DNA of 36,823 nucleotides from Phycisphaerae bacterium. Its GTDB lineage: Bacteria > Planctomycetota > Phycisphaerae > UBA1845. The DNA is taken from NCBI GenBank assembly GCA_029260075.1, contig JAJDDY010000059.1, positions 1-36,823 of the forward strand. The letters run 5' to 3'. Of the stretch, positions 1 to 36,823 are shown in pieces. The notes beneath the pieces were generated by a model. The model searched no databases, had not been told where the DNA came from, and saw nothing but the letters and a program-made list of their open reading frames with translations. The stretch's first letter is position 1. Every line of letters starts with the position of its first letter. Made by a program: the position numbers and the translations under genes.

Positions 1-418
<418 letters not shown>

Positions 419-514
419 CACTCTCATGAGTGGCTGTTGAACTCACTTCCATGGAACTCATTGAGTACGCAACGAGCCCGTGCGTCCATATCTTCATTTG
501 CCAAAGAGCGAATG

Positions 515-557
515 AGCAGGCCCGGCGGTCCGGTGGATCGACCGGGCTTGCTTTTTG
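515..557 (+). terminator. Rho-independent terminator after 23S rRNA
   Basis: A GC-rich stem (gcaggcccgg at 516-525 against ccgggcttgc at 542-551, one G-T wobble) is followed immediately by ttttt (552-556). It lies about 100 bases past the 23S 3' end on the same strand and has no gene between, so it most likely ends the rRNA transcript. Confidence 0.85.
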
Positions 558-590
558 CGCTCATTTTTGAATTCGCGGCACCTTGTCCTG

Positions 591-731
591 AGTCACAGTT
601 CGAGGGGCGCGTTGGGCGGGCGGCGTCAGTAAGGAAGCGGCGGTTTGAAGTTCGGTTTCGTAATCTGGAGAACGCTCCCTTACGGTCGCGGATCGGATCG
701 GATCGGATGCCCCCGTCACTTGAGGCGTGAC
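591..731. repeat. Palindromic MITE-like element, copy A (degraded)
   Basis: This is a diverged member of the repeat family described at 13258-13410. The right half is well kept (cgctcccttacggtcgcgg, then a gatcg tandem, then cccgtcacttgaggcgtgac). The left half keeps only agtcacag and gtaaggaagcg. Small ORFs on both strands here are by-products of the repeat, not genes. Confidence 0.7.
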
Positions 732-853
732 GAAGCAGAAGTTGCCGGATTTGTCTGACATGCAGGCGGCGCGTGCGCACTATGGGTCGAACTCCACGAA
801 TCGGGCCGAGCGCGAATTACTGTAGAAACACGTAAGAACACGGCCTTTATATC

Positions 854-882
854 TTGACTGCGTATTCAAGAATCGCGATACT
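854..882 (+). promoter_or_regulatory. Possible promoter of the TetR-family gene
   Basis: TTGACT (854-859) and GATACT (877-882) are 17 bases apart. The predicted start of transcription would fall at or next to the ATG at 891, giving an almost leaderless mRNA. The -35 box lies inside a short inverted repeat (cttga/tcaag, 853-870) that could be an autoregulatory operator. Planctomycete promoters are poorly defined, so this is weak. Confidence 0.3.
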
Positions 883-890
883 GCGGTGAG

Positions 891-1475
891 ATGGCACGCG
901 GAAGACCGAGAGAGTTCGACGAAGAGCAAGCTCTGGAAGCCGCTATGGATGTCTTCTGGCGCAAGGGGTATGAAGGCGCATCGTGCGAAGATTTGCTCTC
1001 GGCCATGGGGTTGAACTCGGGGAGCATGTACGCGGCCTTTGGTGACAAGCAGTCGCTATACGATCGGGCGTTTGACCTCTACTGTGAGACAGTGTTCAGC
1101 ATGGGCATCGAAGTTCTGGAGAGGCCGGGAACGCCTCTAGAGAACGTGCGGGCGCTGGTCCGTTGCATGGGCGACCACATGTCGTCGGGTGATTGCAAGG
1201 GCTGTTTCGTCGGCAACACGCTTATTGAGTTTGGAGCGGAGAACAAGGGCGTTGCTGAGATGGCGCGTCGGGCCATGAAGCATTTTCAGGACGCTGTCGA
1301 GAAGAAACTGAAGGCCGCGCGTAGGCTTGGCGAACTGTCGAGCGACTTGCGTCCCAGGGACCTCGCGGCATCGATCGTCAACATGGCCCAAGGACTGAAC
1401 GTGATGTCTAAGGCGGGGGCGGACGAGAAGACGATCCGCGGTGTGGTGAACACGACGTTGTCGCTGCTGTGTTAG
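891..1475 (+). CDS. TetR/AcrR-family transcriptional regulator
   Basis: This 194-residue protein has the standard TetR layout. The N-terminal helix-turn-helix spans about residues 8-52 (GRPREFDEEQALEAAMDVF, then MGLNSGSMYAAFGDKQSLYD, the recognition helix and the Tyr/Phe-rich turn typical of the family). The C-terminal ligand-binding helices contain GCFVGNT, the pocket signature of the subfamily that includes E. coli ComR. Such proteins are cytosolic dimeric repressors released by a small ligand. The DinB-family gene begins 162 bases downstream on the same strand with its own good ribosome-binding site, so co-transcription is possible but not shown. The ligand cannot be deduced. The ATG at 891 starts exactly at the usual family N-terminus. 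Confidence 0.93.
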   Translation: MARGRPREFDEEQALEAAMDVFWRKGYEGASCEDLLSAMGLNSGSMYAAFGDKQSLYDRAFDLYCETVFSMGIEVLERPGTPLENVRALVRCMGDHMSSGDCKGCFVGNTLIEFGAENKGVAEMARRAMKHFQDAVEKKLKAARRLGELSSDLRPRDLAASIVNMAQGLNVMSKAGADEKTIRGVVNTTLSLLC

Positions 1476-1637
1476 TTCGTGTTTTTTTGATGAATTATTG
1501 AACGGACGATCAAGAACAGACTTGCACCGCGGCACGGTTCGCGTGCGAGAGAATTTATGTTCCGCGCTGAGCGGTGAGAATTGATTGCAGGAGGCGGACG
1601 CGGGTTCGTTTCCGTCCGAACCAAGAAGGAGACCAGT

Positions 1638-2138
1638 ATGAAGACTACGGATTTTATCAGGGCAGGCCTCGATGCGAGCAAGAGTCTTACGATGGCGCTC
1701 ATCGACGACATGAAGGATGCTTCGCTGACCCAACCGACGTCGAAGGGCGGTAATCATCCGCTTTGGATTCTCGGCCACCTTACGTACGCCGAAGCCAACA
1801 TCGTCAGCCACATCATCGGCGGCGAAGAGAATCCGCTGGTCGGCTGGAAGGAAATGTTCGGAAGCGATCGCGAGCCGGTGGCTGAAGCGGACCAGTATCT
1901 TCCGTGGGATGAGGTACGGCAGAAGTTCGACGAAGTTCGTGCGCGAACGTTGGATCTGTTAGAAGGGCTGTCGGACGAAGATTTGGATCAGCCGAGTAAG
2001 AACTGCCCGCCCGGACGTGAGCAGATCTTGGGAACGGTGGGTGGGTGTTTTCTCGTTCTCGCGTTGCATCCGGTGATGCACCGGGGTCAAGTGGCTGACT
2101 CTCGCCGCATGCTGGGTCGCAAGCCGCTGTTTGCGTAA
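1638..2138 (+). CDS. DinB family protein (metal-dependent four-helix bundle)
   Basis: The protein is 166 residues long. The start at 1638 is set by an aaggaga ribosome-binding site at 1626-1632; upstream in-frame codons lack one. The sequence HPLWILGHL (His40, His47) and the C-terminal HPVMHRGQ (His144, His148) match the DinB/YfiT fold, where three histidines bind a divalent metal (probably His47, His144, His148). Family members include thiol-dependent S-transferases (bacillithiol or mycothiol) and damage-inducible proteins of unknown substrate. The C-terminal RGQVADSRRMLGRKP helix is typical. It follows a TetR regulator and may be its target. The substrate is unknown. Confidence 0.9.
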   Translation: MKTTDFIRAGLDASKSLTMALIDDMKDASLTQPTSKGGNHPLWILGHLTYAEANIVSHIIGGEENPLVGWKEMFGSDREPVAEADQYLPWDEVRQKFDEVRARTLDLLEGLSDEDLDQPSKNCPPGREQILGTVGGCFLVLALHPVMHRGQVADSRRMLGRKPLFA

Positions 2139-2233
2139 GACGATTGGTAACGATTCCGCGACCGAGTATGGACGAGCAGGTGCGTGACAGAATCGGCGGG
2201 AACGGGATAGCGGCCCACTATGCTGTTACGTGC

Positions 2234-2300
2234 CGCATTGCTCAATGCGCAACGCTGCCGCGATGCCCTGGGCTGGAATAGGACGCCCCGTTGGGGCTGT
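2234..2300. repeat. Intergenic hairpin plus gccccgttggggc-type repeat
   Basis: The 569-base gap 2139-2707 has no convincing gene. Its first part holds a perfect 7-bp hairpin (cgcattg/caatgcg, 2234-2249, two-base loop). It is followed by ccctgggctggaataggacg and then cgccccgttggggctg near 2284-2299. The latter resembles a short repeat I associate with planctomycete intergenic DNA. No T-run follows, so it is not a simple terminator. Confidence 0.45.
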
Positions 2301-2468
2301 TAGATGCGCGCATATTCGGAATCGCGAAGCGTTGCGTTGGTACGCCTAGGTTGTCTTGTACCCTGGACGAGAAGCGATCTCGAATGCCATGGACCGCGAC
2401 GGCCGACTCGGCGCTATCGCCGTCGCAATCGTTGGACGCGACGCTTCAACGGCGGTGTTCGCATGATA

Positions 2469-2605
2469 GTGCCCCATTCTTCGTCGTGGGCGAGGGGTGG
2501 GGGACGGGCAGTTCGCTCGATAACAAACAGTCCCTCACCCTTCGCGTCACAGGATCGTCGTGCTACCCGGTGGAGCGTTACGCGGTGACGCGAAGAATGG
2601 GGCAC
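2469..2605. repeat. 137-bp nested palindrome, MITE-like
   Basis: The outer arms are a perfect 15-bp inverted repeat (gtgccccattcttcg, 2469-2483; cgaagaatggggcac, 2591-2605). Inside are further paired segments: gcgaggggtgggggac at about 2490-2505 against gtccctcacccttcgc at 2530-2546 (two mismatches), and cgcgtcac against gtgacgcg near 2586. The whole could fold as one long cruciform. It is unrelated in sequence to the repeat family at 13258. It could be a non-autonomous mobile element or a structured RNA leader. It carries no gene. Confidence 0.6.
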
Positions 2606-2656
2606 CGACATCGGCTTTCACACCGCCCGAGCTGTCTTGGGTCATACGATGGAATG

Positions 2657-2727
2657 CCTGTACGGACGATGTGGGACGAGGAGCGTCGACGATGTTAGAA
2701 TCCGACCATGCCTGATGTCCGTACAGG
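2657..2727 (+). promoter_or_regulatory. Inverted repeat pairing the leader with the start of the fusion gene
   Basis: A perfect 11-bp inverted repeat joins cctgtacggac (2657-2667) to gtccgtacagg (2717-2727). The second arm covers codons 4-7 of the nuclease/glycosylase gene, whose ATG (2708) has no clear ribosome-binding site. The structure would place the start codon in the 49-base loop. It may tune translation or be an operator; this is inference from symmetry only. Confidence 0.4.
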
Positions 2728-4297
2728 TTCGCCTCGGTGGTACGTGTATGTCCTGCGTTGCCGGACTGGTGCGCTGTACACGGGGATCACGACAGACGTG
2801 CCTCGTCGGCTCGTCGAACATCGCGAAGCCAAAGGGAAAGGTGCGAAGTACCTTCGTGGCAAGGGTCCGTTGCAGTTGGTCCTCAAGCAAGACGTTGGTG
2901 CCAAAGGCGTTGCACTGAGGGTGGAGGGGTCGGTTAAGAAGCTATCCAAGACCCGCAAGGAAGCGTTGGTGGAGCGGGGAGGAATGATCGAGGATATCAT
3001 CGCGAAGGCGGTGATTGCGAGCAACGGAAGGGCCAAGCGACCGGTCGTTCGTCGATCCTCAGTGGATCATGGTACCGTCGGGCCCCTGACCCTCCGTGAA
3101 GCGCGGCGACTGGCGTTAGCGCGGGCAGGTCTGCTCAAACCTGAGTGGACCGGATTCCCTCAACGTGCGAAGGGTGGCGGGAAGCGCGCTAGGGACGCCG
3201 CGCTCGCCGTAATCCGGCGCTTCGGATATCTTCAACTGGACACGGTATCGATCGCCGGCGCGCGGAGCCACACCATTGTGCTCCTGTCGCGGCTTGCCGG
3301 GTTCGACCCCGCCCTGGGCGAGCGACTTCTCCAACCGGGTGCGCCGCTTTTTGAGTATTGGGGCCACGAAGCGAGTTGGATGCCGCTCGAACTCTATCCG
3401 GCGTTTGCGTTTCGACGGCGTGAGTTCCGCCGTCATCCCTGGTGGGGCGATGTCGTGGGCGACCATCCGGATGTCGCTCGGAAGCTACGCCGCCGCATCC
3501 GGGACGAGGGTTCGCTACGCTCGATCGATATGGAAGGTGCGGGAAGTCGCGGATGGTGGGATCTCAAGATCGCAAAGCGCGTCGCGGCCGCGTTGTGGTT
3601 GAGCGGCGAACTGGCCATACGAGAACGAAAACACTTCCAGCGAGCCTTCGATCTTAGGGACCGTGTGATCCCTGATGACGTTCGCGGTCGGACGCTTGGC
3701 AAGCGGGACGGTATCGAAGCCCTTCTACTCAAGGCGCTGGATGGTCACGGGTGGGCGACGACAGGGACGATGGCTGCGACGTGGCGGCTGAGGAATGAAC
3801 GGCAAGAGATCACAGCGGCGCTGCAGCGATTGGTGGAAAAGGGAAAGGTCGTCTCGTGTGCGCTTGAGCACCCTGGCGGGCGGGTCACGCCGGGATGGAT
3901 CCGGCCCGACGATCGGGAGCTGGCCGCGCGACTGCGGACCGTGCGACCGCGGCGCGACCGTGCCGTGCTCCTGTCACCGTTCGATCCGCTGCTGTGGGAC
4001 CGGGCCCGCGTGCAGCGACTCTTCGGGTTTAGCCAGATTCTAGAGATATTCAAGCCGGCTGCGCAACGGACATTCGGTTACTATTGCCTGCCCGTTCTCG
4101 CGGGGGAGCGACTCATCGCCCGTTTCGACTTGAAGGCCGACCGAAAGAAGGGCGTGGTGCACGTTCTGTCTTGTCGCTTCGAGGGAACGGAGAATTCGCA
4201 TCCTGCGGTGGTGGAAGATGGCGAAGCGGCGCGATCCGCTCTCTATCGTTACGCCGACGCTCTCGAACTCAGACCGACCGGGTCGCGTCTAGCGTGA
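2708..4297 (+). CDS. Fusion: GIY-YIG nuclease domain + YcaQ-type interstrand-crosslink DNA glycosylase
   Basis: One uninterrupted 529-residue frame holds two DNA-repair domains. Residues ~10-95 are a YhbQ-like GIY-YIG domain: WYVYVL (Tyr12/Tyr14), LYTGIT (Tyr24), RR at 33-34, and RVEGSVKKL with the metal-binding Glu73. Residues ~126-520 are a winged-helix protein of the YcaQ/AlkX (HTH_42) family. Its LQLDTVSIAGARSH contains the Q-hydrophobic-D motif (Gln176, Asp178) used for catalysis by YcaQ, followed by FEYWGHEASWMP and FDPLLWDR, all family hallmarks. YcaQ enzymes unhook interstrand crosslinks by cutting N-glycosidic bonds of alkylated bases, leaving abasic sites. A joined nuclease could nick or process the product; that coupling is my inference. 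The start lacks a clear ribosome-binding site and sits in a possible hairpin. Confidence 0.92.
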   Translation: MPDVRTGSPRWYVYVLRCRTGALYTGITTDVPRRLVEHREAKGKGAKYLRGKGPLQLVLKQDVGAKGVALRVEGSVKKLSKTRKEALVERGGMIEDIIAKAVIASNGRAKRPVVRRSSVDHGTVGPLTLREARRLALARAGLLKPEWTGFPQRAKGGGKRARDAALAVIRRFGYLQLDTVSIAGARSHTIVLLSRLAGFDPALGERLLQPGAPLFEYWGHEASWMPLELYPAFAFRRREFRRHPWWGDVVGDHPDVARKLRRRIRDEGSLRSIDMEGAGSRGWWDLKIAKRVAAALWLSGELAIRERKHFQRAFDLRDRVIPDDVRGRTLGKRDGIEALLLKALDGHGWATTGTMAATWRLRNERQEITAALQRLVEKGKVVSCALEHPGGRVTPGWIRPDDRELAARLRTVRPRRDRAVLLSPFDPLLWDRARVQRLFGFSQILEIFKPAAQRTFGYYCLPVLAGERLIARFDLKADRKKGVVHVLSCRFEGTENSHPAVVEDGEAARSALYRYADALELRPTGSRLA

Positions 4298-4313
4298 CGT
4301 GCGTTGCGCTGTG

Positions 4314-4450
4314 TTTTGTCACAACGTTGGTGACGGGTCTGTCCGATCCGCGCCCGGGAGTAAGTGCTGTCAAGGTGTCGCGACCGGATCTCAAACGTCC
4401 GCTTCCGTACGGGCGCGGCTCGGCAAGCTCGTGCCCAACGCGTGCGATGA
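4314..4450. repeat. Palindromic MITE-like element, copy B (degraded, inverted)
   Basis: The left end ttgtcacaacgttggtgacgg is followed by tgtccgatccgcgcc. The right part cgtccgcttccgtacgggcg and gcggctcgg matches the family at 13258-13410 in the opposite orientation. The internal stem is decayed. It starts 17 bases after the stop codon of the fusion gene, so it may lie in its 3' UTR. Confidence 0.65.
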
Positions 4451-4500
4451 CGCAAGCCCAACCGAATTCGCCCGCGCAGCCCCACCGGGGCGCAATAGCA

Positions 4501-4676
4501 GAGCCCAGGGTGAAACCCTTGGGTTTGCGTGATCCGAGCGAACGAGCCCTGCAGGGGCGGCATAAGTACGGCGGAACCAGCTACACACGGTTGCGGCGTG
4601 CCGCGAATACTTATCCCGCCCCTTCAGGGCTCGGTTCAATGCCCGTCCGCCCATCCCCAGGGTTTCACCCTGGGCT
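4501..4676. repeat. Long imperfect inverted repeat of short GC-rich motifs
   Basis: Two arms mirror each other: agcccagggtgaaaccc ... gagccctgcaggggcgg ... cataagta (about 4502-4567) and atacttatcccgccccttcagggctcg ... cccagggtttcaccctgggct (about 4608-4676). Each arm also holds small palindromes (cccagggtgaaacccttggg; gccctgcagggg). A single arm-like fragment recurs at 4692-4701 and a related cagccccgggtgggtttc lies near 4832. The 712-base gap 4298-5009 is therefore mostly repeats, plus the promoter region below. Long frames across it are repeat artefacts. Confidence 0.65.
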
Positions 4677-4876
4677 GAGCTATTTTGGCCCCTTCAGGGC
4701 AAGGATCGCTGCACTTCCGGTCCAGGATTTCGACCATTTCAACGCGCCATGGGATCTTGTTCGCATCAGCGCATCGTCGCCCACATCTACCGCACGAAAC
4801 CCGATAGATACTTGTGTAGAACAACGAGGGCTCAGCCCCGGGTGGGTTTCGGACGGAAAAAAACTCAACCGCCGTG

Positions 4877-4918
4877 TTGACATCAGCGTTAAACGCCTAT
4901 ATATCTATAGACGTCTAT
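4877..4918 (+). promoter_or_regulatory. Promoter and 12-bp palindromic operator of the hemerythrin gene
   Basis: A perfect TTGACA (4877-4882) is 17 bases from TATATC (4900-4905; TATATA overlaps at 4898). Just downstream is the perfect palindrome atagacgtctat (4907-4918), placed where transcription would start, a good position for a repressor. An iron-sulfur Rrf2 regulator lies 4 kb away and is a candidate binder, but that link is speculation. The AT-rich stretch stands out from the surrounding GC-rich repeats. Confidence 0.55.
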
Positions 4919-5009
4919 CGGAAACGTCCGACAAAGGGTGTTGTGGACGGTTGTCGCGGGTGCGGCAGCAGAATGCATGCAGCCCTTGATTGATAGTAGG
5001 AGAACTTCG

Positions 5010-5591
5010 ATGAGCAGCAAATGTTCGGAACACGACGTCAATTCCAATCCTACGCAAGTGCTCAAAGACGAGCATCGCGTGATCGAGCGGGTGCTTGACG
5101 CGGTGGAGCGTTCACTCGGCCATGAGGCCGTTGACAAGGTCTTCTTCGAGAAGGCGCTGGACTTCATTCGAAACTTCGCGGATGGGTGTCATCATGCCAA
5201 GGAGGAGGGGCAGTTGTTCCCCGTCCTGGAAGAATCTGGCGTACCGCGAGAGGGCGGGCCCATCGGTTGCATGCTCAATGAACACGAACAGGGGCGGTCC
5301 TTGGTGCGGCTGATGGCCGACAACCTGGAAGCTGCGGCCGGTGGGAATCGCGCCGCGGTCGGCACCGTGCATCAAGCCGCCGCAGATTATGTTGAGCTTT
5401 TGCGTCAACACATCCAAAAAGAGGACACCGTTCTGTTTGTAGTTGCGGATCAAAGGCTAGGGGCCGAGCAAAAGAAGCTGGTGATGGCGGCGTTTGATCG
5501 TGCGGAAGAGGCCGGTGGTGATGTCGGAAAGCATGCGCGATACGTTGCGTTGGCGGATGAGTTGGCGCAATGGACGTTTGGCAACGATTGA
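5010..5591 (+). CDS. Hemerythrin HHE domain protein
   Basis: The protein has 193 residues and starts at an ATG with aggaga at 4998-5003. The up-down four-helix bundle is marked by its diiron ligands: His22 (DEHRVIE), His61/His62 with Glu66 (CHHAKEE), His92 (NEHEQGR), and His134/Glu138 (HIQKED). The motifs LFPVLEESGVP and GGPIGCMLNEHE are characteristic of a cytosolic bacterial hemerythrin group. Such proteins bind O2 or NO at a non-heme diiron site, or sense iron and oxygen, and often belong to nitrosative-stress regulons. It is monocistronic, with its own promoter and palindrome upstream and repeats on both sides. Cys60 next to the ligand pair is a frequent feature in the group. The exact ligand is not deducible. 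Confidence 0.93.
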   Translation: MSSKCSEHDVNSNPTQVLKDEHRVIERVLDAVERSLGHEAVDKVFFEKALDFIRNFADGCHHAKEEGQLFPVLEESGVPREGGPIGCMLNEHEQGRSLVRLMADNLEAAAGGNRAAVGTVHQAAADYVELLRQHIQKEDTVLFVVADQRLGAEQKKLVMAAFDRAEEAGGDVGKHARYVALADELAQWTFGND

Positions 5592-5658
5592 AGTTTTCGC
5601 GCGTTTGGTGCGCGCGGGCCGTTGATAACATGATTCGTGCTTAAGTGGCCTTGTTTTC

Positions 5659-5795
5659 TGTCGCGACTCAAGTGGCGGGTAGGTCCGAACCGAGCCGCGA
5701 CCGTGAGGGAGCGTTTTCTAGCTGTCGCGACTGGATTTCAAAGGTCCGCTTCCTTACGGGCGCGGCTCGGTAATCCCGTCAGTCGATGTGTGACA
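5659..5795. repeat. Palindromic MITE-like element, copy C (inverted)
   Basis: The left half tgtcgcgactcaagtggcgg, then aggtccgaaccgagccgcga and ccgtgagggagcg, is close to the reverse complement of the right half of the 13258-13410 copy. The right half cgcttccttacgggcgcggc, cccgtcagtcgatgtgtgac closes it. This is a full-length member in reversed orientation. Confidence 0.8.
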
Positions 5796-5835
5796 AGGCA
5801 CGTGTGCTCTGTGAAAGTGATCGAATGTCGACTCC

Positions 5836-5907
5836 CCCACCTCTGAAGAGGTGGGCCACCCGTCAAGAGGCGGCAATCGCTAATGGATCACCGGCTGGAA
5901 GCCGGTG
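5836..5907. repeat. Pair of short hairpin repeats
   Basis: cccacctc-tgaa-gaggtggg (5836-5855, perfect 8-bp stem) and caccggc-tggaa-gccggtg (5889-5907, perfect 7-bp stem) sit 33 bases apart. Neither is followed by a T-run. Similar gaggtggg and ccggctggaagccggtg units are, to my knowledge, frequent in planctomycete intergenic DNA. No gene is supported in 5592-6037. Confidence 0.55.
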
Positions 5908-6037
5908 CCACACAAGAGGGCTTGCGCCGCTTGGGTGGCAGGGCGACGCTGTCGTTCGGTTCAACGGTTGTATGAGAACGTTGGATAGATGAGTTCGTAC
6001 CTACGGCCACGTGCCGTGTTGCATGGAGTTTCGTTAG

Positions 6038-7525
<1,488 letters not shown>

Positions 7526-7710
7526 ACACTACGGTCAAGCAAGTATGACCCAAGGCGGACGGGCTGAAGTCAGTTGACTCGATCGAGGGAATCATGCGGC
7601 GACGCGCGATCGAGCGTGTCGGCGCCGGCGACATGCTCGCGCGGGCCATCGCTGATCCTCGGTCATCAAGGGGCAGACCAACGCCATTCGAGTGCTGACC
7701 TATTGGAGCA

Positions 7711-8727
7711 ATGATGGTTCAAATATTGCCATCTTCACGAAGCCAAGTTCGTCCGCTTGGACTGGTCGACGGCTGTGGGCGAACGATCGATCACTTGAGG
7801 TTGTCCGTTACGTCCAAGTGCGATCTTCGGTGCGTGTACTGTCGCCCCAACGGCCAAGCCGACGCGCCGGCGGTGCGCGGACTCCTTACGGATGAGCGGC
7901 GGATTGAATTAGTTCGATTTGTCCATGAGCAGTACGGGCTTGGTCGGGTTCGGATAACCGGCGGCGAGCCGCTCGTGTACGGCAGCGTCGTGCGACTCGT
8001 GGCTGAGCTGAAGCGGGTCGTACCAGATGTCGAGTTGGTCATGACGACGAACGGGCGTTTGCTGTACAACAAGGGTTTCGAGCTGTTTCACGCCGGTCTC
8101 GACCGGTTGAACATATCACTCGATTCGATCAACCCGGAACGCTACCGCGAAATCGCCGGTGCGGATATTGGCGACGTCTTGAACGGCATCGAGTCGGCGA
8201 GGTTTGTGGGCTTCCGCGACTTGAAAATCAACACCGTCGTACTTCGAGGCGTTAACGACCATGAGATTGTGGACTTGGCGACGTGGGCGCTGTCGCGGAA
8301 CTTGGAAATTCGCTTCCTCGAAGCCATGCCCGTCGGCCCCGAATCCGACTTCAATCGACGCGCGTTTGTCTCGGCTGCCGAGGTCCAAGCCGTTCTCGCC
8401 AAGCGGTTTCAGCTCGATCCAATACGTCGTGACCCGGGCGCAACGGCTCGTTTGTTTCGCGCTACGTCCAGAACGGCTCGGGGCGTTGTCGGCGTCATCG
8501 CGCCGGTCACCGATCCGTTCTGCGCAACGTGCAGACGCATGCGACTCACGGCGGAGGGCATGTTGTACCCCTGCTTGTTGGACGACCGATCGGTCGACAT
8601 GCGTCCGGCGTTCGGTGATGCCGGCCTCTCGCCGACAAGAGCCGACGCGCTCATTCGTTCGGCTGTCGCAGCGAAGGGGCTGCGCGGCGTGACTCAGGCG
8701 ACGCCGATGGTTAGGCTTGGTGGATAG
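7711..8727 (+). CDS. moaA: GTP 3',8-cyclase MoaA (radical SAM)
   Basis: The 338-residue enzyme starts molybdenum cofactor synthesis, converting GTP to 3',8-cyclo-GTP. The SAM-binding cluster is CDLRCVYC (Cys37, 41, 44), followed by RITGGEPL and TTNG. The second 4Fe-4S cluster, which holds the substrate, is Cys271/Cys274/Cys288 (FCATCRRMRLTAEG...PC). IRFLEAMPVG and the C-terminal Gly-Gly (MVRLGG), essential in known MoaA, are present. ATG codons at 7711 and 7714 are both possible; ggag at 7705-7708 favours 7714. No other moa/moe genes are in view, so this is an isolated copy. Upstream 7526-7710 shows no gene. Confidence 0.95.
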   Translation: MMVQILPSSRSQVRPLGLVDGCGRTIDHLRLSVTSKCDLRCVYCRPNGQADAPAVRGLLTDERRIELVRFVHEQYGLGRVRITGGEPLVYGSVVRLVAELKRVVPDVELVMTTNGRLLYNKGFELFHAGLDRLNISLDSINPERYREIAGADIGDVLNGIESARFVGFRDLKINTVVLRGVNDHEIVDLATWALSRNLEIRFLEAMPVGPESDFNRRAFVSAAEVQAVLAKRFQLDPIRRDPGATARLFRATSRTARGVVGVIAPVTDPFCATCRRMRLTAEGMLYPCLLDDRSVDMRPAFGDAGLSPTRADALIRSAVAAKGLRGVTQATPMVRLGG

Positions 8728-8811
8728 TGGAACACGGTACGATTCGCCCCGTCGTTTCATGGTCGCGCGGTGTAACTGCATGACTTAGAACGTGTTTAAG
8801 AAGTCTCTTTC

Positions 8812-8871
8812 AGGGCCGCGCCCGTCACGTGCGAAGACCGCTCCCTGACAGTCGCGGCTCGGTTCGAGGCA
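8812..8871. repeat. Remnant of the MITE-like repeat, copy D
   Basis: Only the central part survives: gggccgcgcccgtcacgtgcg on the left and cgctccctgacagtcgcggc on the right, facing each other as an imperfect stem. The outer terminal inverted repeats seen at 13258-13410 are missing. Confidence 0.55.
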
Positions 8872-8968
8872 TCCGTACGGTGTAGCCGCGTGGCTGAGAT
8901 GATTAGTACGATTGCATGCATCTGCTATGATGTGGATGGGTCGATAAGGTTTCGAGTGAGGGCAAGGT

Positions 8969-9418
8969 TTGTTATCACGAACAGGTGAATACGCGTTGCG
9001 TGCGGCTGTCTGTCTGGCGCAACACGAGGATCGTTGGCCTATCCCCGGCCCGGAGATTGCACGCGAGACCGGAATATCACCAAAATACCTCTCGTCAATC
9101 CTCGGCACATTGGTTCGCACCGGCGTTCTCGAGGCGTCGCCCGGCCGTGGTGGCGGGTTTCGGATGGCACGCCCACCCGGGAAGATCTTGCTCGTGGAAA
9201 TTCTGGCGCCTTTCGAGTCGATTCTGGATGACCGCCGACCCTGTCCGTTTGGTAACGTCGTGTGCAGCGACGCCGATCCTTGCGCTGGTCATCATCGATG
9301 GAAGACCGTGCGCGCCGCATACTACGACTTCGTGCAATGTACATCAGTTCAAGAAGTGTCCGCCAAGTCGTCACCGCAGGATCCGACGAGCAAGAAGAAG
9401 GTCGCCAAGCGTCGGTGA
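8969..9418 (+). CDS. Rrf2-family regulator with three-Cys Fe-S motif (IscR/NsrR-like)
   Basis: The 149-residue protein starts at TTG (8969); LSRTGEYALRAAVCLA is the standard Rrf2 N-terminus and gaggg lies 7 bases upstream. The winged helix spans about residues 1-70 (ISPKYLSSILGTLVRTGVLEASPGRGGG). Cys92, Cys99 and Cys105 followed by His108/His109 (CPFGNVVCSDADPCAGHHRW) correspond to the Fe-S ligands of IscR/NsrR, so it probably senses NO, iron-sulfur status or redox. A TATGAT box at 8926-8931 and the palindrome tgcatgca (8913-8920) just upstream could be its own promoter and operator. Its C-terminus ends in a Lys/Arg-rich tail. The nearby hemerythrin gene is a candidate target. Confidence 0.9.
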   Translation: MLSRTGEYALRAAVCLAQHEDRWPIPGPEIARETGISPKYLSSILGTLVRTGVLEASPGRGGGFRMARPPGKILLVEILAPFESILDDRRPCPFGNVVCSDADPCAGHHRWKTVRAAYYDFVQCTSVQEVSAKSSPQDPTSKKKVAKRR

Positions 9419-9463
9419 GTTCGGGATAAAGAGTCCACCCCAGCGCACACGCGGGGCTCGCTC

Positions 9464-10039
9464 CTACGGAAGCACAGACAGGCAAATCGTGATCGCGTAG
9501 GTTGACTTGGCGCTTGGAGAGTCGGCGTCGTCGATGTAGCTTTGGAGATCGTCGAGCCGGCGGTTGAGTTCGACCAGCTTATTCCTTGTCAAACGAACAT
9601 TGACTTGTCGGATGCGCAGCTCGGATGCCTTGCCGGTTTTTGTCGTTGTTTCGCTCTTCAGTGCTGTCGCCAACGTTCGCTCTGCATATCGCAATAGGGA
9701 AGCAAACCCGCGGGTTACGGCATCTAGGAATCGTGGCGTACGCTGTGTCATGTCTAAACGTATGCGCTTCTCGGCCAACATGTAGATCGTTTCCGCGTGT
9801 CGCCCCGTGTCGCGCACGCCGTACCTGACCAAGACGCCTGCACGTTCCATCATGTTGACGTGGTAGTAGAGCGTGGCGGGTTGTCTGCTCATGCGCGATG
9901 CAAGATCGCGAATCGAGCATGGCCCCAGCATCTCCAGCGCCAGATGTATCTGGTGTCGAACGGGCGAGGCAATCGCCTTCATTTGTTCGACCGTGGATAT
10001 CCAGCCGTTCGCGTTTGGTTTTCTGCTCATGTTGACCAT
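9464..10039 (-). CDS. ArsR-like winged-helix transcriptional regulator
   Basis: A 191-residue protein is predicted with a start at 10039 (MVNMSRKPN) or 10030; the longer upstream frame runs through the divergent promoter and is unlikely. Residues ~20-85 form a winged helix (MKAIASPVRHQIHLAL, CSIRDLASRMSRQPATLYYH, MMERAGVLV, then the wing with GRHAETIYML), similar to the HTH_20/ArsR group that has TLYYHLnkLE-type recognition helices. The C-terminal half is charged and helical, without metal-binding cysteines, so it is not a classical metal sensor. It faces the PDZ serine hydrolase gene across a 148-base gap holding a phased direct repeat, suggesting it controls that gene. The signal is unknown. 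Confidence 0.8.
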   Translation of the reverse strand: MVNMSRKPNANGWISTVEQMKAIASPVRHQIHLALEMLGPCSIRDLASRMSRQPATLYYHVNMMERAGVLVRYGVRDTGRHAETIYMLAEKRIRLDMTQRTPRFLDAVTRGFASLLRYAERTLATALKSETTTKTGKASELRIRQVNVRLTRNKLVELNRRLDDLQSYIDDADSPSAKSTYAITICLSVLP

Positions 10040-10044
10040 TATTA

Positions 10045-10060
10045 GAAAATACTCGAAAAT
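10045..10060. promoter_or_regulatory. Possible operator: phased direct repeat in divergent promoter region
   Basis: gaaaat occurs at 10045-10050 and again at 10055-10060, exactly one helical turn apart, in the only AT-rich stretch between the divergent regulator and hydrolase genes. It begins five bases upstream of the regulator's ATG. This is a plausible autoregulatory site but has no direct support beyond spacing and position. Confidence 0.3.
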
Positions 10061-10187
10061 TACAACAGGATTGTCGATCGGGCGGCGTCTGTTCTCATGT
10101 GGTGTGAAAGCTCGCGCACCGGGATCGGTCGGGATGAGGCAGGCACGCCGCCCGGCGTTCGGAATACCTAACTTGGAAGCACAAGAA

Positions 10188-11969
10188 ATGATCATTCTGA
10201 ATCGACGAACCGTTGCTGTGAGCAGCGTTGTGGCCTTGGCCCTACTCGCCGCGCCAACATTCGCGCAGCATCCGGATGCGGATTCTCCGAGATTCAAAGC
10301 CTTTCGGACCCTTGAGCGGCTGATTCAAAGTCACGGTGACGCACCGCTACGCAAATTCCTGGACGACAAGGTTGCTGCGGAACTGAAGGAACGGCATAGC
10401 GACGAGGAATTGCTACGGATGCTCCGTCAGGTCCGAAGCGACTTCAGCAACACTTCGATGCAAAGCGCCAGCCCGCTCGGGCCAATGTCCATTCAGATGA
10501 TCTTTCGATCACAGGGGCCGGGGAGTCGGACTTCCCTCGCGCTTAGGCTTGATCCGAAACCGCCGCACGGATTCATCGACTTTGGGTATAAGGCGCCGCG
10601 CGATCCGAGTCTGGGTGAAGCACCGGTAGGGTTTCCGGGGGAGCTTCGCGAGTTCATGGAGGATCTTGTCTCGCGAGACGAGTTTTCCGGCACCGTGCTC
10701 GTGGCCAAGGACGGCAAGCCCGTGTTCGAGCAGGCGTATGGCCTGGCCAGCAAGCGGTACAACGTGTCCAACCGCATCGATACGAAGCTGAACCTCGGTT
10801 CGATGAACAAGATGTTCACTGGTGTGGCCATCTGCCAGCTTGTGGAACAAGGCCGGCTATCGTTCGACGACAAGGTCATCAAGTATCTTCCCAACTATCC
10901 GAATCGTGAGGTCGCCGAGAAGGTGACGATCCATCAACTCCTTACGCACACGTCCGGCTTGGGGAGCTATTTCAACGACAAGTATGATACGGTTTGGTCC
11001 ACAATCCGCACGCTGGACCAACTGCTTTCCGTTTTTGTGGACGAGCCGCTTGAGTTCGAACCGGGTGCGCGGTTTGGTTACAGCAACTCCGGCCCGGTCG
11101 TCCTCGGTCTGATCATTGAACGCATCACCGGCCAAACGTATTACGACTATGTTCGCGATCATATCTACAAGCCCGCCGGGATGATCGACACGGATTGTTA
11201 TGCCATGGATACGCCCACGCCCAACTTGGCGATCGGCTACACCCATATGGATGGAAACCACGAACACCGGGATGGACCACGTCGCAACAACCTCTTCTCT
11301 CACTCGCTCAAGGGCGGTCCGGCAGGAGGCGGTTTCTCGACTGTTGAGGACCTGTTGAGGTTCTCGCTCGCGCTTCAGGAACACAAACTCTTGAGTCCGG
11401 AGATGACCGAAACCCTGCTAACGCGCAAGATCGCGCTGGGGCCAGGTTTGGGGTATGCCTATTTCTTCGGCGATGAAACGACAAACGGACATCGCCATGT
11501 CGGACACAACGGCGGCGCCCCGGGAATCAGTGCGGACTTCCATATCTACTCGGACTTGGGGTACACGGTGGCCGTCCTGTCGAACTACGATGGCGCCGCA
11601 GCCATTGTGTCCAGATTCATCCGTGGAATCATTGAACGTGCCCCCGCAAGGCAACGCCGTGAGGGCGGCCCCTCGGTTGAACGGCAGATGAAGTCCACGG
11701 GCGCACCTTATCGCATTGGCGTCATGCTACGGCACGCTCCGGACGGAATGTTGGTTGACGGTTTGGTACCCGGCGCCCCGGGCGAGAAAGCCGGCTTGCA
11801 CGCGGGCGACCGAATTCTCTCAATCAATGGACAGAAGTTGGACCCCGACGCCGAGTCGGTTATCGCGGAAGTCTTCTCGTCACCCGATGTCGCGACGCTC
11901 GAAGTTCGTCGTGGCGATAAGACGTTCACCGTCAAATTGAAACCGGAGCTTGTCGCGCCGGAAGAGTAG
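10188..11969 (+). CDS. Secreted serine hydrolase (class C beta-lactamase/PBP fold) with C-terminal PDZ domain
   Basis: The 593-residue protein starts at 10188 (ggaa 10175-10178). It has a signal peptide (residues 1-26, cut after TFA-Q), a ~110-residue helical linker, then the catalytic domain at about 165-480. All three motifs are present: Ser205-Met-Asn-Lys208, Tyr298-Ser-Asn300 and His440-Asn-Gly-Gly. Residues ~505-590 form a PDZ domain (RIGVML, VPGAPGEKAGLHAGDRILSI). The family contains D-aminopeptidases, esterases and low-activity beta-lactamases; the substrate is unknown. It acts in the periplasm. The following gene is a smaller paralog 85 bases on, likely the same transcript. The divergent winged-helix regulator probably controls both. 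Confidence 0.92.
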   Translation: MIILNRRTVAVSSVVALALLAAPTFAQHPDADSPRFKAFRTLERLIQSHGDAPLRKFLDDKVAAELKERHSDEELLRMLRQVRSDFSNTSMQSASPLGPMSIQMIFRSQGPGSRTSLALRLDPKPPHGFIDFGYKAPRDPSLGEAPVGFPGELREFMEDLVSRDEFSGTVLVAKDGKPVFEQAYGLASKRYNVSNRIDTKLNLGSMNKMFTGVAICQLVEQGRLSFDDKVIKYLPNYPNREVAEKVTIHQLLTHTSGLGSYFNDKYDTVWSTIRTLDQLLSVFVDEPLEFEPGARFGYSNSGPVVLGLIIERITGQTYYDYVRDHIYKPAGMIDTDCYAMDTPTPNLAIGYTHMDGNHEHRDGPRRNNLFSHSLKGGPAGGGFSTVEDLLRFSLALQEHKLLSPEMTETLLTRKIALGPGLGYAYFFGDETTNGHRHVGHNGGAPGISADFHIYSDLGYTVAVLSNYDGAAAIVSRFIRGIIERAPARQRREGGPSVERQMKSTGAPYRIGVMLRHAPDGMLVDGLVPGAPGEKAGLHAGDRILSINGQKLDPDAESVIAEVFSSPDVATLEVRRGDKTFTVKLKPELVAPEE

Positions 11970-12054
11970 AAGTCGCGTTTGCATACGTCCGACGGCACGC
12001 GATGTGAAATCGGATCTACCTGCGTAGAGCCTGCGCAACCCTAGAAGGAAGAGC

Positions 12055-13200
12055 GTGAGATCAATGATCGAAAAGCCAAGAGCGCGGACAATGCATGCGG
12101 CCATGATCGCGATGGCCGGTTCATTCTTGATGATCGAATCCATCGTGATGGGCGGCGCGCCGGCGGCGACCTCCGATGCGACGCGCATCGTTCGCGGTTC
12201 GATCGGCAAGAAGCTAGACACGCATCTTAGCAAGATGGTGAAGAACGGATATTCCGGGGCGGTGATCGTCGCGAAAGGCGGCGAGATCATTCTCCGGAAA
12301 GGATACGGGTATGCAAACCGGGAGAAGGGACTGCGTGTGACGCCTGAAACCGTTTTCACGATCGGGTCGATCACCAAACAGTTTACCGGCGCCGCGATTG
12401 TGAAGCTCGAAATGCAAGGCAGGCTTCGCGTCACCGACACGATCGATCAATACTTTGCAGACGTACCGAAAGACAAGCGCGGTATCACTCTACATCAATT
12501 GCTCACGCACACCGCCGGCCTGCCCGACGCCCTCGGTCATGACTTCGATACGACGGCCACACGCGAAGCCTTCTTGAAACTTGCGATGGGCTCCAAGCTG
12601 CGCAGCAAGCCCGGGCGTAAGCACGCTTACTCCAACGTTGGATACAGCCTGCTCGGCATGATCGTCGAAACAGCATCGGGAATGGGGTACGAAGCATACC
12701 TTCGCAAACACCTTTTCGAGCCGGCGGGCATGATGCACACGGGCTACCTTCTCCCAAAGTTCGATCCGGACTCGCTCGCGGTCGGTTATCGCGGTGACAA
12801 GCCATGGGGCACGGTTCTCGGTCATCCGATGCTTAAGGACGGTCCCGGTTGGCACCTTCGCGCGAACGGAGGAATCCACTCTACGCTTGGCGATATGTAC
12901 AAATGGCACCTTGCGTTGGAAGGAACGAGAATCCTCTCGGACGAAGCCAAGAAAAAATACTTCGCGCCGCATGTCGATGAGGGTTTCGGCGACTCCTTCT
13001 ACGGATACGGGTGGGTGACGTTTACGACGCCGCGCGGCACCAAGCTGGTCGCCCACAACGGTGGGAACATGATTTTCTCGGCGGACTTCAGACGCTACGT
13101 CGACGAAGACATCGTGATGTTCCATGCGACGAACATCGCCAAATATGACCCGGACAATTTGAGCAATCGCCTGGCAAAGATCATCTTCGCCAAGCCTTGA
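12055..13200 (+). CDS. Secreted serine hydrolase (class C beta-lactamase/PBP fold)
   Basis: This 381-residue protein is a paralog of the preceding gene without the linker and the PDZ domain. The GTG at 12055 is preferred because gaagga (12044-12049) lies 5 bases upstream; the ATG at 12064 would be too far. A signal-like hydrophobic segment covers residues ~14-38. Catalytic motifs are Ser105-Ile-Thr-Lys108 (GSITKQF), Tyr192-Ser-Asn194 and His334-Asn-Gly-Gly. LLTHTAGLPD and FEPAGMMHTGY are typical of the EstB/LACTB-like group. It probably acts on an amide or ester in the envelope. It is followed by the best-preserved MITE-like repeat, so the transcript likely ends before or within that palindrome. 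Confidence 0.92.
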   Translation: MRSMIEKPRARTMHAAMIAMAGSFLMIESIVMGGAPAATSDATRIVRGSIGKKLDTHLSKMVKNGYSGAVIVAKGGEIILRKGYGYANREKGLRVTPETVFTIGSITKQFTGAAIVKLEMQGRLRVTDTIDQYFADVPKDKRGITLHQLLTHTAGLPDALGHDFDTTATREAFLKLAMGSKLRSKPGRKHAYSNVGYSLLGMIVETASGMGYEAYLRKHLFEPAGMMHTGYLLPKFDPDSLAVGYRGDKPWGTVLGHPMLKDGPGWHLRANGGIHSTLGDMYKWHLALEGTRILSDEAKKKYFAPHVDEGFGDSFYGYGWVTFTTPRGTKLVAHNGGNMIFSADFRRYVDEDIVMFHATNIAKYDPDNLSNRLAKIIFAKP

Positions 13201-13257
13201 GCTGTGCGGCAAGACCAATCTCAAGATACGTTGCGCGTAGTCCGTGTTGCAGGTCGC

Positions 13258-13410
13258 TAGTGCTCCGTCACAGCTAGAATGACGGGTTCACCGAGCCGCG
13301 ACCGTAAGGAAGCGGACGTTCGAAAGCCGGTGGCGACAGCTTGAAAACACTCCCTCACGGTCGCGGCTCGGATCGGACCAACCCATCACTTGAGTCGTGA
13401 CAGAGCACTA
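13258..13410. repeat. MITE-like palindromic element, reference copy E
   Basis: The 153-bp element has long imperfect terminal inverted repeats. tagtgctccgtcac (13258-13271) pairs with gtgacagagcacta (13397-13410), and the inner ccgagccgcgaccgtaagga pairs with ccctcacggtcgcggctcgg. The termini begin with TA, as in IS630/Tc1-type insertions, though no target duplication can be proven. The outer right end provides the cta (TAG) stop codon of the minus-strand DUF362 gene. Related copies are at 591, 4314, 5659, 8812 and 36513. It has no coding capacity. Confidence 0.85.
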
Positions 13411-15093
13411 GAATCGTGAACCGGTAAAGGTTTGCTGCAAGGTGAACACATCCCTTAAGTCTATGTCGTCGTCGCGGTCGCCGTCGAATCTTCCGCACTC
13501 GTCCACACGGCGAACGTCCGGTCCTGAAAGACACATTGGCATGGACGCTTGGTCGACCAAATCGACGTCACCGTCTAGGTTGTAATCGCCGGCCCACACG
13601 TGAAGCCTGACGGTGTTGTAGTTGTTCGTGCAAGGCACACCGGCTGCGAGGAGTTCACTCATCGTTCGATCCAAGTATCGGCGAAACACACCCTGAGGAT
13701 TGTCCGGATTCTGTGTGTCATCGTAGTAGTCTACAGAGAACCCGTTGTCGATGATCTGCGGGATCATGACGTACTTGGTCGCCCATACGTCAAGCGCAAT
13801 CGGGTCAACACTGGCGAGCAACTGGTCACGACGAGACGCTTGCGCGTAGGAGGCCGAGGGACCCTGGCTCGGGCGTGCGAGAATCCATATACAGTCGAGA
13901 ATCGTCAGATCGGGACGTCGCACTTCGGCAAGAACCGACCCGAGTCCTCCGCGCGCGACGGCGTTGTGTGAATCCGTGGCCAGATTACGGGTCACAACGC
14001 CCATGTGATTCTTGACCGAAGCGGTAATTGAGTAGATGGAATGTGTTTTGAAGACCGGAACATTGATAACAACGAGCCTGTTCGCATTGTAAGACGCATC
14101 GCGCAGCGACCAAACCCCATACTTGTAGCTCACGTAGGTGCCGAACGGCGTACGAAATTTCGGGTACGATACGCGGATACCGGTCTCAGCGTCGGGCTGT
14201 TCCGTGACTACATAGCCGTCGGTGAGATCGCCGTTTGAATATTCGCCTACCGATGTCGTGTTGATCGCGTCCCACGCCCGCGTGGCCACGCTCCACCCCT
14301 CTAACGCGAAGTCATCGACGACGTCCTGAGTCGATTGGTTGGGATCTTCCGCATTGCTTTGCGGCCAGTTGAAGCTGCCACGTCCCTGCCCGTTGTCCGC
14401 GACGATGACCTCGCCGGCAAAACCATCGGGGTGGTCCACGATGCAGCGCAAGAGACCCCGCAACACGTCCGTATTGGTGCCACCGCGTTCCGGCCACTGG
14501 GCGTTGATCTTGATGAGCACGGTGTCGTCGATGTCGATCAGTCCGTCCGGTCCGGCCGTAACTGATTGCGCAGGGGACCGGTAGAGCTTCGCGCCGCGGG
14601 TGCCCATGAGCGTCAGCAGATCGTCTACGCCTCCGAACCGATCAATCGTTGGGCCGCGCGTTTGACTTACGAGGAAGATATCCGGCGACACGTCCGGCGG
14701 TGCCAGAAGGATGACATTGTCACTCGAGGTGCGACCGAGCATGGCGAACGACGCCAAAGCGGCGCAGGCAAGTACGGTCATTAGCGTCGTAACCGCCAAA
14801 CGGCGATGGCGTCGCAACCTGTGTTTACCCAAGAACGGAAGACTCGAAATGGCTGCGGCCACACCGAGAGACGAGGACGCGGCACCGAGCGCGGCCCGCT
14901 GGCATGGATAGGAAAGTCGGCTCGGTTTCTCGCCACTTCGCCAGATCAACCACACCAGAGCGAGAAGCCCACCCGACAGGATCGCGACCTGCCGGCCGAT
15001 CTTGCCGATGGGGTTACGGGCGTGCCGTCCGATAGAACGGCTTGCGGCTTGATGGTTGTGCGTCTCGCATCCTGTTTCGAATTGGCGTGTCAT
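13408..15093 (-). CDS. DUF362 domain protein with N-terminal membrane segments and C-terminal dockerin-like domain
   Basis: The 561-residue protein starts at ATG 15093, which has an aaagag ribosome-binding site; a GTG at 15126 is also possible. Two hydrophobic segments (AILSGGLLALVWLIW and the LMTVLACAALASFAML region) flank RLSYPCQRAA, a motif I associate with planctomycete DUF362 proteins. The DUF362 domain (about 130-490) contains VLIKINAQWP, VIVADNGQGRG, VINVPVFKTHS and SVKNHMGV. Its function is unsettled; some members carry Fe-S clusters. The last ~55 residues are two dockerin-like calcium loops (DYNLDGDVDLVD and DGDRDDDIDLRD). It is divergent from the heme operon at 15549. The stop codon comes from the MITE-like repeat, so the C-terminus may have been trimmed by its insertion. 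Confidence 0.87.
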   Translation of the reverse strand: MTRQFETGCETHNHQAASRSIGRHARNPIGKIGRQVAILSGGLLALVWLIWRSGEKPSRLSYPCQRAALGAASSSLGVAAAISSLPFLGKHRLRRHRRLAVTTLMTVLACAALASFAMLGRTSSDNVILLAPPDVSPDIFLVSQTRGPTIDRFGGVDDLLTLMGTRGAKLYRSPAQSVTAGPDGLIDIDDTVLIKINAQWPERGGTNTDVLRGLLRCIVDHPDGFAGEVIVADNGQGRGSFNWPQSNAEDPNQSTQDVVDDFALEGWSVATRAWDAINTTSVGEYSNGDLTDGYVVTEQPDAETGIRVSYPKFRTPFGTYVSYKYGVWSLRDASYNANRLVVINVPVFKTHSIYSITASVKNHMGVVTRNLATDSHNAVARGGLGSVLAEVRRPDLTILDCIWILARPSQGPSASYAQASRRDQLLASVDPIALDVWATKYVMIPQIIDNGFSVDYYDDTQNPDNPQGVFRRYLDRTMSELLAAGVPCTNNYNTVRLHVWAGDYNLDGDVDLVDQASMPMCLSGPDVRRVDECGRFDGDRDDDIDLRDVFTLQQTFTGSRF

Positions 15094-15548
15094 TACAGGC
15101 TCTTTCCAACTACGCATGGGTGACACGTGGAAAGACTTGCGCGTGACCCTCGCCGTGTAGGCTGATGGGACACTTCACGCGTTCAGGTGGAGCGGTACGG
15201 TCGTACAGCTTCAAACTAATCATATACAGGTTCCGGGCACAAACCAATAGATCAACTCGGCCCACCTATGCGCCGATAACGCATCGTCGATTTGACATCC
15301 GAAGCAAACGTCGCGTCGTGTCATGCGGGCGTATTCAACGGCTGCTGTCACGCAGATTGTCGGATTGACTTCATGCTCCTATGCCCTGGCGTCGTTTATG
15401 GCCTTGTTGTGCGGAGGGACAATATCGCGGTTGTCGCGGCTGAGTGATTTGCCCGATGTGGCCTGCATCGTGCAAGAGAATAGTTGCCGAAAGCTATCTG
15501 TCTGCGCTTCGTGGGGGCGCGAGGGACGTTCACTAGCGGACCGAGTGC
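15094..15548. other. Divergent intergenic region upstream of the heme operon
   Basis: About 455 bases separate the DUF362 gene from the first operon gene. I see no convincing gene or RNA. A TTGACA at 15292-15297 and a TTGACT at 15365-15370 lack good -10 partners at 16-18 bases. The operon promoter must lie here but cannot be pinpointed. Confidence 0.5.
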
Positions 15549-17309
15549 GTGTTCGTGCCCGAGACCAGTAGACCGCAGCGTCCGACAGAGTGTGGGATTG
15601 GCCTCCTGTTCATTCGCACGAGCGTTTATGACTTCGGTTTCGATCACAAAGGCAGAAGGGGGATTCTCGCCCTGTGCACAGTTCGACTCAAGTCGGTAGG
15701 TTCATTGTTCGTGGCGGCGGCGCTGCTGCATATGGGCTGGTTGGTGTTCGCTTCCGATTCGGCAGGGCGAAGCGACGGTGGACAGCCGGCGGTTTTCCCT
15801 GACGACTCGGACCGTCCAGATGCTCAGCGCGTCAGAGCGGGCCGTGTCATCCTCGATCGGACGATCGTCTTCGCTCAGCAGCCGATTCTGTCAACAGAGG
15901 TCGACGGTAGTATCGCGACGCGTCGCGGAGACATTCCGCGAGGCGGCCGGATCGTGTCGTGGAATCCGACATCGACGTCTCGACGTCCGACGAATCTGAC
16001 CGCGGGTTTCGACAGCGTCGGCGGCTTCGACATTTCCTTCGACGGCCAGCGCATACTCTTTGTCGGTACACGCGGTGATGATCCCGCGCCCGCCGTTTGG
16101 GAGATGGATGCTGATGGCTCGAGCGCGCGGCTGATCACTCGCGGCGTTGGGGCTTGTGTCGATGCGATCTACTTGTCTACGCTCTATCTGCTACTTGACG
16201 AAGAACCACGAAACCGTGTGGCGTTCCTTTGTCGGCAGGATGGATCGCAGGCTCCGGCCCTATACACTTGCCATCGGGATGGATCCGATCTACAGCAGAT
16301 TACGTTTGCACCCCGAGGTGTACGCGACCCATTGCTCCTAAGCGATGGCCGCCTTGTCTTTAGTATGTCCTCTCCTTCCGGAGCGAATGACGCGAAGAAT
16401 ACGTTAGCGAATGAGTCGCTCTTCACGATCTTTCCCGACGGCGCTGATTTATTCCCATTCGCCGGTGTTCATGAAGATCACGCGCGGCGAGGAATGGCCG
16501 CCGAAATCATGAACGGGCAAGTCATTTACGTGACGTCGAACGGATTGGATTCGTTGGGAGGCGGTTCGCTCGTCACCGTGTCTACGACACGGAGTCTTCG
16601 GTCCAGCCGTGTTTTGACCGAGGTGCGGACAGGGTTCTACCACTCCCCCGCAGCTCTGAGTGCGGCGGAGATTCTTGTTTCTTACCGCCACAAGCAAGCC
16701 AATTCCTATGGCGTGTATGCGTTCGATCCGCAGACAGCTCTCCAAAGGCTCATCTACGACAGCCCTGAGTGGCACGAACTTCATGCTAAGGTTCTGCGCC
16801 CGCGCCATGCGCCGGCCGGTCGATCGAGCGGCGTTCGGACGGACACGCGAACGGGGCAGCTGTTTTGTCTCGATGCCTATAGGGTTGGTCTTGATCGGCG
16901 CGATCCGGACATGGGGAAACGGATCAAGTGGGCACGCGTTGTTGCGATGCGCCCGAAGACCATGACCGACGCAGCCCGACGAGCCACGGGAATGAGAGCG
17001 GTTCCGGCATCGCACGAAACGGCGCGATCGCCTGTCGTTCTGGGCGAGGTTCCGGTGGAACCGGACGGCTCATTCTTTCTTCAAGTACCGGCCAAGACAC
17101 CCCTTCAGCTCGAAACGCTTGATGGCAAGGGTGGTTCCATCCTTGCGATGAACAGTTGGTTCTGGGTCATGCCCGGCGAGCGACGCGGATGTATTGGTTG
17201 TCACGAGGACCGTGAACTGACGCCGCCGAACCGATCCGTTTCGGCGTTCCGTCGTAGGCCTATGATCCCCAAACTGGGGGCCGCGCCCGTGGGAGGTGAC
17301 CGGCCATGA
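15549..17309 (+). CDS. HzsA-related c-type cytochrome (hydrazine synthase alpha-like, single heme)
   Basis: The frame gives up to 586 residues from GTG 15549. The real start may be later, because a signal peptide (SVGSLFVAAALLHMGWLVFA) lies near residues 50-69. Residues ~95-430 are a beta-propeller (FDISFDGQRILFVGTR, WEMDADGSSARLIT, YTCHRDGSDLQQIT). Residues ~490-550 resemble the middle domain of hydrazine synthase alpha (VPVEPDGSFFLQVPAKTP, then WVMPGERRGCIGCHEDREL). One heme site is Cys548-x-x-Cys551-His552. In anammox HzsA the active heme has, as I recall, a Tyr four residues after this His and a second heme domain follows. Here that position is Glu556 and the protein ends 34 residues after the motif. 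It overlaps the next gene by 4 bases (ATGA). It is exported; substrate unknown. Confidence 0.85.
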   Translation: MFVPETSRPQRPTECGIGLLFIRTSVYDFGFDHKGRRGILALCTVRLKSVGSLFVAAALLHMGWLVFASDSAGRSDGGQPAVFPDDSDRPDAQRVRAGRVILDRTIVFAQQPILSTEVDGSIATRRGDIPRGGRIVSWNPTSTSRRPTNLTAGFDSVGGFDISFDGQRILFVGTRGDDPAPAVWEMDADGSSARLITRGVGACVDAIYLSTLYLLLDEEPRNRVAFLCRQDGSQAPALYTCHRDGSDLQQITFAPRGVRDPLLLSDGRLVFSMSSPSGANDAKNTLANESLFTIFPDGADLFPFAGVHEDHARRGMAAEIMNGQVIYVTSNGLDSLGGGSLVTVSTTRSLRSSRVLTEVRTGFYHSPAALSAAEILVSYRHKQANSYGVYAFDPQTALQRLIYDSPEWHELHAKVLRPRHAPAGRSSGVRTDTRTGQLFCLDAYRVGLDRRDPDMGKRIKWARVVAMRPKTMTDAARRATGMRAVPASHETARSPVVLGEVPVEPDGSFFLQVPAKTPLQLETLDGKGGSILAMNSWFWVMPGERRGCIGCHEDRELTPPNRSVSAFRRRPMIPKLGAAPVGGDRP

Positions 17310-19723
17310 GCACAATGCAATTCCAGAGGCGCGACTCACCAATTCTGGCACTCTTGATCCTTATGGTCCAAGTGGGCTTGCCATCTCGTGTTGCCGGTGC
17401 GGAGCCTGACGGCGAGTTTGCCATATTCGTTGGGGCCAAGATCTGTCTCACGTGCCATGGACGCCACGGAACGGAAGATCGCTGTTTCGAAAAATCAGAA
17501 CCGAAGCACGCGCGCGCATTTGCGAAACTTGAAACGACTAACGCAGAGCACATCGCTGCACTCTCGGGAGTCCTCGGTTCACCGACGCAGAGTCGCTTAT
17601 GCCTGGGATGCCACTCGACAGGTGCCGATGAGGGGGCACGCTGGATGGCTGCGACGTTTCATACCGAGGATGGCGTACAGTGTGAGGCGTGTCATGGTGC
17701 GGGCGGTCGTCATGTCGATCTGTTCGCCGGCGGCGCCCGACCGGATTCGAGCGATTTGTTATACATCGAAGAAGGCGATCCCTGGCGATGCGCCGCTTGT
17801 CATCAGGAAAAACGTTCTCATCGAGATGTGGTCAAGAACGGGTTTGCGCTCACGAACGAAGACCGCCTATACAAGACGCCCGTCGATCTTTGCGTCTCGC
17901 AAGATGGTCGTCAACTGTACGTCGCCAACGAGCATGCGGATAGCGTGAGCGTCGTGGACGTGGAGTCGGGTCGCGTGATTGCGGAGATCCGTGTTGGTCG
18001 GCGTCCGCAAAGTGTAGTGCTGAGTCCCGACGGCTCCACGGTCTTCGTCACTTGCCGCATGAGCGACGAATTGTATGTCATTGATGTCGCGAAGCTGTCG
18101 ACCTCGTGGAAAACCGCCACCGGTCGCGATCCACACGGCATCGCTCTGGACCCGGCGGGTACGCACATCTTCGTCGCGAACACCGGCGAGGATACGGTGT
18201 CCGTGATTGATGTGACTGACCGGCGGGAAATCAAGCGGCTGGCGACGGGTCGCAGCCCGTGGGCTCTTGCGCTCAGTTCGGACGGATCGACGGTTTACGT
18301 TACGAGCGTGCGCCCGCGCGGTGGCAAGTTTCGCGATCCGCCCATCTCCGAGGTCGCCGTCATAGACTCGGCCCGCGCGATCGTCACCAAGTCCCTGGAT
18401 ATACCGGACGCCCACATGATGATGGGGATCGACGCGGTCTCGGTTCGGGAAGCGATGATCTTTACGCTGGTTCGCGCCAAGAATCTCGTGCCCCTTACGA
18501 GACTTCAACAGGGGTGGACCATGACCAACGGGATCGGTGTGTTGTGGGAAGACGGTCGCGTGGATCAGATTCTACTGGATCTTCCGAATGATGCCTTCGC
18601 CGACCCGATGGATGTAGCCGTGACGCCGAACGGGAAGCTGGCGCTCGTCACCGGTGGGGGTGTGGACGCGGTGTCCGTAGTCGACATAGCCAAACTGTTC
18701 GCGTTCGTCAGGTCCAAGTCCGACAACGTGCGGCAACATGTGCTTCCAAACCACCTCGGGTCCGCAGAAGAGTTTGTGACGCGGCGCCTACCCGTTGGCG
18801 CGAACCCGCGTGGTGTAGCGGTCGGTCCGAATGGACAGTACGCGTATTGTGTCAACGCGCTTGACGACAGCATCAGTGTGATCGATCTCGCGCAACTGAG
18901 TACGACACGCACCATCCTTCTCGGCGGACCGACGAGCCGCTCCGAGTTGCGCCGCGGTGAGCGACTCTTCCACAGCGCGGCCGGTACGTTCGGTCGACAA
19001 TTCTCATGCCGGAGTTGCCATCCCGACGGCCACATTGACGGTTTGACTTTCGACATCGAAGCCGATGGTCTTGGATTGCATCCGGTCGACAATCGTTCTC
19101 TTCGCGGTATCGCGGACACCATGCCCTTCAAGTGGACAGGCACGAACGCGTCGCTTTTTGATCAATGTGGGCCGCGGCTCGCCCGGTTCTTCACGCGACG
19201 CGCCCCTTTCTCGCCGGATGAGCTACTAGCGCTCGTCCGGTATATGCGTACGATCGAACGAACGCCGAACCGTTATCGTAAGCCTACGGGCTTGACGGTC
19301 GCGCAACGTCGTGGGAAGGCAATCTTCGAGCGGACAGTGGCCAATGATGGGCGTCCCATTCCGCTGACCGGTCAATGCAGGTTCTGCCATCGCGGGGCAC
19401 ACCGGACGAATGAAGCGAAGTTCAAGGTGGGTACGGCCATGTGGTACGACGGGGATATCAATGTTCCCAGCGACTTCCGTCGCGCCAATGAGTATGGCGA
19501 ACTTGGCACGTATGTGTTCATTGATGCCGGACTGCCCGGCGCCGAGTTCGACGTTCCACACCTTCAGAACCTCATGGAAAGTGCCCCGTTCTTACATAAC
19601 GGCGCCGCCGCCACACTTGAAGAAATCTGGACGCGTTTCAATATGGTCGATCGACATGGGCAAACCGGTGATCTTGTACGTCAGCAGCTTAACGATCTGA
19701 TATCCTATTTGAAGTCATTGTAA
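17306..19723 (+). CDS. Hexaheme fusion: tetraheme cytochrome + YVTN beta-propeller + MauG/CcpA-like diheme domain
   Basis: This 805-residue exported protein (signal peptide 1-31) has three parts. Residues ~40-175 form a cytochrome c554-like tetraheme region with CXXCH at 47, 99, 126 and 162. Residues ~185-545 are a YVTN beta-propeller (LYVANEHADSVSVVDVESG, VFVANTGEDTVSVIDV and further blades). Residues ~550-805 are a diheme peroxidase/MauG-like domain with CRSCH at 568 and CRFCH at 691, plus APFLHNGAAATLEEIWTRF, the usual C-terminal signature. In hydrazine synthase the beta subunit is a propeller and the gamma subunit a diheme CCP-like protein, fused in Scalindua; this protein adds an electron-carrying tetraheme module. 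The ATGA overlap with the HzsA-related gene implies translational coupling and probably a complex. The reaction is unknown. Confidence 0.88.
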   Translation: MSTMQFQRRDSPILALLILMVQVGLPSRVAGAEPDGEFAIFVGAKICLTCHGRHGTEDRCFEKSEPKHARAFAKLETTNAEHIAALSGVLGSPTQSRLCLGCHSTGADEGARWMAATFHTEDGVQCEACHGAGGRHVDLFAGGARPDSSDLLYIEEGDPWRCAACHQEKRSHRDVVKNGFALTNEDRLYKTPVDLCVSQDGRQLYVANEHADSVSVVDVESGRVIAEIRVGRRPQSVVLSPDGSTVFVTCRMSDELYVIDVAKLSTSWKTATGRDPHGIALDPAGTHIFVANTGEDTVSVIDVTDRREIKRLATGRSPWALALSSDGSTVYVTSVRPRGGKFRDPPISEVAVIDSARAIVTKSLDIPDAHMMMGIDAVSVREAMIFTLVRAKNLVPLTRLQQGWTMTNGIGVLWEDGRVDQILLDLPNDAFADPMDVAVTPNGKLALVTGGGVDAVSVVDIAKLFAFVRSKSDNVRQHVLPNHLGSAEEFVTRRLPVGANPRGVAVGPNGQYAYCVNALDDSISVIDLAQLSTTRTILLGGPTSRSELRRGERLFHSAAGTFGRQFSCRSCHPDGHIDGLTFDIEADGLGLHPVDNRSLRGIADTMPFKWTGTNASLFDQCGPRLARFFTRRAPFSPDELLALVRYMRTIERTPNRYRKPTGLTVAQRRGKAIFERTVANDGRPIPLTGQCRFCHRGAHRTNEAKFKVGTAMWYDGDINVPSDFRRANEYGELGTYVFIDAGLPGAEFDVPHLQNLMESAPFLHNGAAATLEEIWTRFNMVDRHGQTGDLVRQQLNDLISYLKSL

Positions 19724-19732
19724 GGTCACCTA

Positions 19733-22150
19733 ATGTCAACGCGCTGCTGTTCAAATCAGGAGGCCCGAACGGGAAACCAAAACCGGCGTGAGCGATCGAG
19801 CGGTCGAGCGCAGGCGATCGCGATATTCGGCAACGCCATGGAACATCGCGTCTTCTTTTTGAGTGTGATGGTCTTAGTGCTCGCGGCCGGGGAGAGCACG
19901 GCTCAGCACCCGAGCACACGGAGCACGCCGGGAGGTGCCTGGCGTACGTTGACCACGGACGACGGACTGCCCAGTAACCAGATTCGCTGCGTCGGCGTCT
20001 TTGCGGGCGAGACGTGGGTGGGGACGGATCGCGGGTTGGCATTGCTCCAGCATGGTCAATGGAAGAGCTGGACCCGAGAGAACGGACTACCGGGCCGAAC
20101 GATTGCGGCGCTTACTTTCGATCACGTGACATCGACCGTTTGGATGGGTACGTGGGGAGATGGCTTGATTCGCTTTTCCGGCGGTCGCTTCAAACGGTTC
20201 GATCAGATGAACAGCGGTCTAGCTGGTAACTTGGTCTTCGACGTGGCCTACATCGGCGGACGCGTGTGGGCTGCAACGAACGCCGGGTTGAGTGTTTACG
20301 ACCCCCGCGCGGATGAGTGGAGCCTACATTTTGCGCGTCGCGCCGACGCTCGCGTTCCGGTCATTACACGCTTGGCTATCGCCGGAAACGGGCTCTTCGC
20401 GTCGGCTTGGCATGGAGACCTGTGGAGCTTCGATGTGAAAGACCGTGAATGGCGAGCGGTCACAACGGAGGATGCGCCGGATTCGTCAGTCCGACGCCCA
20501 TCGCGCAGCGCTGTCCATGACCTTGTTGCCTTGTCGGCGAATTCCTCCAGCTTAATCGCGGCCTCGATGCAGCGCGTATTGTATCTTGACGCTACCGGCC
20601 AGAGCACAGGGGACGGTATCTTCGGTCATATTCACGGTTTCGTCTCGGCCATCGCACGTCCAAGCGAGTCCGAAACTTGGATCGGTTCGACGGATGGGTT
20701 GACGATACTCGGAGACCGATCGACGAACCCCGCGCCGGCTGCGTTGTCAAACCGTCCTGCCAACGGCAAAAGCCACGACAGTCTCGTGATTGAGAATGAC
20801 GTGCGAACGCCCAGTGCTTGGTTGACCCTCCGCGACAGTTACGTACGGTGCATAGCGATTCATGGCCGGCGGGCTTGGGTTGGCACCACGAACGGCCTGT
20901 ACTACGCGCCAGACCGAACTCGTCTGAACCGTTCGGGGCCCGCGGCGTTCGAAACCCGAAGCGAAGAATCTCGTGTCGACGACTTGACCCGTCTTCCGGC
21001 ATCGTCCGCGAGCGCGTCCGATGTGTTGGCCTCGGCAGATCGAAGCCGGTCCGCGCGCGTTGCAATTCTTGGGCCAAGAAATAGGACCGTACGTGTACCG
21101 GGAACATCAGTAGCGAACAGTTGGCGTTATCGTCGCGTCGATGAAGGCGCTGCGCAGCTTGCTGTCGAGCGGTTCAACGCGTCACGTCATGTACGCTCGG
21201 GTGTGGCGATCAGTCTCGCAACGGCTGAGCCCGGGTACAAGAACTACGGCTGGGTGACGCCAGAGGATGACTTTCCAGGGGCCATCGATGCCGGCGTGGT
21301 TGGTCTCGTCGCTGCGATTCGCGATCACGACGAGCGCGCCGATGCTGTCGCGTTTCGGAGCGAAATTCCGATCGTCAATCTTCCGTCCGTGTCGGGTGGC
21401 GAAGGGCAAGTGGCGGAGGTCAACCCGTGGGTCTTTGCGTGCAACGGAAACGAACCGCTTAGACACGGCGTGCTCATTGACTATCTCGTCAAAGAGAAGG
21501 GGCTGACCCGGTTTGCCATCTTGCGGACCTCAACCTCGGCACATCGGTTCCTGGCTGATTGGTGGCACGATCAGATTCGACGGCGCGGATGCACGCTGGT
21601 CGCCGACAAGACCTGGACGGGGGGAGCAGGTGCGTTGTCCGGCGTCATAGCCGATCTGGAAACGAGAGACTTTGACGTGCTTCTCACGTGGGCGGACGCA
21701 GATCAGTCGAACGCGATACTGGCCGCTATGCGGGAACGGAGCATGCAGCAGGTCGTGCTTGTCGGGTACGACGCCGTGACCGAGGGGGCGATCACTTCGG
21801 CGTTCGATAGCGTGGGCGACGTAGTTGCGCTGCGTCCGCAAGAAACAACCGAGAGGTTCCCGTATTCGCCGACTTTCGCGGCTGACTACGCGGCACGCAA
21901 TTTCGGCCGCGGATCAAGCACCTCGCCCAGTTGGACAGCCGTGCAGTCGTTTCACGCAGTGGACCATCTGTTGACGGCCGTGGATCGGGGCGGAGCGGAT
22001 CGCGACCAGGTACGTTGCGCCTTGGAGCAGATGGAACACAGCGCACTCGGCGAAGCACATTACGAGCGTTTGTACCCGCTGAAATCGATAACGATCGTCA
22101 GGCTCGTCGACGGGCGCTGGGTCATCCAGGCGATTGACGCATCGGACTGA
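19733..22150 (+). CDS. Fusion of two-component-type beta-propeller and type-1 periplasmic ligand-binding domain
   Basis: The frame encodes 805 residues from ATG 19733, nine bases after the previous stop and with aagg nearby. A signal peptide begins at Met36 (ATG 19838), so the start is uncertain. Residues ~65-430 are sensor-type propeller blades (TDDGLPSNQIRCV, TWVGTDRGLALL, VWMGTWGDGLIRF, VWAATNAGLSVYD, AWVGTTNGLYYA) as found in hybrid two-component sensors. Residues ~470-800 resemble branched-chain amino-acid-type (Peripla_BP_6) binding proteins (LAVERFN, SEIPIVNLPSVSG, FDVLLTWADADQSNAILAAMRE, VQSFHAVDHLLTAVDRGG). There is no kinase, membrane domain or heme. Operon position suggests it binds a substrate or signal for the heme proteins. 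The combination is unusual. Confidence 0.82.
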   Translation: MSTRCCSNQEARTGNQNRRERSSGRAQAIAIFGNAMEHRVFFLSVMVLVLAAGESTAQHPSTRSTPGGAWRTLTTDDGLPSNQIRCVGVFAGETWVGTDRGLALLQHGQWKSWTRENGLPGRTIAALTFDHVTSTVWMGTWGDGLIRFSGGRFKRFDQMNSGLAGNLVFDVAYIGGRVWAATNAGLSVYDPRADEWSLHFARRADARVPVITRLAIAGNGLFASAWHGDLWSFDVKDREWRAVTTEDAPDSSVRRPSRSAVHDLVALSANSSSLIAASMQRVLYLDATGQSTGDGIFGHIHGFVSAIARPSESETWIGSTDGLTILGDRSTNPAPAALSNRPANGKSHDSLVIENDVRTPSAWLTLRDSYVRCIAIHGRRAWVGTTNGLYYAPDRTRLNRSGPAAFETRSEESRVDDLTRLPASSASASDVLASADRSRSARVAILGPRNRTVRVPGTSVANSWRYRRVDEGAAQLAVERFNASRHVRSGVAISLATAEPGYKNYGWVTPEDDFPGAIDAGVVGLVAAIRDHDERADAVAFRSEIPIVNLPSVSGGEGQVAEVNPWVFACNGNEPLRHGVLIDYLVKEKGLTRFAILRTSTSAHRFLADWWHDQIRRRGCTLVADKTWTGGAGALSGVIADLETRDFDVLLTWADADQSNAILAAMRERSMQQVVLVGYDAVTEGAITSAFDSVGDVVALRPQETTERFPYSPTFAADYAARNFGRGSSTSPSWTAVQSFHAVDHLLTAVDRGGADRDQVRCALEQMEHSALGEAHYERLYPLKSITIVRLVDGRWVIQAIDASD

Positions 22151-22198
22151 CTCCGCGTGTCCGTCGACGAGGTCCGATCGGTCCCCTTCACTAAATCC

Positions 22199-24544
22199 CT
22201 AAGGTGGATTGAGTCCCGTCATGGATCGAATCGTTGTGTAGACCGGCTGACCATCGACACCAAACGGATCGACGAGAACGAGGCGGTCAATCACCGGCGA
22301 GTCGTGCGTCGCCGGACGGTGGCAATCGGTACACCCCTCCGCCCAATTCTCCGCGTATCCCCATGATTCCGTCGCCGGTAGCACATTATGGTCCAAACCG
22401 AAAACCTCGAAGGGGAAGACCGTAATCCCGGAGTCCTCCGCGTCGAACCATGCTACGCCGTCGGGCTCCTGGCCGGATTCGTACCAAACACGCTCGCCCT
22501 TGACTAGGACGGGGTTGTTGGCGATCCGCTGACCGTAGCCATCGTTACCCTGCAGCGCTTGCATGTACAACAAAATCTCCTCCGGTCGATTGACCTCGGG
22601 CTTGCCGTCGCCGTTATCGTCGGTGACGCCCACCAGCGGTGCGTTCCCAGTCACTTGCCGGATTCGCCAAAGTATGATCGGCTGAATCGTATCGTCGCTC
22701 ACGTCTTCCGGCGTATCGTTTTGGTCCCAGTCAGCCCAGTAGATTGCCACCTCCATTTTCTGCGGGAAGTAGCGCTCTAGACCGTCGCTGTCGACCTTCT
22801 TCCGTAACGCCGGAAACCAAATGCTCTTGTCCGCGCTTGCGGGGTTCAACGGGTCGGCCGAGAGGAGTTCATCGGTAAAGTAATGAATAGCCGTGCCCGT
22901 GACGGACCGGTCCGTTACGATGATGCCTCGCTCCAGCGCGTGGGGCACATGGCACGCTTGGCAGGAAAGAACGCGGAACGGGCCATTCCCAGTGGACTCG
23001 TCGCCCGCCAAGTGAATGGCCGCTTCACCGGGTACGTCTGGAGCATCTGGGTGTTGGAGTGGATTGACTTCTCCGCCGGGAAGATGCGTAAGATGGCATT
23101 CGCGACAGGATCGAAAGTCCACCCAATCGAGTTCGTTTCTGAATTGTGTGTAGGGAGAGTTCCCCTTGGCGAAGTTGTGATCCGGATTTCCCGGATGGCA
23201 GGCGATGCAGGCCGCCGCCCGTTCGTCGGGAATGTCGTTGCTCACATCGTCGTCGCTTCGGTTGGTGAACTTCTTGAAATGAACGTCGCGCTCGTCAAAC
23301 CAAACAGTCCCGCGCTTGTTTTGAAAACCGCCAGGTAGGTGGCACCCCCAGCATGTTCGATCGATCGGTGGACGCGCGAGAAAGTCACTCGGTAGGGCAA
23401 GTTCGTTCTTCGCCGCAACGATAAAATCTCCTTGCACAACGCCCACGGAGTAGTCAATCTGCAGTACCGGGGGATCTGCGTCCGTATCGAGCACGGAGAA
23501 CCACCCCTGCCCGGCTGTCCCCGCCGCAGCGAACGCGGCCACCGGCGATCCCGCAGCGTCGACCAGATTCGTGGTTGATTGCAGCACCGCCGCCCGCCAC
23601 TCACGGTGCATATCGGCTCCTCCCGTCCAGGTTCGGTCGGCTCGATGGCAGTGAAGGCACTCAGGTTCTGCAACCCCGGTTTCATCCCAAGGTGCGGGCT
23701 GTAGTGAACCGTCTGCGTCATCGATGAACGCATAGTCACCGTCCAGGACGACGTCTTCTTGTGTCTTGCCAAGAGCCTCATAACCGAATTGGCCGGTCGC
23801 AGCGTCCCACAGACGTTGTCCGTCACGATCAAACTCCATACTCCCGCCGCCGGCGTGGCATCCGCCGCAATTGGATGCAAAGTAGAATGCGGTCATGTCC
23901 ATGGATGATTCGTCGGCATTTGACTTGCCCGCAGTCTGACGATTCAGACCACCTCCCCCACCGGACCAGCGTCCGTACATCCCGCCGCCGCGCACCCACG
24001 AGCGCCCGTCTCCAAGAAAGTCGTCATGCATGACAATGTTGCCGGCTGCATCGGTGCGACCCTGTTGATGAATGAAGCCGTTGGCAATCCGATCGACGTC
24101 GTGGCAGCCACCGCACGTCTGTCGGCCGCTGTAGGGTGCCGTCGAGTCGGTGGTGAGAACACTTCCGTGAGCGTCCATCAGGGGGATAGGCAGATGCCCC
24201 AACTGCCTCTGGAATGAGGCGAAGTTCAGGAGATCGACGTCGAGGTCGCCGTCGGTGTCGAATACGGTTGTACACTCGGCAAACGCCGGTGTCCTTCCGG
24301 GCCCTGAAATAGATTGACAGATTGCCAGGTATGCATAGTCACGCAGATCGAGGAACCCGTTCCCATCGAAATCACTATCGCCTCCCGCGAACACTGCGGG
24401 CGGAATCCCCGTGAATACCAACAGCGTGAGCAAATACATTGCCATACTCAACGGCTTACCCTCTGACTTCGTTTTTTCACGGATCACTTTCGATTGCGCA
24501 ATCTGCACGTCGTGCCAAAACCGAGAAACGCGCGGCAACTTCAT
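22199..24544 (-). CDS. Secreted octaheme c-type cytochrome with N-terminal dockerin-like domain
   Basis: The 781-residue protein starts at ATG 24544, with a strong gggggagg site; a GTG at 24583 is less likely. After a long-n-region signal peptide (cut near residue 54, VFA-GG) come two dockerin-like loops (DSDFDGNGFLDLRDY, FDTDGDLDVDLLN). Eight CXXCH motifs follow, at about 144, 226, 296, 398, 446, 480, 528 and 738. The ~200-residue gap before the last heme holds a non-heme domain (MEVAIYWADWDQNDTPED). HNVLPATESWGYAENWAEGCTDCH is similar to C-termini of deltaproteobacterial multiheme reductases. Eight hemes recall HAO/HDH, nitrite and tetrathionate reductases, but I cannot assign it to one. 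It converges with the HzsA-like operon (48-base gap) and could exchange electrons with it. Confidence 0.88.
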   Translation of the reverse strand: MKLPRVSRFWHDVQIAQSKVIREKTKSEGKPLSMAMYLLTLLVFTGIPPAVFAGGDSDFDGNGFLDLRDYAYLAICQSISGPGRTPAFAECTTVFDTDGDLDVDLLNFASFQRQLGHLPIPLMDAHGSVLTTDSTAPYSGRQTCGGCHDVDRIANGFIHQQGRTDAAGNIVMHDDFLGDGRSWVRGGGMYGRWSGGGGGLNRQTAGKSNADESSMDMTAFYFASNCGGCHAGGGSMEFDRDGQRLWDAATGQFGYEALGKTQEDVVLDGDYAFIDDADGSLQPAPWDETGVAEPECLHCHRADRTWTGGADMHREWRAAVLQSTTNLVDAAGSPVAAFAAAGTAGQGWFSVLDTDADPPVLQIDYSVGVVQGDFIVAAKNELALPSDFLARPPIDRTCWGCHLPGGFQNKRGTVWFDERDVHFKKFTNRSDDDVSNDIPDERAAACIACHPGNPDHNFAKGNSPYTQFRNELDWVDFRSCRECHLTHLPGGEVNPLQHPDAPDVPGEAAIHLAGDESTGNGPFRVLSCQACHVPHALERGIIVTDRSVTGTAIHYFTDELLSADPLNPASADKSIWFPALRKKVDSDGLERYFPQKMEVAIYWADWDQNDTPEDVSDDTIQPIILWRIRQVTGNAPLVGVTDDNGDGKPEVNRPEEILLYMQALQGNDGYGQRIANNPVLVKGERVWYESGQEPDGVAWFDAEDSGITVFPFEVFGLDHNVLPATESWGYAENWAEGCTDCHRPATHDSPVIDRLVLVDPFGVDGQPVYTTIRSMTGLNPP

Positions 24545-24656
24545 GGTGACAACCTCCCCCAAAAAATGGGATCTGATGGACACGTTCGGGAATACAGAAA
24601 CTTCGGGTAATTAGAGCTCTGGAGCGCAGTCACGAGACGGTGTGACAGGGGATTGG

Positions 24657-27152
24657 TCAGTACGGTCCGGAGCAAAAACCCAGGAATTCTTGATAGTCCT
24701 GAAGATCGATATCGAAATCTTCATCTATGTCGGCTGGAAACAAGCACTGATCCGACGGCGTAAGGAATCCACCGGATTCCTTCGGTCCGCTATAACATCG
24801 CTGCAGCGCGGCGATATCGCTCAGGTCAATGTCGCCGTCATTGTCCATGTCGCCGAGCAAACATCCCTGCCGGCACGGAGGCGATTGGCATGCGGTGATT
24901 CCGCCCTGCTCGAGGCAAGTCTGACGCGGATAATCGGGAATGCAGATCGTACTCCAGCAACACAAGTCCAGTTGCGGGCAGCTGCACGAAATCCCCAGTG
25001 TTGTAGTCGGGCAGCGGTCACGGCAGTCGTCGACTCCGTCGCCGTCGGTGTCGCCCGGCGGAACGCAGTCGTCAGGTATCCCATTGCCGTCGCAGTCCGT
25101 TTCGCACCCGTCCGGAACCTGGTTGGCGTTACAGTCGGCGCACGCCAAGTCCCCCGGAAGGCAGCTCGCAATGACGCAATCGTCCGGGACGCCATTGCTG
25201 TCGCAGTCCGGTTCACATTCGTCCGGAATGCCGTTGTCGTTGCAATCCTGGCTGATACCGCACGGTTCGAAGCAGACGGTACCGTCGCAACGGAGGTCGC
25301 ATCGGTCGTCGTTGCCATTGTCGTTACAGTCAACAGGTGCGCCCCCGGGCGCGGTGCCACGCCACTGGATTACGCTCGGGAAGCCCGGTTTGAAGAGACC
25401 AATCGTTAGCGGTCGAACACCAGGCGCCTGGAAGCAATCGAACCCAAACGTGAAGGTTGTATCATAGCGCAAGGCGTTGGCGTTTGGACTTACGTCGTAC
25501 GTATCGGTGTACCACGTGATCGCGGAATCCGCGAAGCCAATCGACCAATCGGTGGTGTCCACGTCCTCGCCGCTGTGGTGATCGATGTCATGGAAGTAGA
25601 TATTGAACGGCTGGGCGTTCGGCGGAAGAGATACGCTAAACGATCGGGCGGCCCGGTCGGAATTGAGGTTCTGCAGGGCGTAGGTGTATCGCCAGACCCT
25701 TGGTTCCACTTCCGTAACCTTGTTGCCCATAAGGAACAGTCCCTCGGCGGGCACGCGGATATCCGTTTCAATTACTTCCGGGTCGTGGTCAGCCCAGGCG
25801 CGAACGGCCGCCTGTCCGCGCTGCGTCGGCCACTCGGAATGAATCCGAAACGAAAACGTCGTCGGGCTGGATGCGACAAGCTCGACACGGCGGTAGGACG
25901 CGTTGTTGTCGTGGTTTCCGGCTGCGGCGTCGTCGGCGTTAAGATAGAGCCCCTCCATGAAATACATCGCACTTGCGTTTCGGATCGGATCGAGGTCGGC
26001 ATCATGAACTTGCACACGCCGATCGAGTATGACATCGTCTGCCTGAAAACCATCCCAAGGGTACTCAAAATGGCCGGTGTGGGGATCGACGAGGGATCGG
26101 GGACTCATGTTCGACTGAATACCGTTCAGCGACGCACTGTACGGATCTGAGCAACCGACGCCCAGTTCGCTGCCGTTGGTGATGTCGGAGCACGGTGAAC
26201 AGTAGCTCTGCGAAACCGCGTAGAACCCGTGTTTGACCCAACTCATCCCAATCTGATCAAAACGCTCGTTCTTGAGGCGGTAGATGTTTTGAAGGATGAC
26301 CGGATGGTCATTGGAGTAGGAAACCCAACTCGTCCGCTCGGTGCCGATACTGCATGCGGTCGTTCCGATGGCGTACGACGTAAGATTGCCGACGTGCCCA
26401 TACCGTATGATCGATTGCAGGTCTGCGATGATGATATCGGATCCGAGGGAGGCAGCGGCTTCGCCCGCCTCAGCCGACGTAGTGAGACCACATCGGGTTT
26501 CTGTGCCGTAGCGGCGGTCCGTTTTGATCGGTTCCAACTTGGTGTCCGCATCGACGACGAGCCGTCCGATCGAAACGCCTGCCCATTCCGGCGCCCCGAC
26601 TGCTTCCGCCCAGGTCGAGACAAAACCGATGTCACCGGCGATTCGCAAAAATCCAGTCGCCGCCTCGAACTCATACGTAACCTCTGTCAGCTCAAGCGTC
26701 GGGTCGAGATCGTCCGCAGCCGTGAGTGTGCTCTCGATGTAGAGTCGTCCGTCCCTGTTCTGCGCGAGACGCAAATTGCCCAAGACGATTCTCGCTCCGG
26801 CACGGTCCCAGAGCAGTGCACCGCATGTTTCGATGAATCCGGAGCCGATTTGGTAGGCCGTACCGTTGCGAACGTGGACGACGAGTGTAGCTGAAGGCAG
26901 AATCGGAAACGTCACGGTTTCGACACCGGACGTCGTTTCCGTTGCGGAGAGATGGCCGCGCGGCACGAACCCGAGACCCGCTTCGCGAACAAGCGTCGGG
27001 TCCAACTTTAGCGTCACCACGCCGTCATGAATTGCAAACGATTCCCGCACGCCGTCATCGGTCGGTGGCAACTGACCGGAAGACGGAAGTGCCCACACCG
27101 AGCAGGCGACAAGGCATATTGCATTGCCCCCGGTAGAACGTAGCCGTCTCAT
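24657..27152 (-). CDS. Large secreted protein with DCNxNGxPDxC repeats and C-terminal dockerin-like domain
   Basis: The 831-residue exported protein has a signal peptide (1-26, VWALPSSGQ). A ~560-residue N-terminal region (about 35-600) has no fold I recognise but is beta-rich with scattered Cys. Calcium-binding thrombospondin-type-3-like repeats follow at ~615-720 (DCNDNGIPDECEPDCDSNG, DCNANQVPDGCETDC, DTDGDGVDDCRDRCP). The end is a dockerin-like pair (GDMDNDGDIDLSDIAALQRC and ADIDEDFDIDLQDYQEF). Such proteins are typical of Phycisphaerae secretomes and are probably anchored or assembled at the cell surface. The ATG at 27152 is three bases from a run of nine G on the coding strand, the only ribosome-binding element. 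It lies 112 bases upstream of the octaheme gene on the same strand, so co-transcription is possible. Confidence 0.85.
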   Translation of the reverse strand: MRRLRSTGGNAICLVACSVWALPSSGQLPPTDDGVRESFAIHDGVVTLKLDPTLVREAGLGFVPRGHLSATETTSGVETVTFPILPSATLVVHVRNGTAYQIGSGFIETCGALLWDRAGARIVLGNLRLAQNRDGRLYIESTLTAADDLDPTLELTEVTYEFEAATGFLRIAGDIGFVSTWAEAVGAPEWAGVSIGRLVVDADTKLEPIKTDRRYGTETRCGLTTSAEAGEAAASLGSDIIIADLQSIIRYGHVGNLTSYAIGTTACSIGTERTSWVSYSNDHPVILQNIYRLKNERFDQIGMSWVKHGFYAVSQSYCSPCSDITNGSELGVGCSDPYSASLNGIQSNMSPRSLVDPHTGHFEYPWDGFQADDVILDRRVQVHDADLDPIRNASAMYFMEGLYLNADDAAAGNHDNNASYRRVELVASSPTTFSFRIHSEWPTQRGQAAVRAWADHDPEVIETDIRVPAEGLFLMGNKVTEVEPRVWRYTYALQNLNSDRAARSFSVSLPPNAQPFNIYFHDIDHHSGEDVDTTDWSIGFADSAITWYTDTYDVSPNANALRYDTTFTFGFDCFQAPGVRPLTIGLFKPGFPSVIQWRGTAPGGAPVDCNDNGNDDRCDLRCDGTVCFEPCGISQDCNDNGIPDECEPDCDSNGVPDDCVIASCLPGDLACADCNANQVPDGCETDCDGNGIPDDCVPPGDTDGDGVDDCRDRCPTTTLGISCSCPQLDLCCWSTICIPDYPRQTCLEQGGITACQSPPCRQGCLLGDMDNDGDIDLSDIAALQRCYSGPKESGGFLTPSDQCLFPADIDEDFDIDLQDYQEFLGFCSGPY

Positions 27153-27154
27153 AA

Positions 27155-27163
27155 CCCCCCCCC
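27155..27163 (-). promoter_or_regulatory. Poly-G tract at the ribosome-binding site of the 24657-27152 gene
   Basis: Nine consecutive C on the + strand (27155-27163) read as GGGGGGGGG immediately before TT-ATG. It is the only Shine-Dalgarno-like element of this gene. Slippage in such a run would change the spacing to the ATG and could vary expression. Confidence 0.45.
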
Positions 27164-27751
27164 AGGCCTAGAAAACGTACCGCTGAAGTGCGTTGGCGCA
27201 GTGGCTCGCCAAGTAACTCCGCGAGCATCAAGCTTGGTCCAACCTGACGGTCGCAGGGCGTACCCGGCTGGCTTGCAATTGCGATGCCAAGCAGCGGTTC
27301 CAGAGCGCGAATCTTTGCGGGACGATATCTTTGACCGAACGAAGCGGTTGAGTCGCGCGGGTGGATCAAGCGTGACAGCGACGCACGAGAGTTTTCTCTT
27401 ACCTGAATGAGAATATGGTCAATGCGTCTTCGTTTTCGGTCGTAACAATATTCGACGCGTTCGAAACCATCGCGCTATTCTCTCGACGGTTCAGCGATGC
27501 TCGCTGGTTTTGCGCTGGACGCGGGACTAGCATAACCAGGGGTACTAAGTTTGGAGGATGGTCGTCGGACAGGCCCACGCAAGCTCGATCGTGGGTTGAG
27601 TAGTAACGTGTGTTGCGCGCGCGGCGAGCGGCAGGGTGCAGCGTCGTCGTTCAAGGTTTCGATGGATTGAGCAACGCGTGAGGTGGAAGACTGTTCGGCG
27701 CGGGGCCGGGTGGTCGAAGACGAACCGGACCGATAACGGAGGTCAAGACCA
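27164..27751. other. 588-base intergenic region without a recognisable gene
   Basis: Short open frames here on both strands lack family resemblance and ribosome-binding sites. I see no tRNA, terminator or known repeat. The divergent promoters of the dockerin protein and the RidA-family gene must lie in it. The RidA ribosome-binding site ggagg is at 27739-27743. Confidence 0.5.
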
Positions 27752-28216
27752 ATGACCGCAGTTTCGAAAGATAGAATCCTCAAGACGCCGATCGAGAGCA
27801 AGAGTGCGCTTTGCGAGGCATACGACTATCCCAAGAAAGTGGCCTTCTCGCGAGGGATGCGCGTGGAACTGGACAATTGTGTGATGCTCTTCATTTCGGG
27901 GACGGCTAGTGTCGACGAACGCGGCGATTCCATCCACCTCGGCGACATCCAAGCTCAGACACGCCGCGCGTTCGAGAACATCACGGCGTTGTTGGAAAGC
28001 GAGGCGGCAGACTGGCATGATATCGTCAGGACAACGTGCTACCTAGCGGACTTTCGCCACTACGATGAGTTCAACGATGTGCGCAATCTGTTCTACGAGG
28101 AACAAGGGCTCGATCCGCTGCCGGCGAGTACGTGCATCGAAGCGCGCATTTGCAGACCTGAACTCATGGTAGAAATTGAGGCCATCGCCATGATTCGCGC
28201 GGACACTACGGAATGA
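27752..28216 (+). CDS. RidA/YjgF-family protein lacking the canonical catalytic Arg
   Basis: The 154-residue protein starts at 27752 behind ggagg. The trimeric RidA fold is visible: MLFISGTASVDERG, IQAQTRRAFENITALLE, IVRTTCYLADFRHYDEFNDV and LMVEIEAIAM. Classical RidA deaminates 2-aminoacrylate and other reactive enamines using an Arg in the motif PARSCVEV. Here the matching stretch is PASTCIEA, so the Arg is replaced. It therefore belongs to a non-deaminase Rid subgroup of unknown activity. An N-terminal extension of ~35 residues (DRILKTPIESK...) precedes the core. It stands alone, convergent with the Cys-rich gene. Cytosolic. Confidence 0.88.
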   Translation: MTAVSKDRILKTPIESKSALCEAYDYPKKVAFSRGMRVELDNCVMLFISGTASVDERGDSIHLGDIQAQTRRAFENITALLESEAADWHDIVRTTCYLADFRHYDEFNDVRNLFYEEQGLDPLPASTCIEARICRPELMVEIEAIAMIRADTTE

Positions 28217-28343
28217 TTCTGTACGGTCTCAGCTCGACATAGCAGATGGCGCTCCGCTTCGACGGTTCGGAAAGCGTTCGAACATTCGCTTGCCGCTTCA
28301 GAAGAAGGACGCAGCGAGACAGGGCAACCGCTAGGCGGCGTTG

Positions 28344-29726
28344 TCACGGTGACGGACGGTGTCGCCGACGAACGAACGGGACGCCGCGCAGCCTGAGCAA
28401 CATGAGCCCGAAGAAGGGAATCATCGTCGCGCCGCCCAAGCCAGCGCCGCACAAGCCCGGCCCAACGCACCCATCCGTAACGGTCACTTCGGCTTGGCAC
28501 GTATCCGACGCGCCGGATGAGTCGGTGACCGTCAAAGTCACCGTGTGAACACCGGGCCCGTACGGCCCGGGTGGGTCTTGTGTCGTGGTTGTCAGGTCAA
28601 GGTCAGGATCAAAGGAGCCATCGTTAACGTCCACCAGAACAAGACCGTCCTCGTCAGCCGCGCATGTCGATTCGTCTACGCACTTAGCGACGGGTGGGTT
28701 ATTCACCACGTCAACCAGATCACCGTTGGCGTTGAGGCACCCGACAATGTCTAGCGTCGTTTCGCACTGATACAGTCCCAGCGTGATCGGAACGAGGCTC
28801 GGGCCAAAGGCCAAGCTTTCGATAGCCCCGACGATGGTCGCCGGGGGTGCAATCACTTGACCCACCACGAGGCTCACCAGGCCCACGCCCGCCGACCCGA
28901 TTTCCACAAGCGCTTGTCCGGAAAAATCGTCGAACACTTCGTACTGACCCAACGAGGCGAACACGTTGATCTCCGCGTTGGTCTCGGCCCCGATGCACGT
29001 TGTCGAATAGCACCCGAAGCAACCGTCCGGGTCGTACACGGTCCCGACTTCGACCGAGCCGGCGACGCCGGCGCCTGCTGCGGCTCCGGCGCCGAAGGAC
29101 AGTGTGACGTTGCCGTCGATGGCGCCGTTGTGCAGGTCCGAGCTGTACATGGATCTGCAGACGTCATCGCCGGATAGGTCGAAGTCCGTCGACGGAAAAC
29201 ACTGGAAGCCCGATTCGTCATCAAATGTCGCTGGCCAGCACACCAGCCCCTCCGCGCACGTAGCTAGGAGCGGAACACATGACTCGCCAATTGTGTTGAA
29301 CGGAACGCACGACGGGCACGCAGCTTCACAGTCTACCTTGCAATCACTGCAATCAAGATCGCAGATCGACCGGCACGCTGTCCGCGCGGTACTACAGGCA
29401 TCGCTACAGTCGTCGCAATCATCGCGACAGTCTCCGCAGTCGCAAACTATGCTCGGCGCCAAGCAACAGCCGTCACAGGCAAGATCGCATGCATCGCAAC
29501 CGACGTCACATGTGTCGAACACGGCGGTACAGGCGGTACGACAGCCGGTGCGCACGGCACCGCAAGCGCCGCTACAAACCGCGCCGGTTGCCGAACATGA
29601 TAGAACGCACGCGTCCATCGCGACTTGATTCTGGCACGGCTGAGCGTCAGCAACAGAAACGTAGACAAGGCTCGAAACCGCAACGCCACAAGCAGCGCGA
29701 ATGATGCGTTCCGACACAAAGGTCAT
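28344..29726 (-). CDS. Exported Cys-rich protein with CX3CX6 repeats, Ig/PKD-like domain and C-terminal anchor signal
   Basis: The 460-residue protein starts at ATG 29726 (gggag upstream), not at 29786. After a signal peptide (to VADAQ) comes a region of about 120 residues with roughly 35 Cys. Much of it follows a strict CX3CX6CX3C period (CSGACGAVRTGCRTAC), suggesting a disulfide-bonded helical stack. A Gly/Ala-rich middle part follows, then a PKD/Ig-like domain at ~370-425 (VHTVTLTVTDSSGASDTC). The end CGAGLGGATMIPFFGLMLL plus an RRRHR tail looks like a MYXO-CTERM/planctomycete-type sorting and anchoring signal. It is probably a cell-surface structural protein. No catalytic motif is seen. 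Confidence 0.82.
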   Translation of the reverse strand: MTFVSERIIRAACGVAVSSLVYVSVADAQPCQNQVAMDACVLSCSATGAVCSGACGAVRTGCRTACTAVFDTCDVGCDACDLACDGCCLAPSIVCDCGDCRDDCDDCSDACSTARTACRSICDLDCSDCKVDCEAACPSCVPFNTIGESCVPLLATCAEGLVCWPATFDDESGFQCFPSTDFDLSGDDVCRSMYSSDLHNGAIDGNVTLSFGAGAAAGAGVAGSVEVGTVYDPDGCFGCYSTTCIGAETNAEINVFASLGQYEVFDDFSGQALVEIGSAGVGLVSLVVGQVIAPPATIVGAIESLAFGPSLVPITLGLYQCETTLDIVGCLNANGDLVDVVNNPPVAKCVDESTCAADEDGLVLVDVNDGSFDPDLDLTTTTQDPPGPYGPGVHTVTLTVTDSSGASDTCQAEVTVTDGCVGPGLCGAGLGGATMIPFFGLMLLRLRGVPFVRRRHRPSP

Positions 29727-29923
29727 ATTCTTGGCTCCCGTAATAATCTTACAATTGTTCAAGACGAGCACTGGCCCGCCCACCAAGTCCCGTACCGCTT
29801 GTTATATCAATCCTGTGTCGTTATCCGAGAAGGACGACTCGAAGATGAGACGATAGCGACACGATCCGGAGCAGATTATTCGCCAGCTTCCGAATACGGA
29901 TCGGTCTTCCATTTGAATCCTCC

Positions 29924-30424
29924 CTACTCCACCCGCGTTAGGATGAGCCAGCGTACGAGACCGGGCACAACGACGAGAAAGAACAATCCCGTGACCAGTG
30001 CGCCCGCAGACAAGAAGCCCGCTATGACGGCACCCAGCCAAAGGCGCCATGTCGAATCCAGTTCCGCTTCCGCAGGCTGTTCGGGGTCATAGAGAATCGA
30101 CACTTTGTCACCGATTCCGTGGCTCGGTCTACCAGACGAGACGCTCGAAGGCACTTCGTAGTTTCGACCGTTGTCGGCGGTAAAGGCGAACACCGGGCGA
30201 TACATCGTTCGTCCGTCCGAGTTCTCACTCTTGTCGATCTCGATGACGACACCTTCGGTTTCTATCGCAACCTCAAGAAAGCGGGCCGTCGAGAAGTAGA
30301 ACCAGGCGGCGATTGGGGCTGAGCAAAGGAACGAGACGATCGCCAGAACGCCAATAGCCCGTGCCGCCAGAATCATTCGCAACGATCTTCGCGTCGCCAA
30401 CGCCGCTCGATCAGTCAGGTCCAA
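29924..30424 (-). CDS. DUF3592 domain membrane protein
   Basis: The 166-residue protein starts at TTG 30424 with ggag 8 bases upstream; no ATG upstream fits. Two membrane helices (about 22-44, IGVLAIVSFLCSAPIAAWFY, and 127-155, LWLGAVIAGFLSAGALVTG) flank an extracytoplasmic beta domain. That domain holds MYRPVFAFTADNGRNYEVPS and VSILYDPEQP, the DUF3592 signature. Its function is unknown; many bacteria carry it singly. It lies between the Cys-rich gene and the initiator tRNA, with 197 bases before the former that hold no gene. Confidence 0.88.
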   Translation of the reverse strand: MDLTDRAALATRRSLRMILAARAIGVLAIVSFLCSAPIAAWFYFSTARFLEVAIETEGVVIEIDKSENSDGRTMYRPVFAFTADNGRNYEVPSSVSSGRPSHGIGDKVSILYDPEQPAEAELDSTWRLWLGAVIAGFLSAGALVTGLFFLVVVPGLVRWLILTRVE

Positions 30425-30584
30425 GGTAGCATCTCCAAAGCGGATTCGCTGGGATTACCATGGACGCTGGCCCGCGTGCGTATCGAAAAGGCAGCACTCA
30501 CGGTGCTGCAAGCGGGGCATCGAGCATCCGCGCAAGGGTGGGCCGTCTGCCTGGTGTAACTGATTGAATACCAAGGAGTCAGAA

Positions 30585-30657
30585 TAGCGGGGGCAGGACT
30601 CGAACCTGCGACCTCCGGGTTATGAGCCCGACGAGCTGCCAACTGCTCTACCCCGCA
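30585..30657 (-). tRNA. Initiator tRNA-fMet (CAT anticodon)
   Basis: The minus strand gives a full cloverleaf of 73 nt: acceptor TGCGGGG, D-arm GAGCAGTTGGCAGCTC, anticodon arm TCGGGCTCATAACCCGG, and T-arm with GGTTCGAGTCC. Three G-C pairs under the CAT loop and an unpaired 1-72 position mark it as the initiator. Position 1-72 is U-U rather than the usual C-A. CCA is not encoded. Confidence 0.95.
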
Positions 30658-31077
30658 ATCGTGGGCGGTACGCTAAACCAATCTCAGATCGTCGTCAAGT
30701 ACGCTTTCTTGTTGCCCGTGGCCGACACGCGGTGGCCGAGTGCCCGGCCCCGGAATTTTCGGTGGACGCTGCGGGCGATTGCTCGTTTCGGCGGGAAAAC
30801 TCGTGACCGCCGTGACTATCTGAGCCCCGCCAAGCGCGCGACTCTTGTTCGAGGGCGTTAGGGTGCGTAGAGTGCCCGCCGGCGGCGTCGCATCGAGCGT
30901 AGTTTTGTCCAGTGGAGGCTGGGTTGGAGGCGCGGCGTACGCGGGGGCGACGCGACTCTGAGTTGGCTGGAGTGATCTCTTTCCAACTGTAGCGTCTAGC
31001 ACCTGTTCTTTACGGTACGTCATGACGTTTCGTCGCTACGTTTTGAATGAGCAAGCTATGGGAAAGGTTCCAGCATC
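30658..31077. other. 420-base region between tRNA-fMet and purD
   Basis: No supported gene is present. A minus-strand frame at 30673-31023 would give a Pro/Thr-rich, low-complexity 116-residue product with no ribosome-binding site and no family resemblance. The purD promoter and the tRNA promoter are expected here but I find no clear consensus boxes. Confidence 0.5.
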
Positions 31078-32364
31078 GTGCGAGTTTTGATCATCGGCGG
31101 CGGGGGGCGAGAGCACGCATTGGCGTGCTGTCTCGCCAAGTCGTCTCGTATTTCCGAAATTGTGTGCACGCCGGGTAACGCCGGAACCGCCGCGCTTGGC
31201 CGAAACGCCGTCGTCAATGCGGCTGACCACGACGCCCTCTTACGCTTCGCGCAAGATGAATCCATCGACCTGATCATTGTCGGTCCGGAGCAACCGCTGT
31301 GCGACGGTATCGTCGACAAATTCCAAGCGGCCGGGCTGCGCATCTTCGGTCCGACGGCTGCGGCGGCGCGCATCGAGGGTGACAAGGCGTACGCGAAAAT
31401 GCTCATGCGCCGGGCGCACATCCCGACGGCCGAGGCGCACGTCTTCGATCGCCATCAGGACGCCCGCGACTATGTGGCGTCGCGTGAGGCTGGGGTCGTT
31501 GTGAAGGCGGCTGGGTTGGCGGGGGGGAAGGGCGTCTTCGTTTGCCCCGATCCCGCTGACGCGATGTTGGCCGTCGATTCGATCATGGTGGCCGGTGAAT
31601 TCGGTGACGCTGGTCGCACAGTCATTGTCGAAGAGTTGCTCAAGGGGCAAGAGTTATCCGTCTTCGCGCTTGTCGACGACCGCACGATCTATGTGCTCGA
31701 CACCGCTCAAGACCACAAACCGATCGGCGAAGGTGACACCGGTCCGAACACGGGTGGAATGGGGGCAATCAGTCCAGCCCCAATCGCGACCGCCGACGTC
31801 ATGGCCACCGTTGAGCGTGAGGTGCTGGTTCCCATCGTTGACGCCCTGCGCAGCGACGGCGCTCCCTATCGCGGATTGCTCTACGTCGGTCTCATGCTGA
31901 CCGCCGGTGGTCCTAAGGTGCTCGAATTCAATTGCCGTTTCGGTGATCCGGAGACGCAAGCGTTACTGATGAGGTTGGACTCCGATCTACTCGACGTAAT
32001 CGAAGCCGTCGTGGATGGTCGACTCGCGGAGACCGAAATCAAGTGGAACCCGAAGTCGGCGGTGACGGTGGTGATGGCGTCCGAGGGATACCCCGGCCCG
32101 TTCGAACGGAGTAAGACGATCGAAGGGTTGGACGTTGCGGGTTCGATGAACGATGTGCGCGTCTTTCATGCTGCGACGCGACGCATCGGTGGGCGCGTAA
32201 TCACCACCGGAGGGCGTGTGTTGGGCGTGACCGCGCTCGGCGCCGGCTTGGCTGAGGCCAAACGTCTGGCGTACGAAGCCGTCGATGTGATTCGTTTCGA
32301 CAATGCGTATTGCCGCCGTGATATCGCCGACAAGGCCATCGCCGCGGCTGCGGCGCGCGCGTGA
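31078..32364 (+). CDS. purD: Phosphoribosylamine-glycine ligase (GAR synthetase)
   Basis: The 428-residue enzyme makes glycinamide ribonucleotide from phosphoribosylamine, glycine and ATP, the second step of purine synthesis. It is a standard-length ATP-grasp protein. Motifs are RVLIIGGGGREHAL (N domain), IVGPEQPLCDGI, FGPTAAAARIEGDKAYAK, KAAGLAGGKGV (ATP loop), GPNTGGMGA and EFNCRFGDPETQ (metal and ATP ligands). The start is GTG 31078, with ggaaagg at 31061-31067; the family N-terminus begins exactly there. It stands alone and converges on the membrane-protein gene. No frameshift or missing motif. Cytosolic. Confidence 0.97.
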   Translation: MRVLIIGGGGREHALACCLAKSSRISEIVCTPGNAGTAALGRNAVVNAADHDALLRFAQDESIDLIIVGPEQPLCDGIVDKFQAAGLRIFGPTAAAARIEGDKAYAKMLMRRAHIPTAEAHVFDRHQDARDYVASREAGVVVKAAGLAGGKGVFVCPDPADAMLAVDSIMVAGEFGDAGRTVIVEELLKGQELSVFALVDDRTIYVLDTAQDHKPIGEGDTGPNTGGMGAISPAPIATADVMATVEREVLVPIVDALRSDGAPYRGLLYVGLMLTAGGPKVLEFNCRFGDPETQALLMRLDSDLLDVIEAVVDGRLAETEIKWNPKSAVTVVMASEGYPGPFERSKTIEGLDVAGSMNDVRVFHAATRRIGGRVITTGGRVLGVTALGAGLAEAKRLAYEAVDVIRFDNAYCRRDIADKAIAAAAARA

Positions 32365-32430
32365 GTTTGGTTTGCGCGTTTAAGCGTGCGCGATGCAAGC
32401 GCGGTATCGCCTTGGCGGAAGTGGTATGTG

Positions 32431-33381
32431 TTACGCCGTTGCGGCCTTCCAGCCTGATCCGACTTCGTCCGGCGGTGGTGTGACCTGTGTATCTTCCTTC
32501 GAGTCGATTTCGTCGCGCTTCGAATCGATGCTCTCGAACAGTGCCACGCCCGTGGCGTAGAACGACAGGCGCATCCACACGCGAGACAGAATCCATAGCT
32601 GTTGGACGCCGAAGAGCATGAGCGACGATTTCAAGTCGGCGTTGGAGAAGCTGCCGGCGATTCCCACGTACACGATGGCCAGCACGAGTGTCATTACGCC
32701 GTTGAGATAGAACAGGGGGACAACGCGCACGCACCGTCGGATCGAAAACCAAAGCGCGGCGAAGGATGCTCGGACTACACTTCGGCGGCGCTCCACCACG
32801 AAGCGGATTCGGGCGTATTGGAACACCATGAGGACCAGTGAAAACGCGATCGCCGCGACGCCCATGCCCACCAACATCCAAAGCGTATCGGCTCTGTCCG
32901 TGGTGGCTGCCTCGCGCTGTTCGTCAACGTATGGCCCGAGCGCCGCATTGTACACCATCACGACGCCCGCGATGACCACGCCCAACAGCACGGTCATGCG
33001 CAAAAAGCCGACGAAGCAGCGACCGGACTCGCGAACGAACCGACGAAACGATACGTGCTGTTGGGCTGCGAGCGTAGCCACTATGCCCCCGGTCACGAAG
33101 ACGGTCAGTATGTAGTACAGAGCGCCCAGACCGAGCGCGACGAACCCGAGTGAACGAAACTCATCGCCGTGTAAACTCCAGAAGTCTTGAAACGTGTCGA
33201 GGGCGAATCCGCTTACGAAGTCGTCCGCCAGGTCCGTTTTGCTGATGCGGCTCACAAGTCGAAAGAACGGATAGAGGATGACCGATGCGACCAGAGCGTT
33301 CAGCAAGTAAAGCCAGAGCACCATGCGCCGGTGCAACCAGATTCTCTTCGTACCCGTAATAAACGCCGACCAGACAGACAT
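32431..33381 (-). CDS. Multi-pass membrane protein of unknown function
   Basis: The 316-residue protein is predicted from ATG 33381 (ggag six bases upstream). An alternative ATG at 33420 overlaps the stop codon of the M1 peptidase gene as ATGA and would add 13 residues. About six membrane helices are visible: MVLWLYLLNALVASVILYPF, FVALGLGALYYILTVFV, LLGVVIAGVVMVYN, MLVGMGVAAIAFSLVLMVF, VVPLFYLNGVMTLVLAIVY, and a weak last one. Between helices 4 and 5 lies a basic loop (RIRFVVERRRSVVRAS). The C-terminal ~30 residues are charged. The layout resembles uncharacterised DUF4013/glycerophosphoryl-phosphodiesterase-type membrane domains, but I do not assign a family. It sits right after the metallopeptidase and is likely co-transcribed with it. 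Confidence 0.78.
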   Translation of the reverse strand: MSVWSAFITGTKRIWLHRRMVLWLYLLNALVASVILYPFFRLVSRISKTDLADDFVSGFALDTFQDFWSLHGDEFRSLGFVALGLGALYYILTVFVTGGIVATLAAQQHVSFRRFVRESGRCFVGFLRMTVLLGVVIAGVVMVYNAALGPYVDEQREAATTDRADTLWMLVGMGVAAIAFSLVLMVFQYARIRFVVERRRSVVRASFAALWFSIRRCVRVVPLFYLNGVMTLVLAIVYVGIAGSFSNADLKSSLMLFGVQQLWILSRVWMRLSFYATGVALFESIDSKRDEIDSKEDTQVTPPPDEVGSGWKAATA

Positions 33382-33416
33382 GGTTCGCTCCGAGTCGTGG
33401 GGGGGATTTCGCACGT

Positions 33417-35519
33417 TCATGCCCCGATACTCACCAGTTCGAGAAGACACTGCATCCAAAACATTCCCTTCATCGCGTACTTGCGCTCGACGAACGTGTT
33501 GGGGTCGATACGCATACTGTTGTTCAGACGATTGACGTCGAGCGGAACGCGCATGTCAGGGTCGATCGCCGCTCTGACCACACGCCCTGCATGCGTGACA
33601 CGAAACACCTTCACGCGATCGCGACCGTCCCAGATTTCGCGGACCACTTCGCCGTCGGAATATTCGATCAATGTTTCGACCGGAAAGACCAACTGGCCGA
33701 CGCGCCGAAATACGACCGTACTCTCGTGGATGGCGTCATCGGGTTCAGCGTCTTCCCCGTCCGAGTCCGCATCGTCTTCCGCTTCAATGTCCACGTACTC
33801 GTCCACGGGCACGCCCGGTTCGAGCTTGTCGAGTGGGAGGTTCACGATGGACGCCACGGAGTAATCAAGCGAGATTTGCTCATTGAGCAGTTGATCGAAG
33901 AACCACGTCAGGTCTTCGCCCGCTTCCTCGTTGGCGACGGCCACAAAATCAAGGGCGCTTGGGTGCTTGAATCGCCATTGCTGATAATACGTCCGCATGA
34001 TGCGATCGAACCGCTCGCGCCCCAAGTGGTTTTCCAGCGTCACCAGCATCAAGCTCGTCTTGTTGTACGCGAGGTTGCGACCTACGCCGGTGTTCCACGG
34101 TGAAAACGTCCAGTCGGACATGGCTGCGTCGTCTCGGCTGATCGCGCCCGCGTAGGTCGAACGGCGCCGGCCAATGCCACCGACTGTCACTCCCCACAGG
34201 TTCAGTGTTGAGGTACACTCTCCAAACTGTTCAGCCGAAATGCGACCGTCGCTGTAGCTCGTGAATCCTTCATCAAGCCAGGCCTCTTCAAACTCGTTGC
34301 TACCGACGATGCCGTACCAAATCTGATGCATGAACTCGTGAATCGTCACCATCTCAACCAGCCGCACGCCCTCGCCGAACAGCTCTTCGCTCCACCAACT
34401 CGCGCCCCCGGTGATCAACGTCGGATATTCCATACCGCCCGCACTGCTTCCCGAACGCGGGTCTATGACCGTCACGTTGGGATAGGGATAGGCGTTGTCA
34501 CCAAGCCAGCCGTGAACGTGCTCAAGCGCGGCCTTGGTCGAATTGATGTACTTGTTTACGACCGCGTCGTGCCCCGGCTGATACAACAGACGAATGTCGA
34601 CGGTCCTACCGGTTTGTGGATGGCGCCACTGCCCCAACGCTTCCTTGAACTGCGCGTCCGCTACCCAGGCGAATTCGTGTACATCCTCGGCGCGAGCGAC
34701 CACGGTTTTCGTGCCGTCCGTGTTGTTCCGCTCCGCCACAATAAGCCCGGAAGTGCCTACGACGTACTTGGTCGGTAGTGTGATTCTTACGTCGTACACG
34801 CCGTAGTCAGCGTAGAATTCGGTGGCTGCGTGGAACTGATGGCAATTCCAACGTCCACTCGGCGCGTCGAACGGCACGTAGCGCATGTTGGGCGTTTCGT
34901 AGACCGCGATCTTGGGAAACCAGTGGGACATCATAAAGAAGTCGTCAGCCCACCAACCCATGCGCCGTTTGCACTGCGGAAGTTTTGCTTGAAACGACAA
35001 CTCGATGGTCGTCGTCGCCCGCGGCGCGATGGGCGTGGCGAGCGGAACGCGAATCACCGTCCGATCATCCTCGTTCTGATCGTCAGGTTGAATGTAGGCG
35101 ATGTCACCGGTTACGTCTTGGCCGTCGACTTTCATGCTGTCTATTCGAATCCAACCCCACCCCGCGTCCTTTTCCCACGGGGATTTGCGGGGACGACCGG
35201 AATCACTTCCCACGCCGCTGCTGTGCATCAGTTCACGGATGAACGTGGAGCGGTTGTTCTTGAATGCGTTCATGTAAAGATGGAATTGCAAATCCGCGAT
35301 CGTATCATCCGACGGATTGTTCCACGTGATGACCATATCGCCCGTGATGCGTTTGGCTTCATCGTCGAGTGTTACGTTGATGTCGTAGTTGGCGATTCGC
35401 GGACTGAGTGGTTCGGGAAAAATTGTGATCAATTGTTGAGCGGTGGCTTGACCCGTCAGAAAAACCGTCGACCAAAGCGAGAGCAATACATACCTGCGGA
35501 CGTCCGAGCGTTGGTGCAT
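33417..35519 (-). CDS. Secreted M1-family zinc metallopeptidase
   Basis: The 700-residue gluzincin-type aminopeptidase-like protein starts at ATG 35519 (ggagag upstream) and has a signal peptide (LLSLWSTVFLTGQATAQ). The N-terminal beta domain covers ~30-250. The catalytic domain has the substrate motif GGMEYP (361-366, a variant of GAMEN) and the zinc site His394-Glu395-x-x-His398 with Glu417 (EEAWLDEGF), spaced exactly 18 residues as in M1 enzymes. The C-terminal region carries an acidic insert (DIEAEDDADSDGEDAEPDD). It would cleave peptides from the N-terminus in the periplasm or outside. It is followed by a membrane-protein gene. Confidence 0.93.
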   Translation of the reverse strand: MHQRSDVRRYVLLSLWSTVFLTGQATAQQLITIFPEPLSPRIANYDINVTLDDEAKRITGDMVITWNNPSDDTIADLQFHLYMNAFKNNRSTFIRELMHSSGVGSDSGRPRKSPWEKDAGWGWIRIDSMKVDGQDVTGDIAYIQPDDQNEDDRTVIRVPLATPIAPRATTTIELSFQAKLPQCKRRMGWWADDFFMMSHWFPKIAVYETPNMRYVPFDAPSGRWNCHQFHAATEFYADYGVYDVRITLPTKYVVGTSGLIVAERNNTDGTKTVVARAEDVHEFAWVADAQFKEALGQWRHPQTGRTVDIRLLYQPGHDAVVNKYINSTKAALEHVHGWLGDNAYPYPNVTVIDPRSGSSAGGMEYPTLITGGASWWSEELFGEGVRLVEMVTIHEFMHQIWYGIVGSNEFEEAWLDEGFTSYSDGRISAEQFGECTSTLNLWGVTVGGIGRRRSTYAGAISRDDAAMSDWTFSPWNTGVGRNLAYNKTSLMLVTLENHLGRERFDRIMRTYYQQWRFKHPSALDFVAVANEEAGEDLTWFFDQLLNEQISLDYSVASIVNLPLDKLEPGVPVDEYVDIEAEDDADSDGEDAEPDDAIHESTVVFRRVGQLVFPVETLIEYSDGEVVREIWDGRDRVKVFRVTHAGRVVRAAIDPDMRVPLDVNRLNNSMRIDPNTFVERKYAMKGMFWMQCLLELVSIGA

Positions 35520-35628
35520 GAGTTTTCACTCTCCATGGTCTTCGCGCACGGCGTTCCGGCGAAACGTCGGGGCACCGGAAATTGAACAGCGTACGACAGC
35601 GCCAGCGTAGCCAATTCTCGATGATCGC

Positions 35629-36429
35629 TCAAGCGCGCGGCAGCCACGACAAGAGAACGACGCGAGCCGCGTCCAAATCGACCAGTGGGGCGGAGGATGC
35701 GGGACATCGGACGGTGTACGCACCGCTGAAAGATGCAGCATCCAGCGCGGCAAGTAGCCCCAGCCACGATACCTCGCCACGACCCAGCGGTACGGGTTGT
35801 CCGGTCCGGTCTATGCCGCCTGTTGTTGCGTCGGACACGTGAACGAGGCATACGCGTTCGACATATTTCTCAATAGACCCCATCGGGTCGGCAGCAGCCA
35901 GAACCATAGCCGCCGGGTCGAAGCACACGCCGATGGCTGGACAATCAAGCGCGTCGAGCACAGCTGCAATCTCCGCGCCGCCCGCCCGCGTATGACGCAG
36001 TGCGAAGTGAACGCCGCGAGCGTCGGCGGTCTCACCGATGCACTGCAGCGACTCGGCCGCCACGGGCGCGAGCGTACCGGTGTCGGGATGAGTGAGCGCT
36101 CCGACCGAACTGACGACGACGGCGACGTTCAGGTCGACCGCGAGATCCAAGACTTCGAGCGAGCGTTCAACCCGCTGATCTGCGGTCTTCGCATCGGTCA
36201 AGCTCTGTCCGGGAGCATCCGCAACGAGCGCCGATACGCGCATGCCGAAACCGGCCACGAATCGCCCGAGATGGCGTCGACCGCTCTGTGACAAGTTCCT
36301 CGGTGACAGCGCTCCGACACCCGCCGGAAGTTGCACCGCGCCAAAACCAAGCTCGGCGGCTTGGCGAATGGCGCGTTTCGTGTCGCCGCCCACGTCAGCG
36401 ATGTCGATTCCGATGATGGGTTCGTGCAT
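35629..36429 (-). CDS. Sugar phosphate isomerase/epimerase-like TIM barrel (AP-endonuclease-2 fold)
   Basis: The 266-residue protein starts at ATG 36429 behind ggagg. It follows the xylose-isomerase-like TIM-barrel pattern: IIGIDIADVGGDTKRAIRQA, FGAVQLPAG, VHFALRHTRAGG, IGVCFDPAAM and VCLVHVSDATTGG. The usual metal site is incomplete. Where family members have Glu in the central strand (ALENH type) this one has ALRH, and the final strand ends YTVRCP instead of an Ile-Glu pair. The Asp (FDPA) and His (VHVSD) ligands remain. It may have lost metal catalysis or belong to a binding subgroup. It lies upstream of the M1 peptidase on the same strand with a 109-base gap. Cytosolic. Confidence 0.82.
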   Translation of the reverse strand: MHEPIIGIDIADVGGDTKRAIRQAAELGFGAVQLPAGVGALSPRNLSQSGRRHLGRFVAGFGMRVSALVADAPGQSLTDAKTADQRVERSLEVLDLAVDLNVAVVVSSVGALTHPDTGTLAPVAAESLQCIGETADARGVHFALRHTRAGGAEIAAVLDALDCPAIGVCFDPAAMVLAAADPMGSIEKYVERVCLVHVSDATTGGIDRTGQPVPLGRGEVSWLGLLAALDAASFSGAYTVRCPASSAPLVDLDAARVVLLSWLPRA

Positions 36430-36512
36430 AGGGACAACCTCCATGCGGCATGAACAGCCGCTACACATTCCGTTCGCCCGACGCCGGTTTTCTTACACGA
36501 TTAGCAAACGCC

Positions 36513-36655
36513 CTGTCGCACGTCGGATGACGGGTCTACCGAGCCGCGACCGTAAGGAAGCGGACGTTCGCAAGCCGATCGCGAGAGCTTGAAAACACTC
36601 CCTCACGGTCGCGGCTCGGCTCGGATCGGATGAACCCGTCAGTTGAGTCGTGACA
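36513..36655. repeat. MITE-like palindromic element, copy F
   Basis: It matches the 13258-13410 copy closely: ctgtcgcacgtcggatgacgg, ccgagccgcgaccgtaagga and agcttgaaaacactccctca, then cggtcgcggctcggctcgg and cccgtcagttgagtcgtgac. Same orientation as copy E. The outermost tagtgctc terminus is altered. It fills most of the gap 36430-36786. Confidence 0.85.
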
Positions 36656-36712
36656 ATCAGCTAGTCTATAGCATTGTCTAATCGAGCATGTCCCGAACGT
36701 AGTTGAAAAAGA

Positions 36713-36785
36713 GCGGTTCTCCCCTGGGGCCAACCACGGTGGTAGGCTCCGGGAAGAGAAGAACAGTCCCAAAAAGGAGAACCGC
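36713..36785 (+). promoter_or_regulatory. Hairpin sequestering the ribosome-binding site of the last gene
   Basis: A perfect 10-bp inverted repeat joins gcggttctcc (36713-36722) to ggagaaccgc (36776-36785). The second arm contains the ggaga ribosome-binding site of the ATG at 36787. Smaller paired segments (cccc/gggg and ccac/gtgg) sit in the loop. Base pairing would hide the site and lower translation, as often seen in mobile-element leaders. Confidence 0.55.
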
Positions 36786-36786
36786 C

Positions 36787-36823
36787 ATGTCGAAAAGTTA
36801 CTCGAAGCGAACGAAGAAATCGA
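36787..36823 (+). CDS. 5' end of an unidentified gene (possible transposase)
   Basis: Only twelve codons are in the window (MSKSYSKRTKKS, basic). The aaggaga site at 36775-36780 and the ATG are convincing. A short very basic N-terminus and the hairpin leader would fit a transposase or a ribosome-associated protein, but the sequence is too short to tell. It runs off the window edge. Confidence 0.5.
   Translation, partial: MSKSYSKRTKKS

Follow-up and report, generated by a model that had tools for sequence, protein, structure and literature searches.

A compact homologue of the hydrazine synthase operon in a planctomycete of the family UBA1845

Hydrazine synthase (HZS), the key enzyme of anammox, ranks among the strangest enzymes of the nitrogen cycle; where it came from and which reaction it first catalysed are standing questions. 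A three-gene operon in a Phycisphaerae bacterium (GenBank assembly GCA_029260075.1, contig JAJDDY010000059.1) bears on both: the window, by which we mean the whole 36,823-nucleotide stretch of DNA analysed, encodes homologues of HZS alpha, beta and gamma together. Does such an operon make hydrazine and, if not, what might it do instead? An hzsA-like/hzsBC-like pair has been reported in UBA1845 and proposed to serve anammox (Suarez et al. 2023, PMC10732223), and the window's operon is related to the HZS homologue clades I–IV described by Hagglund et al. (2025, PMC12758564); our statements about these two papers concern part of each text. Of the papers searched, PMC10732223 alone has the wording "hzs-like".

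Results

Three classes are distinguished among the relatives. Class A is the window's own and consists of the window and 15 other loci, while classes B (66 loci) and C (8 loci) are further non-anammox relatives. Scanning genome contigs with a single sequence returned nothing, but loci were found with a profile; six of the seven MAGs of Suarez et al. (OFTM5, 174, 285, 286, 321 and 371) are among the same-class loci. The features of the window are as follows.

13408-15126, minus strand: DUF362 protein with a dockerin-like C-terminus, divergent; 5 of the 15 other same-class loci have one nearby
15549-17309, plus strand: gene 1, HzsA-like alpha, 586 aa, GTG start uncertain
17306-19723, plus strand: gene 2, fusion of tetraheme, HzsB-like propeller and HzsC-like diheme parts, 805 aa
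17444-17803, plus strand: tetraheme region of gene 2, cytochrome c554-type, residues 47-166 (PF13435 and 1bvb profile matches)
18926-19720, plus strand: HzsC-like diheme domain of gene 2, residues 541-805
19733-22150, plus strand: gene 3, fusion of a propeller-type half and Peripla_BP_6, 805 aa
22199-24583, minus strand: multiheme protein matching an MtrC/MtrF-like domain, convergent with gene 3; 3 of the 15 other same-class loci have one nearby
27752-28216, plus strand: Rid/YjgF-fold protein, 154 aa (PF01042, 80.5 bits), 8 kb downstream of gene 2

The initial annotation, made from the sequence alone, spoke of an operon that mimics HZS architecture. The relation is one of homology, not mimicry, and gene 1 is a true HzsA homologue. 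It consists of an N-terminal export-type helix, a propeller and a middle domain bearing one c-heme motif, the protein's sole CxxCH (CIGCH, residues 548–552). The HZS alpha middle-domain family PF18582, for which an HMM search had been proposed, matches gene 1 at 1.6e-23 (83.5 bits against a cut-off of 26.6). The profile of the gene 1 family matches the HZS alpha chain 5c2v_A at 5.2e-91, and the structure model aligns with 5c2v_D with a Z of 35.7 over 455 residues. For TolB, the next-best relative and the obvious candidate for a generic propeller, the profile value is 4.5e-8, Foldseek gives 7.8e-10 against 3.4e-29 for HzsA, and Z falls to 25.4; the likeness to HzsA, on which the annotation had staked its reading, thus goes beyond that of a generic propeller by all three measures. 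The alpha subunit is shortened as annotated: according to the residue alignment and the single CxxCH, the protein stops short of the alpha-II heme domain. An ATGA overlap (17306–17309) couples it to the multiheme gene 2, again as described from the sequence.

Gene 2 carries six CxxCH motifs, starting at residues 47, 99, 126, 162, 568 and 691, and with the one in gene 1 this makes seven c-heme motifs in all. The annotated tetraheme, propeller and diheme regions were recovered as c554-type, HzsB-like and HzsC-like parts. Cytochrome_C554 (PF13435) matches residues 47–131 at 5.8e-10, and the family profile matches 1bvb at 7.5e-13. The protein matches the HZS beta-gamma fusion model at 4.9e-51 and, in the PDB, 5c2v_B at 2.7e-31 and 5c2v_C at 1.3e-21, 5c2v_B being also the best match of the structure model (E 5.8e-30). 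A match to clade III lactonase-type NosZ (73.1 bits against a cut-off of 700) reflects the YVTN propeller alone and was dropped. In the diheme domain, Trp610 and Cys621 lie between the heme-gamma-I (568–572) and heme-gamma-II (691–695) motifs. The family profile also shows kinship to diheme peroxidases, with matches to 1iqc (2.2e-9), 9qdt (2.9e-9), 6e1c, named a di-heme enzyme (7.8e-9), and 3o5c (3.0e-8); gene 2 scores below the curated models for MauG (TIGR03791, 15.6 against 443.85) and MbnH (28.7 against 362.85). It resembles diheme CCP, MauG and MbnH in these profile matches, in its C-terminal diheme unit and in the Trp between the heme motifs, which has a role in peroxidases and MauG (PMC12758564), but differs from them in the fusion to a propeller and a tetraheme region and in an extra heme cysteine.

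As read from its sequence, gene 3 is a weak propeller joined to a predicted amino-acid-type binding domain. The ligand-binding part of the annotated fusion is clear (Peripla_BP_6 at residues 473–769, 7.4e-19), and the propeller half was recovered by weak matches below cut-off (Reg_prop, 17.2 against 20.4 bits; PorZ, 32.3 against 260). Translation may in fact begin at an internal ATG ahead of a hydrophobic segment. On its own, the window's binding domain had no PDB match at 0.01; a profile of 11 binding domains, seven from class A and four from class B, is nearest to branched-chain amino-acid/amide binders (7.1e-33).

The arrangement is conserved. All 15 other same-class loci have the alpha, directly upstream, and the propeller part, and 13 of them also have the binding domain, and the grouping is therefore not due to chance; the neighbourhood survey, on which the pairing of genes 1 and 2 had been made to depend, found the two travelling together throughout. 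The DUF362 and multiheme neighbours are at most accessory.

AlphaFold modelled the heme parts of gene 2 poorly, giving the diheme domain low confidence, and the active site was therefore compared by sequence. A two-residue gap replaces alpha Ser590/Tyr591 in 14 of 14 aligned non-anammox alphas, the window's included, whereas SY is found in 3/3 anammox proteins. Gamma His144, present in 7/7 HZS, is Trp in 90/90 class A–C proteins (Trp610 in the window), and Asp168, present in 7/7 HZS, is found in 0/97 non-anammox proteins (Leu625 in the window). Gamma Cys165 is kept in 90/90 class A–C proteins and aligns by sequence with Cys621, and no variation is seen at the key residues of the diheme domain anywhere in classes A to C. 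Compared with Kuenenia HZS (5c2v), the window's operon has the same domain set, folds, gamma-I CxxCH and equivalents of Cys165/Gly166/Arg167, but lacks Tyr591, His144, Asp168, the alpha-II heme and the insert after the alpha-I motif. With the alpha-I Tyr gapped, no alpha-II heme, and Trp and Leu in place of His144 and Asp168, the operon is very unlikely to encode a hydrazine synthase. The scores point the same way: alpha reaches 97.8 against a curated NCBIfam HZS cut-off of 800 and gene 2 reaches 173.7 against 1250 for the beta-gamma fusion, cut-offs that the reference anammox proteins (L101, L102 and L103) pass.

We weighed against this the reading that follows Suarez et al. (2023), in which the operon is a divergent genuine HZS and anammox has gone unrecognised in these planctomycetes. 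Every HZS module type is present and adjacent, Cys165 is kept, and a long stretch after heme gamma-II is common to class A (52–55 in 15/16) and HZS (65 in 7/7), compared with 24 to 26 in the measurable rest (the stretch was unmeasurable in 1/16 class A, 3/66 class B and 1/8 class C proteins). A closer relationship of class A to anammox HZS through this stretch was nevertheless ruled out by the tree, in which HZS branches apart from classes A, B and C, and by the AU test, which rejects a grouping of class A with anammox HZS (p-AU 0.0034); once the alignment is widened, the HZS stretch is out of register with that of class A. The genome was checked for PF18582, PF13447, PF02335, TIGR01580, PF00115 and PF01042. 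It has NarG above cut-off and an HAO-family octaheme gene, as an anammox bacterium might, but on the hydrazine dehydrogenase model, with its cut-off of 900, the HAO-family protein reaches 69.9. Together with the active-site losses and the far sub-cut-off scores, this leaves a genuine HZS highly improbable. We conclude that the operon is almost certainly a homologue of HZS and not HZS itself. The remark in the initial annotation that no anammox genes were in view is borne out by the residue losses and these limited genome checks, and its proposal of a related periplasmic heme enzyme of unknown reaction agrees with the evidence. The NarG and HAO-family genes would also suit a nitrogen-oxide substrate; PF02335 reached 24.2 bits in this genome, at its cut-off of 24.1.

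A hint at function comes from the Rid-fold gene (27.3 bits being the PF01042 cut-off), which two opposite-strand genes separate from the operon and whose product shows no export signal by eye. Such a gene is found in 22 of the 25 relatives with close gene-2 homologues, being below threshold in the other 3, and in 2 of 75 others; by genus the numbers are 17/20 and 2/54, and in 4/4 genera that mix genomes of the two sorts, presence of the Rid gene follows that of the operon. Across the wider phylum the frequencies are 22/43 and 23/348, or 9/43 and 3/348 at the stricter threshold of 1e-20, and in 16/43 the gene is on the same contig and strand within 6.2 kb. The Fisher tests of this association assume independence among genomes or genera, and both genes could be lost together from incomplete MAGs. 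None of the nine class B loci found in the relatives has a Rid gene nearby, and in class C both Rid and binding proteins are retained. The window's protein scores 66.1 on TIGR00004 (cut-off 106.25) and 40.3 on TIGR04444, the FkbO/Hyg5 chorismatase model with a cut-off of 325, on which the long forms from L138, L161 and L125 score 56.6, 66.2 and 37.4; the short form may be a general-use imine deaminase rather than chorismatase-like. DAHP synthase (at least 250 bits) is present at 4/8 class C loci and at 5/80 named loci, two query-source loci being included.

The link of a Rid/chorismatase fold to an HZS-like operon is apparently new. A search that covered neither bioRxiv nor supplementary files found no paper on chorismatase and hydrazine synthase together; "chorismat", "RidA" and "UBA1845" do not occur in the main text of PMC12758564, nor, by word search, "hydrazine" and "heme" in that of the Rid-family paper PMC4433059.

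Discussion

To our knowledge, the Rid/chorismatase-fold link is the first concrete handle on the function of the wider family, as it offers a co-occurring, probably soluble partner enzyme with a screenable substrate. We propose that the operon encodes a periplasmic CCP/MauG-like heme oxidoreductase of the HZS superfamily associated with an organic-substrate pathway, a statement to which, taken whole, we give about an even chance. The organic substrate is suggested by the genetic association with Rid, the binding domain and DAHP synthase, and an organic-nitrogen or aromatic pathway is our best reading; the reaction we infer. A peroxide- or MauG-type oxidation of that substrate is plausible, though held at somewhat below an even chance. 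The proteins of genes 1 and 2 would assemble as in HZS into a periplasmic complex that yields no hydrazine. An electron route would link a periplasmic carrier, the c554-like tetraheme and the two hemes of the diheme domain, gamma-II and the catalytic gamma-I; gamma-I would combine the HZS-type third cysteine with a peroxidase/MauG Trp where HZS has His144. A small organic compound, an amine or an aromatic, would be oxidised, N–N bond formation seeming less likely; the gene 3 protein may bind the compound or its product, and the Rid/chorismatase-fold enzyme may make or clear another intermediate of the same pathway.

Alternatively, gamma-I could reduce NO to hydroxylamine or N2O without N–N coupling, fed by the c554-like module and serving detoxification or respiration. 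In favour are the proposal that NO is reduced at gamma-I in HZS (PMC12607021), the retention here of the third cysteine of that heme, the presence of a c554 module and a genomic NarG above cut-off. We nevertheless consider this rather unlikely: Asp168, associated in PMC12607021 with the proton supply of gamma-I, is replaced in 97/97 non-anammox proteins, Trp stands in place of His144, and the Rid, binding-protein and DAHP-synthase links would be unexpected. A further possibility is an electron conduit or sensor, hardly catalytic itself, that passes electrons toward surface cytochromes; the several redox modules and the multiheme and dockerin-bearing proteins that lie nearby, both in the window and at some same-class loci, could indicate this. 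Such a role is hard to square with the invariance of the key diheme residues in classes A to C. The multiheme neighbour is restricted to the window and 3/15 loci, and 17 class B and C loci whose neighbourhoods were compared gave no DUF362 or multiheme match, while class C retains the Rid and binding proteins; we regard a conduit as unlikely. An oxidoreductase acting on an organic compound remains our preferred reading.

If that reading is extended to the origin of HZS, the enzyme could conceivably have arisen from a widespread periplasmic heme complex that processed a chorismate- or imine-derived compound with a Rid-fold enzyme and a binding protein, the window's operon being a compact survivor. 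This is a tentative idea; if true, the original substrate of the HZS fold could be found by studying the window's pathway. On the practical side, the residue evidence would stop surveys based on hzsA and hzsB from miscounting UBA1845 genes as anammox.

The operon is a compact form, and an hzsA/hzsBC-like pair has already been published for its family. As in the window, an hzsA-like gene directly precedes a fused hzsBC-like gene in the pair of Suarez et al., but the tetraheme module, the propeller/binding fusion, the residue test and the Rid link are not reported in the part of that paper considered here, and the residues in the window's class do not support the anammox proposed there. As far as the part of Hagglund et al. 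considered here describes them, their clades also co-locate alpha with a fused beta-gamma and have Trp for His144 and a gap at Tyr591; clade I shares c554 domains and the third Cys, and clade III has two ABC substrate-binding genes downstream, akin to the window's binding protein. Class A differs from these clades in having a fused propeller-binding protein and no alpha-II heme, and from clades I–III in lacking an FG-GAP/CRTAC1 gene between alpha and beta-gamma, for which no match was found upstream of beta-gamma in the window or the 15 other same-class loci. Class A has one c554 module and clade I two, while Opitutus terrae has four extra motifs, like the window.

The Operon and Its Relation to Hydrazine Synthase

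The operon consists of three forward-strand genes, and a Rid/YjgF-fold gene was located by tblastn on the same strand:

15549-17309, + strand, gene 1, hydrazine synthase (HZS) alpha-like (HzsA-like); start codon uncertain
17306-19723, + strand, gene 2, tetraheme, HzsB-like and HzsC-like fusion (beta-gamma); ATGA overlap with gene 1
19733-22150, + strand, gene 3, propeller and binding-domain fusion; begins nine bases after gene 2
27752-28216, + strand, Rid/YjgF-fold gene

The coordinates of genes 1 and 2 bear out the ATGA coupling described in the initial annotation. Gene 1 encodes an N-terminal helix of export type (residues 49-68 of the AlphaFold model) and a propeller, together with the HZS alpha middle domain; the suggested search for PF18582 found this domain at 83.5 bits (cut-off 26.6), and the single c-heme motif of the gene lies within it. 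The window makes up an entire contig of its genome (93 contigs, 4.92 Mb), in which there is one PF18582 copy. The domain compositions read from the sequence also held: in gene 2, a c554-type N-terminal part bearing four heme motifs is followed by a propeller and then by an HzsC-like diheme part that bears the other two, and in gene 3 a propeller, weakly recognised, is fused to a Peripla_BP_6 ligand-binding domain.

The operon is truly related to HZS. Compared with solved proteins, a profile built from 32 gene-1 relatives matched HzsA (5c2v_A) at 5.2e-91 in three stretches that take in the middle domain; TolB, at 4.5e-8, came second. The predicted structure of gene 1 (mean pLDDT 78) gave the same order, with 5c2v_D the top Foldseek match (3.4e-29, TM 0.63) and TolB at 7.8e-10 (TM 0.38), and the proposed structural comparison found similarity beyond a generic propeller (5c2v_D, Z 35.7 over 455 residues; best TolB, 25.4 over 274). 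The gene-2 family profile matched HzsB (3.3e-59), HzsC (6.3e-33), c554 (7.5e-13) and diheme peroxidases or related enzymes (1iqc, 2.2e-9; 9qdt, 2.9e-9; 6e1c, 7.8e-9; 3o5c, 3.0e-8). The surface-layer YVTN propeller 1l0q outscores HzsB by sequence (1.4e-75 in this search and 1.5e-45 in another) because YVTN repeats resemble one another; by structure, HzsB ranks first (5.8e-30 vs. 1.1e-22) for the gene-2 model, which is good in the propeller only.

Such operons have been described before. According to the accessible text of Suarez et al. 2023 (PMC10732223), seven MAGs of UBA1845, as well as three reference genomes, carry an hzsA-like/hzsBC-like pair, and anammox was suggested. Hagglund et al. 2025 (PMC12758564, accessible text) distinguish four clades of HZS homologues, some with FG-GAP and ABC binding-protein genes, and reject anammox for them. 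The window operon may be among those already published by Suarez et al.; one of their seven MAGs, OFTM250, had no match among the loci found here (the best 80 of 173), a set from which entries belonging to the window's own genome may have been excluded. As far as the literature searched extends, the compact class A architecture with fused gene 3, the class A residue test and the Rid link are added here.

Classes of Related Operons

We searched gene 2 in 100 relatives and fetched 40 loci; 80 further named loci, the best 80 of 173 relatives, came from a profile scan of GTDB species contigs, the two sets partly sharing contigs. The loci were sorted into four classes, with neighbour Pfam names taken from representatives. 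In class A, the window's type, there is one tetraheme, and alpha directly adjoins beta-gamma. In class B an FG-GAP/ASPIC (CRTAC1-type) gene separates alpha from beta-gamma and there are two tetrahemes, the exceptions being L175, with one tetraheme, and L124 and L190, cut by contig ends. Class C has the CRTAC1-type gene in that position and no tetraheme, and the more distant class D lacks gene 3. Among the 80 named loci (best 80 of 173), 15 are class A, and the suggested neighbourhood survey upheld the gene pair: alpha lies directly upstream and the propeller part downstream in 15/15, and the binding domain is present in 13/15 (L118 is cut by a contig end; L114 has no such domain within 9 kb). 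Alpha was found in 51 of the other 65, all 14 misses having less than 4.6 kb of upstream sequence. Hosts in this best-80-of-173 set include Planctomycetota, Acidobacteriota, Omnitrophota, Gemmatimonadales, Neomarinimicrobiota, Verrucomicrobia and Calditrichia MAGs. Two classes occur together in 8 of the 100 relatives (A and C in genomes G402, G393, G410, G421, G431 and G406; A and B in G438 and G422), and the classes are therefore not simple replacements of each other.

A quick maximum-likelihood tree with class D as outgroup was built from 61 rows: every sequence of class A (16), C (8), D (7) and anammox HZS (7), together with 23 of the 66 class B sequences. Class A was monophyletic in it (SH-aLRT 100) and nested with B (support for A+B 99), which was not itself one clade; C came next (A+B+C 99) and HZS, which with D drew the program's long-branch warning, fell outside. 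On a set of 50 rows that retained 12 of those 23 class B sequences, the AU test rejected a grouping of class A with HZS (p-AU 0.0034). The stretch following heme gamma-II, around gene 2 residues 716-746, is lengthened in class A, with 52-55 residues to the next motif (24-26 in B, C and D; 65 in anammox HzsC); class A and anammox HzsC are alike in this, yet the tree keeps them apart.

Active-Site Residues and Nitrogen Metabolism

Residue roles in HZS were taken from the accessible text of PMC12607021 and PMC12758564. Among the anammox reference loci, proteins of three (L101, L102, L103) pass the curated HZS models. Alpha reads C-x-x-C-H-x-G-S-Y in 3/3 anammox sequences; the S-Y, which includes Tyr591, is gapped in 14/14 aligned non-anammox alphas (6 A, 3 B, 3 C, 2 D), and class A lacks the alpha-II heme domain. 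Across 104 gamma sequences (16 A, 66 B, 8 C, 7 D, 7 HZS), Cys165 is kept in all A (16/16), B (66/66), C (8/8) and HZS (7/7) and in 0/7 D; Trp occupies the His144 position in 90/90 A-C and 0/7 D; Asp168 is found in 7/7 HZS and 0/97 others; and Arg167 is kept in 96/97 non-HZS sequences. Classes A-C therefore have the unusual attachment site of the catalytic heme in common with HZS, and lack its proposed proton donor and proposed N-N coupling site. These changes agree with those reported in the accessible text on the Hagglund et al. clades (PMC12758564) and extend the result to UBA1845, the family previously proposed to carry out anammox. The window's genome carries a single HAO-family octaheme gene, whose score against the hydrazine dehydrogenase model is 69.9 bits (cut-off 900), as well as NarG over cut-off, two COX1-family genes and a cytochrome c552-family match at cut-off.

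A Rid-Fold Gene Associated with the Operon

Neighbour clustering in the 80 named loci (best 80 of 173) brought out a recurring Rid/YjgF-fold gene, in short (~160 aa) and long (~380-450 aa) forms. Two of three long forms scanned had FkbO/Hyg5 chorismatase as best NCBIfam model, at 56.6 and 66.2 bits, well under the cut-off of 325; the third scored higher with a Rid model. By tblastn, with some Rid and DAHP synthase queries drawn from the very loci searched, the Rid gene lies in the available sequence of 26/80 named loci (best 80 of 173; 6/15 class A, 20/65 others), in 7/8 class C loci and 1/8 class D loci; among the relatives it is in none of the 9 class B loci, and it is likewise in none of the 11 anammox loci. 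In class C it follows the propeller gene inside the operon, preceding the binding-protein gene in the 6 loci where that gene lies in available sequence. The beta-gamma gene of class D locus L096 is immediately followed by a long form of the chorismatase-like kind. DAHP synthase matches of at least 250 bits were found in 4/8 class C and 5/80 named loci (best 80 of 173), namely L087, L088, L090, L092, L132, L147, L157, L177 and L187, suggesting a dedicated chorismate supply. Nitrilase-type carbon-nitrogen hydrolase genes lie near five class B operons (L123, L139, L141, L167, L170).

The association extends across genomes. Among the 100 relatives, Rid (E at most 1e-20 to the window protein) occurs in 22/25 genomes whose gene 2 is of class A-C (E under 1e-100) vs. 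2/75 others (Fisher 8e-17), one of the latter two having a class D gene 2. Counted per genus, the only way in which kinship was addressed, the figures are 17/20 vs. 2/54 (8e-12), and in 4/4 genera with operon-positive and operon-negative genomes Rid is present with the operon and absent without. It lies within 10 kb of the operon in 13 of the 22 genomes, at least 15 kb away on the same contig in 3 and on another contig in 6; since it is often distant, the association is more than adjacency. When the sample was widened to 392 genomes from across the phylum, excluding the window's own, Rid at E up to 1e-12 was present in 22/43 genomes with a gene-2 match (E of 1e-40 or lower; one match is anammox HZS) vs. 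23/348 genomes without (2e-12), and at 1e-20 the counts were 9/43 vs. 3/348 (2e-7). For the closest gene-2 matches, with the limit set after the list was seen, they were 15/16 vs. 30/375. Rid and gene-2 match share contig and strand with at most 6.2 kb between them in 16/43. Of three PF01042 genes in the window's genome, only 27752-28216 matches the Rid subfamily at 1e-20. The accessible text of the two papers on HZS homologues (PMC10732223, PMC12758564) contained no mention of the Rid gene that we could find, and our literature search found no paper combining "chorismatase" and "hydrazine synthase."

Proposed Working

Building on what was observed (the order of the genes, their heme motifs and homology, the altered residues and the co-occurrence), we propose that the gene products form a secreted seven-heme assembly in which electrons would travel via the tetraheme and gamma-II to gamma-I. 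With its Trp and extra heme cysteine, gamma-I would be a peroxidase/MauG-like site acting on a small organic molecule. The binding domain, from a family closest to proteins that bind branched-chain amino acids and amides, may handle this molecule, and the Rid-fold enzyme may handle another intermediate. DAHP synthase and the chorismatase-like relatives point, at the sequence level, to a chorismate-derived compound; Rid chemistry taken alone would point to an imine. The main rival to a small organic substrate is reduction of NO without N-N coupling.

Other Genes in the Window

A DUF362 protein ending dockerin-like (13408-15126, - strand) precedes the operon, and 22199-27152 (- strand) encodes a multiheme protein with an MtrC/MtrF-like match and an unknown dockerin-like protein; genes like these neighbours flank several other class A loci. 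At 2708-4297 (+ strand), an AlkZ-like DNA glycosylase domain is fused to a GIY-YIG nuclease domain. In the protein encoded at 9873-11969 (+ strand), a PDZ domain comes after a serine beta-lactamase-family domain, and a second beta-lactamase-family gene, 12055-13200, adjoins this gene.
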